Source: Streptomyces sp. NBC_00539
GTDB taxonomy: Bacteria; Actinomycetota; Actinomycetes; Streptomycetales; Streptomycetaceae
DNA: 64,000 nucleotides
Reading direction: 5' to 3'
NCBI RefSeq assembly: GCF_036346105.1
Contig: NZ_CP107811.1
Location: forward strand, 1,860,001-1,924,000
Part shown: positions 1-64,000 of the stretch, one piece after another
How the letters are laid out: every line of letters starts with the position of its first letter
Numbering within the stretch: position 1 is the first letter of the stretch
Notes under the pieces: generated by a model
What the model was told of the DNA's origin: nothing
Databases searched by the model: none
The model's input: only the letters and a program-made list of their open reading frames with translations
Position numbers and translations under genes: made by a program

Positions 1-1092
1 ACCGCCGCCGTCGCCGTACTGATCATCGCCTGCCCGTGCGCCCTGGGCCTGGCCACCCCGACCGCGCTGATGGTCGGCACCGGCCGGGGCGCCCAGCTCG
101 GCATCCTGATCAAGGGCCCCGAGGTCCTGGAGACCACCCGCAAGGTGGACACGATCGTCCTGGACAAGACCGGCACCGTCACCACCGGCAAGATGACCCT
201 GCTCGCGGTGCACACCGCCGAGGGCACCGCCGAGAACGACGTACTGCGCCTGGCGGGCGCACTGGAGCACGCCTCCGAGCACCCGATCGCGCAGGCCGTG
301 GCCTCCGGCGCGGCAGCCCGGGTGGGCGCCCTGCCCGCCCCCGAGGACTTCGCCAACATCCCCGGCCTCGGCGTCCAGGGCGTCGTGGACGGGCACGCCG
401 TGCTCGTCGGCCGCGAGAAGCTGCTGACCGAGTGGGCGATGGTCCTGCCGGCCCACCTGGAGCGCGCCAAGGCCGCGGCCGAAGCCGCGGGCCGTACCGC
501 GATCGCCGTCGCCTGGGACGGGGAGGCCCGCGCGGTCCTGGAGGTCGCCGACGCCGTCAAGGACACCAGCGCCGAGGCGATCAGGCGGCTGCGCGCCCTC
601 GGGCTCACCCCGATCCTGCTCACCGGCGACAACGAGGCGGTGGCCGAAGCCGTCGCGGCGGAGGTCGGCATCGACGAGGTCATCGCGGAGGTCATGCCGC
701 AGGACAAGGTCGACGTCGTCAAGCGGCTCCAGGCCGAGGGCCGCAGCGTGGCCATGGTCGGCGACGGCGTCAACGACGCGGCCGCCCTCGCCCAGGCCGA
801 CCTGGGCCTCGCGATGGGAACCGGCACGGACGCCGCGATCGAGGCGGGCGACCTGACCCTGGTGCGCGGGGACCTGCGGGCCGCCGCCGACGCCATCCGC
901 CTCGCCCGCAAGACGCTCGGCACCATCCGCTCGAACCTGTTCTGGGCCTTCGCCTACAACGTGGCCGCCCTGCCGCTCGCCGCGGCCGGACTGCTCAATC
1001 CGATGATCGCCGGAGCGGCCATGGCCTTCTCCTCCGTCTTCGTCGTCGGCAACAGCCTGCGTCTGCGCGGCTTCCGGGCCGCCGACAACTGA
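1..1092 (+). CDS. copA: Copper-type P1B ATPase, C-terminal part (5' end outside window)
   Basis: Membrane pump that exports copper (or another soft metal) using ATP. The frame is open from base 1. Visible in order: the CPC metal-binding motif of the sixth membrane helix (residues 10-12 of the fragment), the phosphorylated aspartate in DKTGT (residues 55-59), the SEHP histidine-proline locus typical of P1B pumps, the [10 protein letters not shown] hinge motif, and two C-terminal membrane helices. The N-terminal metal-binding domains lie outside the window. The stop overlaps the ribosome-binding site of csoR, so the two genes form one transcription unit. The CPC motif plus the CsoR neighbour favour copper(I); silver cannot be excluded. 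Confidence 0.95.
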
Positions 1093-1101
1093 GGAGTCCC
1101 C

Positions 1102-1383
1102 GTGGCCGGTTACTCAGCACACAAGGAAGACGTCATCAGACGCCTGCGGCGGATCGAGGGCCAGGTCCGCGGGGTGCAGCGGATGGTGGACGACGACGTC
1201 TACTGCATCGAGGTACTGACCCAGGTGTCCGCGATCAACGCCGCACTCCAGTCCTGCGCGGTGACGCTGCTGGACGAACACCTCGCCTGCTGCGTCACCG
1301 AGGCCATCGCGCAGGGCGGCGACGACGCGAAGGTCAAGGTCGGCGAGGCCACCAAGGCGATCGCCCGGCTGATCCGCACCTGA
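1102..1383 (+). CDS. csoR: CsoR-family copper-sensing repressor
   Basis: Small all-helical DNA-binding repressor that releases its operator when it binds Cu(I). The 93-aa length is normal. The metal ligands of the family are in place as Cys35, His60 and Cys64 (C-H-C), with the N-terminal RRLRRIEGQVRG helix seen throughout the family. The GTG start follows GAGGAG directly after the ATPase stop, implying translational coupling and autoregulation of an ATPase-csoR operon. A persulfide sensor (CstR) would lack the histidine; its presence supports copper. Confidence 0.93.
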   Translation: MAGYSAHKEDVIRRLRRIEGQVRGVQRMVDDDVYCIEVLTQVSAINAALQSCAVTLLDEHLACCVTEAIAQGGDDAKVKVGEATKAIARLIRT

Positions 1384-1394
1384 TCCGGACACGA

Positions 1395-1438
1395 CGAACT
1401 GCCCTTCCGTGGAGCCGACTTCACGGGAGGGCAGTTCG
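1395..1438 (+). terminator. Strong hairpin terminator after csoR
   Basis: Arms 1395-1411 and 1422-1438 pair over 17 positions with a single G-T pair and a 10-nt loop, 11 nt after the csoR stop. There is no U-tract, as is usual in Streptomyces. It separates the copper operon from the BlaI/M56 pair. Confidence 0.8.
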
Positions 1439-1466
1439 CCGTTCCCGCTCCCCCGCGACGCCCGCC

Positions 1467-1481
1467 TACCCGGTGGGGGTA
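1467..1481. promoter_or_regulatory. CsoR-type operator-like site TACCC-N5-GGGTA
   Basis: An imperfect palindrome with C-tract and G-tract half-sites flanked by TA, 63 nt before the BlaI-type gene. The shape resembles known CsoR operators, for example ATACCCTACGGGGGTAT of Bacillus subtilis copZA. It would put the BlaI/M56 pair under copper control. The spacer differs from the better sites at 21991 and 22025, so this call is tentative. Confidence 0.4.
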
Positions 1482-1543
1482 TGCCGCCCGGGGAGGGGCG
1501 GCCCGTACGATGAACCGCTCGCGAGGGGTGAGGGCCGAAAGGG

Positions 1544-1939
1544 GTGCGCGTGCGGCGACTGGGAGATCTGGAGGCCGAGATCATGGACCGGCTCTGGCTG
1601 TGGCAGCGGCCCGCTTCCGTCCGTGAAGTCGTCGACGACATCAACCTGGGGCGCCGGGTCGCCTACACCACCGTCATGACCGTGGCCGACATCCTGCACC
1701 GCAAGGGCTGGCTGCGCCGCGAGAAGTCCGGCCGCGCCTGGATCTACGAGGCGGTCCGCAGCCGGGAGGAGTACACGGCGGCGCTCATGCAGGACGCCCT
1801 GGGCGACAGCCAGGACCGCAAGGCCACCTTGCTGCGGTTCGTGGAGCGCATGTCCCACGAGGACGTCGAGGCACTGGACGCGGCCCTGCGCGCCGCCCGC
1901 CCCTGCCCCCGCCCCGAAGCCCGGGGCAGCGAGCGGTGA
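1544..1939 (+). CDS. BlaI/MecI/CopY-family transcriptional repressor
   Basis: A 131-aa winged-helix repressor of the penicillinase-repressor family. The N-terminus (LGDLEAEIMDRLW, then a recognition region with AYTTVMTVADILHRKGWL) is the family's DNA-binding core; the C-terminal part forms the dimerisation helices. The GTG start at 1544 follows a GAAAGG ribosome-binding site. The stop overlaps the GTG of the next gene, an M56 membrane peptidase, which in BlaI/BlaR1 pairs cleaves or inactivates the repressor on sensing a signal. The adjacent copper genes are suggestive because CopY belongs to the same family, but no copper ligands are evident in the C-terminus, so a cell-wall or other signal is equally possible. 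Confidence 0.88.
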   Translation: MRVRRLGDLEAEIMDRLWLWQRPASVREVVDDINLGRRVAYTTVMTVADILHRKGWLRREKSGRAWIYEAVRSREEYTAALMQDALGDSQDRKATLLRFVERMSHEDVEALDAALRAARPCPRPEARGSER

Positions 1940-2850
1940 ACCACCACGTCCTGCCGCCGCTCGGCCTGGCCCTGGTCACCGGGCTGGTCCTCCCCTGGCT
2001 GCTGGTCCGGGCCCGCTGGGCGCAGCAGGCGCCGCGCCTGGCGCTGGCCGTGTGGATCGCCTGCGGCACCGTGTTCGCGCTCGCGGCGGCGATGCTGCCG
2101 GCGCAGCTGCTGCTGCCGGCGCACACCAGCCACCGGCTCGTCGACCTGGCCCTGACGCTGCGCCTCCCGTCCCCGCGCCGGCTGGCGGCCGGCTCGGCCC
2201 GGGAGTTCCTCGCCGCGGGCGCGGCGCTCGCCGTCGCCGCGCTGCCCGCGACCGGATTCGTACGGGAGCTGGTGCGGGCGCGGCGGGCCCGGACGCGCCA
2301 CGCCGAGCTGCTGCGGCTGGTCGGCCGACCCGACCCGCACCTCGGGGTGACCGTACTGGAGGACGCGCGGCCCGCCGTGTACTGCCTGCCGGGGCGCTCG
2401 CGCCGGGTGGTGGTGTCCTCGGGCGCGGTCGAGATGCTGACGCGGCCCCAACTGGCCGCGGCGCTCGCCCACGAGCGGGCCCACATCGACGGCCGGCACC
2501 ACCTGCTGGTCGCCGCGGCCGGGGCGTACTCGGGGAGGGTGTTCCGCAGGCTGCCGCTGGCCCGGATCGGCGGGAGGGCGGTACCGCTCCTCCTGGAGAT
2601 GGCCGCCGACGACCGTGCGCTGCGCGGCTGTTCCCGTGACGCGCTGGCCCACGCGCTGTACGCGCTGGCCGCCGGGCGGGCGCCGCACAGGGCGTTCGCG
2701 GCGGGCGGCCCCTCGGCCGCGCTGCGCATGAGCCGCATCCTGGCGCCGCCCGCCCCCGGCCGTCCGGTGCTGCGCGGGCTGCTCGCGGTGGCCTCGGTGG
2801 TGTCGGTGGTCGCGCCGCTGGTCTTCGCCTGCTGCTCGGTCCCGGGATAG
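1936..2850 (+). CDS. M56-family (BlaR1-like) membrane zinc peptidase
   Basis: A 304-aa integral membrane metallopeptidase. Membrane segments lie at about residues 5-22, 36-56 and 92-108 and at the extreme C-terminus, with a zinc site HERAH at 179-183 in the cytosolic domain. It lacks the extracellular penicillin-binding sensor domain of true BlaR1, so the signal it senses is unknown. The GTG start overlaps the stop of the BlaI-type gene (GTGA), giving translational coupling and a two-protein signalling unit in which the peptidase probably relieves repression by the BlaI protein. Confidence 0.88.
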   Translation: MNHHVLPPLGLALVTGLVLPWLLVRARWAQQAPRLALAVWIACGTVFALAAAMLPAQLLLPAHTSHRLVDLALTLRLPSPRRLAAGSAREFLAAGAALAVAALPATGFVRELVRARRARTRHAELLRLVGRPDPHLGVTVLEDARPAVYCLPGRSRRVVVSSGAVEMLTRPQLAAALAHERAHIDGRHHLLVAAAGAYSGRVFRRLPLARIGGRAVPLLLEMAADDRALRGCSRDALAHALYALAAGRAPHRAFAAGGPSAALRMSRILAPPAPGRPVLRGLLAVASVVSVVAPLVFACCSVPG

Positions 2851-2878
2851 CCGCCGCCCCGATCCCCGCATTTACTAA

Positions 2879-2893
2879 GCGAATTCGTAGATT
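2879..2893 (+). promoter_or_regulatory. Promoter-proximal element GCGAATTCGTAGATT
   Basis: This 15-mer lies in an unusually AT-rich patch 85 nt before the GNAT gene. It differs by one inserted A from the 14-mer GCGATTCGTAGATT in the promoter of the minus-strand operon near 19200, and shares TTCGTA with the inverted repeat before the LuxR-type gene. TAGATT at its 3' end could be a -10 box. Confidence 0.5.
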
Positions 2894-2977
2894 TCTCGTC
2901 GCCACCGGCCACTTGAATTCCCCGCTATTGTGGGCGCGTACGGGCCGAGGACCGGGACGGCGAGGGGTGCGGGACGA

Positions 2978-3469
2978 ATGCTGCTGGCTGACGTGCGATC
3001 GGCAGCGCCCGGTGACGCGACGGCGATATCCCGGCTGCTGGGAGCCTCGATTCGACAGGGGTACGGCGCCGCGCTCGGGGAAATCCGGACCGCGCGCCTG
3101 GTGTCGGACCAATGCTCCCTGCCCCTGATAAGAGCGGAAATTGAAATTCCCGGCGGTGCGCCCGGCCGGCTCGGCTGGCTGGTGGCGGCCGATGCCGACG
3201 GGCAGGTCGTGGGGGCCGTCTCGGGCGGTGTCCCCGTCGCCGCCGAAGGCGAGCTGTACTCCCTGTGCGTGGCCGCGGAGCGGCGCCGCGGCGGGATCGG
3301 GACGGCGTTGCTGGCGGCGGCGACGGAGCGCATGCGGCCGTACGGGGCGACCTCGCAGTGGATCGGCCTCCCCACCGGACTGCCCGCCGGAGCCGACCCC
3401 GCCCTCGCCTTCCTCACCCGGCACGGCTTCACCGGCGCCACCCCGCTGCGCCTGCGCCGCACGCTCTGA
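2978..3469 (+). CDS. GNAT-family N-acetyltransferase
   Basis: A 163-aa single-domain acetyltransferase of the Gcn5 fold. The acetyl-CoA pyrophosphate-binding motif is RRRGGIGTALL, preceded by the beta-strand ELYSLCVA and followed by FLTRHGF near the C-terminus. The substrate is unknown. ATG 2978 was chosen because a GAGGGG ribosome-binding site lies 10-15 nt upstream; a GTG at 2930 in the same frame has no such site. It may belong to the same regulon as the LuxR-type gene and the 6-22 kb cluster because of the shared promoter element. Confidence 0.85.
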   Translation: MLLADVRSAAPGDATAISRLLGASIRQGYGAALGEIRTARLVSDQCSLPLIRAEIEIPGGAPGRLGWLVAADADGQVVGAVSGGVPVAAEGELYSLCVAAERRRGGIGTALLAAATERMRPYGATSQWIGLPTGLPAGADPALAFLTRHGFTGATPLRLRRTL

Positions 3470-3639
3470 CGCCCGCCGCTCCCGCGGCCCGTGGCAGATC
3501 CACGCCATCGCGTGTTCACGCAGCCCGTTCCCCTGGTCGGGGACCCCGCTCCCAGGACAGGATTTCCCCAGCGGCGCGGTCCCGGCGGCACGGGCGCCAC
3601 GCCTCGGACGGCCGGACCGAGCGAGCCCCTGGAGGAGCG

Positions 3640-4539
3640 ATGCACACACCGAGCGGCACTTCCCTGCCCGTCGTGCCCGCCGCGCTCGCACCGGTCCTGC
3701 CGTCCGCACGACTCGCGGGCGCCGGCGCCCCGGTGTTCGTCGGCGCCGGGATCCGTGACGCGGCGGAGTTCCTGCCCGGCCTGGAGTCGCTCTCGCCCGT
3801 GGGGGAGCACGCGGCCTGGCTGCACGGAGCGCTGCTCGGCCCGTACAGCGCCGACATCACCCGCTGCCTGGGGCTCGCCCGCGAGGTCGGCGGCCCCGTA
3901 CTGGACCTGGGCTGCGGCGCCGGACGGCTCGCGGTGCCCTTCGCCCGCCACGGCTTCGAGGTCGAGGCCGTGGACCGCGACCCGGACTGTCTGGAGCGGC
4001 TGGGCGCCTGGGGCCGGCGCACGGGCCCCCAGGTGTCGGCCCGGCTGGCCACCACGCGGGCGGATCTGGCCTCGCTGCGCCTGCGGCGGGCGTACCGGCT
4101 GGCGCTGCTGGCCGGGGCGATGGTCTGCGCGGTGCCGCCCGCCGCGCGTCCGGGGCTGCTGGCCGAGGTCGCCGGGCACTTGGCCCCCGGCGGTGTCCTC
4201 GCCCTCGACTACACCGCCCACCGGCTCCGCGGCCTGGCCGAGGACCCCCGGCGGACCTGGGCCTTCCAGGTCCCGCGGTTCGACGGCGTCGAGGAATGGG
4301 CCGTCGCCCGGCAGGTCTTCGACCTGGAGGACATGAGCGAGCGGATCACGTACTACTCCGTGCGGACCGGGAAGCGGAGCAGCGAAAGGGTGGTCCTGAC
4401 GACCGACAAGTGGATCGTCGACCCGGCCCGGCTCACGGCCGAACTGCACGCGGCGGGCCTGCGCGTCGAACGCCGTTCCCGCCATCGCCTCGACGAGCGG
4501 ACCGAGAGCGTCTTCCTCGTCTGCCGGGCCGCCGGCTGA
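3640..4539 (+). CDS. Class I SAM-dependent methyltransferase
   Basis: A 299-aa protein with the Rossmann SAM-binding motif VLDLGCGAG at residues 87-95, an acidic residue ending strand 2 (AVDRDPDCLERL) and a C-terminal beta region. The first 60 residues form an extra helical lid. The ATG follows a perfect GGAGGAG. The substrate cannot be predicted; the closest comparison I can make is with small-molecule methyltransferases of natural-product clusters. It sits between the GNAT gene and the Fur gene in the same orientation, with 170 and 100 nt spacings, so it may be transcribed separately. Confidence 0.85.
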   Translation: MHTPSGTSLPVVPAALAPVLPSARLAGAGAPVFVGAGIRDAAEFLPGLESLSPVGEHAAWLHGALLGPYSADITRCLGLAREVGGPVLDLGCGAGRLAVPFARHGFEVEAVDRDPDCLERLGAWGRRTGPQVSARLATTRADLASLRLRRAYRLALLAGAMVCAVPPAARPGLLAEVAGHLAPGGVLALDYTAHRLRGLAEDPRRTWAFQVPRFDGVEEWAVARQVFDLEDMSERITYYSVRTGKRSSERVVLTTDKWIVDPARLTAELHAAGLRVERRSRHRLDERTESVFLVCRAAG

Positions 4540-4639
4540 CTCCCGCCTCCCCCGCCCGCACCCTCTCGCCGAGGAGGGGCAAGAGGTACGATGCACTCAA
4601 AGGTTTGGGTGGACCAACGGCGGAGTGGGTGGCGGAGGA

Positions 4640-5083
4640 ATGGCTGTCGTGGAGGAGTCGACCGGCCGCGAGGCGGTGATCCAGCGCCTCCGCGACGTGG
4701 GCCTGCGCGTCACGGGACCGCGCCTGGAAGTACTGCAAGTCCTGACCGCCGGCGGCCACATGGACGTGGAGGCCATCACCGCGGCGGCCCGCGAACGGCT
4801 CGGCACGCTCACCAGCCAGGCCGTCTACGAGATGCTGCGCCACTTCCTGGAGACCGGCCTGGCGGCGAAGTTCGACCGCCCGGGACTTCCGGCCGTCTTC
4901 GAGATCGCCGGCCCCCCGCACCAGCACGCGCTCTGCCTGCGCTGCGGCCGGGTGGAGAACGTGCGGGCCGAAGTGCCCGAGCCGACCGACGAGGCGCTCC
5001 TCGACTGGCGCATGGGCGGCGGCGCGGAAGTGGTGTTCAAGGGTCTTTGCCCCGATTGCCTGCGGACGCAGGAGCGACCGTAG
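4640..5083 (+). CDS. Fur-family metalloregulator (peroxide/iron-type repressor)
   Basis: A 147-aa repressor with the N-terminal winged helix (GLRVTGPRLEVLQVL, TSQAVYEMLRHF) and the C-terminal dimerisation domain. HQHALCLRCG carries the histidine ligands and the first CXXC; CPDC near the end is the second CXXC of the structural zinc site. This layout fits the CatR/FurA peroxide-sensing and Fur iron branches better than Zur or Nur, but the branch is uncertain. The start is ambiguous: GGAGGA lies immediately before ATG 4640, too close to serve it, and is ideally spaced for GTG 4649; a GTG at 4625 is also open. Confidence 0.88.
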   Translation: MAVVEESTGREAVIQRLRDVGLRVTGPRLEVLQVLTAGGHMDVEAITAAARERLGTLTSQAVYEMLRHFLETGLAAKFDRPGLPAVFEIAGPPHQHALCLRCGRVENVRAEVPEPTDEALLDWRMGGGAEVVFKGLCPDCLRTQERP

Positions 5084-5129
5084 GAGGTCCCGCGGGAGCT
5101 GCCGAACGGCCTGCGTGTCGCCCGTCACA

Positions 5130-5192
5130 TACGAATCGAGGCGGCGGGAGCTCCTCCAGCCACATGTGTCAAAGTGTGACTGTCGATTCGTA
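5130..5192. promoter_or_regulatory. Inverted repeat TACGAATCGA / TCGATTCGTA flanking the LuxR promoter
   Basis: A perfect 10-bp inverted repeat, 5130-5139 and 5183-5192, separated by 43 bp. The right copy ends 22 nt before the start codon of the LuxR-type regulator. Between the arms lie CACATGTG and GTCA-N5-TGAC palindromes. The arrangement suits autoregulation by a dimer that loops DNA. Confidence 0.6.
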
Positions 5193-5213
5193 AGACGAGG
5201 GGGTCACTGCGCG

Positions 5214-6266
5214 ATGGCAGCGGGCGATGGCAGGGACGGCATCCAGTCGGCCGACAGGGTGTTCGCTCTCTATCAGGAGCTGCGCCTGCGCGGGGTGTCC
5301 GACTTGGGCGACGTCTCCCGCGAACTCGGCCTGGCCCCCGAGGAGTACGAGCGGCGGCGGGCCGAACTGATCGAGCTCGGCCTGATCGTGCCGACCGGGA
5401 CCACCCACGCCACGCGCGCCGACCTCCAGGCCGGTACCTGGGAGTCCGCGGCGGACGCCGTCGCCGTGGTGGACCCCGAGATCGCCCTGCTGCGCATGCT
5501 GAGACGGGAACGTGAGCGGCTGCGCGAGCACCTGGACGAGTCCGACCGGGCGTACGGCTCGCTCGAAACGCTGGTCGGCACGTTCCTGCGGCCCGGTTCG
5601 CTGAGCGGCTCCGAGGTCGAGGTGGAGATCCTCGACGACTACGGCCGGATCCAGCAGGTGCTGGAGGACATCACGGACGTCATCCAGTACGACCTGGCCT
5701 CGATGCACGTGACGGCCCTCGTCCGCGAGGTCGCCGACCGGGTCCTCAGCCGCGACCGGCGCCAGATCGACAACGGCGTGCGCATCCGCGCCATTTACCA
5801 CCAGCGCATCACCACCTCGCCGGAGGCGACGGAGATGCTGCGCCGGCGGGTCGAGGCGGGCGTCGAGATCCGCATGTCCCCCGCCGTCCCCATGAACATG
5901 ATCATCGCGGACCAGCAGTTCGCCGTGCTGCCCGTCCACCCGGAGGACCGGTCGGCCGGCGCGATCCTCGCCCGCGGCCCGGCACTCGTCCGCTCCTACC
6001 GGGCGCTGTACGAGCACTGCTGGCACGCGGCCACACCGTACGGCGACGACGCAGCCCCCGAGGTCGGCGGCGACGGGCTGTCCGAACAGCAGCGGGCCGC
6101 ACTCAAGATGCTCGCTTCCGGCATGAAGGACGAGAAGGTCGCCCGGACGCTCGGCGTCTCGCTGCGCACGGTCAGCCGCATGCTGTCCGAACTGATGCAG
6201 GAGATGGGGGCGTCGAGCCGGTTCGAGGCCGGCGTGCGCGCCCAGCGCCTCGGCTGGCTGGACTGA
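5214..6266 (+). CDS. LuxR-type (HTH) transcriptional regulator with TrmB-like N-terminus
   Basis: A 350-aa regulator. Residues 10-70 look like a winged helix (ADRVFALYQELRLRGVSDLGDVSRELGL) of the TrmB type. A central domain of about 150 residues contains repeated histidine/arginine motifs reminiscent of phospholipase-D-like TrmB sensor domains. Residues 285-345 form the LuxR HTH (LSEQQRAALKMLASGMKDEKVA, then LGVSLRTVSRMLSELM). No response-regulator receiver is present, so it is not a classical phosphorylated regulator. ATG 5214 follows ACGAGGGGG. It is divergent in function from its Fur neighbour, has its own inverted-repeat promoter and faces the 24-codon gene across a shared terminator. It is a candidate controller of the cluster to its right. 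Confidence 0.85.
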   Translation: MAAGDGRDGIQSADRVFALYQELRLRGVSDLGDVSRELGLAPEEYERRRAELIELGLIVPTGTTHATRADLQAGTWESAADAVAVVDPEIALLRMLRRERERLREHLDESDRAYGSLETLVGTFLRPGSLSGSEVEVEILDDYGRIQQVLEDITDVIQYDLASMHVTALVREVADRVLSRDRRQIDNGVRIRAIYHQRITTSPEATEMLRRRVEAGVEIRMSPAVPMNMIIADQQFAVLPVHPEDRSAGAILARGPALVRSYRALYEHCWHAATPYGDDAAPEVGGDGLSEQQRAALKMLASGMKDEKVARTLGVSLRTVSRMLSELMQEMGASSRFEAGVRAQRLGWLD

Positions 6267-6302
6267 CGCGCCGCGCGACGCCGCACGACGCCGCACGACG
6301 GA

Positions 6303-6352
6303 AAAGCCCCGCTGCCGCCCGACCCGTTGGGGAAAGGCGTGCGCGGGGCTTT
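6303..6352. terminator. Bidirectional hairpin terminator between convergent genes
   Basis: AAAGCCCCGC (6303-6312) pairs perfectly with GCGGGGCTTT (6343-6352). The U-run on either side lets it work in both directions, ending the LuxR-type gene and the minus-strand small gene. Confidence 0.8.
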
Positions 6353-6381
6353 CAGCCGTGGACGGCCGGCGCGGCCGCAAC

Positions 6382-6456
6382 CTAGTCCCAGCCGTTGTCG
6401 TCCGACGCGGAGCAGGCGGTGGGGGCGGTCGCGGTACAGGACGGGCGAGCGGACAT
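6382..6456 (-). CDS. Putative 24-aa peptide gene, possible precursor or signalling peptide
   Basis: On the minus strand GGAGGAACC precedes ATG 6456 and a 24-codon frame closes with TAG at 6382-6384. The peptide starts MSARPSCTATAP and ends SASDDNGWD, with two cysteines eight residues apart, a Thr/Ala/Pro/Ser-rich core and an acidic C-terminal tail ending in Trp-Asp. A perfect ribosome-binding site in front of so short a frame is uncommon by chance. It lies downstream of the MshA-like gene on the same strand, 208 nt away, and is convergent with the LuxR-type gene. I do not recognise a family; no RiPP-modifying enzyme is obvious nearby. Alternatives are a regulator peptide or a chance frame. 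Confidence 0.5.
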   Translation of the reverse strand: MSARPSCTATAPTACSASDDNGWD

Positions 6457-6664
6457 GGTTCCTCCAGGAAGCCGGAATGGCGATCGACGAGCGACGTCTT
6501 CGCGACCCGTGCCGCCGGGATGCGTCGAAGACCCCTCCATTGTCGTACGGGATCCGGGGGCCGGCCGGATTCCTGTAGCGGGTCTGAGGCGGAACTGGAG
6601 CCGCCCGGACCGGAGTTCACATTGACGTTACGCTGACATACCTTTGGTCGGCTCAAAAGAGCTG

Positions 6665-7999
6665 TTAGGCTGGCGATCCGGCCTTCTCGACCCTCCAGGA
6701 GAGAGGCGTCGGCGAGGCAGGAGCGTGCCGCCGCTCCTGCCTCACTCGTTCCCGGTGCACGCCGATCGTCCGCGTCTCCCGCTCCTCGGCCAGCGCCCCC
6801 CGGTACACGTCCAGCGTCCGCGCGGCGGCGGCCCCCCAGCTCAGCGACCGCGCGTGGACCACCGCCGCCTCCCCCATCGCGGTACCCGCCCCGGGGCGCT
6901 CGACGAGGTGGCGCAGCCTCCGCGCGTACGCGGCCGGATCGTGGCCGTCCACGAGCATCCCCGTCACCCCGTCCCGGACCGCGGTCGGCAGACCGCCGAC
7001 CGCCGCCGCCAGGACCGGGGTCCCGCAGGCCTGGGCCTCCAGGGCGACCAGCCCGAACGACTCGCTGCGCGAGGGCACCACGAGGACGTCCGCCGCCCGG
7101 TACCACTCGGCCAACTCCCGCTGCGGCACCGGCGGGCAGAGCCGCAGTACGTCCGCCACACCCAGCTCGCGCGCCAGCTCCCGGGCCGCGTCGCGGGGCC
7201 CGGCACCCGAATGCCCGCCCACCACGGGGACGACGATCCGCGAGCGCAGCCCCGGAACCGCCGACAGCAGCTCGGCGATCGCCCGCACCATGACGTCGGG
7301 GCCCTTGAGGGGCTGGATCCGGCCCGCGTACATCGGGACGAACGCGTCCACCGGCAGACCGAGCCGGGCCCGCGCCGCCGCCCGCCCCCGGCCCGGCCCG
7401 AAGGTGGCGAGGTCCACGCCCGGCCGGACGACCTCGGTCCGGCGGGCGCAGGCCCCGTACAGCTCCCGCAACGCCCGGGCCTCGTCGGCCGTGTTGGCGA
7501 TGAGCCGGTCCGCCGAACCGGCCACTTGGTGCTCGCCCCGGATCCGCAGCTCGGGCTCGGGCGGGTCCCCGTCGGCGAGGGCGGCGTTCTTCACCCGGGC
7601 CAGGGTGTGGGCGGTGTGCACGAGGGGGATCCGCCGGCCGGCGGCGGCGATCCGGCCGGCCAGCCCGGAGAGCCAGTAGTGGGAGTGGACCAGGTCGTAG
7701 CGCCGGTCCTCTTTGAGCAGCGCCAGCGAGAACGGCAGCACCAGCCCCGGCATGGCCTCCTTGGGGAGCGCCGCGCGCGGACCGGCGGGCAGGTGGCGGA
7801 CCTGTACGCCCGGGGCCAGGTCGACCCGGGCCGGTCCCTCCTCGCCACGGCACCGGGTGTACAGGTCGACTTCGACGCCGTGTTCCGCGAGGGCCCGGGA
7901 CAGCTGGACCATGTAGACGTTCATGCCGCCCGCGTCCCCGGTGCCGGGCTGGTGCAGCGGCGAGGTGTGGACGCTGAGCATGGCGACGCGCAGGGACAC
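6665..7999 (-). CDS. MshA-like GT4 glycosyltransferase (D-inositol-3-phosphate glycosyltransferase paralogue)
   Basis: A 444-aa GT-B glycosyltransferase. The N-terminal block VAMLSVHTSPLHQPGTGDAG, followed by GMNVY, is the signature of MshA, which transfers GlcNAc from UDP-GlcNAc to inositol 3-phosphate in mycothiol synthesis. Also present are the LVHSHYWLSG block, YAGRIQPLKGPD and the nucleotide-sugar motif SRSESFGLVALEAQACGTPV (E-X7-E). The C-terminal 35 residues are extra. The genuine mshA of Streptomyces is expected elsewhere in the core genome, so this is probably a cluster-specific paralogue. GTG start with AGGAG, 25 nt after the stop of the MetRS-like gene: same operon. Confidence 0.85.
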   Translation of the reverse strand: MSLRVAMLSVHTSPLHQPGTGDAGGMNVYMVQLSRALAEHGVEVDLYTRCRGEEGPARVDLAPGVQVRHLPAGPRAALPKEAMPGLVLPFSLALLKEDRRYDLVHSHYWLSGLAGRIAAAGRRIPLVHTAHTLARVKNAALADGDPPEPELRIRGEHQVAGSADRLIANTADEARALRELYGACARRTEVVRPGVDLATFGPGRGRAAARARLGLPVDAFVPMYAGRIQPLKGPDVMVRAIAELLSAVPGLRSRIVVPVVGGHSGAGPRDAARELARELGVADVLRLCPPVPQRELAEWYRAADVLVVPSRSESFGLVALEAQACGTPVLAAAVGGLPTAVRDGVTGMLVDGHDPAAYARRLRHLVERPGAGTAMGEAAVVHARSLSWGAAAARTLDVYRGALAEERETRTIGVHRERVRQERRHAPASPTPLSWRVEKAGSPA

Positions 8000-8025
8000 G
8001 TGGATCTCCTAGCGGAAGGGGGGGT

Positions 8026-9597
8026 TCAGAAGCCGAACACCGGTCCCGAGGGCGGCGCCAGCCGGGTGCCGGGTGGGGGCGGTACGAGCGCCTCGGCCGA
8101 GACGGGCGGTCCCGGTACGGTTCCCAGGGCCGAGGCCAGCCGGTCAGCGCCCTCCGGCATCACCGGCCGCGCCCACGCGCTGAGCGCCCGGGCGACCGCC
8201 AGTTGCGCCGACAGCGCCGGCAGGTGGCGCCCGTCCGCGGCGGGGCGGAGTACGCCGTGTGCGTTGACATGGCCGAAGTCGCCGACCGCGCGGACCACTT
8301 CGTCGAGCAGGGCGACGGCCCGGCGCGGATCGAAGGCGTCCGGTCCGTACGCTTCGCGCAGGTCCTCCACGGCGCGCAGCAGCCGTCGTTCCAGGACCTG
8401 CCAGCCGGTGCCGCCGGGGAGCGCCGCCGGGGCCAGGCCGCCGCACTGCGCGCGGACGGCGGCGAACAGCCGCGAGAGCCAGCCGTTCCAGTTCTCGTCC
8501 AGCTCCCGGCGGGCCGCCGCCAGTCCGTCGGTGCGGAAGTGCGTGCGCCGGCCGAGGGGGCGGGCCGCCAGGACGTGGCGGCGCAGGGTGTCGGACCCGT
8601 ACTCGGTGATCAGGTCCAGGGCCCACGCCCCGCGGCCGGCGCCGGGCCCGTCGTCCTCGATGACGAACGCCTCGTTGACGCAGAAGTCCTGCGCCGGCTT
8701 CACACCACGGGCGGACAGCAGGACCGGCAGCAGCACGGCGTGGCAGAAGGCGTGGCCGAACCCGCAGAAGTGGACGGCGCGTTCGGGCATCGAGCGGTCG
8801 TCGCCGTAGCCGAAGAGGTGCATCGCGGCGGTTTCGAAGCACCCGTCGATCCGGTGCTCGGGGAAGCCGTCGACGGGCACGGGCAGACCCCACTCCGCCG
8901 GGTTCGTCACCGCGACGTCCGGCAGGCCGTCCTCCAGCAGCGACTCGCACAGCGCGGCCAGCCTGGGCGGCAGGCCGGCATCGGCCCAGTAGGCGGCCAG
9001 GGCGTCGCGGAACGGCTCCAGCGGGATGTACAGGCGCCGGCAGCGCCGGAGTGCCGCGGGCGTGCCGCACCGGGCGCACCGCGCGCCGAGGAGGTCGCCG
9101 CCGTCGTTGGGCCGGGCGCACTCGTGGCACGTACCACCCTCACTCGGCGCCGCGCAGTGCGGACACGAACCCGTCACGTGCGCCCCGTACAGCCAGCGCC
9201 CGCACGGTTCGCAGTACGGCATCAGGCGCGTGCGGGCGGCGATGACGCCCTCCGCGTGGAGCCGGCGGAACAGCTCCGCCATCCGGCGGCCGTAGTGCGC
9301 GTCCTGGCGGGGCCGCACGATGCGGTCGAACTCGATCCCCGAGCGCAGCCAGTCCGCGGTGATCGCCTCCCGGAACCCCTCGGCGACCTCCTCCGGCTTG
9401 CGCCCCGCGCGCAGGGCCCGGACGTGGACGGAACTGCTGTGGTCGGCGGTGCCCGTGGTGAACAGGACCGGTTCGCCTTCGGCGCGCAGGTACCGCGACA
9501 GGACGTCGGCGGCGACGTACGGTCCCGCGAGGTGGCCGACGTGGAGTTCGCCGTGGGGGGCGGGCGGGGTCGCGGTGATCCAGACGGGGGTGCTCAA
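8026..9597 (-). CDS. Methionyl-tRNA-synthetase-like amino acid ligase without a KMSKS loop
   Basis: A 523-aa class I aminoacyl-tRNA-synthetase homologue. The HIGH motif is present as HVGH (residues 19-22) after ITATPPAPHGELH, and the MetRS zinc ribbons remain as four CXXC pairs (YCEPC, CPHC, CHEC, CARC). Where MetRS has KMSKS, this protein has a stretch around IEDDGPGAGRG before ALDLITEYGSDTLRRHVL, so the ATP-binding lysines are gone. The anticodon-binding domain is short and diverged. By analogy with MshC (a CysRS paralogue) it could ligate an amino acid to an amine. No ATG fits; TTG 9597 is spaced 5 nt from AAGGAGG and was chosen. First gene of the operon with the MshA-like gene. Confidence 0.82.
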   Translation of the reverse strand: MSTPVWITATPPAPHGELHVGHLAGPYVAADVLSRYLRAEGEPVLFTTGTADHSSSVHVRALRAGRKPEEVAEGFREAITADWLRSGIEFDRIVRPRQDAHYGRRMAELFRRLHAEGVIAARTRLMPYCEPCGRWLYGAHVTGSCPHCAAPSEGGTCHECARPNDGGDLLGARCARCGTPAALRRCRRLYIPLEPFRDALAAYWADAGLPPRLAALCESLLEDGLPDVAVTNPAEWGLPVPVDGFPEHRIDGCFETAAMHLFGYGDDRSMPERAVHFCGFGHAFCHAVLLPVLLSARGVKPAQDFCVNEAFVIEDDGPGAGRGAWALDLITEYGSDTLRRHVLAARPLGRRTHFRTDGLAAARRELDENWNGWLSRLFAAVRAQCGGLAPAALPGGTGWQVLERRLLRAVEDLREAYGPDAFDPRRAVALLDEVVRAVGDFGHVNAHGVLRPAADGRHLPALSAQLAVARALSAWARPVMPEGADRLASALGTVPGPPVSAEALVPPPPGTRLAPPSGPVFGF

Positions 9598-9902
9598 TGG
9601 GACCTCCTTGACGCTGTGGTGCACAATGCTCAGCGAGGCTCGAAAGGGGTGGAGCTGGTTAAGGATTCCTGCGGATCGTCGAATGGCATTCTTCGCTCGG
9701 TCTCCCTGCGGCAAGTGGGACGCGCATACGGCCGAATTCACGACTCCGGACTTCCCGGTGACAATGCGGATGCCGGGTCCCGATAAGCCTGCCAGAGGAA
9801 ACAAGCGGCGGGGCCGGGAAGTGCTTGCGCATTCACGCCGTTGCGCGGACACGCCAAAGGGGGTGCCTTGCGGCCCCTCCGGGCGCCCAACAGGCTGGTC
9901 CC
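9598..9902. promoter_or_regulatory. Divergent promoter region between MetRS-like and PIG-L genes
   Basis: 305 bp that are less GC-rich than the flanking genes. It must drive the minus-strand MetRS-like/MshA-like operon and the plus-strand PIG-L gene. I see no exact copy of the CGATTCGTA element; a looser stretch ACGGCCGAATTCACGA lies near 9727. No convincing small gene was found here. Confidence 0.5.
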
Positions 9903-10646
9903 ATGGAACACTTCGCGACCGATCCCATAGACCGAAGCGCCCCGGAATCCCTGCTCGTGGTGGCCGCGCACCCGGACGACATCGAGTTCTGCGTCAGCGG
10001 CACGGTCATGCGGTGGATCGCCCAGGGCACGACCCGGGTGACGTACTGCATCGTGACGGACGGCGGCGCCGGCGGATACGACGAGCAGCTGCCCCGCCAG
10101 GCGATGGGGGACCTCCGCCGGGCCGAACAGGTGCATTCCGCCAAGCGCAGCGGGGTGGACGACGTCCGCTTCCTCGGATATCCCGACAGCTACGTCGAGG
10201 CCGGCGTCGAGCTGCGCCGCGACCTGTGCCGGGTGATCCGTCAGGTCCGTCCGCAGCGCGCCGTGATCCCCAGTCCCGAGATCAACTGGGCGCGCGTCGC
10301 CGACCTGCACCCCGACCACCGGGCGGTCGGTGACGCGGCCCTGCGGGCGATCTACCCGGAGGCGCGCAATCCGTTCGCCCACCCGTCCCTGCTCAAGGAG
10401 GAGGGGCTGGAGCCGTGGATCGTGCCGGAGCTGTGGCTGATGACGGGGCCCACCCCGAACCAGTACATCGATGTGACGTCGGTCTTCGACCGCAAGGTGG
10501 AGGCGCTGCGCATCCACACCTCGCAGACGGCGCACTTCGATGATCTGGCGGGGCTGCTGCGGCAGTGGCTGGGTGAGCACGCGACGGCCGCGGGGCTGCC
10601 CGCGGGACGCATGGCGGAGGCCTTCCAGGTCGTCAGGATCGACTGA
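9903..10646 (+). CDS. PIG-L/LmbE-family deacetylase (MshB/Mca-like)
   Basis: A 247-aa zinc hydrolase of the PIG-L superfamily, which removes N-acetyl groups from GlcNAc-inositol (MshB) or cleaves mycothiol conjugates (Mca). The metal-binding AHPDDIEF motif is at residues 22-29, and HPDHRAVGDA supplies the third ligand. The length is shorter than MshB or Mca (about 290 aa). ATG 9903 has only a weak ribosome-binding site. It sits divergently from the MetRS-like/MshA-like operon, which matches the substrate logic of GlcNAc transfer, deacetylation and aminoacylation. Confidence 0.85.
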   Translation: MEHFATDPIDRSAPESLLVVAAHPDDIEFCVSGTVMRWIAQGTTRVTYCIVTDGGAGGYDEQLPRQAMGDLRRAEQVHSAKRSGVDDVRFLGYPDSYVEAGVELRRDLCRVIRQVRPQRAVIPSPEINWARVADLHPDHRAVGDAALRAIYPEARNPFAHPSLLKEEGLEPWIVPELWLMTGPTPNQYIDVTSVFDRKVEALRIHTSQTAHFDDLAGLLRQWLGEHATAAGLPAGRMAEAFQVVRID

Positions 10647-10680
10647 GTCCCGGTCCCCGCGCCGCGTGGGCGACCGGGAC
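10647..10680. terminator. Hairpin between convergent genes
   Basis: GTCCCGGTC (10647-10655) pairs with GACCGGGAC (10672-10680), immediately after the PIG-L stop, between that gene and the minus-strand operon end at 10725. Confidence 0.6.
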
Positions 10681-10724
10681 CGGGACCGTGAGGCGTGCCG
10701 TGCGCCGCGCCGGTCCCCCCGGCG

Positions 10725-11390
10725 TCAGCGGTAGATGAGCAGTTCCTCTTCGACGGCGCCCGCCAGTTCGTAGCGGGTCCCGACCAGCGGGCGGCCCGAG
10801 TACAGGCGGATCAGCGTCGGCGCGTCGCCCCGGAACCGGGCGGCGGGACGGCCGTCCACCGCGTTGCCCAGTACCAGCGCCTCGTGCTGCCCGGCGACGT
10901 CCGCCAGCAGCCGGGGCGTTCCGCGCCTGCGGCTCGTCGTGCGGAGCAGGGGCAGGGAGAGCTCCAGGGCGGTCCCGCCGTAGGCCCCCGGCTCGCCGAG
11001 CGCCTCCCGTACGTCGCCCGCGTGGATCCACTCCCCCAGCGCCACCGCGTCCAGGGTGCCGTCACCGGCGGCTATGGCCGCACCGGCCTCGGTCAGGCCC
11101 CGCTCCAGCTCGTCCAGGATCCCGGCCACGGGCCGGTCGGCGCGTTCCGCGACGTCGGCGGCGTTGGCGGCGGGGAGGAAGACCCCCTCCTCCAGCCGGC
11201 CCTCCACGATGCGGACGAGGGCGGCCGCGCAGTGCGCGAGCACGTCCCGCACCGTCCACCCCGGGCAGGCGGTGCGCAGCGCGTACGCGGCCGTCGGCGT
11301 CCGGCGCAACAGCGGGAGCAGGGCGTCCCGTTCGGTGCGCAGGAGGCGGTCCGGGAGCCAGGGGTCGCGCATGTCCTCTACGACTGACAT
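10725..11390 (-). CDS. Maleylpyruvate-isomerase/DinB-fold protein (mycothiol-dependent family)
   Basis: A 221-aa four-helix-bundle protein. ACPGWTVRDVLAHCAAAL is the hallmark of the mycothiol-dependent maleylpyruvate isomerase N-terminal domain; a second histidine (EWIHAGDVREALG) matches the metal-binding histidine of the fold. Members use mycothiol as cofactor or transfer it to acceptors. ATG 11390 lies 4 nt after the ahcY stop, so it is the last gene of the ahcY/metK operon. Its presence next to MshA-, MshB- and ligase-like genes fits a thiol cofactor or pseudodisaccharide acting in the pathway. The exact reaction is unknown. Confidence 0.8.
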   Translation of the reverse strand: MSVVEDMRDPWLPDRLLRTERDALLPLLRRTPTAAYALRTACPGWTVRDVLAHCAAALVRIVEGRLEEGVFLPAANAADVAERADRPVAGILDELERGLTEAGAAIAAGDGTLDAVALGEWIHAGDVREALGEPGAYGGTALELSLPLLRTTSRRRGTPRLLADVAGQHEALVLGNAVDGRPAARFRGDAPTLIRLYSGRPLVGTRYELAGAVEEELLIYR

Positions 11391-11394
11391 GGCA

Positions 11395-12801
<1,407 letters not shown>

Positions 12802-12845
12802 GGGGGACGCTCCTTGAACGTGGGGGAAGGCGGGGGTCACCGGGC

Positions 12846-14065
<1,220 letters not shown>

Positions 14066-14069
<4 letters not shown>

Positions 14070-14314
14070 GCCCGGCCCACCTCCAGCGGGAAGAAGTGCT
14101 TCTCGATGGCGCCGAGGGTGCGGATCTCGTCGACCTCCAGGGTCTCCATCTGGATCGGCTTTCCGCTGTGCTGCTCCAGCAGGAAGACGAACTCCACGAA
14201 GGACAGGGAGTCGATCAGCCGGTGCTCGATGAGGTCCAGGTCGGGAGCGATGTCGTCGAGCTCCGAGTGGCGGGCGAGGAGCCAGTTCTTCAGCTGCTGC
14301 AGACCGTTCGACAT
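14066..14314 (-). CDS. Free carrier protein from an internal start of the fused frame
   Basis: ATG 14314 inside the fused frame is preceded by AAGGAGAA at good spacing and would give an 82-aa stand-alone carrier protein. The phosphopantetheine-accepting serine is Ser36 (I-D-S-L). The acidic surface helix ([12 protein letters not shown]) is typical. It is the likely acceptor of the amino acid activated by the ligase at 14829-15689, and its stop overlaps the metK start. Whether the free form, the fusion or both exist must be tested. Confidence 0.75.
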
Positions 14315-14827
14315 GGTGGTTCTCCTTGGGGAAGTGGTGCCTGTGGAGGCTCGGGTTGCTTGTACGGGTCCGGCTGGGCCGGGCAGGGGCCGCGGCAGGG
14401 GCGAGCCGGGCTCCAGGACGGGGGCCGCGACGGCCACCGCGTAGTCCACGTCGTGGCTGATGGACACGGTGATCGCGATGATCCCCGAGTCCGCGGCCAT
14501 GACGGCCGCCGCACGGTGGAGTTCGACGAGCGGCCAGCCGCCCTCGCAGCGCCTCACGACGATGTCCCGCCAGGGCAGGAACCTGCCGCCGACGCGGAGG
14601 GTCTTGAACGCCGCTTCCTTGGCGGCGATCCGGCCGCACAGGCTCAGCACGTCGAGCCTGGTGGAACAGCGGCAGTCGGCGAGTTCGCCGGGGGTGAGCA
14701 TCCGCTCGAAGAAGTCCTCGCCGTACTCGGTGAGGAGCCGGCGGACGCGGGTGACGGACACGATGTCCATGCCGAGGTTCGCCCATCCCATCACGCCCGC
14801 CGGAGGGGAGACGGGTCGGGTCGGCAC
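14066..14827 (-). CDS. Holo-ACP synthase fused in frame to an acyl/peptidyl carrier protein
   Basis: One uninterrupted 253-codon frame encodes two proteins usually made separately. Residues 13-135 are an AcpS-type phosphopantetheinyl transferase ([44 protein letters not shown]). A Pro/Thr-rich linker (about residues 136-171) leads to a carrier protein with the attachment serine in DSLSF. No stop separates them, so translation of the transferase must run into the carrier protein. GTG 14827 directly follows the ligase stop but lacks a good ribosome-binding site; ATG 14791 is an alternative. The carrier part also has its own start (next entry). Confidence 0.85.
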
Positions 14828-14828
14828 G

Positions 14829-15689
14829 TCAGATCGCCGGCCCGGCCGCGTTCGCCCGCAGGACCGCGGCCGTAGCCGCCTCCCAGCTGCCGTGGCGCCT
14901 GGTGAGTGCGGACAGCCAGCGTTCCAGGCCGAAGGCGACGCAGCTGGTGAACGCCGGGCCGCCGCCGGACGCGAGCGGGATGTCGCACCGGTCGCCGAAG
15001 AAGTTGCGGTGGGTGTTGACCGAGGCGATCGCGAGGTCCTCGTACAGGAACTCGTGCTTGACGGGTGTCAGCCGCTGGAGGACCGCCTTGGAGCTGCCCT
15101 TGTCGAAGAAGGGGTCACAGGCGGCCTCCTTGCGCAGCGGCACGTCCAGGGCCTCGGCGAAGGAGGTGATCCGCCCGGTGAAGGACGCGAGGTGCGCCTC
15201 GGCGTGTTCGCGGGTGCCGATGGCGACGATCTCACGCATCCGGAAGCCCAGTTGGCGGCGGAGCCCTTCGTAGTGCTCCTCCTTGCGGAAGCACCATCCG
15301 ACCACGGTGACGAGTTCGTCGTCGGCGGCCTCGCGGCCCTGGTGGTCGATGTACACGGCGTAGCACGACGCCGAGGGGAGGCCGAGCGCGGCCGGCTGCA
15401 ACGCGTCGCACGGGAAGCAGCCGGTGTCGGTACAGAAGTCGCTGGTCGCTCTGGCGTCCAGGTTCAGGGGGGCCGCGACGACGGCCTGGTGGGGGAAGTT
15501 GTCGTAGTAGTCGAGCCGCGCCAGATCGGCGGCCGGCAGCAGCGGGGGCATGGTCATCGGGCGGGCACCGGCCCGGACGCCCCAGCTCTCGAAGGTGTCG
15601 TCGAGGAGCCGCAGCAGGGCGGTTCCCTCGGGGCCGAGGGACGGCAGGCCCTGGGTCGGGGCGGGGGTCGCGGTGGTCGTGACGGTCAT
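14829..15689 (-). CDS. Amino acid:[carrier protein] ligase (atypical class II seryl-tRNA-synthetase-like)
   Basis: A 286-aa enzyme with the catalytic core of class II aminoacyl-tRNA synthetases but no tRNA-binding arm. Characterised relatives activate glycine or alanine with ATP and load it on a carrier protein. Two cysteines (Cys108 in PSASCYAVY, Cys249 in FTSCVAFGLERW) and the glutamates in FRKEEHYE fit the family's zinc-site pattern; motif 3 is FGLERW. It starts at ATG 15689 and ends one base before the transferase/carrier frame, so ligase, carrier protein and activating transferase form a complete loading module. Confidence 0.85.
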   Translation of the reverse strand: MTVTTTATPAPTQGLPSLGPEGTALLRLLDDTFESWGVRAGARPMTMPPLLPAADLARLDYYDNFPHQAVVAAPLNLDARATSDFCTDTGCFPCDALQPAALGLPSASCYAVYIDHQGREAADDELVTVVGWCFRKEEHYEGLRRQLGFRMREIVAIGTREHAEAHLASFTGRITSFAEALDVPLRKEAACDPFFDKGSSKAVLQRLTPVKHEFLYEDLAIASVNTHRNFFGDRCDIPLASGGGPAFTSCVAFGLERWLSALTRRHGSWEAATAAVLRANAAGPAI

Positions 15690-15722
15690 GGTGGGGTCAC
15701 CTCTCGGACGGCGATGGGCCGT

Positions 15723-16616
15723 TCAGACGACGGGCAGCACGTCGTCGGTGAAGATCCCGGTCTTCAGGAAGAAGCCGAGGGGCTTGCGGATGGTCTTGCG
15801 CTCGAAGGGGCGGCGCCGCTCGTCGGCGACCAGTGCGTTGCGCAGGGCCAACGGGTCGGCGATCCCGGCGTCGCGGTAGACGTGGGGGTTGTAGAGGGAG
15901 TTGACGCTGTAGACCACGTAGCGCTTGAGGTAGGCCTCCACCTCGGCGAGCCGTGCGGCGGAGACGCTGTCGCGCATCCGGTGGAAGAGCAGGGACACGA
16001 GTTCGCGGCCGAAGGCGATGTGCCGGGACTCGTCCTGGTGGTGGATGCGGTTGACCTCGCGGATGGTGTGGCACAGCGAATCGTCCTGCGCCATACGGGT
16101 GTTGTAGTGGTCCACGAGCTCTTCGAAGAACAGGATCCGGGCGAAGACCAGGAAGTTCTCCACCTCCGGCTCCCAGGCGGAGTCGGCGCGCATGGCGGTG
16201 GATCCGTAGATCTTGTCGCCGTAGCGTCGGCAGAACTCGGCGAAGAACCACATGTGTTCGTTCTCTTCGCCGATGAAGTGGTGGAAGAAGTCGGACGGGA
16301 CCTCGAAGCCGGGCATGTGGATCCGGCCGACCACCTCGATGAGCAGTTCGCGGATGCCGTGGACGTTGAGGCTGTAGAAGTTGATGCTCTCCCACTTGGA
16401 CAGGCGGCGGATGGTCTCCTCGCCGAGCTCCTCGTAGAAGGGGGTGCCGTAGACCGTGAGCAGTTCGGGGGTCATCCACATCCGGCCTTCTTCGAGCTTC
16501 TCGGGCCAGTCGAACTGCTGGTAGGGGTTGTAGTACTCCTCGATGGAGCGGGAGCTGAGCCGGTCCAGGACTTCCAGGAACCGGTCGGTGACGGGCAGGG
16601 GGGCGCTGACGCCCAT
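15723..16616 (-). CDS. AurF-type diiron N-oxygenase
   Basis: A 297-aa ferritin-like non-haem diiron oxygenase of the p-aminobenzoate N-oxygenase family (AurF, CmlI), which oxidises amines to hydroxylamine, nitroso or nitro groups. The iron ligands are visible as Glu118/His121 in GEENEH, Glu165-166/His170 in FFEELVDHY, and His192-193/Glu196/His199 in HHQDESRH. CmlI acts on a carrier-protein-bound amino acid, which makes the loading module next door a likely substrate source. ATG 16616; the gap to the ligase gene is 33 nt. Confidence 0.88.
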   Translation of the reverse strand: MGVSAPLPVTDRFLEVLDRLSSRSIEEYYNPYQQFDWPEKLEEGRMWMTPELLTVYGTPFYEELGEETIRRLSKWESINFYSLNVHGIRELLIEVVGRIHMPGFEVPSDFFHHFIGEENEHMWFFAEFCRRYGDKIYGSTAMRADSAWEPEVENFLVFARILFFEELVDHYNTRMAQDDSLCHTIREVNRIHHQDESRHIAFGRELVSLLFHRMRDSVSAARLAEVEAYLKRYVVYSVNSLYNPHVYRDAGIADPLALRNALVADERRRPFERKTIRKPLGFFLKTGIFTDDVLPVV

Positions 16617-16660
16617 GGTGACTCCTCGGTGTGGTGGTGGGCGCCCGGGCCGCGTTCCGG

Positions 16661-16742
16661 TGCCTCGGGTCTCGGGGCGCAGGGCCTCCCGGCCTCGGGG
16701 CGTCAGGGCCTCAGGGCGTTAGGACCTCAGGGCCTCAGGGCC
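16661..16742. repeat. Imperfect CTCAGGG-type short tandem repeats
   Basis: Short units of the type GGCCTCAGGG, CTCGGGG and CGTCAGGG recur about nine times between the diiron oxygenase and the upstream methyltransferase, including the methyltransferase stop. It may be a decayed hairpin array or slippage product; it breaks the tight spacing of the operon. Confidence 0.55.
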
Positions 16743-17781
16743 GGACTTCGTAGACGGCGTTGACCGGGGTCTCGGTCGCGCGGCGCCAGCGGGTGAAGCC
16801 GGCCTCCTCGGCGATGGCGCGGAAGGCCTGCTCACCGGAGTGGTTGCCGAGGGCGTGGGGTCCGCGCTGGGCGACGGCCACGGGCAGGCACATCACGGCG
16901 GACAGCGCCATGAACATGCGGGCGGCGGGGGTCTGGGTATCGATGTCCGCGGGCGAGACGTTGGACTCGACCAGCATCCAGGTGCCCTCGGCGTCCAGCG
17001 ACTTGTGCACGTGCTGGGCGGCGGCGACGGGGTCGCCCATGTCGTGCAGGGCGTTGAAGAAGGTCACCAGGTCGTAGCCGCTGCCGGGGTAGTCGTCGGC
17101 GGAGGCGACCTCGAAGACGACGCGGTCGCCCAGCCCGGCCTCGTCGGCGAGCTGACGGGCGAGCGCGATGGCCTCTTCGGAGTAGTCGAAGCCGTGCACG
17201 GTGGCCCCGGGGAAGGCCTTGGCGATCAGCAGCGTGGTGTGTCCGACTCCGCAGCCGACGTCGGCGACGGTGCCGCCCGCGGCCAGCTTGGCGGTGACCC
17301 CCTCCAGCGCCGGGAGCCAGTCGGGGACGAGCCGGTGCTCGTAGGCGGGCTGGAAGAAGCTGCCCATGCCGGTGTCGAGGGCGGGGTCGTGTTCCGCCCA
17401 GCCGACTCCGTCGCCGGTGCGGTACGCGTCCACGAGCAGGTCCTCGGTGGCGTAGAGCGCCTTGAGGGCGGTGAAGAACCCGGCGGCGAAGGTGACGGAT
17501 CCCGGGTCGGCCAGTACGGGGACGTGGGCGGCCGGCAGGGCGTACGTGCCGGTGTCCGGGTCGCGTTCGACGTACCCGGCGCTGAGCTGGGCGTGCAGCC
17601 ACTCCTCGGCGTAGCGGGGGCTGATCCCGGTGCGTCCGGCGAGCGCGGCCGGGGTCAGCGGGCCGGTCTCGGCGAGCGCGCGGTAGAGGCCGAGGCGCTC
17701 GCCGAGGGCGACGGTCAGGCCGCGCACGGCAGCGCCGGCGTCGCTGATGACGCGCTGGTGGAACTCGTCGGTGGTGCTCAT
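16735..17781 (-). CDS. SAM-dependent methyltransferase with N-terminal winged helix
   Basis: A 348-aa methyltransferase. Residues 1-85 form a winged-helix/dimerisation domain (LGLYRALAETGPLTPAALAGRTG), and the SAM site is GTVADVGCGVGHTTL (171-185) followed by GFDYSEEAI. The layout matches the Rv2258c-like group rather than plant-type O-methyltransferases. ATG 17781 overlaps the stop of the next upstream gene (ATGA), so both methyltransferases are co-translated. Substrate unknown; the pathway context suggests methylation of an N-oxygenated or carboxyl group. Confidence 0.85.
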   Translation of the reverse strand: MSTTDEFHQRVISDAGAAVRGLTVALGERLGLYRALAETGPLTPAALAGRTGISPRYAEEWLHAQLSAGYVERDPDTGTYALPAAHVPVLADPGSVTFAAGFFTALKALYATEDLLVDAYRTGDGVGWAEHDPALDTGMGSFFQPAYEHRLVPDWLPALEGVTAKLAAGGTVADVGCGVGHTTLLIAKAFPGATVHGFDYSEEAIALARQLADEAGLGDRVVFEVASADDYPGSGYDLVTFFNALHDMGDPVAAAQHVHKSLDAEGTWMLVESNVSPADIDTQTPAARMFMALSAVMCLPVAVAQRGPHALGNHSGEQAFRAIAEEAGFTRWRRATETPVNAVYEVRP

Positions 17782-18617
17782 GCCGCTCTCACCCCGGTGG
17801 TCGGAAGGTCACAGGTGAACAGGAAGGAACGGGGGATCCGCGGGACGCTGCGCGCGGGCACCGGGTAGGGCCAGCGGCCGAAGTCGGCGCCCGGCTCACC
17901 GGGCTGGCGCACTTCGCGCACGGCCCAGCCGCAGTCGGCCAGCAGCTGCTCGGGGGTCTCGGTGCCGAACAGCCACGGGTTCCCGTCCTCGGCGAGGCAG
18001 TTGAGGAAGGGGCGGGAGAGCGGGTTCTCCAGCGCGGACTTGCTGATGACGTCGCCCAGCAGGACCGAGCCGGGCGCCGACTGCGTGCCGAGCGTGGAGA
18101 TCAGGTTCCGTACGGCGGGCTCCGGAAGGAAGAAGAGCAGTCCCTCGACCACCCACAGCACCGGCTCGTCGCTGTGCCAGCCGGCCTCCTTGAGGGGGCC
18201 GGTCCAGTCCTGGGTGAGGTCGACCGGGACGGTGACGCGGGTGCGCCCGGCCGGATCGGGCTCGTCCGCCAGCATCTGCGCCTTGGCGTCCAGCAGGGCG
18301 GGGCGGTCGAGTTCGTAGACGGTGACGCCGTCGGGCCACGGCAGGCGGTAGAAGCGGGTGTCCATGCCGGCGGCGAGGAAGACGACCTGGCGGATGCCGC
18401 CTTCCTCGACGGCCGAGACGATGGCCCGGTCGAGGTACGTGGTGCGGATGGCGAGGAACGGCACGGTGCCGGCCCCCGCGTAGCGCTCCAGGAGTTCGAA
18501 GCCGATCGTGTCGGCGACGGTGCGCGCGTGGGGATCGGCGAACAGCCGGTCCTCGCGGTCGGTCTCCAGGGCCCGCGCTGCGGCGGTCCACTGGGCGGTG
18601 CGGGATACGGCCTCCAC
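17778..18617 (-). CDS. Leucine-carboxyl-methyltransferase-like (TIGR00027-type) methyltransferase
   Basis: A 279-aa methyltransferase. The atypical SAM motif AAGMDTRFYRL (82-92) and YELDRP (101-106) define the LCMT/TIGR00027 group, which methylates carboxylates and hydroxyls in several antibiotic pathways. It overlaps the following methyltransferase by 4 nt. Two methyltransferases of different families in one operon imply two distinct methylations. Confidence 0.87.
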   Translation of the reverse strand: MEAVSRTAQWTAAARALETDREDRLFADPHARTVADTIGFELLERYAGAGTVPFLAIRTTYLDRAIVSAVEEGGIRQVVFLAAGMDTRFYRLPWPDGVTVYELDRPALLDAKAQMLADEPDPAGRTRVTVPVDLTQDWTGPLKEAGWHSDEPVLWVVEGLLFFLPEPAVRNLISTLGTQSAPGSVLLGDVISKSALENPLSRPFLNCLAEDGNPWLFGTETPEQLLADCGWAVREVRQPGEPGADFGRWPYPVPARSVPRIPRSFLFTCDLPTTGVRAA

Positions 18618-18649
18618 TGGAGGTCTCCCTTCACATGGGGTAGGGGGCT

Positions 18650-19153
18650 TCAGACGGCGGAGCGGGCCCGTACGACCGGGTCCTGCGCGGCTGCGGGGTC
18701 GGCGGCGCGGTCGGCGGGCCGGCGCCGGAAGATGCTGTGCAGCACCATGCTGAAGACGACGGTCCCGTCGCGGTCCACGAGCGTGCAGCGGGGCTGCACG
18801 ACGCCGGTGCCCGGATTGAACGGGGAGGGGCGCGAGCCGAGGATCTCCACGCGGGCGGTGAGCACGTCACCGGGGCGCACCGGCCGCAGGTAGCGGACTT
18901 CGTCCACGCCGGGGGATCCGGTACAGGCGCTGTAGGCGAGCAGTCCGTCGACGTAGCGGCGCATGAACATCGAGGCGGTGTGCCAGCCGCTGGCGATCAG
19001 TCCGCCGAACGGCGATTCGGCCGCGAGCGCCGGGTCCGTGTGGAAGGGCTGCGGGTCGAAGCGCCGCCCGAAATCCAGCACCTCCTCGGCGGTGACGGTG
19101 ACGGTGCCCAGCTCGTGGACGTCACCGGTCCGGAAGTCCTCGAAGTAGCGCAT
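18650..19153 (-). CDS. MaoC-fold (hot-dog) dehydratase/hydratase-like protein
   Basis: A 167-aa single hot-dog domain protein. The hydratase-2 features are recognisable as ASGWHTASMFMRR and FDPQPFHTDPALA, where the Asp/His pair would be catalytic. Members hydrate or dehydrate acyl-CoA or acyl-carrier-protein thioesters, so a role on a carrier-bound intermediate is plausible. ATG 19153 was preferred over an upstream GTG because the family begins MRYFEDF-like. First gene of the operon behind the TTGACA promoter. Confidence 0.85.
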   Translation of the reverse strand: MRYFEDFRTGDVHELGTVTVTAEEVLDFGRRFDPQPFHTDPALAAESPFGGLIASGWHTASMFMRRYVDGLLAYSACTGSPGVDEVRYLRPVRPGDVLTARVEILGSRPSPFNPGTGVVQPRCTLVDRDGTVVFSMVLHSIFRRRPADRAADPAAAQDPVVRARSAV

Positions 19154-19196
19154 CACACGGCCCCTTTGACGGAGAGGAGTTTCTCTGGCGTGAACC

Positions 19197-19226
19197 AATC
19201 TACGAATCGCCCATTTATTTTGTCAA
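19197..19226 (-). promoter_or_regulatory. Consensus promoter for the MaoC-to-DinB operon with overlapping CGATTCGTA element
   Basis: On the minus strand TTGACA (19226-19221) is followed at 17-18 nt by GTAGAT/TAGATT (19203-19197), the best housekeeping-type promoter in the window. GCGATTCGTA (19210-19201) overlaps the -10 box, so a protein bound there would block or remodel the promoter. The region is markedly AT-rich. Confidence 0.75.
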
Positions 19227-19241
19227 CCCAAAAGAAGCGAA

Positions 19242-20417
19242 TCAGGTTCCGGCCAGTGCCTGTTCGACGTCCCGCCACAGGTCATCGGGGTCCTCGATGC
19301 CGACCGACATCCGCACCAGCCCCGGACCGATACCGGCCCGGTCCAACGCCCGTTCGTCCAGCTCACGGTGGGAGGTGCTGGCGGGATGTGTCACCAGCGT
19401 CTCCACACCCCCCAGGGAGAGCGCCAGCCGCGCCAGCCGGACGCCCTCGACGAACACCCGTCCGGCCTCCCGGCCTCCGGCGAGCTCGAAGGAGAGCAGC
19501 CCGCCGCCGCCCGAGAGCACCTTGCGCGCCACGGCGTACGAAGGCCCTCCGGGGAGCCAGGGCCAGTGGACGGCGGTGACGGCCGGATGGGCTTCCAGCC
19601 GGGTGGCCAGCAGGCCGGCGTTGGCGCAGTGCTCGCGCATGCGCAGGGGCAGGGTGGCGATGCCGCGCAGGGTCAGCCAGGCCGCGAACGGGTCCGCGGC
19701 GGCGCCGAGTTCGACCGTACGCGGCCATATCCGGTGCCGGAGTGCGTCGTCGGCGAAGACGGCCGCCCCGCCGAGGACGTCGGAGTGGCCGGCGAGGTAC
19801 TTGGTGGTGGAGTGCAGCACGATGTCCGCGCCGAGTTCGAGGGGCCGGCACAGGACGGGTGACGCCAGGGAGTTGTCCACCGCGCCGATCACCCCGTGGC
19901 GGCGGGCGGCGGCCAGCAGGCCGGGTAGGTCGGGGACCCGCCCGGTGGGGTTGGCGATGGTCTCCAGCAGGAGCAGCCTGGTGCGCGGGCCCACGTGCGA
20001 CTCGAATTCGGCCACGTCGTCACCGCTGATGTAGCGGACCTCGACCGAGTAACGGTCGGCGAGGTCGGCCAGGGCCGCGTACGTCCCCCCGTACAGGCAC
20101 CGTTGGGCGATCACCTGGTCGCCGGGGCGCAGGAGCGCGAGCAGGACTCCGCTGATGGCACCCATGCCGGAGGCGAAGGCGAGGGCGGACCTGCCGCCTT
20201 CGAGGTCGGCGAGGGTGTGCTCCAGCGCGCGGACGGTGGGGTTGCCCCGGCGGCCGTACACGTACTGCCCGTCCGGGCCGGCCATCGCCTCCGCGAGCTC
20301 GGCGGCCGAGTCGAAGGCGAAGGCGGACGACTGGACGAGGGGGACGGAGAGCGGACGGCTGCCGTTGCCGTGAGGTGCGTTGACGACGTGCACGGCGCGG
20401 GTCCGGATGTCCTTCAT
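19242..20417 (-). CDS. PLP-dependent cystathionine gamma-lyase/synthase-family enzyme
   Basis: A 391-aa fold-type I PLP enzyme of the Cys/Met metabolism family. The Schiff-base lysine is in HSTTKYLAGHSD, the cofactor phosphate site in ASGMGAISG, and YGRRGNPTV binds the neighbouring active site. Candidate reactions are beta/gamma-elimination of cystathionine, homocysteine or methionine, or gamma-replacement making a C-S bond. With ahcY supplying homocysteine, removal of homocysteine is one option; building a sulfur-containing amino acid is another. ATG 20417 follows AGAGGAG at 5 nt. It has its own leader but the same direction as the MaoC operon. Confidence 0.85.
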   Translation of the reverse strand: MKDIRTRAVHVVNAPHGNGSRPLSVPLVQSSAFAFDSAAELAEAMAGPDGQYVYGRRGNPTVRALEHTLADLEGGRSALAFASGMGAISGVLLALLRPGDQVIAQRCLYGGTYAALADLADRYSVEVRYISGDDVAEFESHVGPRTRLLLLETIANPTGRVPDLPGLLAAARRHGVIGAVDNSLASPVLCRPLELGADIVLHSTTKYLAGHSDVLGGAAVFADDALRHRIWPRTVELGAAADPFAAWLTLRGIATLPLRMREHCANAGLLATRLEAHPAVTAVHWPWLPGGPSYAVARKVLSGGGGLLSFELAGGREAGRVFVEGVRLARLALSLGGVETLVTHPASTSHRELDERALDRAGIGPGLVRMSVGIEDPDDLWRDVEQALAGT

Positions 20418-20477
20418 GACGTCTCCTCTTGATGTCTTGGGGGATGGAGGTACGGGGGGACGGGGGGATACGGAAAA

Positions 20478-20515
20478 GGGGCCGCCCGACGTCCGGAAGG
20501 ACATCGGGCGACCCC
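20478..20515 (-). terminator. Hairpin after the MFS exporter gene
   Basis: GGGGCCGCCCGACGTCC pairs with GGACATCGGGCGACCCC around a short GGAA-containing loop, with two mismatches, 16 nt downstream of the exporter stop on the minus strand. Confidence 0.7.
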
Positions 20516-20530
20516 TGGCCGAGCGCCGTC

Positions 20531-21967
20531 TCACACGCCGGCCGTCTCACCCTGCGGCGCGGGCGCGGCGGCGGGCGCGGCGGCGGGCTTGTCGCTCTTC
20601 ATCGCGAGGAGCGTGACCAGGGCGCCCACGGCGGCGATGCCGGCGGCACCGAGGAACGCGGCGCCGAATCCGTCGGTGAGGGCGGGCAGGTTGCCCAGTT
20701 CACCGGCGCCCTGGGTGGTGGCGAGGGCGGTCAGTGCGGCGAGGCCGAGGGCCGAGCCCACGTTGTAGGTGGTGTTGACGATGCCCGAGGCCAGACCGGC
20801 CTGCTCCTGGGGGGCGCCGGACATCGCGGCCATCATCGCGGGGATGTACGCGAGCGCCATGCCGAGTGCGGCGACGAGGGAGGCGGGCAGGACGTCGACC
20901 AGGAAGGTGCCGGTCGGCTCGACCGCGGACAGCCACACCAGCCCGGCGGCGAGGGCGAGCAGACCTCCGGCGATCAGCGGCTTCGCCCCGAACCTGGCCA
21001 TGAGACGGGCGGTGATGGCCGTCATGAAGATCATCAGCAGGACGGTCATGGGCAGCAGCGCGGCCCCGGAGGCGAAGGCGCCGTAGTGCAGCACCTGCTG
21101 GAGGTAGAGGTTGAGGAAGTACCACATCGGGATCCAGGCCGCGCCGAGCAGCGTCATCGCCAGGTTGGCCGAGCCCAGACGCGGGATCCGCCAGACGCCG
21201 AGCGGCATCAGCGGCTCCCGTACGGTGCGCTGGATCACGAAGAAGAGGGCGAGCAGGGCTGCCGCGGCGACCAGTTCGAGCACGGTGGCGGTGGCTCCCC
21301 AGCCCACTTCGGGGGCCCGGACCACGGCGAAGACGGCGAGCGCGAGACCGCCGGTGACGGCGACGGCGCCGAGCACGTCCACCGCACCGCGGCGGGCCTG
21401 GACGGCGGGCAGCAGCTTGGTGGCGGCGAGGGTCAGGACGCCGATCGGGATGTAGATGATGAACACCCAGGGCCAGCTGACCCACTGGGTGAAGACGCCG
21501 CCGAGGAAGACGCCCACGGTACCGCCGGCCGGGGCGGCGGCGCCGTAGAGGGCCATGGCCTTGCCGAGTTCCTTCGGGTTGTGGCCGAAGAGCATCATCA
21601 GCAGGGTCATGGCGGAGGGTGCGATGAGCGCGCCGCCGACGCCCTGGACGGCGCGGCCGACGATCTCGACCCAGGCGGTCTGCGCGGCGGCGGCGAGCAC
21701 GGAGCCGACGATCATGGTCGCCCAGCCGGCGGCGAAGATCCTGCGCGCCCCGAAGAGGTCGGAGAGCCGGCCGCCCAGCAGGAGCAGCCCGCCGAAGACG
21801 ATGACGTAGGCGTTGAAGACCCACTGCAGCTCGCCTTGTGAGAAGCCGAGGTCCTTCTGCATCTCGGGGAGTGCGACCCCGATGATCGAGGTGTCCATGA
21901 TGACCATGAACTGGGCGGTGGCGAGCACGGCAAGTGCCCACCAGCGCCGGGGATTGACGGTTGACAT
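20531..21967 (-). CDS. DHA2-type MFS exporter
   Basis: A 478-aa, 14-helix drug:proton antiporter of the EmrB/QacA group. Motif A is GGRLSDLFGARRI, motif C-like residues occur in GGTVGVFLGGVF, and MDTSIIGVALP is the helix-1 signature. The tail is a low-complexity Ala/Pro stretch. It probably exports the product of the cluster. The ATG at 21967 has GGAGAGGGG upstream. Its promoter carries two CsoR-type palindromes, unlike any other cluster gene, suggesting metal- or persulfide-dependent export. Confidence 0.9.
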   Translation of the reverse strand: MSTVNPRRWWALAVLATAQFMVIMDTSIIGVALPEMQKDLGFSQGELQWVFNAYVIVFGGLLLLGGRLSDLFGARRIFAAGWATMIVGSVLAAAAQTAWVEIVGRAVQGVGGALIAPSAMTLLMMLFGHNPKELGKAMALYGAAAPAGGTVGVFLGGVFTQWVSWPWVFIIYIPIGVLTLAATKLLPAVQARRGAVDVLGAVAVTGGLALAVFAVVRAPEVGWGATATVLELVAAAALLALFFVIQRTVREPLMPLGVWRIPRLGSANLAMTLLGAAWIPMWYFLNLYLQQVLHYGAFASGAALLPMTVLLMIFMTAITARLMARFGAKPLIAGGLLALAAGLVWLSAVEPTGTFLVDVLPASLVAALGMALAYIPAMMAAMSGAPQEQAGLASGIVNTTYNVGSALGLAALTALATTQGAGELGNLPALTDGFGAAFLGAAGIAAVGALVTLLAMKSDKPAAAPAAAPAPQGETAGV

Positions 21968-21990
21968 TGCCCTGACCCCTCTCCTACACA

Positions 21991-22005
21991 TACCCCTAGG
22001 GGGTA
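21991..22005. promoter_or_regulatory. CsoR-type operator 1, TACCCCTAGGGGGTA
   Basis: A near-perfect palindrome with the C-tract/G-tract architecture of CsoR/CstR operators, 24 nt upstream of the exporter start codon. Its centre is 36 bp from that of operator 2. Confidence 0.75.
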
Positions 22006-22024
22006 CCTTCGCGGAGCAACGTAG

Positions 22025-22043
22025 CATACCCCCTGGGGGTATG
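22025..22043. promoter_or_regulatory. CsoR-type operator 2, CATACCCCCTGGGGGTATG
   Basis: A 19-bp palindrome perfect around a central T, matching the CsoR/CstR operator pattern (compare ATACCCTACGGGGGTAT of B. subtilis). It lies between the exporter and the divergent 22098 gene, so it could govern both. Confidence 0.8.
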
Positions 22044-22097
22044 TAAGAGCGGAACCTGGGATGCGGCTCGAGCCGCGACCCGAGCCGAGGGGCGATC

Positions 22098-22562
22098 ATG
22101 GGGGCCATGAAGCACCCGGCACTCCCCACCACCGAGTCGGCCGTGACCGCCGTACGCGAGATCGCCGACGCGTACCGCCTGACGATGACCGTCGACCACG
22201 ACATCGGCGCGGACCGGACCTCGCGCCGCTCATCGGCGGAACTCTTCAAGGCGACCGACCCCGACGGCACCCTCCCCCACGAGGCGTTCATCGACCTCCT
22301 GGGGCGCCCCGCGGTGTCGGTCCGTCTCTTCCCCGAGGAGGACGCCCTCATCACCGTCGAGGGCGTGGAGTTCCACGACGTCCCCCGCGACTCCGTCCCG
22401 GCGTTCCTCCGCTCGGTCTACGGCGGCCTGGCCCACGTGACGGCCCGTTTCTTCCCGCCGGGCTACCGCCTCACCGTCCCCCTGCCGGGCGACGAGACCT
22501 ACCGCGAGCGCCTGTCCACCCCCACCCTCACCCCCTGGCTCTCCTCGGTCCTGCGCCCCTGA
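22098..22562 (+). CDS. Conserved hypothetical protein
   Basis: A 154-aa soluble protein that I do not recognise. It has no signal peptide or membrane helix and is rich in acidic residues in the middle (FPEEDALITVEGVEFHD). ATG 22098 follows GAGGGG; ATG 22107 is an alternative. It is divergent from the MFS exporter and shares the intergenic region with the two CsoR-type operators, which is the only hint of its role. Confidence 0.7.
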   Translation: MGAMKHPALPTTESAVTAVREIADAYRLTMTVDHDIGADRTSRRSSAELFKATDPDGTLPHEAFIDLLGRPAVSVRLFPEEDALITVEGVEFHDVPRDSVPAFLRSVYGGLAHVTARFFPPGYRLTVPLPGDETYRERLSTPTLTPWLSSVLRP

Positions 22563-22698
22563 CGCTCATGCGCTGCGCACCGCCGACGGTGAGCGTCGCC
22601 GCAGCCGAGCGACTGCTGACGGAGAACGGCAGTAACCTCGGCGGTACCGGGGGCTGCGCCGGGCCCCGGAGGTACCCAGGGAGCGCGAGGACAGGAAC

Positions 22699-23874
22699 GT
22701 GACCGACCCCTTGCACGACCCCCTCTTCTTCCGGGACCCCTACTCCACCTACGACCGCTTGCGCAGTGCGTCGCCGGTCCAGAAGATCCCCACCGGGTCC
22801 CGCGGCCACCATGCGTACCTGGTCACCGGTCACGCGGAGGCCCGGCAGGCATTCACCGACCCCCGCCTGTCCAAAGACGCCGCCCGCTTCTTCGCCGGCC
22901 GGCCGTCCGGGCGCGACCTCCATCCGGCCGTCGCCAGGAACATGCTGGCGAGCGACCCTCCCGGGCACACCCGGCAGAGGGCGGCGGCCGCGCCGCTGTT
23001 CACCACCGGCCCCGTCGGGGGTATGCGCCCGTACATCTCCCAGGTGGTCGACCGCCTGCTGGACGGGTGGGCGCAGGGCGCCGAGGTCGACCTGGTGAAG
23101 GGGCTGGCGGTGCCCCTGCCGGTCACCGTCATCTGCCAGTTGCTCGGAGTGCCCGAGTCCGATCGCGACATGGTCTCCCGCTGGTCCAACGACCTGTTCG
23201 ACGCGGATGACCCGGACATCATCGACGCCGCGTCACACGCCGTCGGCGAGTACATGACCGACCTCGTGGGGGCGGCCCGGGACACACCGGGGGAGGGCGT
23301 GCTCCCCGCGCTTTTCCAGCGCGGCGAGGCAGGGCTCCTCGACGAGGACGACGTCACGTCCCTCGCCGTCCTCCTCCTGGTGGCCGGGCACGAGACCACC
23401 ACCCACTTCATCGGGAACTCGGTCCTGGCCCTGCTCCAGCACCCGTCCTCACTCGCCCGGCTGCGGCGGGACCCCGGCCTGATCGCCGGATCGCTGGACG
23501 AACTGCTGCGCTACGACTCGCCCGTGGGGATCGCCACCTTCCGGTACAGCACGGAGGCCCTCGAACTCGGCGGGGTCGAGATCCCGGCCGGCTTTCCCGT
23601 GCTCATCGCTCCCGGAGCGGCGAACCGTGACCCTCTCCCCTTCGCCGATCCGCAGCGACTCGACCTCGACCGGAACGCCGGCGGCCACCTGGCATTCGGT
23701 CACGGGATCCACCGGTGCCTCGGCGCACCCCTGGCCCGGGCGGAAGCGGAGATCGCCCTCCGGGCGCTCGTGACCCGCTTCCCCGGCTTGCGTCTGGCCG
23801 TCCCCGAGGAAGAGCTCGAATGGCGCCGCACGCGCCTGACCCGCGGCCTCAGGTCCCTGCCGGTCGTGCTCTGA
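22699..23874 (+). CDS. Cytochrome P450
   Basis: A 391-aa soluble bacterial P450. The oxygen-activating I-helix motif is AGHETT (229-234), the K-helix ExxR is ELLR, and the haem loop is FGHGIHRCLG with the axial Cys340. The length fits CYP105/107-like families; the substrate cannot be read from sequence. The GTG start has a GAGGACAGGA leader. No ferredoxin gene adjoins. It may act on the cluster product but is on the opposite strand, 0.7 kb beyond the exporter, so membership is uncertain. Confidence 0.93.
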   Translation: MTDPLHDPLFFRDPYSTYDRLRSASPVQKIPTGSRGHHAYLVTGHAEARQAFTDPRLSKDAARFFAGRPSGRDLHPAVARNMLASDPPGHTRQRAAAAPLFTTGPVGGMRPYISQVVDRLLDGWAQGAEVDLVKGLAVPLPVTVICQLLGVPESDRDMVSRWSNDLFDADDPDIIDAASHAVGEYMTDLVGAARDTPGEGVLPALFQRGEAGLLDEDDVTSLAVLLLVAGHETTTHFIGNSVLALLQHPSSLARLRRDPGLIAGSLDELLRYDSPVGIATFRYSTEALELGGVEIPAGFPVLIAPGAANRDPLPFADPQRLDLDRNAGGHLAFGHGIHRCLGAPLARAEAEIALRALVTRFPGLRLAVPEEELEWRRTRLTRGLRSLPVVL

Positions 23875-23920
23875 GCGGCCGTCACCCGCTCCGGTGGACG
23901 GCGGCCGGCCCGGGCCGGAG

Positions 23921-25117
23921 TCACTCCTTGCTCAGCCGCACCGTGTCGCCCGCCGCTCCGCCCGCGAGGACGTCGATGCGCACGCCGGTCGCGGGGTCGG
24001 TGAAGCTCTGTCCCGGTGCGTACGCGGCCCGGTCCAGCGGAGTGCAGCCGGCGGCAGGGGTCGTGGCCGGGTTCGCGTTCATGATCTGCACCGGGCCCTC
24101 GCCGGTCCGGGCGGCGGAGTCGACGGCGTAGATGAGGACTCCGGTGGAGCAGGCCGCCGCGTCGCTGCCCTGGGCACGGCGGGATTCCGCCACGTATGCC
24201 GTCGTCCCACCGGTCCGCAGCACGGCGATCTTGGTTCCCCCGGGCCGTTCCACCGGGGTCAGCCGTACCATTCGGCGACCGGACGCGGGCAGACAGGCGA
24301 CCTGGTCGTCGCGGGTCCACCCGAGCTTCCAGGAGTGCCAGCCGAGGTACTGCGGGGCGGGGCCGGCGATGTCCCCCATGACGTCCCAGCCACCCACGTA
24401 CCGGTGGGTGGCGCCGGTGAACGCGTACAGGTCGGGCAGCCCGAAGGTATGGGCGCTCTCGTGGGCCGCGACCTTGTGGCCCCAGTGCCACATGTCCTGT
24501 CCGAAGGTGACGGCCCACTTGAGGCGGGTGCCGTCGGCGGTGACGCCCGGCGTCGCCGGGTCGTACAGGTAGGTCGGTGAGAAGGGGATGGCCGTCGCCG
24601 TCCTGGTGGGGACGACGTAGACCATGTCGTAGCGGGAGAAGTCCGCGTAGGGATCGGCGGCCGTGACCGCGTCTTGGAGGTACTTCTCGTGGGCCTCGAA
24701 GGTGAGCCCTCGCGCGAATCCGTAGGAGGTGGAGTCGGCGGGCATCCGGACCCATCGCCGCAGCGGGGTGTTCTCCAGGCGCAGACGGCCGTAACTGGCG
24801 CTGCCCATCCAGTCCGCGGCGGGGGCGAGTTGGGCGGTGTAGGGCTCGGTGGAGTCGGTGGCCGGGGCGTCGGGGAAGTCCACGTACAGCGTCAGGACGC
24901 GGCGGGTTCCGGTGGCGGGCTGGAACCGGATCCGGTCGGTGTCGTGGCCTTCGTCCGTCCAGCCGGTCCGGCCCGGGAGGGCGCAGCCGGCGGCGGGGGC
25001 CAGCGAGCCGGGGGCAGCGGCCGCGGTGGGGGCGGCGACCGCGGTGGGGGCGGACAGGCAGGAGACGAGGGTGACGGCCGCGGCGAGCGGCCGCAGGCGG
25101 TGGATCGGGATGGTCAT
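23921..25117 (-). CDS. Secreted M6-like zinc metalloprotease
   Basis: A 398-aa exported protein. A Sec signal peptide occupies about residues 1-36 (PLAAAVTLVSCLSAPTAVAA). The zinc motif HESAHTFGLPD is that of the extended HEXXHXXGXXD gluzincin/metzincin-like M6 (immune-inhibitor-A) group, followed by GGWDVMGD and a WHSWKLGW segment. A C-terminal beta domain of about 120 residues follows. ATG 25117 was chosen because it directly precedes the signal peptide and has GGGAGAG upstream. Probable role: extracellular protein degradation. Confidence 0.85.
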   Translation of the reverse strand: MTIPIHRLRPLAAAVTLVSCLSAPTAVAAPTAAAAPGSLAPAAGCALPGRTGWTDEGHDTDRIRFQPATGTRRVLTLYVDFPDAPATDSTEPYTAQLAPAADWMGSASYGRLRLENTPLRRWVRMPADSTSYGFARGLTFEAHEKYLQDAVTAADPYADFSRYDMVYVVPTRTATAIPFSPTYLYDPATPGVTADGTRLKWAVTFGQDMWHWGHKVAAHESAHTFGLPDLYAFTGATHRYVGGWDVMGDIAGPAPQYLGWHSWKLGWTRDDQVACLPASGRRMVRLTPVERPGGTKIAVLRTGGTTAYVAESRRAQGSDAAACSTGVLIYAVDSAARTGEGPVQIMNANPATTPAAGCTPLDRAAYAPGQSFTDPATGVRIDVLAGGAAGDTVRLSKE

Positions 25118-25190
25118 GTCTCTCCCGTCGGAGGCGGATTGAGGGGACGCGAGGGAGGTGGGAGACAGGTGGGGCGGAGCCGCGAGGGTC

Positions 25191-26456
25191 CTACGCACGC
25201 CCCCCGGCCAGGTCCATCAGGCGGGAGAGCACGCGACCACCGGATGCGGTGACGCCGTCGTGCTCCCATTCGTTGGTGACCCACACCCGGGTGGCGCCGA
25301 CCTCGCGCGCCGTGCACAGCGAGAGCCCGGCGTCCACGTACATGTCGTCGTGGTAGACGAGTGCGGCGAGCGGGACCCGGTTGGCGGCGAGGCGGTCACG
25401 GTCGTACAGCGGTGGCCAGTCGGGGCGTTCGGCGAGCAGGTCGGCGGCGTCGGCGAAGGGGCGCAGGCCTTTGATCTCGCGGAACATCCAGGGGTAGATC
25501 ATTTCTCCGGTGAGCAGGAGGGGGTCGGCGTCCTCGGCGAACTCGGGGAACGCCGCCATGGCCCTGGCCGCCGCCCAGCCGCTCGGCCCCGCTCCCTGGC
25601 CGTACAGGGTCTCCTGCATGACGGCGAAGAGCGGGTTGTCGGTGAAGCCGGTCAGCGTCATCACCTGGTGCAGGAAGGTGTCGGTCGGCCTCCCGTCCTC
25701 GTCGAGGGATTCGTCGAGGAGCCAGTGGATCCGCTCGAAGCCGTCGCCCATGCCGAGGGCGAGGCCGAGCGTGCGCAGGCGGCGCGGGGTGAGCCGGTCC
25801 CCGTCGGGCAGGCGCACATCGGTGGCGGCCAGGAGCCGGGCTATCTCGCGCAGCCGGGCGGCGTCCCCGGGGTAGCGGGCGTAGAAGTCGCGGACGCGGT
25901 CCCGTACCCGGGGGTAGGTGCGGGCGTAGACCTCGTCGGCGGTGGCCGAGAGGCCGGGCAGGCCGCCGGTCACGTAGCACGCACGCAGACCTTCGGGGGC
26001 CCGGGAGAGATACGTGAGGGTGAGGAAGCCGCCGTAGCTCTGGCCGAGGGTCTCCCACGGCTCGTCGCCGCACAGCTGTCGGCGGATCAGTTCGGCGTCG
26101 GAGACGATCGAGTCGGCGCGGAAGTGGCCCAGGTGGCCGGCCAGCCGGTCGGGTGAGGCGAAGCGGGAGGCCGCCCGGGCGGTGACGGGGCTGGAGCGGC
26201 CCGTTCCGCGCTGATCGAGGAGGAGGACCCGGTGGGTCTTGAGCGCCTGGGGGAGCCAGCCGGGTGAACCGGCCGACGGCCTCGGCGACTTGCCGCCAGG
26301 ACCGCCCTGCAGATAGAGCAGCCAGGGTAGTTGGCGGCCCGCGTGGCGCGCATCGGCGACCTCCCGGGCGAAGATCCGGATGGTCGGGCCGTGCGGGGCC
26401 GCGTGGTCCAGGGGGACGGTGAAGACGTGGTCGACGGTGGCGTACGCAGGGTTCAT
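25191..26456 (-). CDS. S33-family alpha/beta hydrolase (prolyl/tripeptidyl aminopeptidase-like)
   Basis: A 421-aa cytosolic hydrolase. The oxyanion strand LYLQGGPGGKSP, the DQRGTGRSS loop and the nucleophile elbow GQSYGG are those of proline iminopeptidase-like S33 enzymes; the catalytic histidine is probably in NEWEHDGV near the C-terminus. ATG 26456 follows GAAGGGG. With the secreted protease before it on the same strand and the oligopeptide-binding protein after it on the other, a peptide-utilisation set is likely. Confidence 0.85.
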   Translation of the reverse strand: MNPAYATVDHVFTVPLDHAAPHGPTIRIFAREVADARHAGRQLPWLLYLQGGPGGKSPRPSAGSPGWLPQALKTHRVLLLDQRGTGRSSPVTARAASRFASPDRLAGHLGHFRADSIVSDAELIRRQLCGDEPWETLGQSYGGFLTLTYLSRAPEGLRACYVTGGLPGLSATADEVYARTYPRVRDRVRDFYARYPGDAARLREIARLLAATDVRLPDGDRLTPRRLRTLGLALGMGDGFERIHWLLDESLDEDGRPTDTFLHQVMTLTGFTDNPLFAVMQETLYGQGAGPSGWAAARAMAAFPEFAEDADPLLLTGEMIYPWMFREIKGLRPFADAADLLAERPDWPPLYDRDRLAANRVPLAALVYHDDMYVDAGLSLCTAREVGATRVWVTNEWEHDGVTASGGRVLSRLMDLAGGRA

Positions 26457-26580
26457 GGGTCCCCTTCGCGGCCTCGTGACCGCACGGTGAGGTAGGGCGT
26501 CGCCTGACAGCTTGGCGCGACCACCGCTCGGCGTGGAGCTCCCACTTGCCCATAACCCCGCGCTATGGAGGCGCGACAAT

Positions 26581-26610
26581 TGTGAGTGCCATTTCACATA
26601 ACTATGTTAT
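26581..26610. promoter_or_regulatory. Operator-like palindromes before the binding-protein gene
   Basis: TGTGA-N8-TCACA (26581-26598) abuts ATAAC-TAT-GTTAT (26598-26610). The 11-mer CATTTCACATA (26590-26600) recurs exactly at 28468-28478 before the LysR gene, which suggests both are bound by the LysR-type regulator. Confidence 0.6.
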
Positions 26611-26662
26611 CGGTCACATTCCAGCCGTCCGGGCTGCCCGACCGTTCACGGAGTGACCACTG

Positions 26663-28429
26663 ATGAAGAAGCGCACTCTCCACGCCATAGCCACCGGCCT
26701 GGCGGCGACCGTCGCACTCGGCATGGCCGGCTGCTCCCACGGCGGCCGCTCCGGCAGCGGTCAACAGGACGAGGAGGCGAAGAACGCCGCGAAGAACCCC
26801 GCACTCGCCAACGCGGGGGCCACGGTCGGCGGCACTCCGCAGAAGGGCGGCACGCTGACCGTTCTGTCGAACCAGGACTTCACCCACCTCGACCCGGCCC
26901 GCAACTGGGTGATCGGCGACATGGACTTCGGCACCCGGTTGCTCTACCGCACGCTGGTGACGTACAAGGCGGAACCGGGCGCGAAGGGCGGAGAGCTGGC
27001 CCCCGACCTCGCCGAGGACCTCGGCGTCTCCTCCAACGGCGCCAGGACCTGGACCTTCAAGCTCAAGAAGGGCCTCACGTACGAGGACGGCACCCCGATC
27101 ACCGCCCAGGACGTCAAGTACAACGTGGAGCGGTCCTTCTCCCCCGACCTGCCGGGCGGCCCCGACTACGCCGCCCGCTACCTGGCCGGCGCCGAGGGCT
27201 ACCGGGGCCCCGCCCAGGGGCAGCACCTCGACTCGGTCAAGACCCCCGACGACCACACGATCGTCTTCGAACTCCGCAAACCCTTCGCGGAGTTCCCCAA
27301 CGCCACCGTCCTGCCCACCTTCGCCCCCGTGCCGAAGTCCCGGGACAAGGGCCCCCAGTACGACAACCGCCCGTTCTCCTCGGGCCCCTACAAGATCGAG
27401 TCGTACGACCGGGACAAGCGGCTGGTACTGGTCCGCAACCCCCACTGGGACCCGACGACGGACACCGTGCGCAAGGCCTACCCGGACAAGCTGGTCGTGG
27501 TGATGGGGCTGAGGGCCAACCAGGTCGACGACCGGCTCATCGCCTCGGAGGGCGTGGACGCCTCCGCCGTCTCCTGGGGCAAGCTGCGCCCCGAGAGCAC
27601 CCCCAAGGTGCTCACCAAGGCCGACGTCAGGGCGCGGCTGCTGGCCGAGTCCACCAACTGCACCGAGATGGTGCAGATGCACACGGGCCGCGCCCCCTTC
27701 GACGACGTCAAGGTCCGCCAGGCCCTGCTGTACGCCCTGGACCGCGAGGCGGTGCTGACCGCCTCGGGCGGGCCGGCCCTCAACGACCTTTCCACCGCCC
27801 TCATGCCCGGCTCGCTCTTCGGCGGCAAGCAGCCCGACACCCTGGGGATCCCGGCCACGGGTGACGTGGAGCGGGCCAAGCAGCTCCTGCGAGAGGCCGG
27901 CAAACCGGACGGGATCACCACCCGTATCACCGTCTCCAACGGCGACAAGGCGGTGGCCGAGGCGATCCAGCACTCCCTCGGCCGGGCGGGAATCAAGGTC
28001 ACGATCGATGCCGTCGACCCATCGGCCTTCTACGACACCATCGGTGACACCAAGAACCGCACCGACCTCGTCTACACCGGCTGGTGCCCCGACTACCCCT
28101 CCGGCTCCACCTTCCTGCCCTTCGTCTTCGACGGCCGCTACATCAAGGAGAAGGGGAACTCCGGCAATCACTCGCTCTTCCGCGACGAGGCGACGATGAA
28201 GCGGATGGACGAGATCGCCGACATGACCGACGCCGCGCAGGCCAACGCGGCGTGGCGGCAGCTGGACGGGGAGATCCTCGCCAAGGCCCCGACGGCGCCC
28301 GCCGTCATCGAGCGCATGCCACTGCTGCTCGGCACCAACATCGCCGGCGCCTTCGGCCACACGTCCTTCGGCGGCCAGCTCGACTACGCCACGATCGGGC
28401 TCAAGAACCCGGCGAAGAGCGGCAACTGA
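26663..28429 (+). CDS. ABC transporter peptide-binding lipoprotein (SBP family 5)
   Basis: A 588-aa extracellular lipoprotein. The signal peptide (MKKRTLHAIATGLAATVALG) ends at lipobox MAGC with Cys as the lipidated residue. The SBP_bac_5 domain follows (TLTVLSNQDFTHLDPARN, then LAEDLGVSSNGARTWTFKLKKG), the fold of OppA/DppA-type oligopeptide binders. No permease or ATPase genes follow, so it must use a transporter encoded elsewhere or act as a peptide sensor. It shares an operator-like 11-mer with the adjacent LysR gene. Confidence 0.93.
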   Translation: MKKRTLHAIATGLAATVALGMAGCSHGGRSGSGQQDEEAKNAAKNPALANAGATVGGTPQKGGTLTVLSNQDFTHLDPARNWVIGDMDFGTRLLYRTLVTYKAEPGAKGGELAPDLAEDLGVSSNGARTWTFKLKKGLTYEDGTPITAQDVKYNVERSFSPDLPGGPDYAARYLAGAEGYRGPAQGQHLDSVKTPDDHTIVFELRKPFAEFPNATVLPTFAPVPKSRDKGPQYDNRPFSSGPYKIESYDRDKRLVLVRNPHWDPTTDTVRKAYPDKLVVVMGLRANQVDDRLIASEGVDASAVSWGKLRPESTPKVLTKADVRARLLAESTNCTEMVQMHTGRAPFDDVKVRQALLYALDREAVLTASGGPALNDLSTALMPGSLFGGKQPDTLGIPATGDVERAKQLLREAGKPDGITTRITVSNGDKAVAEAIQHSLGRAGIKVTIDAVDPSAFYDTIGDTKNRTDLVYTGWCPDYPSGSTFLPFVFDGRYIKEKGNSGNHSLFRDEATMKRMDEIADMTDAAQANAAWRQLDGEILAKAPTAPAVIERMPLLLGTNIAGAFGHTSFGGQLDYATIGLKNPAKSGN

Positions 28430-28462
28430 TGCGGCAACCGAAGCGGCAACGGAACAACTCTG

Positions 28463-28476
28463 TGTGACATTTCACA
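28463..28476. promoter_or_regulatory. Operator-like palindrome TGTGACATTTCACA
   Basis: Perfect TGTGA/TCACA half-sites with a 4-bp spacer, 52 nt before the LysR start; its core 11-mer is also upstream of the binding-protein gene. It fits a LysR-type autoregulatory site. Confidence 0.6.
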
Positions 28477-28527
28477 TACCACTCACGGGGACATGCTCCT
28501 GTCCGAAACCCGTCACCGCTCCATAAC

Positions 28528-29526
28528 ATGCGCGACATGGAACTGGAGGTACGGCACCTGCGCGTGGTGTGCGCGATCGCCGAGGCCGGCAGCCTCACCC
28601 GGGCCGCCGCCGCGTTGTCCATGACGCAGCCGGGCCTCAGCACGCAGTTGCGCCGCATCGAGTCGATGCTCGGCGGTGTCCTGTTCGACCGGCGGCGGGC
28701 CGGAGCCACGCCCACGGCCTTCGGTGAGCTGGTGCTGGCCCGGGCGCACGCCGTCCTGCCGGGCATCGACGCGCTCCTCGCCGACACCGCCCGCGCCGCC
28801 CGCCACCTGGCGTCCCCGGACCGGATCCGCGTCGGATCGGTCGGCGCTCCCCTCATCGGCCACCTCGTCCTGGCCATACGGACGTTGCTCCCCCGGGCCG
28901 AGGTGACGTCCCGGTGCCACTACTCCCCCGTCACGCTCCTGGACGACCTCGCCGCCGGCCGCCTGGAGGCGGCGGTCCTCGGCGACCACCCGGAGCAGGT
29001 CCTGCCACCGCGCGACGGGGTCGTTCTCACCCCCGTCGTCACCGAACCCGTCTTCGCCCTGCTGCCCGCGACCCACCCCCTGGCCGGTCAGGAGGCCGTG
29101 TCCCTGACCGAACTCGCCGGTCACGACTGGGCGATGCCCCGGCCCGACGGCGACCGCACCCGCGAGTACTGGTCCTCCGTGTGCGCGCTGACCGGCCGCC
29201 GCCCCAGCGCCCCGCACGAGGCCGAGGGGCGCCAACTGCTCGAACTGGTCCGCGCGGGGCTGGCCGTCAGCCTCTGCCAGGCGACGTTCGCCGAAACCCC
29301 CGGCGTCGCCGTCCGCCCCCTGGCGGGCAACCCGCTCTGGTACCGCCACGTCCTGGCCTGGCACCGCGACGGCCCGCTGTCCTGCCACGGGGACGCCCTC
29401 CTGCGCGCGGTGGCGGCCGGCTACCTGGACACCTCCGCCGCCAGCCCGGTCTACACGGCCTGGCGCCACCGCCACCCCACCCTGGCCCAACCCCCGCCCG
29501 CTCTACCTGCGCCCGCCACCCCGTAG
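28528..29526 (+). CDS. LysR-family transcriptional regulator
   Basis: A 332-aa regulator with the N-terminal HTH (LRVVCAIAEAGSLTRAAAAL, STQLRRIESMLGGVLFDRR) and a periplasmic-binding-protein-like effector domain from about residue 95. The C-terminal 25 residues are Pro/Ala-rich. ATG 28528 or ATG 28537 could start it; neither has a strong ribosome-binding site and the family favours MELEVRHL. It sits downstream of the binding-protein gene and probably controls it through the shared element. Confidence 0.9.
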   Translation: MRDMELEVRHLRVVCAIAEAGSLTRAAAALSMTQPGLSTQLRRIESMLGGVLFDRRRAGATPTAFGELVLARAHAVLPGIDALLADTARAARHLASPDRIRVGSVGAPLIGHLVLAIRTLLPRAEVTSRCHYSPVTLLDDLAAGRLEAAVLGDHPEQVLPPRDGVVLTPVVTEPVFALLPATHPLAGQEAVSLTELAGHDWAMPRPDGDRTREYWSSVCALTGRRPSAPHEAEGRQLLELVRAGLAVSLCQATFAETPGVAVRPLAGNPLWYRHVLAWHRDGPLSCHGDALLRAVAAGYLDTSAASPVYTAWRHRHPTLAQPPPALPAPATP

Positions 29527-29586
29527 TCCCCCGCCCCGACCACCAGGCCGTACCCGCCACGCTCATGGCACCCGCCGGCAGAACGC

Positions 29587-29660
29587 CAGGTCAGGCGCCC
29601 TTTGCGATCGGTCGGAGGATCGCCAAGCACTCCATGTGATGAGTCATCGGGAACGCGTCA
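29587..29660 (-). pseudogene. Remnant 3' end of an RNA (uracil-5) methyltransferase gene; left boundary repeat of the island
   Basis: On the minus strand this reads FPMTHHMECLAIL...AKGA and a stop, matching the last residues (FPMTHHVECVAIL...AKGA) of the intact gene at 33839-35170. CAGGTCAGGCGCCCTT (29587-29602) is identical to 33835-33850, and the next 60 bp are about 75-80% identical. Nothing of the rest of the gene remains. It looks like the displaced gene end left by site-specific integration. Confidence 0.75.
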
Positions 29661-29900
29661 CGCAACTCGACCTCGGGAGGCCATACAGGTCAGACCCCTT
29701 TTCGGCTCCTGGGGCAGGCCGCCAGGTACCGGAAGCGTCTCAGGGGCATCGCGCGTCACCTCCGGTCTTTCGACGGTCGGCCACGACGGCGCACCGCTGA
29801 CCGAACCTGCGACCATTCGACGAGCCGTCCCACGGTCGGCTCACGCAAGGCAACCAGAGCCTTGCTTGACCGTGCCTGCGCGCGTGTCCGATCCAGTTGA
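29661..29900. other. Island left non-coding segment
   Basis: No convincing gene. A small hairpin GCAAGGC/GCCTTGC (29845-29865) lies directly before TTGACC, a possible -35 box for the SWIM gene; no good -10 follows. Confidence 0.4.
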
Positions 29901-31595
29901 ATGTGTGCCATGAGGAACACGCTTGGTTTCACCGAGGACGAGCTGCGCCGGCTGGCGGGATCCCGGTCCTTCGAGCGAGGTCTCGGCTACCTGTCCTCCG
30001 TGTCCACGCTGGAGATCGGAGAGAGGACGATCACCGCAACCGTCGAGGGCACCGACGCATACGAGGTCGAGCTGACGGAGCACGAGGACGGCCTCACCGG
30101 ATGGTGCTCCTGCCCGTACGGGCAGGAGGGCAACTTCTGCAAGCACTGCGTGGCGGTCGGCCTGGCCGTACTGCGGCAGGCGAAGTCGGTCCCCGTGCAA
30201 CGGGCTGCCGCAGCGTCCCGCGGCCGACAGCTCGACGCCTGGCTTGAGTCCCGCAACCGGGACGAACTCCTCACTCTGGTACGGGAGCACCTCGCCGGCG
30301 ACCGCGACCTGCGCCACCGGCTGGAACTGCGGGCTGCCGCCGCCGGGGACGACTTCGGCGCCGTACGCGAGCGTGTCCTGGGCCTGCTCGACACCCGTCC
30401 CTTCGCCCGGTACGGCTACGTCGAGTACGCGGACGCCCGTGCCTACGGGCTCCAGGCCACCGAGGCCCTATCCGCGCTGCGCACCCTGACGGAGACCGGC
30501 CACGCACCGGAGGTGGTGGAGGTGGCCCGGGAGGCCATCGCAGCCCTCGGCCGGACGTACGGCGAGATCGACGACTCGGACGGCGTCATCGGCGACGTGG
30601 CCGGCAGACTGGCCGAGGTACATCTGGCCGCCTGCAGGGCGGCTCACCCCGACCCGGCACAGACTGCCGACTGGCTGGTGGACCACCTCTTGGGCGACCT
30701 GAACGACGCCACCGACATCGCCCTGTCCGACTACGAGGACGTACTGGGCGAGGCGGGCCTGGCACGGGCGCGCGAGCTGGTGGTGGCGGCCTGGCGCGGC
30801 AATCCGAGGGGCTGGGCGGAGAAGCACCTCATGGAGCAGCTGATGAAGGCGGAGGGCGGCAGTGTGGACGCGCTGATCGCCGTCCACGCGGTGGATCTGG
30901 CCCCGTCGGGCGCCACCCACCTGATGATCGCCCGGGAACTGGAGCGGGCGGGCCGCCCGGCAGAAGCCCTGGACTGGGCCGAACGCGGCCTGTGGGAGGC
31001 CGATCCAGACCGCGGCCCCGACCACCACCTGGTGGACTTCGTCTGCGAGCGCTACACCCGGGGCGGCCGCCCGGCGGACGCGGTCGAGGTCCGCCGCAAC
31101 GTACTACGGCGCCGCCGCACCCTGGCCGCGTACCAGGACCTGCGGACGGCAGCCCGGGCGGCCGACTGCTGGGACGAACCCGAGCGGACACGGGCCCTGA
31201 ACGTACTGCGCACCGACGCCCGGCCCCGCAAGAGCCTCGGCTCCGCAGGCTCGGCTCTGGTAGATGCCCTGCTGGACGACGGCGACCACGACGCGGCGTG
31301 GGAAGCAGCCGCTGAGGGATACGCCGACGGTCGCCAGTGGCTCGCCCTCGCCGACCGCACCCGGGACCGCCGCCCCGCCGACGCCCTGGACGTGTACCTG
31401 CGCCTGATCGGCCCCCTCCTGACGCGAACCGGCGACGCCACGTACGAGCACCTGACCGAACTGCTGCTCAGCGCCCGCACGTGCCACCGCACCCTGAACA
31501 CGGAGGCCGCCTTCACCGCCTATATGACCACCCTGCGCACCGACCAGAAACGCAAGCGCAAGCTGATGGCACTACTCGACCGGCATGGGCTGTAG
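29901..31595 (+). CDS. SWIM zinc-finger protein with C-terminal helical repeats
   Basis: A 564-aa protein. The SWIM motif CxCx(n)CxH is at about residues 69-83 (WCSCPYG...FCKHC), a zinc fold found in helicase and transposase-associated proteins that binds DNA or protein. Residues 130-550 are predicted alpha-helical, TPR-like (RELERAGRPAEALDWAERGL; RDRRPADALDVYLRL). SWIM proteins commonly sit beside Snf2 helicases or defence modules; here the neighbours are decayed defence genes. Start ATG 29901 or 29910, no ribosome-binding site, possibly leaderless. It is the only intact gene of the island. Confidence 0.85.
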   Translation: MCAMRNTLGFTEDELRRLAGSRSFERGLGYLSSVSTLEIGERTITATVEGTDAYEVELTEHEDGLTGWCSCPYGQEGNFCKHCVAVGLAVLRQAKSVPVQRAAAASRGRQLDAWLESRNRDELLTLVREHLAGDRDLRHRLELRAAAAGDDFGAVRERVLGLLDTRPFARYGYVEYADARAYGLQATEALSALRTLTETGHAPEVVEVAREAIAALGRTYGEIDDSDGVIGDVAGRLAEVHLAACRAAHPDPAQTADWLVDHLLGDLNDATDIALSDYEDVLGEAGLARARELVVAAWRGNPRGWAEKHLMEQLMKAEGGSVDALIAVHAVDLAPSGATHLMIARELERAGRPAEALDWAERGLWEADPDRGPDHHLVDFVCERYTRGGRPADAVEVRRNVLRRRRTLAAYQDLRTAARAADCWDEPERTRALNVLRTDARPRKSLGSAGSALVDALLDDGDHDAAWEAAAEGYADGRQWLALADRTRDRRPADALDVYLRLIGPLLTRTGDATYEHLTELLLSARTCHRTLNTEAAFTAYMTTLRTDQKRKRKLMALLDRHGL

Positions 31596-31652
31596 CGCCC
31601 TCCAGGCGCGTTCGCCAATGGCGACGATCGCACCAAGGAGACACGAACGCTG

Positions 31653-31930
31653 TCACGAAAGATGTGCAACTGTGCCCGCGACCATACGTCGAGACAATTC
31701 CCGAATTTCCGCCAGCAGTGCCACCGGCTGCCGGTCCAGGTCCAGAGCGTGCTGGTGCAGGACTGTCCCAGCACGGCGCACTCGGTGACTGGTATGCGTC
31801 CTGTTCCCCTTCGCATACACCAGATGGCCCCCGGGCAGCCCGAGGACGGTGCAGTAGGCCAGCATCTGGTAGAGGTCCCCGTTGGGATAGCCGCGCCGCT
31901 TGCCGGACTTGTACTTGGCGTCGGGTCCGG
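31653..31930 (-). pseudogene. Remnant of mcrC (McrBC-type restriction system), C-terminal part
   Basis: The minus-strand frame reads DAKYKSGKRRGYPNGDLYQM, then LAYCTVLGLPGGHLVYAKG and HQHALDLDRQPVALLAEI, the C-terminal nuclease region of McrC-family proteins (DAKY carries catalytic residues). It has no start, and the homology ends abruptly near 31930 where the plus-strand helicase remnant begins. There is no mcrB. It is a broken restriction gene. Confidence 0.7.
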
Positions 31931-31940
31931 ACGGACACCG

Positions 31941-33634
31941 TGCAGGACCGCGAGCGCCGGGAGCTGCTCGCCGAGCGGCGCAGTGCCGGGGACCTGCTTC
32001 GTGAGCTGAGCCAGTCGAGTGCCCACGGCACCCTCGTGGAGCTGGGCCTGCTGCCGAACTACAGCCTCACCGACACCACCACCCAGCTGGAAGCCACCCT
32101 TTACTGGACGGAGACGCCGGACGACGAGGAGGGTGTGCGGGCAGCAACCCCCGGTGCGGGATGCGACCGGCCGCGTGTACCGCAGCGAGACCCGCGACTA
32201 CGAGCGTTCCCGCAAACTGGCCCTCACCGAGCTCGCTCCCGGCAACAGCTTCTACGTCAACGGCTACCGCCACGTCGTGCGCGCGCTCGATGTCGGCACC
32301 CCCGACCGCCGGGCCTGGCAGGCGTGGCGGCTCTGCCCGTCGTGCGGTTACGCCCGTACACACAACGCGAAAGACGACACGAGTCCGTGCTCCCGCTGCG
32401 GCGGGCGGGCGATCGCCGATGCGGGGTGCGTGCAGTACGTGCTACAGCCGAGGCGGGTCGTCTCCCGTGACAAGCGGGACGATGCCCGCGTACGAGACGA
32501 CCGTGATGAGCGGGACCGGCGGCACTATGCGGTACTGACCACGGTCGACATCGACCCCGAGCGGATCGCCCCCGGTTCCTGGCGGCACGAGACAGCTGTG
32601 TTCGGGGTGGACTTCACCCGCCAGGCGAAGATCCGGACGTTCAATCTGGGGCTCGACCGCGAGGAGGGGAGCAGTACGGCACCCCTGGCCGGCGCTGACG
32701 TTCGCATCAATCCCTTCTACGTCTGCACCAGTTGCGGAGGAGCGACCGCAGAGGGACATCCTGTGGTGGACGTAGCGCAGCACGCGCTGACGGAATCGGT
32801 GCGCGACAAGCACCCAGGCAGCACGCACCACCTGCTGTGGTGTCCACGCCGTCGGGTCAAGGGAACGTCCGCCACTGGCGCAGGCGAGCAACAGGGCAAT
32901 GGCCAGGACGTCCCGCTGCTCCTTGCCCACGAGCTGACCACCGAGGCGGTGCGTGTCCTGCTGCCCGCCTCCATGGCGCGGGCCAAGGAGCGGCTGGCGT
33001 CGTTCACCGCCGCGTTGTTCGCGGGGATCGCAGCGCAGTACGGGGGCGACCCGGACCACATCGACATCGCCGAGGCGACGATGCCCGACCATGCGGGTGC
33101 CGACGGCTCGGACTGGCCGCGACGGTTCCTCGCGGTCTACGACCGCCTTCCCGGTGGCACCGGCTACCTGCACCGTGTCGCATCCGCCGACGGTTCCGGG
33201 ACGTACTCCTCAAGGCCCGCGACGTCATCGAGAAGTGCGAATGCCGCGAAAAGGGACTCGACGGCTGCCACCAGTGCCTGCTCCGTCGAGTTCCGGCGGC
33301 CGACTGCGACAAGGTCAGCCCCAACGAGGTGCGGCAGATGCTGGACGATCTGCTGGGTGCTGACGGGGAGCGCTGGTACACCTCGCCCGTGGAGACGACC
33401 CGGCACATTCCGCTCGAACGGCAGGCGGAGAGCGACCTCGAAATCCTGTTCATCGAAACGCTCCAGGGCTGGGCCAGACTGTCCGAATCCCTGGCATCAG
33501 CCGACGCGTACACCACGTCTGCGGGTACGTATGCCCTGGACTTGCCGCACTGCACGGTGACGCGCTCCAGATACGCAGAGCACCGCGCCTGCCCACCCGC
33601 TCGCGATGGCCTGCGAAGTGCCGGCGGCCAGTGA
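31941..33634 (+). pseudogene. Frameshifted C-terminal part of a DEAD/DEAH helicase with DUF1998 (DrmB/MrfA-like)
   Basis: Three adjacent reading-frame pieces make one protein: from 31941 (VELGLLPNYSLTDTTTQLEA), switching frame near 32140 to a long piece with zinc ribbons (LCPSCGYA, CSRCGG, CTSCGG), and switching back near 33195 to KCECREKGLDGCHQCLLRR, the cysteine-rich DUF1998 signature. The two shifts compensate (+1, then -1). The N-terminal helicase domains are missing. DUF1998 helicases occur in DISARM and related defence systems. Either a pseudogene or two sequencing errors in a truncated gene; the 5' truncation favours a pseudogene. Confidence 0.75.
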
Positions 33635-33745
33635 CGCTGAGATACCGCTATGGGGACCGCCATCCAGTGAATGCGTCGTCAGCCATGGGACAGGCATGCC
33701 ATTCGGAATGCCATAGGGCAGCGGTTTGCGGGTTGGGGACCAAGC

Positions 33746-33785
33746 CGTCGGCCGGGTCGCGTCCGTGGACGCGACCCGGCCGACG
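33746..33785. terminator. Very strong hairpin terminator after the RNA methyltransferase gene
   Basis: A perfect 19-bp stem (33746-33764 with 33767-33785) and a 2-nt loop, 54 nt downstream of the methyltransferase stop on the minus strand. It also isolates the island from the core genes. Confidence 0.85.
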
Positions 33786-33834
33786 CGGGGGTGCTTCAGA
33801 ACAGGTCAAACGGCTGACGAGTTCCAAGAACCCG

Positions 33835-33850
33835 CAGGTCAGGCGCCCTT
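33835..33850. repeat. Right boundary copy of the 16-bp island repeat
   Basis: CAGGTCAGGCGCCCTT, including the stop codon of the intact RNA methyltransferase gene, identical to 29587-29602. Together they bracket 4.2 kb and look like attachment-site cores. Confidence 0.65.
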
Positions 33851-35170
33851 CGCGGTCGGTTCAAGGATGGCGACGCACTCCACGTGGTGGGTCATCGGGA
33901 AGAGGTCGAAGACGCGGAGCGTGCGGACCTTGTAGCCGTTGTCCGCGAAGTACGCCAGGTCGCGGGCCAGGGCCGCCGGGTCGCAGGCCACGTAGGCGAT
34001 GCGGCGGGCCGAGAGGGAGGCGATGTGGCGGACCGTCTGCTTGCCGGCGCCCGCGCGCGGGGGGTCGAGGACGACGAGGTCGCACTCGGTGATGCCGGTC
34101 TTCGGGAGGGCCTGGTCCACCTTGCCCTGCTCGATGCGGACCCGGGGGAAGTCCGCCAGGTTGTGCCGGGCGTCCTCCACCGCGCGCTTGCCGGACTCGA
34201 TGCCCAGCACCGCGCCCGTCTCGCCGAGCCGCTCCGCGAGCGCGCCCGCGAAGATGCCGACGCCGCAGTAGAGGTCGAGCGCCATCTCGCCCTTGCGCGG
34301 CATCAGCCCCTGCATGACGGCCTTGATGAGCGTGTCGGCGGCCTGCGGGTGGACCTGCCAGAATCCGCCCATGCCGACGCGGTAGGTGCGGCCGTCCGCG
34401 CGCTCGCGCACGAAGGGGCGGCCGTGCACCCGGTGGATCCCGCCGTCCTTCTCCTCGACGCGCAGGACCGAGACGGGCTTGTCCAGTTCGACCAGGGGCA
34501 GCCGGCCGCCGGGACGCGGGGTCAGGACGACCTGGCGGTCGCCGGAGCCGGAGGCGGCGATGGCCTCGACCGTCGCCATCTGGGGCCAGTCCTGCTGCTC
34601 GATGCCCAGCTCGCTGACGCCCTGAGCGGCGATCATGCAGTGGTCGATCGGCTCGATGTCGTGCGAGCGGTGCTTGCGCAGGCCGACGCGGCCGTCCTCG
34701 TCGATCGCGTACTGGACCCGGGTGCGCCACTGCGGCACCTGCCCGGCCGGTAGCTTGTCGCCCTCGGCCGGCATGACCGTGCCGTCCCAGCCGGCCTCCT
34801 CCGGGGTGAGCCCCGCGAGCCGCTTGAGCTGCTCGGCGACGACCTCGCCCTTGAGCCGGCGCTGGGCGCCCGGCTTGGCGTGCTGCCAGTCGCAGCCGCC
34901 GCACTTGCCCGGACCGGCGTACTTGCACGGCGCCTCGACGCGGTCCTTGGAGGCGTCCAGGACGGTGATCGCGTCGGCGCGCAGGAAGCGGGAGTCGACG
35001 TCGCCCTCGGTGACCCGGGCGATGACCTTCTCGCCGGGAAGGGTGTGCCGGACGAACAGGACGCGGCCCTCGGCGGTACGGGCGATGCAGTGGCCGCCGT
35101 GCGCGACGGGACCGACCTCGACCTCGTACTCCTCCCCGACCAGTGACTGCTTCTCGATCTGCTCGGTCAT
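33839..35170 (-). CDS. RNA (uracil-5) methyltransferase, TrmA/RlmD family
   Basis: A 443-aa enzyme that methylates C5 of uridine in rRNA or tRNA with SAM. An N-terminal TRAM RNA-binding domain (VGPVAHGGHCIARTAEGRVLF) precedes an iron-sulfur cluster motif (CKYAGPGKCGGC) and the catalytic domain with LDLYCGVGIFAG, DPPRAGAGK and the nucleophile in VACDP. ATG 35170 was chosen over an upstream in-frame ATG at 35191 because the family begins at MTEQ-like residues before the TRAM domain. Its 3' end is the target site of the island. Confidence 0.92.
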   Translation of the reverse strand: MTEQIEKQSLVGEEYEVEVGPVAHGGHCIARTAEGRVLFVRHTLPGEKVIARVTEGDVDSRFLRADAITVLDASKDRVEAPCKYAGPGKCGGCDWQHAKPGAQRRLKGEVVAEQLKRLAGLTPEEAGWDGTVMPAEGDKLPAGQVPQWRTRVQYAIDEDGRVGLRKHRSHDIEPIDHCMIAAQGVSELGIEQQDWPQMATVEAIAASGSGDRQVVLTPRPGGRLPLVELDKPVSVLRVEEKDGGIHRVHGRPFVRERADGRTYRVGMGGFWQVHPQAADTLIKAVMQGLMPRKGEMALDLYCGVGIFAGALAERLGETGAVLGIESGKRAVEDARHNLADFPRVRIEQGKVDQALPKTGITECDLVVLDPPRAGAGKQTVRHIASLSARRIAYVACDPAALARDLAYFADNGYKVRTLRVFDLFPMTHHVECVAILEPTAKGA

Positions 35171-35199
35171 GGTGGGGAGACTCCAAAACATAAAAACGG

Positions 35200-35251
35200 G
35201 AACGGCCGGACGACCGACCCACCAGTTTACGTGGATCTCGTCCGGCCGTTC
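35200..35251 (-). terminator. Hairpin between permease and RNA methyltransferase genes
   Basis: GAACGGCCGGACGA (35200-35213) pairs perfectly with TCGTCCGGCCGTTC (35238-35251); AAAAA follows on the minus-strand transcript side. It ends the permease transcript. Confidence 0.8.
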
Positions 35252-35272
35252 GCCACACCGACCGCCCGGCGG

Positions 35273-37321
35273 CTACTTCCCCGCGCGGTCCTTCGACCGC
35301 GGGGTGTCCACCGGTCCGCGGCGCACGGCGCCGGGGGCGTTCCACTCCTGCCGCTTCTTCGCCCGCTTCTTCGCGAGCTCCGAGGACTCCAGCTGGTACG
35401 GCACCGAGGTCACCATGACACCGGGCGTGAACAGCAGCCGCCCCTTGAGCCGCAGCGCGCTCTGGTTGTGCAGCAGGTGTTCGTACCAGCGGCCGACGAC
35501 GTACTCCGGGATGTAGACGCTGACCGCGTCGCGCGGGTTCTCGCTGCGCAGGCCCTTGACGTACTCCACCACCGGCCGGGTGATCTCGCGGTACGGGGAG
35601 TCGAGGATCTTGAGCGGCACGTTGATCCCGCGCCGCTCCCACTCCGCCTTGAGCGCCTTGGTCTCGGCCGCGTCGACGCTGATGCTGAGCGCCTCCAGGG
35701 TGTCGGAGCGGGTCAGCTTGGCGAAGGCCAGGGCGCGCAGCGTGGGCTTGTGCACCTTGGAGACCAGCACGATCGAGTGGACCCGCGAGGGCCGCACGCT
35801 GTCGTCGCTCGGCCCCTCGTCGGCGGCGATCTCGTCGGCGACGCGGTCGTAGTGCTTGCGGATGGCGGTCATGGTGCCGTAGAAGATCAGCATTCCCAGC
35901 AGGGCGACCCAGGCCCCGTGGGTGAACTTGGTGGCGAGGACCACGACCAGCACCAGGCCGGTGAAGAAGGCGCCGAAGGCGTTGATCGCGCGGGAGCGGA
36001 ACATCCGGCGCCGCACGGCCTGGTCCTTCTCGGCCCTCAGGTGCCGGTTCCAGTGCCGGACCATACCGGTCTGGCTGAGGGTGAAGGAGACGAAGACGCC
36101 GACGATGTAGAGCTGGATCAGCTTGGTCGAGTCCGCGCCGTAGATCCAGATCAGCAGGACGGCGGCGCCCGCGAGCAGCACGATGCCGTTGGAGAAGGCG
36201 AGCCGGTCGCCGCGGGTGTGCAGCTGACGGGGCAGATAGCGGTCCTGGGCGAGGATCGAGCCCAGCAGCGGGAAGCCGTTGTAGGCCGTGTTGGCGGCCA
36301 GGAACAGGACGAGCGCGGTGGCGGCGGCGAGCACGATGAACAGGAAGCTGCCGTCGCCGAAGACGGCCTCGGCGACCTGGGAGATCACCGGGTTCTGCAC
36401 GTACTCCGGTCCGACCGCCATGCCGTTGTGGAGCAGGTCCGTCGCGGGCTTCTCGGCCATCCTCACGTCGGTCGCCATCGCCAGGGCGATGATTCCGCAG
36501 AACATCGTCACGGCCAGCGCGCCCATCAGGGCGAGGGTGGTCGCGGCGTTCTTGCTCTTGGGCTTGCGGAACGCGGGCACGCCGTTGCTGATCGCCTCGA
36601 CGCCGGTCAGTGCGGCACAGCCCGAGGAGAAGGCGCGCAGCAGCAGGAAGACCAATGCGAAACCGGCGAGTCCCTGGTGCTCCGCCTTGATCTCGAAATC
36701 GGCGGTGGGCGCCTTCATGGTCTCGTCGAGGACGAGGCCCCGCCAGGCACCCCACGCGATCATGATGAATACGCCCGCGACGAAGACATAGGTGGGAATC
36801 GCGAAGAGTCGCCCCGATTCCTTCATGCCGCGCAGATTCATCAACGTGAGGAGCAAGATCATCCCGATCGCGCAGAGCACTTTGTGCTCGACGACGAAGG
36901 GGATGGCGGAGCCGAGATTCTCCACTCCGGAGGCGATCGACACGGCGACGGTCAGGACGTAGTCGACCAGCAGCGCGCTCGCCACGGTGAGACCGGCCTT
37001 GGGCCCGAGGTTGGTGTTGGCCACCTCGTAGTCGCCGCCACCGCTCGGGTAGGCGTGGACGTTCTGCCGGTAGGACGCGACCACGGTGAACATCAGCACC
37101 ACGACCGCCAGCGCGATCCAGGGACTGTAGCGGTACGCCGACACGCCCGCGATCGACAGGACCAGCAGCACCTCGCCCGGGGCGTACGCCACCGAGGAGA
37201 GCGGGTCCGAGGCGAAAACAGGTAGGGCGATCCGCTTGGGGAGGAGCGTTTCTCCGAGGCGGTCGCTGCGGAGCGCCCGGCCGATCAGGATCCGTTTGGG
37301 CACGTCGGTCAGTTTGGACAC
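35273..37321 (-). CDS. KimA-like potassium importer (APC/KUP-type permease)
   Basis: A 682-aa membrane protein with 12 helices and a C-terminal cytosolic domain of about 190 residues. The N-terminus (ILIGRALRSDRLGETLLPKR, ASDPLSSVAY, YRQNVHAYPSGGGDYEVA, LLVDYVLTVAVSIASG) matches the KimA/YdaO group, once annotated as amino acid permeases and since shown to import potassium. Two TrkA/RCK genes lie divergently next door, which supports potassium. GTG 37321 has no ribosome-binding site, but TACGAT lies about 10 nt before it, so a leaderless transcript is possible. An amino acid substrate cannot be ruled out from sequence. Confidence 0.85.
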   Translation of the reverse strand: MSKLTDVPKRILIGRALRSDRLGETLLPKRIALPVFASDPLSSVAYAPGEVLLVLSIAGVSAYRYSPWIALAVVVLMFTVVASYRQNVHAYPSGGGDYEVANTNLGPKAGLTVASALLVDYVLTVAVSIASGVENLGSAIPFVVEHKVLCAIGMILLLTLMNLRGMKESGRLFAIPTYVFVAGVFIMIAWGAWRGLVLDETMKAPTADFEIKAEHQGLAGFALVFLLLRAFSSGCAALTGVEAISNGVPAFRKPKSKNAATTLALMGALAVTMFCGIIALAMATDVRMAEKPATDLLHNGMAVGPEYVQNPVISQVAEAVFGDGSFLFIVLAAATALVLFLAANTAYNGFPLLGSILAQDRYLPRQLHTRGDRLAFSNGIVLLAGAAVLLIWIYGADSTKLIQLYIVGVFVSFTLSQTGMVRHWNRHLRAEKDQAVRRRMFRSRAINAFGAFFTGLVLVVVLATKFTHGAWVALLGMLIFYGTMTAIRKHYDRVADEIAADEGPSDDSVRPSRVHSIVLVSKVHKPTLRALAFAKLTRSDTLEALSISVDAAETKALKAEWERRGINVPLKILDSPYREITRPVVEYVKGLRSENPRDAVSVYIPEYVVGRWYEHLLHNQSALRLKGRLLFTPGVMVTSVPYQLESSELAKKRAKKRQEWNAPGAVRRGPVDTPRSKDRAGK

Positions 37322-37531
37322 GCCAAGGATCGTAAGCGTTCGAAAACCGGCTGACGAACCCCCCGCCCCTATCAGCGGGCAATCACGCTCCAATGAGCCC
37401 CCGCTCGCAGCCCAAATGGTCACACTGGTGACCGCCCGTGTGTAGCTTGGGCCATGGTCTGAGACCCTGTTTAGCCAGAGCATGCAATGAGGCTGGTAAC
37501 CAGCGAGCCGCTGTCAGCCGGAAGGACGGCC

Positions 37532-38200
37532 GTGCACATCGTCATCATGGGCTGCGGAAGGGTGGGCTCCGCCCTCGCGCAGACCCTGGAACAGCAGGGT
37601 CATACGGTCGCAGTCGTCGACCAGGACCCCACCGCATTCCGTCGACTGGGGGCATCGTTCGGCGGCCGCCGCGTGACCGGGGTCGGCTTCGATCAGGACA
37701 CGCTGCGGGAGGCGGGCATCGAGGAGGCCGGCGCCTTCGCCGCCGTCAGCAGTGGTGACAATTCCAACATCATCGCCGCCCGCGTGGCCCGCGAGATGTT
37801 CGGCGTCGAGAACGTCGCCGCCCGCATCTACGACCCCAAGCGCGCCGAGGTCTACCAGCGCCTGGGCATCCCGACCGTGGCGACCGTGCGGTGGACGGCC
37901 GACCAGATGCTGCGCCGGCTGCTGCCCTCGGGCGCGGAGCCGCTGTGGCGCGACCCGAGCGGTGGTGTGCAGCTCGCCGAGGTGCACACCTCGGCGAGCT
38001 GGATCGGTCACAAGGTCAGCACGCTGCAGGACGAGACGGGCGTCCGCGTGGCGTTCCTCACCCGGCTGGGCGAGGCCATGCTGCCGACGTCGCAGACGGT
38101 CCTCCAAGAGGGCGACCTCGTCCACGTGATGATGCGCACGGACGAGATCGAGAAGGTCGAGGCGGTCTTCGCCCAGGGGCCCGAGGAGGCACACGCATGA
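37532..38200 (+). CDS. TrkA/RCK-domain potassium-channel regulatory protein (first of pair)
   Basis: A 222-aa cytosolic regulator. The RCK_N Rossmann fold is VHIVIMGCGRVGSALAQTL, followed by VVDQDP as the nucleotide-binding acidic residue, and an RCK_C domain covers about 140-215. Such proteins gate K+ transporters according to NAD(H), ATP or c-di-AMP. GTG 37532 follows GGAAGGA. It overlaps the second RCK gene by 4 nt and is divergent from the KimA-like gene. Confidence 0.9.
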   Translation: MHIVIMGCGRVGSALAQTLEQQGHTVAVVDQDPTAFRRLGASFGGRRVTGVGFDQDTLREAGIEEAGAFAAVSSGDNSNIIAARVAREMFGVENVAARIYDPKRAEVYQRLGIPTVATVRWTADQMLRRLLPSGAEPLWRDPSGGVQLAEVHTSASWIGHKVSTLQDETGVRVAFLTRLGEAMLPTSQTVLQEGDLVHVMMRTDEIEKVEAVFAQGPEEAHA

Positions 38201-38859
38201 GGGTCGCGATCGCCGGAGCCGGCGCCGTCGGCCGCTCCATCGCGGGCGAGCTGCTGGAGAACGGCCACGAGGTGCTGCTCGTCGACAAGGCGCCGACCGC
38301 CATCTCCGTGGAGCGCGTGCCGCAGGCCGAATGGCTGCTGGCCGACGCCTGCGAGATCACCTCGCTGGACGAGGCCGCGCTCCAGCGCTGCAACGTGGTC
38401 ATCGCCGCCACGGGTGACGACAAGGTCAACCTGGTCGTCTCCCTGCTCGCCAAGACCGAGTACGGGGTGCCCCGCGTCGTGGCGCGGGTCAACAACCCGA
38501 AGAACGAGTGGCTCTTCAACGAGTCCTGGGGCGTCGACGTCGCGGTCTCCACGCCCCGCCTGATGTCGGCCCTGGTGGAGGAGGCCGTCAGCGTCGGCGA
38601 CCTGGTGCGGCTGCTCCGGTTCAGCCACGGCGACGCCAACCTCGTCGAGTTGACCCTGCCGCCCGACTCCTCGGTCGCGGGCACGCAGATCAGCGAGATC
38701 AGCTGGCCCGAGGACACCTCGCTGGTCACGATCATCCGGGGCAACCGGGTGCTCACCCCGCACGGCGAGGAGACCCTGGAACCGGGCGACGAGCTGCTGT
38801 TCGTGGCCGCCCAGGCCCGCGAGGAGCAGCTGGAGGACCTCCTCCAGGCCCGTCACTGA
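38197..38859 (+). CDS. TrkA/RCK-domain potassium-channel regulatory protein (second of pair)
   Basis: A 220-aa protein with RCK_N (MRVAIAGAGAVGRSIAGELL, LLVDKAP) and RCK_C (LVELTLPPDSSVAGTQISEI) domains. ATG 38197 overlaps the previous stop, giving coupled expression and a probable hetero-octameric regulatory ring with its partner. Transcription ends at the hairpin just downstream. Confidence 0.9.
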   Translation: MRVAIAGAGAVGRSIAGELLENGHEVLLVDKAPTAISVERVPQAEWLLADACEITSLDEAALQRCNVVIAATGDDKVNLVVSLLAKTEYGVPRVVARVNNPKNEWLFNESWGVDVAVSTPRLMSALVEEAVSVGDLVRLLRFSHGDANLVELTLPPDSSVAGTQISEISWPEDTSLVTIIRGNRVLTPHGEETLEPGDELLFVAAQAREEQLEDLLQARH

Positions 38860-38873
38860 CGCCCCGCACACGC

Positions 38874-38917
38874 GCGAAGGGGCCGCCGACCACATGTGTG
38901 GCCGGCGGCCCCTTCGC
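38874..38917. terminator. Hairpin terminator after the RCK pair
   Basis: GCGAAGGGGCCGCCG (38874-38888) pairs perfectly with CGGCGGCCCCTTCGC (38903-38917); the loop contains ACATGT. It serves both the RCK operon and the convergent DUF3159 gene. Confidence 0.85.
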
Positions 38918-39001
38918 CGTCTCGGCGAGACTTCGCCGTCTCGGCGCACCCGTTGCGGGCTCGGTGGCCCAGGCTCCGTCCCGGGAGTCCGGCCCCGGCG
39001 G

Positions 39002-39760
39002 TTACGCCCGTCGCTCGCGCGCCGCGGCCTTCGCCGCCTTCTCGGCGGCCTCCTCGGCCTCGTACTCGGCGATGACGTCGATCGGCGGGGGCGCCTTCGC
39101 CAGGAACACCCAGGTGAAGTACACCGCGAGCACCATCGGCGGCAGCTTGAGCGCGATCAGCACCCACCCGAGCTGGGTCGCGTCCCCCCACCAGTACAGC
39201 GGGAAGAGGATCGCGTACTTGGCGAGGAAGATGATCCCCCACGCCAGGCTGGCCTTGGTGTACGCCTTCTTGCGCCCGGGGTTGCGCGTGCGCCAGGACA
39301 GGTTCTCCTTGAACACCGGCCCGAGGATGACTCCGAGCAGCGGGAAGCCGATCAGCGCCGAGAGCGTGAAGGCCACCCCCAGCCCCGCCCCGTAGATCAT
39401 GCCGGGCAGGTAGAAGCCCTTGGCGGTGCCGGTGAAGAGGGCGAAGGCCACACCCACGCCGACGCCGAAGACGCCGCTGAACGCGTGCTTGACGGTGTCC
39501 TTGCGCAGCAGCCGCACGATCACCAGCACGACCGCGACGACGGCCGCCGCGATGGCGGACATCACCACGTTCTTGTTGATCGTGTAGATCATCACGAAGA
39601 GCAGGCCGGGGAGCATCGTCTCCACGGTGCCCCGGATGCCGCCGAAGGCGTCGAAGAGCGCTGCCTGCGTCGCCGCCTTCTGGTCGTCGGCGGGGTCGGC
39701 CTGGCCGCCCGGGCCGGCGCCGTCCGGGGCGGGGGTGTTCGGTTTGTCGAGTGACGTCAC
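39002..39760 (-). CDS. DUF3159 membrane protein
   Basis: A 252-aa actinobacterial membrane protein of unknown function. A hydrophilic Pro/Gly N-terminus is followed by about six helices (LPGLLFVMIYTI; AIAAAVVAVVLVIVRLL; MIYGAGLGVAFTLSALI; WVLIALKLPPMVLAVYFTWV) and an Ala/Glu/Lys-rich cytosolic tail. GTG 39760 lies 3 nt after the stop of the OB-fold gene, so the two are one operon. Confidence 0.85.
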   Translation of the reverse strand: MTSLDKPNTPAPDGAGPGGQADPADDQKAATQAALFDAFGGIRGTVETMLPGLLFVMIYTINKNVVMSAIAAAVVAVVLVIVRLLRKDTVKHAFSGVFGVGVGVAFALFTGTAKGFYLPGMIYGAGLGVAFTLSALIGFPLLGVILGPVFKENLSWRTRNPGRKKAYTKASLAWGIIFLAKYAILFPLYWWGDATQLGWVLIALKLPPMVLAVYFTWVFLAKAPPPIDVIAEYEAEEAAEKAAKAAARERRA

Positions 39761-39763
39761 CGG

Positions 39764-40183
39764 CTAGTGCTCCTGTCCGAGCGGTCGGAGTTCGTACTTC
39801 GGGTTGAAGAGGACCCGGCGCCCGTGACTCATCGCGATCCGTCCGGAGGCGATCATGCGCCGCCCGGGCTCGATTCCCACGATCGAGCGACGCCCGAGCC
39901 ACACCACGTCCAGCGCGGCGGAGCCGTCGAACAGCTCCGCCTCCAGGGCGGGCACGCCGGCCCGCGGGCGCAGGGTGACCGTCCGCAGGGTACCGGTCAC
40001 CTTGACTATCTCGCGGTCGTAGGAGTCGCAGATCCGCGTGCATCCCGCGGCTTCTGCGTCCTGCTGCAGCTCCGCCGAATGCAGCTCCTCCTGGGAGGTG
40101 GAAAGACGCTCGATCATCCGGCGGAACCGGCCCGCCGGCCTGGCCGGTTTCGCGGGCTTCTCGGGACGCGGTTCAGCACTCAT
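39764..40183 (-). CDS. OB-fold nucleic-acid-binding protein
   Basis: A 139-aa protein with a Lys/Pro-rich N-terminus and a single OB fold (REIVKVTGTLRTVTLRPRAG, ALDVVWLGRRSIVGIEPGRRM). Such small OB proteins accompany DUF3159 in actinobacteria. Role unknown; RNA or ssDNA binding is inferred from the fold. Confidence 0.85.
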   Translation of the reverse strand: MSAEPRPEKPAKPARPAGRFRRMIERLSTSQEELHSAELQQDAEAAGCTRICDSYDREIVKVTGTLRTVTLRPRAGVPALEAELFDGSAALDVVWLGRRSIVGIEPGRRMIASGRIAMSHGRRVLFNPKYELRPLGQEH

Positions 40184-40428
40184 ACAGGAAGCGTACCGGC
40201 GTGCCCGCCACCTCTCGAAGCAGTACCCCGTGCCCGGTCCGGTGAGGAAGTGCCGCGGGTGCGGGGGTCCGCCCCGAGCTTGCGGCGCGGCTGCCCCCGG
40301 GAGACCCGCGGGTGGTTGCTCCCGGCCCCCGGGGTCCCGGTCCGCTGCCGGCCGTGGTGCGCGACGCAGCCGACGACGCGGTCACCCGCCCCCGCGGGCC
40401 CGGAAGGCCCCCGGGGCGCGCGTAGGCC
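40184..40428. other. Intergenic region upstream of the OB-fold gene
   Basis: Non-coding and very GC-rich. It should hold the OB-fold/DUF3159 promoter; I see no clear -35/-10 pair and no small gene. Confidence 0.4.
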
Positions 40429-40488
40429 CGCCAAGACGCGCGAAGGCACGCCGGGACGCGCGAAGGCACGCCGGGACGCGCGAAGGCC
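40429..40488. repeat. 20-bp tandem repeat, three copies
   Basis: Units CGCCGGGACGCGCGAAGGCA at 40429, 40449 and 40469; copies 2 and 3 differ by one base and copy 1 by two (AA for GG). A fourth degenerate unit may precede. It lies between the terminator of the DUF3710 gene and the OB-fold promoter. Confidence 0.85.
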
Positions 40489-40525
40489 GGTGGGCCGCAC
40501 CCGCGAGGGATACGGCCCACCGGCC
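40485..40525 (-). terminator. Hairpin after the DUF3710 gene
   Basis: GGCCGGTGGGCCG (40485-40497) pairs with CGGCCCACCGGCC (40513-40525), 30 nt downstream of the DUF3710 stop on the minus strand. Confidence 0.8.
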
Positions 40526-40554
40526 CGAAAGCGAGGAGCAGGAGGAGCGGAGGG

Positions 40555-41340
40555 TCAGCGGACCTCGGTGATCTCCGGCCCGCGCTCCAGCTGGCCCATG
40601 TCACCGCCGAAGCGGGAGCCCTCCGCCTCACCGGTCTGCTGCACGCCGTCCGGCACCATCTGGGCGTCGTTCGGCAGCTTGAGGACGATCGGGTCGCGGG
40701 GCGCCATCGGGCCCTCACCGCGCACGACGACGGTGTCCCGGAAGATCTGCTCCAGCACACCGCCGGCCTCGGGGCGCACCGCCGCCTGGCCGGAGATGAC
40801 GCCGCGCAGGAACCAGCGCGGGCCGTCGACGCCGACGAACCGCACCAGCTGCGCACCGGTCTGCCCGTCGGGCAGCGGTACGGGCACCTGCGCGCGCAGC
40901 TCCCAGCCCAGGGGGCCCTCGACCTCGTCGATGATGCCGCCCTGCTGGGTGATGCCCGCGGCGATCTCCTCGCGGACCTCGCCCCAGATGCCTTCCTTCT
41001 TGGGCGCGGCGAAGGCCTGCAGCTGCACGGCGCTGTCGCCCAGGACGACGGTCGCGGCGACGATGGCGTCACCCGCGACCTCCACGCGCAGCTCCATGCC
41101 CTCGACACCGGGTACGAGGATGCCGCCGAGGTCGACCCGGCCGTCTTCCGGCTTGCCGGGCACTTCGGAAACGTCCCAGGGGCCGTCGGGCCGGGGCGCC
41201 GGCGGCAGGTTCACTCGGCGGGGCGTGGCGTCGTCGAGCTGGTCGGCGTCGTTCTGCTCATCGCCGTGCTCGTTCTCGACGACCTGCTCGGCCGCGCCGC
41301 CGTCGTTGACGGAGTCGTTCTTCTTGCGACGTCCGAACAC
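40555..41340 (-). CDS. DUF3710 protein
   Basis: A 261-aa actinobacterial protein of unknown function. It has a charged, disordered N-terminus (RRKKNDSVNDGG) and a compact beta-rich domain (DGPRWFLRGVISGQAA, FRDTVVVRGEGPM) typical of DUF3710. It starts at GTG 41340, one base after the dut stop, in the PaaI-like gene/dut/DUF3710 operon; the dut-DUF3710 pairing is conserved in actinobacteria. Confidence 0.9.
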   Translation of the reverse strand: MFGRRKKNDSVNDGGAAEQVVENEHGDEQNDADQLDDATPRRVNLPPAPRPDGPWDVSEVPGKPEDGRVDLGGILVPGVEGMELRVEVAGDAIVAATVVLGDSAVQLQAFAAPKKEGIWGEVREEIAAGITQQGGIIDEVEGPLGWELRAQVPVPLPDGQTGAQLVRFVGVDGPRWFLRGVISGQAAVRPEAGGVLEQIFRDTVVVRGEGPMAPRDPIVLKLPNDAQMVPDGVQQTGEAEGSRFGGDMGQLERGPEITEVR

Positions 41341-41341
41341 G

Positions 41342-41878
41342 TCACTGTCCTTCCCGGTCGGTTACGACCGAAGCGTAGCCATTCCCACCCTGCTGACCAG
41401 CTCCGGATCCGGCCACGGCCGCATGACCGCCGGTGGAGCCGAAACCCCCCTCGGCCCGGGCCGAGCCGGGAAGTTCCGCCACCTCGTGGAAGCGCACCTT
41501 CTCGACCCGCTGGACAACCAGCTGGGCAATGCGGTCGAAACGCTCGAACCTGACGCTCTCGCGCGGGTCGAGATTGACCACGATCACCTTGATTTCCCCA
41601 CGGTACCCGGCATCCACCGTCCCCGGGGCATTCACCAGCGCGAGCCCGCAGCGGGCGGCCAGGCCCGAGCGGGGGTGCACGAAGGCGGCGTACCCGTCGG
41701 GCAGGGCGATCGAGACGCCGGTGGGCAGTACGGTCCGCTCACCGGGCGCCAGCTCGGCGGCCTCGGTGGTCACCAGGTCGCAGCCCGCGTCGCCGGGATG
41801 GCCGTAGGAGGGCAGCGGCACCTCGGGGTCGACGCGGCGGATCAGCACGTCGACCGGTGCGCGGTCGTTCTGAGTCAT
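41342..41878 (-). CDS. dut: dUTP diphosphatase
   Basis: A 178-aa trimeric dUTPase that hydrolyses dUTP to dUMP, keeping uracil out of DNA and feeding thymidylate synthesis. The five motifs are present: PGDAGCDL, HPRSGLAARCG, NAPGTVDAGYRGEI, RIAQLVVQ and RAEGGFGSTGG. The C-terminus is about 20 residues longer than in E. coli. ATG 41878 overlaps the stop of the PaaI-like gene. Confidence 0.96.
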   Translation of the reverse strand: MTQNDRAPVDVLIRRVDPEVPLPSYGHPGDAGCDLVTTEAAELAPGERTVLPTGVSIALPDGYAAFVHPRSGLAARCGLALVNAPGTVDAGYRGEIKVIVVNLDPRESVRFERFDRIAQLVVQRVEKVRFHEVAELPGSARAEGGFGSTGGHAAVAGSGAGQQGGNGYASVVTDREGQ

Positions 41879-42462
41879 CAGGGGTTCACCTCGAAGGCGC
41901 GCGAGCGCCTGACCTGGTCCGGGTCTGCCATTGCCGCCCGGATCTCCTCGGGCCTTCCGTTGTCGATGAAGTGGTCGACCTTCACCTCGATGAAGAGGGC
42001 GTCGGCGCGCACGGCGACGGGGCCCTGCGGGCCTCCTATTCGGCCGACCGCGGTGGAGTAGATCTTCCGCCCGGCGACGGCGGTGACCTCGGCCTCCAGG
42101 TACAGCACGGTGCCCAGGGGGACCGGCCGGACGAAGTCGGTCTCCAGCCGCCCGGTCACCGCGATGACGCGCAGCAGCCAGTTCAGCGAGCCCAGCGTCT
42201 CGTCGAGCGCGGTGGCCAGTACGCCTCCGTGCGCGAGACCGGGCGCGCCCTGGTGGGCGGGCTTGACGGTGAACTCGGCGGTGACGCTCACGCCCTCGCC
42301 CGCCCTGGCCTCCAGGTGGAGCCCGTGCGGCTGGCCCCCGCCACAGCCGAAACAGTGCTCGTAGTGCGCACCGAGGAGTTCGCCGGGTGCCGGCGCGTCG
42401 GGGTGCCGGACTGGCGCCGTGGCGTCGGCCGGGGGCGTCAACGCTGTGTTTCGTCCACTCAC
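41878..42462 (-). CDS. PaaI-family hot-dog thioesterase
   Basis: A 194-aa acyl-CoA thioesterase-like protein. The active-site helix is LAHGGVLATALDETLG and a cysteine pair HCFGCGGG precedes the fold. GTG 42462 was chosen because it begins the frame after the divergent intergenic space; the ribosome-binding site is weak. It is co-transcribed with dut; no metabolic link is evident. Confidence 0.85.
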   Translation of the reverse strand: MSGRNTALTPPADATAPVRHPDAPAPGELLGAHYEHCFGCGGGQPHGLHLEARAGEGVSVTAEFTVKPAHQGAPGLAHGGVLATALDETLGSLNWLLRVIAVTGRLETDFVRPVPLGTVLYLEAEVTAVAGRKIYSTAVGRIGGPQGPVAVRADALFIEVKVDHFIDNGRPEEIRAAMADPDQVRRSRAFEVNP

Positions 42463-42520
42463 AGCCGCTGACCTTACCCGCGCGGCTACCCGCGGGTCGC
42501 CCCGTGGCAGGCTTGAGGCC

Positions 42521-42985
42521 ATGCAGCTCTCCCCCGCGCACCACGACGAACGCCTGACCGCCCCGCGCTCCTGGTGGGCCATCGCCGTACTCACCGGCCT
42601 GGCGTGCGCCCTGATGCTGCTCCCGCTGGGCACGCTGCCGCTGCTGGCCGGGCTGGTCGGAGGTACGGCGCTGACGGGGATGCTGGTGAGTTCGTACGGC
42701 TCCGCGCGCGTGCGCGTGGTGAACGGTGCGCTGGCGGCGGGCGAGGCCCGGATCCCGGTGGCGGCGCTGGGCGAGCCGGAGGTCCTGGACGCGGAGGAGG
42801 CCCGGGCCTGGCGCACCTACAAGGCCGACACCCGCGCGTTCATGCTGCTGCGCAGCTACGTCCCGACGGCGGTCCGCGTCGAGGTCACGGACCCGGCGGA
42901 TCCGACCCCGTACGTCTACCTCTCCACCCGTGAGCCCGAGGCACTGGCGGCGGCGATCCGCTCGGCGCGGACGCAGGCCGGCTGA
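42521..42985 (+). CDS. DUF3093 membrane protein
   Basis: A 154-aa protein with two membrane helices (about 19-38 and 39-56) and a cytosolic domain ending LSTREPEALAAAIRSAR, typical of DUF3093. Unknown function. It is divergent from the PaaI-like gene with a 58-nt promoter region. Confidence 0.85.
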   Translation: MQLSPAHHDERLTAPRSWWAIAVLTGLACALMLLPLGTLPLLAGLVGGTALTGMLVSSYGSARVRVVNGALAAGEARIPVAALGEPEVLDAEEARAWRTYKADTRAFMLLRSYVPTAVRVEVTDPADPTPYVYLSTREPEALAAAIRSARTQAG

Positions 42986-43010
42986 CGGCTCTCCCGGGTC
43001 CGGCGGCCGG

Positions 43011-43922
43011 CTAGCGGCGCTCTTCGGGGTCCGTCCCCTCGATGGCGGCCCTGGCGGCCTCGGGAAGGGGCCCTGGCGCCCGCTCAAGGGGCGGCAGCGC
43101 GGAGAGGGCGTCCCAGGACACGGCGCGCGCCCGCAGGTCGTCCCGGACCTTGTGGGCGAGTTTGCGGGTGTCGCGGCGGTTCATGACGGCGCCGACGGCC
43201 GCGCCCACCATGAAGGGAATCAGGTTCGGCATGTTGCGGACCATCCGCTTGGTGATCTGCTGCCGCAGTTCGCGCTTCATCTGACCGCCCAGCGCCGCGT
43301 TCAGCGTCGTCGGCTTGGTCAGGTCCACGCCGCGCTCCTCCGTCCAGGACGTGAGGTAGGCGAAGGTGCGCTCCATGAGGTTCCCGGGGGGCCGCAGCCC
43401 GTAGACCTCGTGGAGTTCGGCGATCAGTTTCAGCTCGATCGCGGCGACCCCGGTGACCTCCGCCGCCAGTTCCGCCGGCATCGCGGGCGGCACGGGCAGC
43501 ATCGCCGCGGCGCCGACACCGGCTCCGACGGCGGACGTGGCGTGGGCGGCGCCGGCGATCAGCTTGTCGGCGAGCCGGTCGGGGTCGAGGCCCGGGAACT
43601 GCGCGCGCAGGGTCGCGAGGTCCCGAACCGGAACGCGCGGTGCGTTCTCGATGACGCGTTCGGCGATGTACAGGGCGACCGCCCTGGAACCTGCGCCGCC
43701 CTTGCGCACACCGTTCTTGACGGCTTGCATCCGACGGGTCCCGGACGTGCGGGGCCCGTCGTCGGCCACCGTGGCCGGCGGCACCGCGGGGGCGGTGTCG
43801 GAGGGCACGGCGGGATCGCCGGAGGTCACGCGGCCCGCCTCCGAGCCCGTTTCCACCCGCGTCTCCGCTGGATCACCAGACTTCCGGAAGCGGTGCTTCC
43901 GGAAGGGCGACGACCCCTTCAC
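43011..43922 (-). CDS. Conserved hypothetical protein (EcsC-like)
   Basis: A 303-aa protein with a disordered N-terminus of about 70 residues and a helical domain with hydrophobic segments (AVGAGVGAAAMLPVPPAMPAE, LIPFMVGAAVGAVMN). The pattern of a central hydrophobic core and ELKLIAELHEVYG resembles EcsC-type proteins of actinobacteria; I am not certain. GTG 43922 lies 12 nt after the DUF4193 stop. Confidence 0.7.
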   Translation of the reverse strand: MKGSSPFRKHRFRKSGDPAETRVETGSEAGRVTSGDPAVPSDTAPAVPPATVADDGPRTSGTRRMQAVKNGVRKGGAGSRAVALYIAERVIENAPRVPVRDLATLRAQFPGLDPDRLADKLIAGAAHATSAVGAGVGAAAMLPVPPAMPAELAAEVTGVAAIELKLIAELHEVYGLRPPGNLMERTFAYLTSWTEERGVDLTKPTTLNAALGGQMKRELRQQITKRMVRNMPNLIPFMVGAAVGAVMNRRDTRKLAHKVRDDLRARAVSWDALSALPPLERAPGPLPEAARAAIEGTDPEERR

Positions 43923-43934
43923 GGCCGAGGCCTC

Positions 43935-44231
43935 TCAGTCGCAGTCGCGACAGATCGGCTGGCCGTTCTTCTCGCGCGCCAGCTGGCTGCGGTGGTGCAC
44001 CAGGAAGCAGCTCATGCAGGTGAACTCGTCGGCCTGCTTGGGCAGGACCCGGACGGCCAGCTCCTCGTTGGAGAGGTCGGCACCGGGAAGCTCCATGCCC
44101 TCCGCCGCGTCGAAGTCGTCCACGTCCACATTCGAGTGGGACTTCTCGTTGCGTCGAGCCTTCAGCTCTTCGATGCTGTCGTTGTCTACGTCGTCGTCGG
44201 TCTTGCGCGGAGTGTCGTAGTCCGTTGCCAT
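43935..44231 (-). CDS. DUF4193 zinc-ribbon protein
   Basis: A 98-aa acidic protein. The C-terminal zinc ribbon CMSC...CRDCD and the Asp-rich N-terminus define DUF4193, a small actinobacterial family resembling RbpA/CarD-associated zinc proteins in size; its role is unknown. ATG 44231 is preceded by GAGGGGGAGAG. Confidence 0.92.
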   Translation of the reverse strand: MATDYDTPRKTDDDVDNDSIEELKARRNEKSHSNVDVDDFDAAEGMELPGADLSNEELAVRVLPKQADEFTCMSCFLVHHRSQLAREKNGQPICRDCD

Positions 44232-44461
44232 GGTTCGCTCTCCCCCTCTGGGATTTAGCGGTGTCTCAGCGCACGTAACGCGCGAGAGGCCGGACTTGTG
44301 CCCGACCTGAGGCGGAGATTTTGCCTCACATCAAGGTCTGTTACTCAATCGACACCCAGCCGGGCCCCCGAAGGAGCTTGTGGCTGGGATGACGACCGGG
44401 ACCGTACACGGTCCGGAGGCCGCCTTGCACAAACGCCACCCCGTGTATTTCCCGCCATTTG

Positions 44462-44501
44462 GGGGGCCGGAAACCCGGACTTCCCGGGCTTTCCGGCCCC
44501 C
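44462..44501 (-). terminator. Hairpin terminator after cutS
   Basis: GGGGGCCGGAAA (44462-44473) pairs with TTTCCGGCCCCC (44490-44501); an inner CCCGG/CCGGG extends the stem. Confidence 0.8.
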
Positions 44502-44539
44502 TTGGGGTCACGGAACGCGCACGGCCGGACACTCGCCCA

Positions 44540-44553
44540 TGTGATCGATCACA
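44540..44553. promoter_or_regulatory. Perfect 14-bp palindrome TGTGATCGATCACA
   Basis: Half-sites TGTGA/TCACA with a 4-bp spacer, 62 nt past the cutS stop. The spacer is 2 bp shorter than for CRP (TGTGA-N6-TCACA), so the binding protein is unknown. Confidence 0.5.
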
Positions 44554-44614
44554 CAGCGACCATCTGACCGGTGGGCCAAGAATTCAGCCGATAGCGAACG
44601 CAGGCGCGTCCTGG

Positions 44615-45859
44615 TCACAAGGGCAACGTGACACGCATCACGAGGCCACCGCCCTCCCGGGGCGTCGCCTGGATGCGGCCGCCGTGTGCGCGCGCCACGG
44701 AGCGCGCGATGGACAGACCGAGCCCCACACCCTTGTCGCTGCCCGTTCGCTCCGTACGCAGCCGCCTGAACGGCTCGAAGAGGTTGTCCACCTCGTACGC
44801 GGGAACCACGGGACCCGTGTTCGATACGAGCAGCACCGCCTGGCCGTGCTGGACCTCGGTCGTGACCTCCACCCAACCGCCCTCCGGCACGTTGTAGCGG
44901 ACGGCGTTCTGCACCAGGTTCAAGGCGATCCGCTCCAGCAGCACGCCGTTGCCCTGGACGACGGCGAGCGACCGCTCGCCGCGGATCTCCACGCCCTTCG
45001 CCGCGGCCTCCGCCCGCGCCTGGTCGATGGCGCGCGAGGCGACCTCAGCCAGGTCCACGGGCTTGCGCTCGACGATCTGGTTCTCGCTGCGGGCCAGCAG
45101 CAGCAGCCCCTCGACCAGCTGCTCGCTGCGCTCGTTGGTGGCCAGGAGCGTCTTGCCGAGCTGCTGGAGTTCCACCGGCGCCCCGGGGTCGGAGAGGTGC
45201 ACCTCCAGCAGCGTCCGGTTGATCGCGAGCGGTGTGCGCAGCTCGTGCGAGGCGTTCGCGACGAACCTCTGCTGGGCGGTGAAGGCCCGCTCCAGCCGGT
45301 CGAGCATCTCGTCGAAGGTGTCGGCGAGCTCCTTGAGCTCGTCGTCCGGCCCGTCCAGCTCGATCCGCCGGGTCAGGTCGGTGCCCACCACCCGGCGGGC
45401 GGTGCGGGTGATCTTGCCCAGCGGCGAGAGGACCCGGCCGGCCATCGCGTAGCCGAAGGCGAAGGCGATGATGCTCAGGCCCAGCAGCGCCATCAGCGAC
45501 CGGCTCAGCAGGTCGTCGAGGGCGTGCCGGCGCTGGTCGAAGATGCACTGGCTGATCGCCGAGTAGAACTGGTCGAAGGACATGTCGGCGCCCACGCCGG
45601 AGCAGGTCGTACTGGTGACCTCGATCTTCGTACCGCCGACGATCTTGAAGGGCAGGGCGTTGCCCTCCCGCAGGGCCTGCGCCGCCAGCAGGTAGATGAT
45701 CGACAGCAGCAGGATGCCCGCGATCAGGAACATCCCGCCGTAGAGCAGGGTGAGGCGTATGCGGATGGTCGGCCGCAGCCACGGGAAAGGACCCTCGGGC
45801 TGGCCGGGGTCCCAGGTCGGTTTCGGGGGTGCCGCTGGTGGCGCCGGAGTCGCTGCCAT
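44615..45859 (-). CDS. cutS: Sensor histidine kinase CutS
   Basis: A 414-aa membrane kinase, matching the length I recall for S. lividans CutS. Helix 1 (about 37-62) and helix 2 (about 122-146) flank an extracellular loop containing two cysteines (STTCSGVG, ISQCIFDQ). HAMP, the phosphorylated histidine in ANASHELRTPL and the ATP lid with GVGLGLSI follow. The loop cysteines are reported to sense extracytoplasmic redox or protein-folding state in this family. It follows cutR by 4 nt in one operon. Confidence 0.92.
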   Translation of the reverse strand: MAATPAPPAAPPKPTWDPGQPEGPFPWLRPTIRIRLTLLYGGMFLIAGILLLSIIYLLAAQALREGNALPFKIVGGTKIEVTSTTCSGVGADMSFDQFYSAISQCIFDQRRHALDDLLSRSLMALLGLSIIAFAFGYAMAGRVLSPLGKITRTARRVVGTDLTRRIELDGPDDELKELADTFDEMLDRLERAFTAQQRFVANASHELRTPLAINRTLLEVHLSDPGAPVELQQLGKTLLATNERSEQLVEGLLLLARSENQIVERKPVDLAEVASRAIDQARAEAAAKGVEIRGERSLAVVQGNGVLLERIALNLVQNAVRYNVPEGGWVEVTTEVQHGQAVLLVSNTGPVVPAYEVDNLFEPFRRLRTERTGSDKGVGLGLSIARSVARAHGGRIQATPREGGGLVMRVTLPL

Positions 45860-45863
45860 GGCG

Positions 45864-46517
45864 TCAGATCCGGTATCCGGAACCCGGCACGGTCACGATG
45901 ACGGGCGGCTCCCCGAGCTTGCGGCGCAAGGTCATGACCGTCACGCGCACCACGTTCGTGAACGGGTCGGTGTTCTCGTCCCAGGCCTTCTCCAGCAGCT
46001 GCTCGGCGGAGACCACGGTCCCCTCGCTGCGCATCAGGACCTCCAGCACCGCGAACTCCTTCGGCGCCAGCTGCACCTCCCGGCCCTCGCGGAACACCTC
46101 GCGCCGGTTCGGGTCCAGCTTGATCCCGGCGCGCTCCAGCACGGGCGGCAGGGCGACCGTCGTACGCCGGCCCAGGGCGCGCACGCGGGCGGTCAGCTCG
46201 GTGAAGGCGAACGGCTTGGGCAGGTAGTCGTCCGCCCCGAGCTCCAGCCCCTCGACCCGGTCACTGACGTCCCCGGAGGCGGTCAGCATGAGCACGCGCG
46301 TCGGCATGCCGAGCTCCACGATCTTGCGGCAGACGTCGTCGCCGTGCACCAGCGGGAGGTCCCGGTCGAGTACGACCACGTCGTAGTCGTTCACTCCGAC
46401 GCGCTCCAGGGCCGCGGCGCCGTCGTACACGACGTCCACGGCCATGGCCTCCCGGCGCAGGCCGGTGGCCACCGCATCGGCGAGCAGCTGCTCGTCCTCG
46501 ACGACGAGTACGCGCAC
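45864..46517 (-). CDS. cutR: Response regulator CutR
   Basis: A 217-aa OmpR/PhoB-type regulator with phosphoacceptor Asp51 (VVVLDRDLPL), switch lysine in YLPKPF and a C-terminal winged helix ending VTVMTLRRKLGEPPVIVTVP. The length and neighbour match CutR, partner of CutS, first linked to copper tolerance and later to antibiotic production and secretion stress. Confidence 0.93.
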   Translation of the reverse strand: MRVLVVEDEQLLADAVATGLRREAMAVDVVYDGAAALERVGVNDYDVVVLDRDLPLVHGDDVCRKIVELGMPTRVLMLTASGDVSDRVEGLELGADDYLPKPFAFTELTARVRALGRRTTVALPPVLERAGIKLDPNRREVFREGREVQLAPKEFAVLEVLMRSEGTVVSAEQLLEKAWDENTDPFTNVVRVTVMTLRRKLGEPPVIVTVPGSGYRI

Positions 46518-46778
46518 GTCGTTTCCTTCCTTCGAGCCCAGAAGGGCACACGTGTATTGCGTCGCCCATCCTGCCCGTTTCGGCGGTAAACCGGCTGTAA
46601 GGCGCCATGGGCCCCCCGCAGCGGCCGATTCCGTACGGACGGTTGCGACGATTCGATGGACTCACGAGGTTTCTGCGCCCAGGGTGCCGGGGAGGACGAG
46701 GGAACACCCCATCCACTCCTGACGGCGGACTGCCACGGGCAGCACCGCCGCGACCCACGAAGAGGGGGCGCACCCACC

Positions 46779-46946
46779 ATGGACGCATTCACCGCGGGTC
46801 TCCTGCAGCGCATCAGGGCCACGCAGTCGGACCTCAGCAAGGCCCGTGCGACGGGCGACGACTACCTCGCGGACGTGGAACAGGCCGAGCTGGAGGACCT
46901 CCAGCGCCTCGCGGCCGAGCACGGCGTTCCGGTCACCGCTGCCTGA
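46779..46946 (+). CDS. Small conserved hypothetical protein (55 aa)
   Basis: A 55-aa acidic helical protein (LLQRIRATQSDLSKARATGD, YLADVEQAELEDLQRLAAEHG), likely one long coiled-coil-like hairpin. AGAGGGGG precedes ATG 46779 at about 10 nt. It is divergent from cutRS; function unknown. Confidence 0.75.
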   Translation: MDAFTAGLLQRIRATQSDLSKARATGDDYLADVEQAELEDLQRLAAEHGVPVTAA

Positions 46947-46950
46947 CCGG

Positions 46951-47035
46951 GAGCTGCCCGACCGTAGGCACCTGACGGAGAGCCGCCCGACCGAAGGCAC
47001 CTGACGCAGAGCCGCCCGACCGAAGGCCCGACCGA
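46951..47035. repeat. 29-bp tandem repeat, 2.9 copies
   Basis: Units starting GAGC(C/T)GCCCGACCG recur at 46951, 46980 and 47009 with few mismatches, directly after the 55-aa gene and before a strong hairpin. Confidence 0.85.
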
Positions 47036-47062
47036 CACTTCTCGAACCCCGGTACTCCTTCC

Positions 47063-47096
47063 TGGATCCCGGCCGCCCCAGGGCGGCCGGGATCCA
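47063..47096. terminator. Hairpin between convergent genes
   Basis: A perfect 16-bp stem (47063-47078 with 47081-47096, outer TGGATC/GATCCA) with a 2-nt loop. It serves the 55-aa gene and the inositol phosphatase gene. Confidence 0.85.
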
Positions 47097-47119
47097 CTCA
47101 CGTCCGGGACCGTCCGCGG

Positions 47120-47938
47120 TCAGTCGTGCCAGGCCCCGGCTTCCTCCAGCAGCGGCTGCAGCGAGGCGAACACGGCGGGGGTGGCGGCCAGCGCCAGCTC
47201 CCCCGAGGCCGGCTCGTCCGGCCGGCCACCCGTCAAGGCGCCGGCCTCCCGGGCGATGAGCGCGCCCGCGGCGAGGTCCCAGGGGTTCAGCCCCCGCTCG
47301 TAGTACCCGTCCAGCCGCCCGGCGGCGACGTCGCAGAGGTCCAGGGCCGCCGATCCGGCGCGGCGGATGTCCCGCACCCGCGGCAGGATCCGCCGCACCA
47401 CCTCCGCCTGCTGCTCCTTGCGGTCCTGGAGGTAGGCGAACCCGGTGGCCACCAGTGCCTGGTCCAGCGGCGCGGCCGCGCGGCACCGCAGCCGGACGTC
47501 CCCCTGCCAGGCCCCTGCGCCGAGCACGGCGTGGTACGTCTGGGCGCGCATCGGCGCCGCCACCACCCCGACCACCGTCTCGCCGCGGTACTCGGCGGCG
47601 ATCGACACGCTCCAGCTGGGCAGCCCGTACAGGTAGTTCACGGTGCCGTCCAACGGGTCCACGACCCACCGCACGCCGCTCGTCCCGGGGCTGTCGGCGC
47701 CCTCCTCGCCGAGCAGCCCGTCATGGGGCCGGCGCTCCGCGAGGATGCCCGTGATCAGCTTCTCCGCCGCGATGTCCATCTCGGTCACCACGTCGATCGG
47801 GCTGGACTTGGTCGCCGCCACCGCAAGGTCCGCCGGCCGCCCGTCGCGCAGCAGCTCGCCCGCCTTCCGGGCGGCGTCGAGGCCCACCGCCAGCAGTTCC
47901 GCTTTCAGTGCGGCCGGGTCCTGTTCGTCGCTAACCAT
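47120..47938 (-). CDS. Inositol monophosphatase family protein
   Basis: A 272-aa Mg2+/Li+-sensitive phosphatase fold. Metal-binding motifs GEEG (with Glu-Glu) and WVVDPLDGTVNYLYG are intact, and NPWDLAAGALI supplies the last aspartate. Possible substrates are inositol phosphate, fructose-1,6-bisphosphate or histidinol phosphate. ATG 47938; GGGAGTGGGACGAG lies upstream. It is 14 nt after hemH, so the two are probably co-transcribed. Confidence 0.9.
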   Translation of the reverse strand: MVSDEQDPAALKAELLAVGLDAARKAGELLRDGRPADLAVAATKSSPIDVVTEMDIAAEKLITGILAERRPHDGLLGEEGADSPGTSGVRWVVDPLDGTVNYLYGLPSWSVSIAAEYRGETVVGVVAAPMRAQTYHAVLGAGAWQGDVRLRCRAAAPLDQALVATGFAYLQDRKEQQAEVVRRILPRVRDIRRAGSAALDLCDVAAGRLDGYYERGLNPWDLAAGALIAREAGALTGGRPDEPASGELALAATPAVFASLQPLLEEAGAWHD

Positions 47939-47952
47939 GCTCGTCCCACTCC

Positions 47953-49092
47953 CTACGCGTACGGACTGTCGACGCCCGCGGCCGCCGGCCGGGGTGCTCG
48001 CGCGGGACAGCAGCCCACCGCGCAGAGGTCGTGGCTGGGGCCGAGCGCCCCGAGCGCGCACCGCTCCACCGCTTCGCCGCGTTCGGCGGCGGCCCGTTCC
48101 AGCACGAGGTCCCGTACCGCCGCCGCGAACCGCGGGTCGGCGCCTACCGTCGCCGACCGGGCGACGGGCAGGTGCAGTTCGGCGGCCTTGGCCGTCGCCT
48201 CGGTGTCGAGGTCGTACAGGACCTCCATGTGGTCCGAGACGAAGCCGATCGGCACCATCACCACCGCCGGGGCGCCAGCCTCGTGCAGGGCCTCCAGGTG
48301 GTCGCAGATGTCGGGCTCCAGCCAGGGGATGTGCGGGGCGCCGCTGCGCGACTGGTAGACCAGCTCCCAGGGCAGTTCGGTGCCCGTCTCGGCGCGCACC
48401 GCGTCCGCGATGAGCCCCGCGACCTCCAGGTGCTGCCTGACGTACGCGCCGCCGTCGCCGTGCTCCTCGACGGGGCCGGAGGTGTCGGCGGCCGCGGTCG
48501 GGATGGAGTGGGTGGTGAACGCCAGGTGCGCGCCGGCGCGCACGTCCTGCGGCAGGGCGGCCAGCGAGGCGAGCACGCCCTCGACCATCGGCTGTACGAA
48601 GCCCGGGTGGTTGAAGTAGTGCCGCAGCTTGTCCACCCGGGGCAGCTCGGCCACGCCCTCCTCGGCCAGGGTGGCGAGCGCGTCGGCGAGGTTCTCCCGG
48701 TACTGGCGGCAGCCGGAGTACGAGGCGTACGCGCTGGTGGCGAGCACCGCGATGCGGCGGCGGCCGTCGGCGGCCATCTCCCGCAGCACGTCGGTGAGGT
48801 ACGGCGCCCAGTTCCGGTTGCCCCAGTACACGGGCAGGTCCGGGCCGTGCTCGGCGAATTCCTTGCGCAGGGCGTCCAGGAGCTCGCGGTTCTGGCCGTT
48901 GATGGGGCTGACGCCGCCGAAGCGGAAGTAGTGCTGCCCGACCTCCTTGAGCCGTTCGCGCGGGATGCCGCGCCCGCGCGTGACGTTCTCCAGGAACGGC
49001 ACGACGTCTTCGGGGCCCTCGGGGCCGCCGAAGGAGAGCAGCAGAAGGGCGTCGTAGGGGGCGGCGTCGGGGGCGCGGAGCTGGTCGGACAT
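47953..49092 (-). CDS. hemH: Coproporphyrin/protoporphyrin ferrochelatase
   Basis: A 379-aa enzyme inserting Fe2+ into the porphyrin, in actinobacteria coproporphyrin III. The motifs [28 protein letters not shown] and the catalytic histidine region FTTHSIP are present. Four cysteines near the C-terminus (CALGALG...LCAVGCC) match the [2Fe-2S] cluster of actinobacterial enzymes. ATG 49092 was chosen; GC-rich frames upstream of it show no homology. Confidence 0.95.
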
Positions 49093-49260
49093 GCGTCGAA
49101 TCCTGCCACCCAGGCGGCCGCGGCGGGAAACGGACCCGGCGGCCGACATGACGCGGCCCACGGGTAAGGTCACCCTTAGTAAGTCCGTTTCCTCGCCATG
49201 CGGGTGCCTTGTCGGCGGTCGTAACCTGTTCAGGCCTTTGACATCCCCTACGGAGGGCCC

Positions 49261-50532
49261 GTGCCCAGTCCCTACCGCGCGATCTTCGCCGCCCCAGGCA
49301 CCAAGGGGTTCAGCGCAGCCGGGTTCATCGGCCGCATGCCGCTCTCCATGGTGGGCGTCGGCATCCTGACCATGATCTCGGAGATCACCGGCCGCTACGG
49401 GCTGGCGAGCGCGCTCACCGGAGCCCTGGCCCTCTCCGCCGCGGCGGTCGGCCCCCAGATCTCCAAGCTGGTCGACCGCTACGGGCAGCGGCGGGTGCTG
49501 CGCCCCGCGACCCTCTTCGCCGTCGCGTCGGTGGCCGGGCTCCTGATCGCCGCGGCGAACGGCTGGCCGGACTGGACCCTTTTCGTCTTCTCCGTCCTCG
49601 CGGGGTGCGTACCGAGCGTCGGCTCGATGGTCCGCGCCCGGTGGACGGCGATCTACCGGGACACCCCCAGCCTGCACACCGCGTACTCCTTCGAATCCGT
49701 GGTCGACGAGGTCTGCTTCATCTTCGGGCCGATCGTCGCCATCTCCCTGTCCACGACCTGGTTCCCGGAGGCCGGGCCGCTGGTCGCCGCGCTGTGCCTG
49801 CTGGTGGGCGTGTGGTGGCTGACGGCGCAGCGCGCCACGGAACCGGAGCCGCATCCGCACGACGAGCACGGGAACCGGTCGTCGGCCCTGCGCTCCCCGG
49901 GACTCCAGGTGCTCGTGGCCACGTTCGTGGCGACCGGGGCGATCTTCGGCTCGATCGACGTCGCCACGCTCGCCTTCGCCGACGAGCGCGGCCACAAACC
50001 GCTCGCGAGCGTGATCCTCGCCGTGTGGGCCCTCGGCTCCTGCCTCGCCGGGATCGTCTTCGGCCTGCTGCACCCCAAGGGGACGGCCGAACGTCGATGG
50101 GTACTGGGCATCTGTGCGATGGCCGTGAGTATGATCCCCCTCCTACTGGCCGGGAACTTGCCGTTTCTGGCCGTGGCGCTCTTCGTCTCGGGCCTCGCCA
50201 TCGCTCCCACGATGATCACCACGATGGCCCTGATCGAGGCGCACGTACCCCGCGCGAAGCTGACCGAGGGCATGACCTGGATCAGCACCGGCCTCGCGGT
50301 CGGTGTCGCGGTCGGCTCCTCCGTGGCCGGCCTGGTCATCGACGCGGCCGGCGCCAGGAGCGGGTACGTCGTCTCCATATCGGCGGGAGCGGCCGCGGCC
50401 GCGGTGGCGTTCGCGGGTTACCGCCGGCTGACGAGGCCGGCGCAAGGGGAGGAGCCAGCTACCGATGGGGACGGCGACAGCAGGGCGGAACGGGCGGGCA
50501 GGGGCGGCGGGGACGCCGGCCGCGTGGCGTAA
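49261..50532 (+). CDS. MFS transporter
   Basis: A 423-aa, 12-helix transporter with a charged C-terminal tail. The motif-A loop is [11 protein letters not shown]. It resembles efflux MFS proteins of actinobacteria; the substrate is unknown. The GTG start has GGAGG. Its 3' end overlaps the oxidase gene by 68 bp in another frame, so they are co-expressed. Confidence 0.87.
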
Positions 50533-51811
50533 CTGGGCGGGGAACGTCAGCGCGACGCCCGTGCGGGTGGTGACCCCGGCCTCGGTCGGGGAACTCCAGG
50601 AGGCGGTCCGCAGGGCCGCCGGGGACGGGCTGCGGGTGAAGGCGGTCGGCACCGGCCACTCCTTCACCGCGGCCGCCGCGACCGACGGGGTGCTCATCCG
50701 CCCCCAGGCGCTGCGGGGCATCACGGCGGTCGACCGGGCCGCCGGAACCGTCACGGTGGCGGCGGGCACGGTCCTCAAGGACCTGAACGCGGCCCTCGCC
50801 CGGGAAGGCCTGTCGCTCACCAACATGGGCGACATCATGGAACAGACGGTCGCGGGTGCGATCAGCACCGGCACCCACGGCACCGGCCGCGACTCGGCCT
50901 CCATCGCCGCCCAGATCCGCGCGCTGGAACTGGTCACCGCGGACGGCAGGCTGCTGACGTGCTCCGAGAAGGAGAACCCCGAGGTCTTCGCGGCGGCGCG
51001 GCTCGGCATCGGGGCGCTCGGCATCGTCACCTCGGTGACCTTCGCCGTCGAGCCGCTCTTCTTCCTGACCGCCCGTGAGGAGCCGATGGGCTTCGACCGG
51101 GTGACGGCCGAGTTCGACGAGCACGTCGCGGAGAACGAGCACTTCGAGTTCTACTGGTTCCCGCACACCGGCAACTGCAACACCAAGCGCAACAACCGCA
51201 GCCAGGGCCCGGCCGCCCCGCCCGGAGCGGTCAGCGCGTGGGTCGAGGACGAACTGCTGTCCAACGGCCTGTTCCAGGCGGTCAACTCGCTGGGCCGAGC
51301 CGTTCCCGCGGCCATCCCCTCCATCGCCCGCGTCGCGAGCCGCGCACTGTCGGCGCGGACCTACACCGACATCCCGTACAAGGTGTTCACCAGCCCGCGC
51401 CGGGTGCGTTTCGTGGAGATGGAGTACGCCCTTCCGCGCGAGCGCGCCGTCGGGGCCCTGCGGGAGCTCAAGGCGATGGTCGACCGTTCCGACCTGCGGA
51501 TCAGCTTCCCCGTGGAGGTGCGGACGGCTCCGGCGGACGACATCACCCTGTCCACGGCCTCGGGGCGCGAGACGGCGTACATCGCGGTGCACATGTACAA
51601 GGGCACGCCGTACCAGGCGTACTTCACCGCGGCCGAGCGGATCTTCACCGCGCACGAGGGGCGGCCGCACTGGGGCAAGGTGCACACCCGGGACGCCGAG
51701 TACTTCGCCCGGCTCTACCCGCGCTTCGGCGAGTTCACCGCCCTGCGCGACCGGCTGGATCCGGACCGGCTGTTCGGCAACGACTACCTGAGGCGGGTCC
51801 TGGGCGCCTGA
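50465..51811 (+). CDS. FAD-dependent D-arabinono-1,4-lactone/L-gulono-lactone oxidase family
   Basis: A 448-aa PCMH-type FAD oxidase. The FAD-binding loop is VGTGHSFTAAAATDG, and GAISTGTHGTGR is the family's ADP-contact motif; the ALO domain ends HWGKVHT...RLYPRFGEF. It oxidises aldonolactones or alditols. GGGGAGGAG precedes ATG 50465. The partner MFS gene upstream suggests export or uptake of a sugar derivative. Confidence 0.9.
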   Translation: MGTATAGRNGRAGAAGTPAAWRNWAGNVSATPVRVVTPASVGELQEAVRRAAGDGLRVKAVGTGHSFTAAAATDGVLIRPQALRGITAVDRAAGTVTVAAGTVLKDLNAALAREGLSLTNMGDIMEQTVAGAISTGTHGTGRDSASIAAQIRALELVTADGRLLTCSEKENPEVFAAARLGIGALGIVTSVTFAVEPLFFLTAREEPMGFDRVTAEFDEHVAENEHFEFYWFPHTGNCNTKRNNRSQGPAAPPGAVSAWVEDELLSNGLFQAVNSLGRAVPAAIPSIARVASRALSARTYTDIPYKVFTSPRRVRFVEMEYALPRERAVGALRELKAMVDRSDLRISFPVEVRTAPADDITLSTASGRETAYIAVHMYKGTPYQAYFTAAERIFTAHEGRPHWGKVHTRDAEYFARLYPRFGEFTALRDRLDPDRLFGNDYLRRVLGA

Positions 51812-51818
51812 CGGCGGT

Positions 51819-52562
51819 TCAGGAGGAGCTCGGCTCCGGGGTGGGCGTCGGTGTCGGCGCGGGCGTCGAGGACGGGGTGGGTGCGGGCTGCGGGGTGCGC
51901 TCCGGGTCCGGTCCCGGCCGGCTCGGGGCCGGCGACGGCGCCCGGTCCGCGGAGCGGGAGGGGGCCGGACCGGGCTCCGGGCTCCGGCCGCCGCGGGAGC
52001 GCCCGGGACCCGGGGAGGTCCCGCCGCCCCCGCCGTCCTCGGGCGCGGGGCGCCGGCGGTGGCCGGCGGCCTTGCGGGTACCGCCGGACAGGAGGGTGCC
52101 GCCGCCGTCGCTGACCGAGGTGCCGGCCGCGGCCTCGTAGACGCCGAGCCCTCCGATGGCCATCGCGAAGGCGGCCCCCGACGCCACCGCCGTGCGCTTC
52201 CAGCCCCGTACGCGGGTGCCGTGGACGGTGGCCTCGCCGAACTCCCCGGCCGCCGGGGGCCTCGGCGGGCCGGACCCGGGCCGGGCGTCGGCGCCGGGCC
52301 GGGCGCCGGTGCGGAGGCGGTCGCCGGTGCGGAGGCGGTCGCCGGTGCGGAGGCGGTCGCCGGTGCTGCGGAACACGTGCTGGATGACGGGGCCGCCGGC
52401 GGTGGCGACCACGCTCACCACCCCGGCGCCCAGGATGGTCCCGTACACCCCCAGCTTCGAGGCGAGCAGCGCCGCCGCGACGGTGGCGAGGGAGGAGCCG
52501 GCGATCTGAGCGACGCTCAGGTCGAGCTTCTGCTTCTCCGGTGCGGTGCCGTCCTGTGCCAT
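51819..52562 (-). CDS. Membrane-associated hypothetical protein with Pro/Ser-rich tail
   Basis: A 247-aa protein. Residues 18-60 contain hydrophobic segments (SLATVAAALLASKLGVYGTI, LGAGVVSVVATAGGPVIQ). A coding 18-bp repeat makes (GDRLRT)3 at about 68-85, a second helix follows (AVASGAAFAMAIGGLGVYEA), and the C-terminal 100 residues are Pro/Ser/Gly-rich, a likely cell-wall-spanning stalk. Function unknown. Confidence 0.75.
   Translation of the reverse strand: MAQDGTAPEKQKLDLSVAQIAGSSLATVAAALLASKLGVYGTILGAGVVSVVATAGGPVIQHVFRSTGDRLRTGDRLRTGDRLRTGARPGADARPGSGPPRPPAAGEFGEATVHGTRVRGWKRTAVASGAAFAMAIGGLGVYEAAAGTSVSDGGGTLLSGGTRKAAGHRRRPAPEDGGGGGTSPGPGRSRGGRSPEPGPAPSRSADRAPSPAPSRPGPDPERTPQPAPTPSSTPAPTPTPTPEPSSS
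52311..52364. repeat. 18-bp perfect tandem repeat, three copies (coding)
   Basis: GCGGAGGCGGTCGCCGGT at 52311, 52329 and 52347, encoding repeated RLRTGD on the minus strand inside the hypothetical membrane protein. A candidate site of length variation. Confidence 0.95.
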
Positions 52563-53101
52563 CCCGTGTCTGCCTGCCTCTCGCGCCTCTCCTGCCTCTC
52601 CTCTTCCGGTAGTTACAGACACCTGGACGAAAGGGATAGTTCCGCTTCTGCGGATTCTGTGAAGCAAGACACCCGAAAACGGACCGCGCCGCAGGTGGGC
52701 CATGCCCGGGCCCCGTTCCGGGGCAGGCCAACTCCCGCCGCCCGGGACAACTTCGGCGGCGCGGCGGTCCACCCAGGTGGCCCGAATGGAGTACTGTGGC
52801 GAGCCCTGGGGCCGTCCTTCCTTTCGGATGTCCGGACCCGGGAGAGGGGGCCGACGATGGAGAAACGGCACTCAAGACCGGCGATGCCGCGGTGTTGCAC
52901 GGGTTTCCGATGCGCACAGTAATCGTTCGGTCACTGTGTGTGCCCAACAGGTAACCGTGCCATAACGGCGATCAAGGGCGCATGCCCGACACGCCGGTTT
53001 AACTCGGCAAGGTTGTGGCAGGCTGCACCCGGGCAGGCCACACTCGACTAGCGGAAGCAGCGACGCACGTGACGTCGGCAGGCACCACCCGGGAGGTCCC
53101 C
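52563..53101. other. Long intergenic region upstream of sepH
   Basis: 539 bp with the promoters of the membrane protein (minus) and of sepH, plus one small frame (next entry). TACTGT at about 52793 could be a -10 box for the small frame. Confidence 0.5.
52857..52922 (+). CDS. Putative 21-aa Cys-containing leader peptide or small gene
   Basis: GGGAGAGGGGG precedes ATG 52857 by about 7 nt; 21 codons end at TAA 52922. The peptide begins MEKRHSRPAM and ends CCTGFRCAQ, with three cysteines in seven residues. Short Cys-rich leader peptides in actinobacteria can sense cysteine supply by ribosome stalling. sepH starts 179 nt downstream. It could also be a chance frame. Confidence 0.4.
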   Translation: MEKRHSRPAMPRCCTGFRCAQ

Positions 53102-54112
53102 ATGCCCGAACTGCGTGTCGTGGCCGTCTCCAATGACGGCACACGACTGGTGCTCAAAGCTGCCGACAGCACGGAGTACACGCTTCCGATCGACGAGCGT
53201 CTACGGGCTGCCGTGCGCAACGACCGCGCGCGCCTGAACCAGATCGAGATCGAGGTGGAGAGCCACCTCCGCCCCCGCGACATCCAGGCCCGCATACGGG
53301 CCGGTGCCTCCGCTGAGGAGGTCGCCCAACTCGCGGGCATCCCCGTCGACCGGGTACGCCGCTTCGAGGGTCCGGTCCTCGCGGAGCGTGCGTTCATGGC
53401 CGAGCGGGCCCGCAAGACACCCGTGCGCCGCCCCGGCGAGAACACCGGGCCGCAGCTCGGCGAGGCGGTGCAGGAGCGGCTGACGCTGCGCGGGGCCGAC
53501 AAGGAGTCCGTGCAGTGGGACTCGTGGCGCCGCGACGACGGCACGTGGGAGGTCCTGCTGGTCTACCGGGTCGCGGGCGAGCCGCACTCCGCCAGTTGGA
53601 CGTACGACCCGCCGCGCCGGCTGGTCGTGGCCGTGGACGACGAAGCCCGCTCGCTGATCGGTGAGTCCGACGACCTGCCGGCGACGCCCGAGCCCAGCTT
53701 CCCCTTCGTGCCCCGCATCGCGCGGCTGCCGCGCGACCGGCCGCTGGACCGCACGCTCGACCGCCAGCCGGAGCGCAGCGCCGTGCCGGCTGCGGACCCG
53801 GAGGAGGAGCGGGACTCGCTGACCAGCCTGCTGGAGGCGGTCCCGAGCTTCCGGGGCGACATGGTGGTCCCGGAACGGCCCGACGCCCCGGCGGAGGAAC
53901 CGGAGGCGGAGGAGCCCCCGGCCGCTTCGGCGGGCGCCGGTACCGCGTACGCCGATGTCCTGATGCCCCGCACCGTCGCGGGCCACCGTGAACGCCTCAC
54001 CGGCACCACCGACCGCCAGGCGGAGGCCGACGGCGTCCGCCCGGGCCGCCGCGCGGCGGTCCCGAGCTGGGACGAGATCGTCTTCGGCACCCGCCGCAAG
54101 AAGCAGGAGTAG
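53102..54112 (+). CDS. sepH: Septation protein SepH
   Basis: A 336-aa cell-division protein of actinobacteria that binds FtsZ and promotes its filament formation at sporulation septa. The N-terminal DUF3071 domain (MPELRVVAVSNDGTRLVLKA, IEIEVESHLRPRDIQARIR) includes a helix-turn-helix at about 65-85 (ASAEEVAQLAGIPVDRVRRF). A long, charged disordered C-terminus follows. ATG 53102 follows GGGAGGT. Confidence 0.93.
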   Translation: MPELRVVAVSNDGTRLVLKAADSTEYTLPIDERLRAAVRNDRARLNQIEIEVESHLRPRDIQARIRAGASAEEVAQLAGIPVDRVRRFEGPVLAERAFMAERARKTPVRRPGENTGPQLGEAVQERLTLRGADKESVQWDSWRRDDGTWEVLLVYRVAGEPHSASWTYDPPRRLVVAVDDEARSLIGESDDLPATPEPSFPFVPRIARLPRDRPLDRTLDRQPERSAVPAADPEEERDSLTSLLEAVPSFRGDMVVPERPDAPAEEPEAEEPPAASAGAGTAYADVLMPRTVAGHRERLTGTTDRQAEADGVRPGRRAAVPSWDEIVFGTRRKKQE

Positions 54113-54179
54113 CCGACTGGGGCCCGGAACGCCCACGGCGGGCCGGGCCACCTCGCGCAGCCCCCGCACCCCGCGCCGC

Positions 54180-55025
54180 TCAGCCGGCGGAGCCCCCGGT
54201 CGCGACCGGGCGGTCCGGGTCCGAGGACCAGTCCGACCAGCTGCCCGCGTACAGGGCCGCCGGGATCCCGGCCACCTCCAGCGCCAGCACCTCGTGCGCC
54301 CCGGACACCCCCGACCCGCAGTACACGCCGACCGGCGCTCCTTCCGCCGCGCCCAGCGCCTCGAACCGCGCCCGCAGCGCCTGCGCCGCGAGGAAACGCC
54401 CGTCCGGTCCCACGTTCTGCGTGGTCGGCGCCGACAACGCCCCCGGCACGTGGCCGCCGACCCGGTCGATCGGCTCGACCTCGCCCCGGTACCGCTCCCC
54501 CGCCCGCGCGTCCAGCAGGATCCCGGCGCGGGCCAGTGCGGCCGCCCCGTCCGCGTCCAGCACCTCCATCGCTCCCGGGTTCGGCTTGAAATCGCCCTCC
54601 CTGGGGGACGGCTCCTCGGTCGTCAGTTCCCCTCCCGCCGCCGTCCAGGCGGGCAGACCCCCGTCGAGGACCCGTACCCGCTCGTGCCCCGTCCAGCGCA
54701 AGAGCCACCACGCGCGGGCCGCGGCCCACCCCAGTCCCCCGTCGTAGACCACCACCGGAGCGCCCGCCGAGACCCCGGCCCGTCGCATCGCCGCCCCGAA
54801 GTCCTCCGGGTCGGGCAGCGGATGGCGGCCGCCCAGCCCCGTCGCGCTGACCGGACCGGCCAGTTCGCGGTCGAGGTCGACGTACACCGCGCCCCGCAGG
54901 TGCCCCGCCTCGTACGCGGGCCGCTGGTCGGGGCCGCCCAGCTGCCAGCGGACGTCCAGGAGCACCGGCGCATGGGTTCCGGCCAGCTCGTCCATCAGTT
55001 CGGGAGCCGAGATAATCGCAGTCAT
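54180..55025 (-). CDS. Thiosulfate/3-mercaptopyruvate sulfurtransferase (two rhodanese domains)
   Basis: A 281-aa tandem rhodanese. Domain 1 (1-130) is inactive and domain 2 carries the catalytic cysteine in YCGSGVSG. CGSGVS resembles mercaptopyruvate sulfurtransferases (CG[S/T]GV[S/T]). The reaction is transfer of sulfane sulfur to cyanide or thiols. It is convergent with sepH. Confidence 0.9.
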   Translation of the reverse strand: MTAIISAPELMDELAGTHAPVLLDVRWQLGGPDQRPAYEAGHLRGAVYVDLDRELAGPVSATGLGGRHPLPDPEDFGAAMRRAGVSAGAPVVVYDGGLGWAAARAWWLLRWTGHERVRVLDGGLPAWTAAGGELTTEEPSPREGDFKPNPGAMEVLDADGAAALARAGILLDARAGERYRGEVEPIDRVGGHVPGALSAPTTQNVGPDGRFLAAQALRARFEALGAAEGAPVGVYCGSGVSGAHEVLALEVAGIPAALYAGSWSDWSSDPDRPVATGGSAG

Positions 55026-55230
55026 GGGCCCATCTTCCTCCCCACGGCCCGACCTCGCGTAACAAGCCGGACATCAACGCGCTGCAGCACACCGCAACGC
55101 GCCGCACCGATTCGGTCATCTCTCGCCCACCCGCCATCCGTCCGGCCCGGTCGAGCCGCGCCGGAGCGCGCGAAGTGGAAGCATCAGAGCGCGACACGGG
55201 GGCAGGGCTACGACGGAGGAGACGGCTGAC

Positions 55231-56034
55231 ATGAGCGAGGCACCGGAAACGACCAGGCGCCCTCCCGGCGCGCCCTGCTGGGTGAGCCTGATGGTCCACG
55301 GCCTCGGCACCACCGAGGACTTCTACGCCGACCTCTTCGGCTGGGAGTACGTCCCGGGCCCCGTCCCCTTCGGCCCCTACGTCCGTGCCCTCCTCGACGG
55401 CCAGGAAGTGGCGGGCATCGGCGAGATGCCGCCGGACCGGCTCCTGCCGGTCGCCTGGACCACGTACTTCGCCACGGATGACGCCGACTGCACGGCCGAG
55501 TCGATCAGGGCGTGCGGCGGCACGGTCGCGGTCGGCCCGCTGGACGCGGGCAACGCCGGCCGCCTGGCCATCTGCTCGGACCCGCTCGGGGCGATCTTCG
55601 GGATCTGGCAGGCCGGTGCCCACCTCGGCGGCGCACTGCACGGCCACCCGGGGACGCCGGTCTGGAACGAGCTGCTGACCCAGGACACCTCGACCGTCGG
55701 GAAGTTCTACGAGCACGTCTTCGGCCACGAGGCCCGGGAACACCACGACGCCTCGGCCGACTTCGACTACCTCGTCCTGCGCCTCCAGGGCCGTCCGGTC
55801 GCCGCCGTGCACGGTGTGGGCCGCGCCCTGCCGCACGACCGGGGCTCGCACTGGATGACGTACTTCGAGGTGAGGGACCCCGACGCGGCCGCCGCCCGGG
55901 TGAGGGAACTCGGAGGACGCGTCATCCAGCCTCCGCGTGACCGGCTCAGCGGCCGCGTGGCGACGGTCGCGGACCCGGAGGGCGCGGTGTTCACCCTCGT
56001 ACGGTCTTGGCCGCGGCCCTCTCAGAGCGCGTAG
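55231..56034 (+). CDS. VOC-family (glyoxalase-like) two-domain protein
   Basis: A 267-aa protein of two vicinal-oxygen-chelate domains (about 15-125 and 140-262; TEDFYADLFGWEYVPG and VGKFYEHVFGHEA start them). It belongs to the group often called glyoxalase/bleomycin-resistance-like hydroxylases of actinobacteria. Metal ligands are partly degenerate, so function is unclear. Its last 13 bases overlap the end of the convergent sigma-factor gene. Confidence 0.88.
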   Translation: MSEAPETTRRPPGAPCWVSLMVHGLGTTEDFYADLFGWEYVPGPVPFGPYVRALLDGQEVAGIGEMPPDRLLPVAWTTYFATDDADCTAESIRACGGTVAVGPLDAGNAGRLAICSDPLGAIFGIWQAGAHLGGALHGHPGTPVWNELLTQDTSTVGKFYEHVFGHEAREHHDASADFDYLVLRLQGRPVAAVHGVGRALPHDRGSHWMTYFEVRDPDAAAARVRELGGRVIQPPRDRLSGRVATVADPEGAVFTLVRSWPRPSQSA

Positions 56035-56948
56035 CCCGCCCGCCCCCACGGGCGCAGCTTCTCCGGGTTGCGGACCGCCCAGATCCGGGCGACGCGCCCG
56101 TCGCGGACGTCGAAGGCGGCCACGGTCATGACGACGCCGGCGCGCCGGGCCACCAGGCCCGGCGCGCCGTTGACCGACCGCTCCAGGAGTTCGAGTCCGG
56201 GGGCCTTGTCGGCGATCGCGACCATGTACTGGGCGATGCGGGCGCCGCCCTCCAGCGGGCGCAGGGCGGCGCCGGCCAGGCCCCCGCCGTCGGCGGTCAT
56301 CACGGCGGCCGGGTCGAGGAGACCGACGAGGGCTGCGATGTCCTTGGTCTGCCACGCCTCTTTGACGTGCCTCACCACGCCGGCCCGGTCGGCCGTCGTC
56401 ACCGGGGGCCTCGCGGCCCCCGCGCGCCGCCGGGCGGAGGCCGCCAGCTGCTTGCAGGCCGCGGGGGTGCGGCCGAGAACGCCGGCGATCTCGGCGAACG
56501 GGTACCGGAAGACGTCGTGCAGCACGAACGCCACCCGCTCCGCCGGCGTCATCGACTCCAGGACGACGAGGAAGGCCATGGTCACCGACTCGTCCAGGAC
56601 GATCTGGTCGGCGGGGTCCGCGGGGCCGGTGGGGCCGGCGCCGCCCGTGTGGTCCCCTTCGGTGCGGTCGGGCAGCGGCTCGGGCAGCCACGCGCCGACG
56701 TAGCGTTCTCGGCGGGCCCGCGCCGAGCCGAGCAGGTCCAGGCAGATGCGGCCGGTCACCGTCGTCAGCCAGGCGCTGGGGGACAGGATCTCCTCCCGCC
56801 GGCTTCGTGGCAGCCCGTACCAGCGGGCGTAGGCGTCCTGTACGGCGTCCTCTGCCTCGGTCACCGAACCCAGCAACCGGTAGGCGACGTTGATCAGTTG
56901 GCGTCGCTCGCCGACTGTCCCGTCCGTGCCGGTCCCGACACTCCCCAT
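56022..56948 (-). CDS. ECF41-like sigma factor (SigJ-type) with SnoaL-like C-terminus
   Basis: A 308-aa sigma factor. Region 2 is about 15-80 (LINVAYRLLGSVTEAEDAVQ) and region 4 about 120-185 (MTPAERVAFVLHDVFRYPF; IAGVLGRTPAACKQLAASAR). The WLPEPL linker, TADGGG and NPEKL motifs mark the ECF41 group, in which a fused SnoaL-like domain replaces an anti-sigma factor. No COE-type (carboxymuconolactone decarboxylase) partner is adjacent; the divergent small membrane gene may be the target. Confidence 0.9.
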   Translation of the reverse strand: MGSVGTGTDGTVGERRQLINVAYRLLGSVTEAEDAVQDAYARWYGLPRSRREEILSPSAWLTTVTGRICLDLLGSARARRERYVGAWLPEPLPDRTEGDHTGGAGPTGPADPADQIVLDESVTMAFLVVLESMTPAERVAFVLHDVFRYPFAEIAGVLGRTPAACKQLAASARRRAGAARPPVTTADRAGVVRHVKEAWQTKDIAALVGLLDPAAVMTADGGGLAGAALRPLEGGARIAQYMVAIADKAPGLELLERSVNGAPGLVARRAGVVMTVAAFDVRDGRVARIWAVRNPEKLRPWGRAGYAL

Positions 56949-57049
56949 GCTTGCGGCCGCCCCCTCGCCTTACCTTTCGCAGGCCCGTTTCGTCGGGCTG
57001 GTGAGACCTTATCGATCTACTGCCCGAGGGCGGGAAAAGGGGTTGTGAC

Positions 57050-57424
57050 ATGGCTACTCAGGTGACGGCGACGTCGGGCGCGCGGCGAGGCGCCTCGTTC
57101 CTGCGGATCGCGATCGCCCTGCAGACCCTGACCATCTTCCTCCAGGCGGTCTCCGCCGGACTGCTGCTGACCTCGTCCTACGGGGAGACGTTGCACGGTG
57201 TCGGAGCACGCGTGATGTACGGGGCGTCGATGCTGTACGTGCTCGCGGCGGTGCTGGCCTGGAAGCCGGGCGGCGGCCCGTCCCGGCCGGTCCGGCACGC
57301 GTCGGGTTTCCTCGTCCTCGCCTCTGTACAGGTCGTGCTCGGCGTCGCGCACGTCCCGTCAGTCCATCTCCCTCTGGGCGTGCTGATGTTCGGTCTGAGC
57401 GTCCTGGCGCTGGCCCGGCGCTGA
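57050..57424 (+). CDS. Small four-helix membrane protein
   Basis: A 124-aa membrane protein with four predicted helices (about 18-38, 54-70, 82-101, 105-121). It is divergent from the ECF41-like sigma gene across 101 bp, so it may be the sigma factor's target. Function unknown. Confidence 0.8.
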   Translation: MATQVTATSGARRGASFLRIAIALQTLTIFLQAVSAGLLLTSSYGETLHGVGARVMYGASMLYVLAAVLAWKPGGGPSRPVRHASGFLVLASVQVVLGVAHVPSVHLPLGVLMFGLSVLALARR

Positions 57425-57437
57425 GGTCCGGGAGTGC

Positions 57438-58220
57438 TCAGCGGCCGAGCGCGAGGCGCAGGGTGATCCCGTACCGCGTCCGCAGCCGGCGCAGTTCCCA
57501 GACCGACAGCGCGGTCACCGAGGCGGGCGGCCCGATGAGGAAGAGGATCCGCACGGGCAACGGCGCGAGCACCGGCACGTCGTCGAACAGTTGCAGCACG
57601 AACATCGCCCACACCAGCACCGGTGTGATCAGCGGCGGCAGCACCTCGTGGACGTCGCCGGTGCGGAAGGCGTGGTGGACGCAGAGCACCGCCGAGGCCA
57701 TGCCGAACGGCAGCAGGAACAGCGCCATCAGCCCGGACCCGAAGCCCAGCAGGCTCATCGAGCCGGCCGTCCCCCGGGTCACGGCGAGCCACAGCAGCAG
57801 CGCCGTACCGAAGAGGGTGCCCAGGGCGGTCAGCGGCCCGCGCAGGCGCCCGCGGTAGAACGCGGGGCCCGGGGGCCTGGCGCTCATCACGAAGACGGCG
57901 AGGGCGATCGGGCCCAGCACCAGCAACAGGGCGGCGCTGATGACGACTTCACCGACCTTGTCGTTGAGGATCGACCCCGCCGACTCGCGCAGCGGATAGG
58001 CGAAGAGCAGCCAGCAGGTGGCCACGATCCCGATGGCGGTACGGGCGATCTGGGCCCGTTCGATGGACTCGTCGATGATCCGGTCCGGCCGCCCGGGCCG
58101 GTAGATCCGCGCCGCCAGCACGAACGGGAGCAACAGGAAGGTGACGCACCCGTTCCTGTCCCGATCGCGCGGCGCCGTCCCCGGTCTGTCCGTGTAGATG
58201 CTCAACTCTCCGGCCCCCAT
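57438..58220 (-). CDS. Hypothetical membrane protein
   Basis: A 260-aa protein with about six helices (LLLPFVLAARIY; IVATCWLLFAYPL; VVISAALLLVLGPIALAVF; LGTLFGTALLLWLAV; LMALFLLPFGMASAVL; LPVRILFLIGPPASVTALS). ATG 58220 was preferred over GTG 58235; neither has a strong ribosome-binding site. No family recognised. Confidence 0.75.
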   Translation of the reverse strand: MGAGELSIYTDRPGTAPRDRDRNGCVTFLLLPFVLAARIYRPGRPDRIIDESIERAQIARTAIGIVATCWLLFAYPLRESAGSILNDKVGEVVISAALLLVLGPIALAVFVMSARPPGPAFYRGRLRGPLTALGTLFGTALLLWLAVTRGTAGSMSLLGFGSGLMALFLLPFGMASAVLCVHHAFRTGDVHEVLPPLITPVLVWAMFVLQLFDDVPVLAPLPVRILFLIGPPASVTALSVWELRRLRTRYGITLRLALGR

Positions 58221-58259
58221 GACGATGATGATCACCGCATGATAGGACGAGCCGTCATT

Positions 58260-58910
58260 TCAGGCGGAGTTGACCGGGAGGACGTCCGGGGAGAGGGCGC
58301 CCGCGTGGGCCGCGGAGGAGGTCATGCGGCGGCGGTGGTGACGGCGGCACAGGACCTCGTAGCCGATCTCCTCCGCCGGGCGGTTCACGTCCCCGACGAC
58401 GACCTGGGCGCCCTCGACCACCATCTCGCCGCCCACCGTACGGGCGTTGTGGGTGGCACGGGCCCCGCACCAGCACAGTGCCTCGACCTGGAGCTGTTCT
58501 ATCCGGTCGGCGAGCTCGATCAGGCGCTGCGAGCCGGGGAAGAGCTTGGTGCGGAAATCCGTGGTGATGCCGAACGCGAAGACGTCCATGTCGAGGTCGT
58601 CGACGATACGGGCCAGCTGGTCGATCTGGGCGGGGGCCAGGAACTGGGCCTCGTCCACGATCACGTAGTCGGCCTTGCCGCCCTTGGAGAGCTGGTCCAC
58701 GAGGTACGCGTACAGGTCCATGCCCTCCCCCGCCTCGACCGCCTCGGTGACGAGCCCGAGGCGCGAGGAGAGCTTGCCCTGGCCCGCCCGGTCGTCACGC
58801 GTGAAGATCACGCCCACCAGACCGCGCGCCGAGCGGTTGTGGGTGATTTGCAGAGCCAGGGTGCTCTTTCCGCAGTCCATCGTTCCGGAGAAGAACACCA
58901 GCTCGGGCAT
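58260..58910 (-). CDS. tdk: Thymidine kinase
   Basis: A 216-aa type II thymidine kinase that phosphorylates thymidine for salvage. The P-loop is GTMDCGKST, the Walker B/catalytic region VDEAQFL, and the zinc-binding cysteines occur as LCWCGA and VLCRRHH. It lies downstream of the phosphatase-like gene, separated by a G-rich spacer. Confidence 0.94.
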   Translation of the reverse strand: MPELVFFSGTMDCGKSTLALQITHNRSARGLVGVIFTRDDRAGQGKLSSRLGLVTEAVEAGEGMDLYAYLVDQLSKGGKADYVIVDEAQFLAPAQIDQLARIVDDLDMDVFAFGITTDFRTKLFPGSQRLIELADRIEQLQVEALCWCGARATHNARTVGGEMVVEGAQVVVGDVNRPAEEIGYEVLCRRHHRRRMTSSAAHAGALSPDVLPVNSA

Positions 58911-58945
58911 GGGAAGTACGGACCTTTCGGGTCGTGGTCTGATCT

Positions 58946-58977
58946 GGGCGGGGGGCGGGGGCGGGGGCGGGGCGGGG
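58946..58977 (+). other. G-run tract with G-quadruplex potential
   Basis: Six runs of 3-6 G separated by single C on the plus strand, between the alkaline-phosphatase-like gene and tdk. The G-rich strand is the transcription template. Confidence 0.6.
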
Positions 58978-60180
58978 TCAGGTGCGGACTTCGAGGAGGG
59001 GGACCAGCTGCTCGGCCGCCGTCATCGAGCCGTGCATGCCGACGAGCGCCGACTCGTTCGGCTCGTTGCGGCTCGCGGTGATCGCGACATCGGCGTGGGC
59101 GGCGGCGATCACGTCGCCGATCCGGCCGAGCACGCGCTCGTCGCACTCCCCCGCAGGCCCGAACCAGCCCAGCTCCAGGGCCTCTTCGCGGCTCGCGACC
59201 CAGAAGCGGTCGCCGAGCACCTCGCGCCAGACGGTCAGCACGTCGGCCTCCGCGCCCGGTACGGCGTACACGTGGCGCGCCCTGCCCTCGCCGCCGAGGA
59301 GGGCCACGCCGGCGCCCAGCTCCCAGTCGTCGTCGAAGTCGACCCGGGACTCCTCGTCGAAGGGGACGTCCACCATGCCGTGGTCGGAGGTGACGTACAG
59401 CGCAGTGCGCGGCGGAAGCTGCTCGACCAGCCGCTGCACGAGCCGGTCCACGTACATGAGTTGACCGCGCCAGGCGTCGGAGTCCACGCCGTGCCGGTGG
59501 CCCGCGCCGTCGAGTTCGCTGTAGTACGTGTACACGAGCGAGCGCTCGCCGGCGGCGAGCTGGATCGCCGCGAGGTCCATCCGCTCCTCGCCCGTCATCC
59601 GGCCGTGGAAGGTGCCGCCGCTGAGGGCGATCTTCGTGAGCGGGGTGGACTGGAACGCGGGCGCGGACACCTGCGCGGTGTGCACCCCCGCCGCGTCCGC
59701 GAGCTGGAAGACGGTGGGGTAAGGCTGCCAGGCCTTCGGCTGGGTCCACGGCTGCCAGCGGAGCTGGTTCATCAGCTCGCCGGAGGCGGGGTTGCGCACG
59801 GCGTAGCCGGGCAGGCCGTGCCGGGCGGGGGGCAGTCCGGTGCCGACGGAGGCCAGCGAGGTGGCGGTGGTCGCCGGGAACCCGGCGGTGATCGGAAGGC
59901 CGGTGCCGCCGCGCGAGCCGGCGAGGAGGGAAGCCAGGTACGGGGCCTCCTGCGGGTGGGCCTTGATCTGCTCCCAGCCCATGCCGTCGACCAGGAAGAC
60001 GCAGTTGCGGTCGGCCGGGGTCAGCTCGGCGATCCCGGCGGTGAGGCCGGGGACGCCCTGGCCGGCCGCGAGGGTCGGCAGGAGGTCGGCGAGGGAGCCG
60101 GTGCCGTACTGCGGTACGGGGGCACCGGCGACGTCCAGCAGCTCCGGCTCGTCCCAGTTCGGCGGTGCGGAGTAGGACAT
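58978..60180 (-). CDS. Alkaline phosphatase superfamily (nucleotide pyrophosphatase/phosphodiesterase-like)
   Basis: A 400-aa enzyme. FLVDGMGWEQI gives the first metal aspartate, FPATTATSLASVGTG contains the nucleophile threonine, and SDHGMVD gives the remaining metal ligands; this is the NPP type. No signal peptide is visible, so it is probably cytosolic. GTG/ATG start at 60180 abuts the DUF5998 stop. Confidence 0.9.
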   Translation of the reverse strand: MSYSAPPNWDEPELLDVAGAPVPQYGTGSLADLLPTLAAGQGVPGLTAGIAELTPADRNCVFLVDGMGWEQIKAHPQEAPYLASLLAGSRGGTGLPITAGFPATTATSLASVGTGLPPARHGLPGYAVRNPASGELMNQLRWQPWTQPKAWQPYPTVFQLADAAGVHTAQVSAPAFQSTPLTKIALSGGTFHGRMTGEERMDLAAIQLAAGERSLVYTYYSELDGAGHRHGVDSDAWRGQLMYVDRLVQRLVEQLPPRTALYVTSDHGMVDVPFDEESRVDFDDDWELGAGVALLGGEGRARHVYAVPGAEADVLTVWREVLGDRFWVASREEALELGWFGPAGECDERVLGRIGDVIAAAHADVAITASRNEPNESALVGMHGSMTAAEQLVPLLEVRT

Positions 60181-60773
60181 CAGCGGGCGGCGGCCGTGGC
60201 CGCGGTCGCCTCGGACAGCGCCTGGGCGAAGACGAGGGTCTGGCGGACCGTCTCCGGGCCGTCACCCGCCTCGCTGACCCGCAGGCTGAGGTCGTCGGCG
60301 GTGGAGTTGCCGGTGTATCCGTGGTCGGAGTCGCAGTTCGGGTCGCCGCAGGCGGCGGGCTCCAGGTCGATGCGCGAGACGGCGCCCCAGCCGATGGTCA
60401 GAACGACCTCACGGGGCAGGGTGCCGGGGGTGTAGGACTCCGGGTTCGCGACGACGCGGCTGAGCACCACCGAGGAGATGCTGCCGAGCTTGACCGATTC
60501 GGTGGAGGTGGTCGCGTACGGGGACGGGGAGCCGGCATCGGCCGCCTGCTCGTCGGTGTGGCTGACGATGAAGCGGTTGTGGGTGAGCACGAGGACCGTG
60601 ACGTGGCGGCGCACCTCGTTGGAGTCGAAGGTCGTCTCCTGGTGCACCAGGTACGACGAGATCGGCTCGCCGCCCACCGCGGCCTCCACGGCCTCGGCCA
60701 CGAGGGCCGGGTAGTAGCCGCTGCGCTCGATCGCCGCGCGCAGCCCCTGGGTCGTCGTACCGGATTTCGCCAT
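60180..60773 (-). CDS. DUF5998 protein
   Basis: A 197-aa protein of an actinobacterial family of unknown function. It has an N-terminal helical region (GLRAAIERSGYYPALVAEAV), a PH-like beta domain (VTVLVLTHNRFIVSHTDE) and CGDPNCDSDHGYTGN, a cysteine pair typical of the family. ATG 60773 was chosen over 60782. It overlaps the phosphatase-like gene start by one base. Confidence 0.85.
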   Translation of the reverse strand: MAKSGTTTQGLRAAIERSGYYPALVAEAVEAAVGGEPISSYLVHQETTFDSNEVRRHVTVLVLTHNRFIVSHTDEQAADAGSPSPYATTSTESVKLGSISSVVLSRVVANPESYTPGTLPREVVLTIGWGAVSRIDLEPAACGDPNCDSDHGYTGNSTADDLSLRVSEAGDGPETVRQTLVFAQALSEATAATAAAR

Positions 60774-60825
60774 GAGGTCCATCCTAAGGCCCGTCCGGGG
60801 GACCTGGACCGCGCCGGGACCCGTC

Positions 60826-63639
60826 CTAGTAGCCGGGGTAGCTGGGCAGCGTGCGCGGTCCCAGGTCGGTGCGGGCGGGGGGACGGGCCACGCGGACGGT
60901 GGCGCTCAGCACCGAGAGCCCCTCGGTGGCCACCACGACCGGCTCCAGGGACACGCCGGCCACCTCCGGGTGATCGTCGACCAGCCGGGACACCCGCAGC
61001 AGGAGCTCTTCGAGGGCCGGGGTGTCGACGGGGTCGCTTCCGCGCCAGCCGAAGAGGAGGGGCGCGGCGCGCAGGGAGCGGATCAGGCCGGCGACGTCAC
61101 GGTCGGTGGCCGGGACGAGCCGGTGGGAGGTGTCGCCGAGCAGTTCGGAGGCGACGCCGGCGAGCCCGAAGGAGAGGACGGCTCCGGCGGCGGGGTCGAT
61201 GACGCAGCGCACGACGGTGTCGACGCCGCGGGGCACCATCGCCTGGACGACCGGGAGCAGCTCCTGGGGCTTGCCGAGCAGTTCGGTGAGTTCCTCGTAG
61301 CTGCGGCGCAGTTCGGCCTCGGTGGTGAGGTCGAGGCGCACGCCGCCGAGGTCCGCGCGGTGGCGCAGGTGCGGGGCGGTGGTCTTGAGGGCGACGGGGT
61401 AGCCCAGCACCCGGGCGGCCCGGGCGGCGGCGTCGGCGCTCGGCGCGGGGAGGGTGGCGTGGAGGCGGATCCCGTAGCGGGCGAGGAGGGTGCGGGCGTC
61501 GGCCTCGGAGAGGGTGAGGACGGCGTCGTGGGAGACGCCCGCGAGGAGGGCGGCGAGCTGGGCGGCGGCTCCGGCCTCGTCGATGTCCTCGAACTCGGGG
61601 ACCTGGCCGGCGTCCGCATTGGCCTGCCGCCACTGCCCGTGGCGTACGGCCTCGGCGATGGCCCTGACGGCCCGCTCGGCGGCGGGATACGCGGGGATGC
61701 CCGCGCGCGCCGCGGCGAGCGCCGGCACGCCCGGCGACGACGACGCCGCAGCCGCCTGCGGCGCGGGTTCCGGCCCGGCCGGCGTCGGGGGCGAGGGGGC
61801 CGCCGGGTGGGCGCGGCCCGGGGACAGGGCGTCGGCCAGTGCGCCCAGTTCCACGTGGACCACCGCCACCGGCTTGCCGGGAGCCGCCGCCACCGCCTCC
61901 CACAGCGCACCCGCCAGATCGCCGGCCAGCTCCTGCTCCCGCACCCACGGGATCGCCGTCACCACCACCGCGTCGTTGTCCGGCGAGGCCAGCGCCACGG
62001 CCAGGGCCGCCCGGAAGTCCTCAGGCGAGGCGGCCGTCGTCAGGTCCAGCGGCGCCAGCGGCCGCAGCCCTTCCGTCAGGCAGGCGTCGTACGTGAGCAC
62101 CCCCAGCGACTCGGAGTTTCCGAGGATCGCCACCCTCGGCCCGGCCGGCAGCGGCTGTCCGGCCAGCAGCAGGCCGACGTCGACCAGCTCGGTGACCGTG
62201 TCGACCCGGATGACGCCCGCCTGCCGCAGCAGCGCCGAGACCGTCGCCTCGGGCAGCCGGGTCCCGGGTACGACGTGCCCGGCCGGGGTGTGGCGGCCGC
62301 CGCGGGCCACGACCACCGGCTTGACGGCTGCCGTCCGCCGGGCGAGACGGGTGAACTTGCGCGGGTTGCCCAGGGTTTCGAGGTACATCAGCGCCACATC
62401 GGTGGCTTCGTCGTCGTACCAGTACTGGAGGATGTCGTTGCCCGAGACGTCCGCGCGGTTGCCCGCCGAGACGAACGAGGACAGCCCCGCGCCCCGCCGC
62501 AGCAGCCCCGACAGCAGGGCGATGCCGATCGCGCCGGACTGGGTGAACAGGCCGATCCGGCCCCGCTCGGTGGCCGGTGCCGGGGCCAGCGAGGCGTTGA
62601 GCTCGATGTCGGGCGCGGTGTTGATCACCCCGAAGGCGTTCGGTCCGATCAGCCGCATCCCGTAGGACCGCACCTGCCTCAGCAGGTCGCGCTGGCGCTC
62701 CTGTCCCGCCGGCCCGCTCTCCCCGTATCCGGCGGAGAGCACCACCAGTCCCTGTACGCCGTGCTCCCCGCACGCCGCGACCGCGTCCGGCACCCGCTGC
62801 GCCGGGACGGCGATCACCGCGAGGTCGACCGGGGCCGTGATGCCGGCGAGCGAGCGGTAGGCCCGTACGCCGTCCAGCAGGTCGGTGTCGGTCGCCTCGT
62901 TGACCGCGTAGAGGTGCCCGTGGAAGCCGGCGTCCCGCAGGTTGCGCAAGACCGTCGCGCCGACGCCCGCGCCGGAGCGGCTGACTCCGATCACCGCCAC
63001 GGAGCCGGGTGCCAGCAGCCGCTGGACGGAGCGGGCCTCGGCGCGCTGTTCACGGGCGCGCTGCACGGCGAGCGACTCGGCGGTGGGTTCGAGGTCGAGG
63101 GTGAGGTGGACGGACCCGTCCTCGAAGCTGCGCTTCTGCTGGTAGCCGGCGTCCGTGAACACCTTGATCATCTTGCTGTTGGCGGGCAGCACTTCGGCGG
63201 CGAACCTCCGGATGCCGCGCTCGCGGGCCACCGCGCCGATGTGTTCGAGGAGCGCGGAGGCCACCCCGCGGCCCTGGTGGGCGTCCTGGACCAGGAAGGC
63301 GACCTCGGCCTCGTCTGCGGGGGCGGACGCGGGCCGGCCGTCGGGGCCGATCCGGTCGTAGCGGACGGTGGCGATGAACTCTCCGCCGATGGTCGCGGCG
63401 AGGCCGACCCGGTCCACGTAGTCGTGGTGCGTGAAGCGGCGCACGTCGCGGTCGGAGAGCCGGGGGTACGGCGCGAAGAAGCGGTAGTACTTCGACTCGT
63501 CGGAGACCTGTTCGTAGAAGCTGACCAGCCGTCCCGCGTCATCGGTGGTGATGGGCCGGATCCGGGCGGTGCCGCCGTCGCGCAGGACGACGTCCGCTTC
63601 CCAGTGGGCCGGGTACGAGAGGTCCGACTCGGTGGTCAT
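60826..63639 (-). CDS. GNAT-acyl-CoA synthetase fusion (Pat-type protein lysine acetyltransferase)
   Basis: A 937-aa protein. A GNAT domain lies N-terminal (about 18-175; HQGRGVASALLEHI), followed by the NDP-forming acyl-CoA synthetase region: CoA-binding Rossmann fold (PGSVAVIGVSRSGAGVGATV), succinyl-CoA ligase-like domain (SAGNRADVSGNDIL) and an ATP-grasp domain at the end. In Streptomyces and Salmonella such Pat proteins acetylate acetyl-CoA synthetase to switch it off; the order here (GNAT first) is that of the actinobacterial type. ATG 63639 was chosen over GTG 63645. Confidence 0.9.
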   Translation of the reverse strand: MTTESDLSYPAHWEADVVLRDGGTARIRPITTDDAGRLVSFYEQVSDESKYYRFFAPYPRLSDRDVRRFTHHDYVDRVGLAATIGGEFIATVRYDRIGPDGRPASAPADEAEVAFLVQDAHQGRGVASALLEHIGAVARERGIRRFAAEVLPANSKMIKVFTDAGYQQKRSFEDGSVHLTLDLEPTAESLAVQRAREQRAEARSVQRLLAPGSVAVIGVSRSGAGVGATVLRNLRDAGFHGHLYAVNEATDTDLLDGVRAYRSLAGITAPVDLAVIAVPAQRVPDAVAACGEHGVQGLVVLSAGYGESGPAGQERQRDLLRQVRSYGMRLIGPNAFGVINTAPDIELNASLAPAPATERGRIGLFTQSGAIGIALLSGLLRRGAGLSSFVSAGNRADVSGNDILQYWYDDEATDVALMYLETLGNPRKFTRLARRTAAVKPVVVARGGRHTPAGHVVPGTRLPEATVSALLRQAGVIRVDTVTELVDVGLLLAGQPLPAGPRVAILGNSESLGVLTYDACLTEGLRPLAPLDLTTAASPEDFRAALAVALASPDNDAVVVTAIPWVREQELAGDLAGALWEAVAAAPGKPVAVVHVELGALADALSPGRAHPAAPSPPTPAGPEPAPQAAAASSSPGVPALAAARAGIPAYPAAERAVRAIAEAVRHGQWRQANADAGQVPEFEDIDEAGAAAQLAALLAGVSHDAVLTLSEADARTLLARYGIRLHATLPAPSADAAARAARVLGYPVALKTTAPHLRHRADLGGVRLDLTTEAELRRSYEELTELLGKPQELLPVVQAMVPRGVDTVVRCVIDPAAGAVLSFGLAGVASELLGDTSHRLVPATDRDVAGLIRSLRAAPLLFGWRGSDPVDTPALEELLLRVSRLVDDHPEVAGVSLEPVVVATEGLSVLSATVRVARPPARTDLGPRTLPSYPGY

Positions 63640-63784
63640 GGGCACACCCTAAGGGGCGCATCCCCCTGTCGGCGCGTGCGCGGCGCATGAGGCACATCAG
63701 GGCGAACCGGTGCAAGCTGGGGAAGGTCGAGCGGCGGTGGATACGGGACGAAGGTCGGTCCGAGCATTCCGGGTGTCGTGAGAG

Positions 63785-63800
63785 ACTGGTCTAGACAACC
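63785..63800. promoter_or_regulatory. DasR operator (dre site) before ptsH
   Basis: ACTGGTCTAGACAACC fits the GntR-family DasR consensus A(C/T)TGGTCTAGACCA(C/G)T, with one deviation in the core (AA for CA). DasR is known to control ptsH by N-acetylglucosamine availability. Confidence 0.88.
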
Positions 63801-63823
63801 GAAAGAACCTGAAGGGCATCACC

Positions 63824-64000
63824 ATGGCAGAGCGCCGCGTCAACGTCGGCTGGGCCGAGGGCCTGCACGCTCGTCCCGCCTCGATCTTCGTCCGCGCGAC
63901 GACCGCTTCCGGCGTCCCGGTGACCATCGCGAAGGCGGGCGGCGACCCCGTCAACGCCGCTTCCATGCTGGCGGTTCTGGGCCTGGGCGCCCAGGGCGGC
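63824..64000 (+). CDS. ptsH: Phosphocarrier protein HPr, N-terminal part (cut by window end)
   Basis: First 59 codons of HPr, the small phosphocarrier of the sugar phosphotransferase system. His15 in GLHARPAS is the residue phosphorylated by enzyme I. ATG 63824 follows GAAGGG. The DasR site upstream links it to N-acetylglucosamine uptake. Confidence 0.97.
   Translation, partial: MAERRVNVGWAEGLHARPASIFVRATTASGVPVTIAKAGGDPVNAASMLAVLGLGAQGG

Follow-up and report, generated by a model that had tools for sequence, protein, structure and literature searches.

A Streptomyces gene cluster pairing an MshA-like glycosyltransferase with a PyrN-type MetRS-like protein: probable formation or use of the mycothiol sugar core

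Gene content and organisation of the cluster

Genes for an MshA-like glycosyltransferase, a MetRS-like protein, a PIG-L-family hydrolase and a maleylpyruvate-isomerase/DinB-fold (MDMPI) protein lie together in the genome of Streptomyces sp. NBC_00539. This raises the question of whether a mycothiol-type pseudodisaccharide is made there and aminoacylated with an amino acid other than cysteine, as was proposed in a preliminary description of the window (the whole stretch of 64,000 nucleotides analysed). The grouping was described correctly, and all four genes are intact open reading frames. They form one end of a larger cluster that is common to Streptomyces and Kitasatospora and comprises ~15 genes in the window and ~20 in most relatives. 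The cluster is of the specialised-metabolite, antibiotic type, and the sugar core of mycothiol is probably formed or used by it. Its genes are given below, where the named loci are the 47 with a MetRS-like protein of at least 53% identity, neighbours being counted within the sequence available for each locus.

5115..6266, + strand: LuxR-type (GerE) regulator flanking the cluster, with a relative near 45 of the 47 named loci
6665..7999, - strand: MshA-like glycosyltransferase, predicted to use UDP-GlcNAc and inositol phosphate (TIGR03449)
8026..9597, - strand: MetRS-like protein, PyrN type (tRNA-synt_1g, 166 bits)
9903..10646, + strand: PIG-L/LmbE-family hydrolase (PIG-L, 94 bits)
10725..11390, - strand: MDMPI-family protein, likely mycothiol-dependent (TIGR03083)
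11395..12840, - strand: S-adenosylhomocysteine hydrolase SahH (SAM cycle)
12846..14069, - strand: S-adenosylmethionine synthetase MetK (SAM cycle; TIGR01034, 535 bits)
14066..14827, - strand: AcpS-type phosphopantetheinyl transferase and acyl carrier protein in a single open frame
14829..15689, - strand: SerRS-like amino acid:carrier protein ligase (PRK07080, 128 bits, under the cut-off of 357)
15723..16616, - strand: AurF-like diiron N-oxygenase (PF11583, 123 bits)
16735..17781, - strand: SAM methyltransferase with Rv2258c-like N-terminal domain
17778..18617, - strand: LCM/TIGR00027-type methyltransferase (211.6 bits, cut-off 93.6)
18650..19198, - strand: MaoC-like (de)hydratase
19242..20534, - strand: Cys/Met-metabolism PLP enzyme, nearest to methionine gamma-lyase but under that cut-off
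20531..22354, - strand: predicted MFS exporter at the far cluster end (DHA2 model, 215 bits, cut-off 230)

In relatives, for which genes were called by a GC-frame script and not by a gene finder, the LuxR gene stands apart and the order is then MshA-MetRS-(SDR-PrpF-AsnB)-PIG-L-MDMPI-SahH-(MetH-PfkB)-MetK-ACP-PPTase-amino acid:CP ligase-AurF-methyltransferases-MaoC-PLP enzyme-MFS. The five genes in brackets are absent from the window. MetH and a PfkB kinase, probably an adenosine kinase, join the SAM-cycle genes in many relatives, and the AcpS-type transferase and ACP are separate genes in some. The genes at 22699-26597 (P450, metalloprotease-like, alpha/beta hydrolase) were not taken as cluster members: in the two near relatives read, L213 and L214, nothing matching them adjoins the MFS gene. 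A copper-binding product, suggested by a copper-type flank, was likewise dropped, as the suggestion came from gene position and nothing else.

Distribution of the cluster

The co-occurrence of the gene families across genomes, proposed as a check in the preliminary description, was confirmed: the MshA-like gene is found in 43 of the 47 named loci and the PIG-L gene in 40, and the grouping is not chance. Where at least 8 kb is available on both sides (35 loci), the counts are 32/35 and 31/35, respectively. Locus L110, whose MetRS-like protein is 52.7% identical and which was left out of the 47, also carries both. The same flanking genes, FUR-type and methyltransferase, occur in 42 of the 47 loci. 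A close MetRS-like gene is present in ~8% of the sampled Streptomyces genomes (32/393, including NBC_00539 itself and two of the reduced loci described below), nearly always accompanied by the rest of the cluster where the neighbourhood was read. An AurF-like orthologue was detected in 30 of 36 genomes searched. Compact clusters without the AurF half, which 20 kb regions had suggested, were rejected, the AurF half lying 28-43 kb away in G004, G015, G143 and G162. No description of the cluster, or of a combination of PyrN-type, AurF-type and mycothiol-type genes, was found in the open-licence literature searched.

Genes related to mycothiol metabolism

The MshA-like protein scores 528.9 bits against TIGR03449, above the cut-off of 462.5, and 367 bits against 3c48, which we take to be MshA of C. 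glutamicum. Residues N27, K80, Y108, T132, R152, R227, K232, E313 and E321, the presumed inositol-phosphate and UDP-GlcNAc contacts, are retained in all 48 full-length cluster copies aligned with 3c48, the window included (47 distinct, with one duplicate pair; three partial matches were dropped). The gene starts with GTG at 7999, 26 bases behind the MetRS-like stop, and has its own AGGAG. With a score above the model cut-off and the presumed contacts in place, the protein is an MshA paralogue, as had been claimed, and GlcNAc-inositol phosphate is very probably its product; the cluster thus likely has its own supply of GlcNAc-Ins. In the MshA tree, which is midpoint-rooted and has two long branches, 21 cluster copies are separated from 49 canonical copies by a branch with SH-aLRT 96, and the cluster copies do not place among the canonical ones.

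Canonical mycothiol genes are located elsewhere in the genome, i.e. those for MshC (671 bits), MshA (662 bits), MshB (414 bits; L004) and Mca (477 bits), and a search of the genome for CysRS-type MshC (TIGR03447) gave two places, neither in the window. Hence, the cluster genes are extra copies and not the only mycothiol genes of the genome. As canonical MshA and MshB can provide the pathway with GlcN-Ins, the second copies are no proof of a second use.

The PIG-L protein was taken for an MshB-like enzyme in the preliminary description. It is neither MshB (TIGR03445, 32.1 bits, cut-off 224.35) nor Mca (TIGR03446, 27.9 bits, cut-off 277.15) by cut-off. As it falls below the Mca cut-off, only family membership points to an LmbE-like step. 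The nearest solved relatives of the orthologue in G038 are LnmX (5bmo, the closest PDB entry) and diacetylchitobiose deacetylases. HPDD and HPDH motifs are present in 49/49 PIG-L copies (48 distinct). The DinB-fold protein belongs, as described, to the MDMPI family (TIGR03083, 84 bits, cut-off 50), which is annotated as mycothiol-dependent, and its putative His/Glu/His residues H53, E120 and H123 are constant in 28/28 copies (27 distinct).

Origin of the MetRS-like protein

The start of the MetRS-like gene was read as TTG at 9597, behind AAGGAGG. The protein belongs to the MetRS-like family, but its relation to the presumed housekeeping MetRS (G000:C1:1375871, 105 bits) is neither that of a near paralogue nor that of a recent copy; in fold and closest sequence kin it is of the PyrN type, and by this kinship it descends from PyrN-type ligases. 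PyrN is reported to activate amino acids without tRNA for hydrazine formation, serving non-tRNA acceptors, and the lysine of its KMSKS-type loop is essential, the K458A variant being inactive (PMC8664883). Given this descent, amino acid transfer by a MetRS-like enzyme to an acceptor other than tRNA has a precedent, which narrows the claim that no described pathway is known to have a MetRS-type enzyme in the position of MshC.

The protein of the window keeps HIGH but has lost the KMSKS-type loop and has a Cys/His-rich pocket. None of the 47 readable Streptomyces relatives has the loop motif; their pocket is rebuilt with Cys/His, and the pocket aspartate is lost in 45/47, whereas both loop and aspartate are kept in 5/5 Kitasatospora-type copies. 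The latter label derives from the named locus L108, equated with G542 through contig and identity, and the shared genus code g85; the group includes L110, deposited as Saccharothrix sp. ST-888, whose position matches G636 of this code. We infer the geometry of the Cys/His pocket from alignment to what we take to be the MetRS pocket positions. With the loss of an element on which amino acid activation normally depends, the proposed aminoacylation role is unproven, and the role of a MetRS fold whose ATP loop is lost and whose pocket is rebuilt and conserved becomes a testable question.

The known systems PyrN, Spb40 and Tri28 are cupin-MetRS hydrazine synthetases, with standalone MetRS-like partners. 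The cluster differs from them in the altered loop and pocket of its Streptomyces proteins and in lacking the Zn cupin and lysine N-hydroxylase, each found in 0/47 cluster-type loci and without a match in the window; hence it is not a hydrazine synthetase locus. In rows L053 and L055, designated 'cupin type' in the tree, and in row L115 of the loop comparison, the query cupin gene is presumed.

Predicted amino acid loading and N-oxidation

The SerRS-like ligase matches the amino acid:[carrier protein] ligase Bll0957 (3mey) over 238 residues (E 7e-23), and three presumed Zn ligands are conserved in 19/19 full-length copies; unlike Bll0957, it is encoded in a biosynthetic cluster with AurF. Together with the ACP, the AurF-like diiron N-oxygenase and a methyltransferase, it makes up the gene types of a putative O-methyl nitronate cassette. 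The glycine-derived nitronate cassette of enteromycin carboxamide and akazaoxime is likewise reported to use a carrier-bound amino acid, a diiron N-oxygenase and a methyltransferase (PMC9967187); loading in the present cluster would be by the SerRS-like ligase and not by an NRPS.

Proposed pathway

We tentatively favour a scheme of three arms and export, plausible but somewhat short of probable as a whole. In the supply arm, the MshA-like protein would make GlcNAc-inositol phosphate for this pathway in addition to what canonical mycothiol biosynthesis provides, which is a strong inference, and SahH and MetK (with MetH and the PfkB kinase in many relatives) would top up SAM. The nitrogen arm would start with the SerRS-like ligase, charging the ACP with a small amino acid (probably glycine); N-oxidation by the AurF-like enzyme and methylation would follow. 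In the joining arm, the MDMPI protein would attach a small-molecule handle that bears GlcN-Ins (mycothiol or an aminoacyl analogue of it); hydrolysis of its glucosamine amide would fall to the PIG-L protein and processing of the remnant to the PLP enzyme. The MetRS-like protein, a PyrN-type ligase by descent, may act on an amine or hydroxylamine of the pathway. The Kitasatospora form has probably retained ATP-dependent activation of an amino acid; the Streptomyces form, including that of the window, would have lost this machinery and work otherwise, probably in acyl transfer or product binding. Export of the product would be the task of the MFS protein.

The joining arm is modelled on lincomycin biosynthesis, in which LmbV attaches mycothiol, LmbE cuts the glucosamine amide and LmbF processes the remnant. 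The likeness to the lincosamide pathways (lincomycin and celesticetin; LmbV, LmbE, LmbF, LmbG) is at family level and extends to the DinB/MDMPI fold, PIG-L, a PLP enzyme, methyltransferases, a carrier protein and MFS; the cluster differs by its additional MshA-like and MetRS-like genes. The MDMPI, PIG-L and PLP enzymes may fit such a use of mycothiol equally well. Against the whole scheme, the PLP enzyme is of the Cys/Met-metabolism type, presumably a different PLP family from that of LmbF, and cluster content is not uniform, loci L101 and L106 having no SahH, MetH or MetK at this place.

Alternative roles of the MetRS-like protein

According to the preliminary description, the MshA-like and PIG-L proteins make GlcN-Ins and the MetRS-like protein, in the position of MshC, joins a non-cysteine amino acid to its amine. 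The aminoacyl pseudodisaccharide would then be a cofactor, carrier or product. The spacing of 26 bases between two genes that share one locus in 43/47 relatives, the intact MshA-like protein, the non-tRNA acceptors of PyrN-type relatives and the loop and pocket aspartate kept in Kitasatospora-type copies all agree with this. The cluster shares with mycothiol biosynthesis a PIG-L enzyme and an amino-acid-ligase fold beside an MshA-model protein, the ligase here being PyrN-like and no CysRS paralogue. That the MshA-like and MetRS-like genes adjoin almost everywhere suits this coupling too, to the cost of the three-arm scheme. However, the loop is lost in 47/47 and the aspartate in 45/47 Streptomyces relatives, the MetRS-like gene stays without MshA-like or PIG-L genes in three loci, and the PIG-L protein is not MshB by cut-off. 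Of the proposed manufacture and aminoacylation of a pseudodisaccharide, the MshA-like supply is thus the likely part. A MetRS-type enzyme in the MshC position is possible and perhaps ancestral, and it is possible that the loop-keeping Kitasatospora versions aminoacylate GlcN-Ins, but for the window this is not the best-supported reading and we consider it rather unlikely.

The three reduced loci, in NRRL S-455 (L093, G377), S. himastatinicus (L098, G297) and NBS 14/10 (L103), keep LuxR-MetRS-MFS, and the MshA-like, PIG-L, SDR, PrpF-like and AsnB genes are gone from the locus. AurF was not found in these three genomes, nor was a second MshA in G297 and G377. On the MetRS-like tree the reduced state needs two changes. 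Pieces of the SDR gene persist beside MetRS in NRRL S-455, so this locus was once fuller. Among five pairs compared by the Nei-Gojobori method, dN/dS of the MetRS-like gene is 0.17-0.25 in the four that include a reduced-locus copy and 0.19 in the one full-locus pair. These findings are consistent with a self-protection or product-sensing role, in which the Streptomyces protein, with MFS and LuxR, would bind or modify the product or an intermediate. We regard this as unlikely: the loci number only three, and in NRRL S-455 the copy differs very little from one in a full cluster (dS 0.12), so that retention there may be mere delay. In full clusters the MetRS-like gene lies in the biosynthetic run with MshA and not with MFS, and the MFS protein, nearest to the DHA2 model, is under the cut-off of every named efflux family. 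We know of no precedent for such a role of a MetRS-like protein.

A more distant prospect, decidedly unlikely, is a dedicated GlcN-Ins carrier with its own MshA and PIG-L, charged with an amino acid by the PyrN-descended MetRS fold. Charging would use ATP in Kitasatospora; in Streptomyces, where the KMSKS loop is gone, it would rely on the new Cys/His pocket (possibly metal-bound or using a thioester from the ACP). If true, ACPs, tRNAs and mycothiol would be joined by a further small-molecule carrier system, and an aminoacyl-tRNA-synthetase fold would have stopped making adenylates. The cluster also makes the use of GlcN-Ins outside mycothiol a testable question.

Plain mycothiol supply, in which the MshA-like protein raises the pool against a reactive N-oxidised product, PIG-L and MDMPI detoxify and the MetRS-like protein acts separately as a tailoring ligase, is improbable: the duplicate SAM-cycle genes are of the same supply style, the MDMPI annotation fits and AurF chemistry would be expected to give reactive products, but the PIG-L protein is not Mca, a canonical Mca is encoded elsewhere, and the PIG-L gene, its motifs fully conserved, stays where the MshA-like gene is lost. 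The two other MetRS-like genes of the genome are of the hydrazine synthetase type.

The MetRS-like gene cluster

The window (G000:C1:1860001-1924000, in a genome of 7.5 Mb in two contigs) includes the four genes of the preliminary description, all of which were confirmed as intact open reading frames at their assigned positions:

6665-7999, reverse strand, MshA-like protein
8026-9597, reverse strand, MetRS-like protein
9903-10646, forward strand, PIG-L protein
10725-11390, reverse strand, MDMPI-family protein

The MshA-like protein matches TIGR03449 with 528.9 bits (cut-off 462.5). Its gene starts 26 bases beyond the end of the MetRS-like gene, and each has a good ribosome-binding site. The PIG-L gene is divergent and lies next to the MDMPI-family gene. 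Downstream on the same strand are genes for SahH, MetK, a PPTase-ACP frame, a SerRS-like amino acid:carrier protein ligase and an AurF-like N-oxygenase, and the cluster continues with two methyltransferases, MaoC, a Cys/Met PLP enzyme and an MFS exporter. The PPTase and ACP are encoded in a single open frame (14066-14827), and by separate, overlapping genes in L106 and similar relatives. The flank of the cluster (70-2850) encodes a HAD-domain piece resembling a metal P-type ATPase, a CsoR-type metal-sensitive repressor, a BlaI-type repressor and an M48-type peptidase; similar genes, forming a copper-type neighbourhood, also lie beside several relatives.

The combination of AurF, carrier protein, ligase and methyltransferase is similar to the glycine-nitronate cassette behind enteromycin-type compounds, as outlined in PMC9967187. 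Oxidation of a hydrazone, ascribed to the AurF-like Dob3 in PMC12154687, is an alternative possible reaction for AurF-like enzymes.

Mycothiol-type genes

The possibility that the cluster holds the only mycothiol genes of the strain was set aside, as canonical MshA (662 bits), MshB (414) and MshC (671), together with Mca (477), are encoded elsewhere in the same genome. The presumed substrate residues of MshA are kept in 48/48 full-length cluster copies (47 distinct; three partial matches were left out). In a 70-row MshA tree rooted at the midpoint, the cluster copies form one side, against 49 canonical copies; the age of this split is unsure because of the midpoint root and the long branches of two cluster rows, L108 (partial) and L238.

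The PIG-L protein has HPDD and HPDH motifs in 49/49 copies (48 distinct). Its earlier assignment as an MshB-like deacetylase was not upheld, since it falls below the cut-off for MshB and likewise for Mca. The closest solved relatives of the orthologue in G038, another genome with the cluster, are LnmX and diacetylchitobiose deacetylases. Genome G683 has no MshA-like gene in the cluster and a single, partly matched MshA in the genome; PIG-L and MDMPI are retained. This gene content weakly favours a supply role for the MshA-like protein and a role in the pathway proper for PIG-L.

Distribution of the cluster

The MetRS-like protein was used as a query against 296 genomes, and a ten-row alignment was searched against genome contigs, giving 60 loci. 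In 393 Streptomyces genomes, 32 matches were found at E < 1e-250 (own genome counted), and one more in two pieces. In S. diastatochromogenes (L117, G341:C1:4274150-4275497) the gene lies in two pieces in different frames, an assembly error or a broken gene. Comparison covered 52 of the 60 loci (L068-L119), the remaining eight being at no more than 36% identity; 47 of the 52 encode a MetRS-like protein of at least 53% identity.

The association proposed earlier was borne out in these 47 loci, MshA-like being present in the available sequence of 43 and PIG-L in that of 40, with SDR, PrpF-like and AsnB in 39 each and LuxR in 45; several of the absences are short contigs. Where 8 kb was available on both sides (n=35), the counts were 32 for MshA-like, 31 for PIG-L, and 30 each for SDR, PrpF-like and AsnB. 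L110, outside the 47 (MetRS-like 52.7%), has the full set. SDR, PrpF-like and AsnB are absent at this place in the window, S. lavendulae CCM 3239 (L070), G038 (L041), G658 and G683.

Most relatives in which this stretch was examined have the order SahH-[MetH + PfkB kinase]-MetK. The window has no space for MetH/PfkB between SahH and MetK and no MetH match anywhere, G683 is also without MetH, and no SahH, MetH or MetK was seen in L101 and L106. The AurF half lies 28-43 kb away from MetRS in G004, G015, G143 and G162, and its gene order is unchanged in the three of them examined.

Searches for an AurF orthologue were positive (69-100% identity) in 16/19, 10/11 and 4/6 genomes. MshA-like was also seen in 29 of these 30 genomes, the exception being G683, where PIG-L is present. 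AurF was not found in six genomes (G103, G297, G377, those of L103 and L118, and G642). In five of these, MetRS and LuxR are present and the inner cluster is missing (in three, an MFS gene adjoins MetRS); the sixth, G642, is of the cupin type. The MetRS-like protein encoded in L118 (S. smaragdinus, 10001-11494) and L052 (G103, 14552-16003) is more distant, and its HIGH motif is altered as well as its KMSKS-type motif; its gene still has a LuxR-type neighbour (42-45% identity), and other cluster genes are absent.

Reduced loci and the role of the MetRS-like protein

Three strains, S. himastatinicus, NBS 14/10 and NRRL S-455, lack the inner cluster and keep LuxR-MetRS-MFS, and two changes on the tree are required to explain these reduced loci. 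No second MshA was found in G377 (NRRL S-455) or G297 (S. himastatinicus), the two of the three genomes searched. Two short pieces matching the cluster SDR lie between MetRS and MFS in NRRL S-455 (L216, 9091-9282) and point to a once fuller cluster. The MetRS-like genes of S. himastatinicus and NBS 14/10, compared with each other, give dN/dS 0.17 at dS 0.66. That of NRRL S-455 is very close to one copy from a full cluster (dS 0.12), hence its reduced state may simply be recent; compared with a full-cluster copy at greater distance, it gives dN/dS 0.25. Retention of LuxR-MetRS-MFS thus seems to indicate a use for MetRS alongside exporter and regulator, independent of the cluster's MshA and PIG-L.

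With its observed gene content and conservation, separate mycothiol genes and a MetRS-like protein of PyrN-type descent, whose KMSKS-type loop is lost in Streptomyces copies and kept in Kitasatospora, the locus is best, if tentatively, read as a specialised-metabolite cluster. It would have supply, nitrogen and joining arms and a GlcN-Ins-bearing compound as handle; all substrates, the sequence of reactions and the final compound are predicted.

The preliminary description placed the MetRS-like protein in the MshC position, aminoacylating GlcN-Ins. The MshA-like and MetRS-like genes adjoin almost everywhere, and since Kitasatospora copies look competent for amino acid adenylation and PyrN provides a precedent for acceptors other than tRNA, descent from an aminoacyl-GlcN-Ins ligase is kept as a live, if unlikely, hypothesis. 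The three reduced loci, where MetRS outlasts the inner cluster, argue against the MshC-position reading; GlcN-Ins may still be the partner there because the canonical pathway supplies it.

Hydrazine-type relatives

Two further MetRS-like genes of the same genome (L058, G000:C2:120486-122054; L059, G000:C1:367142-368734) each share a frame with a cupin-like stretch. A lysine/ornithine N-hydroxylase match lies near both, and one adjoins NRPS-type sequence. Judged by these sequences, both are probably hydrazine synthetase pathways. L050, L051 and L112, of cupin type or similar, encode an SDR 54% identical to the cluster SDR, which suggests that MetRS-like and SDR were acquired together from a hydrazine-type pathway.
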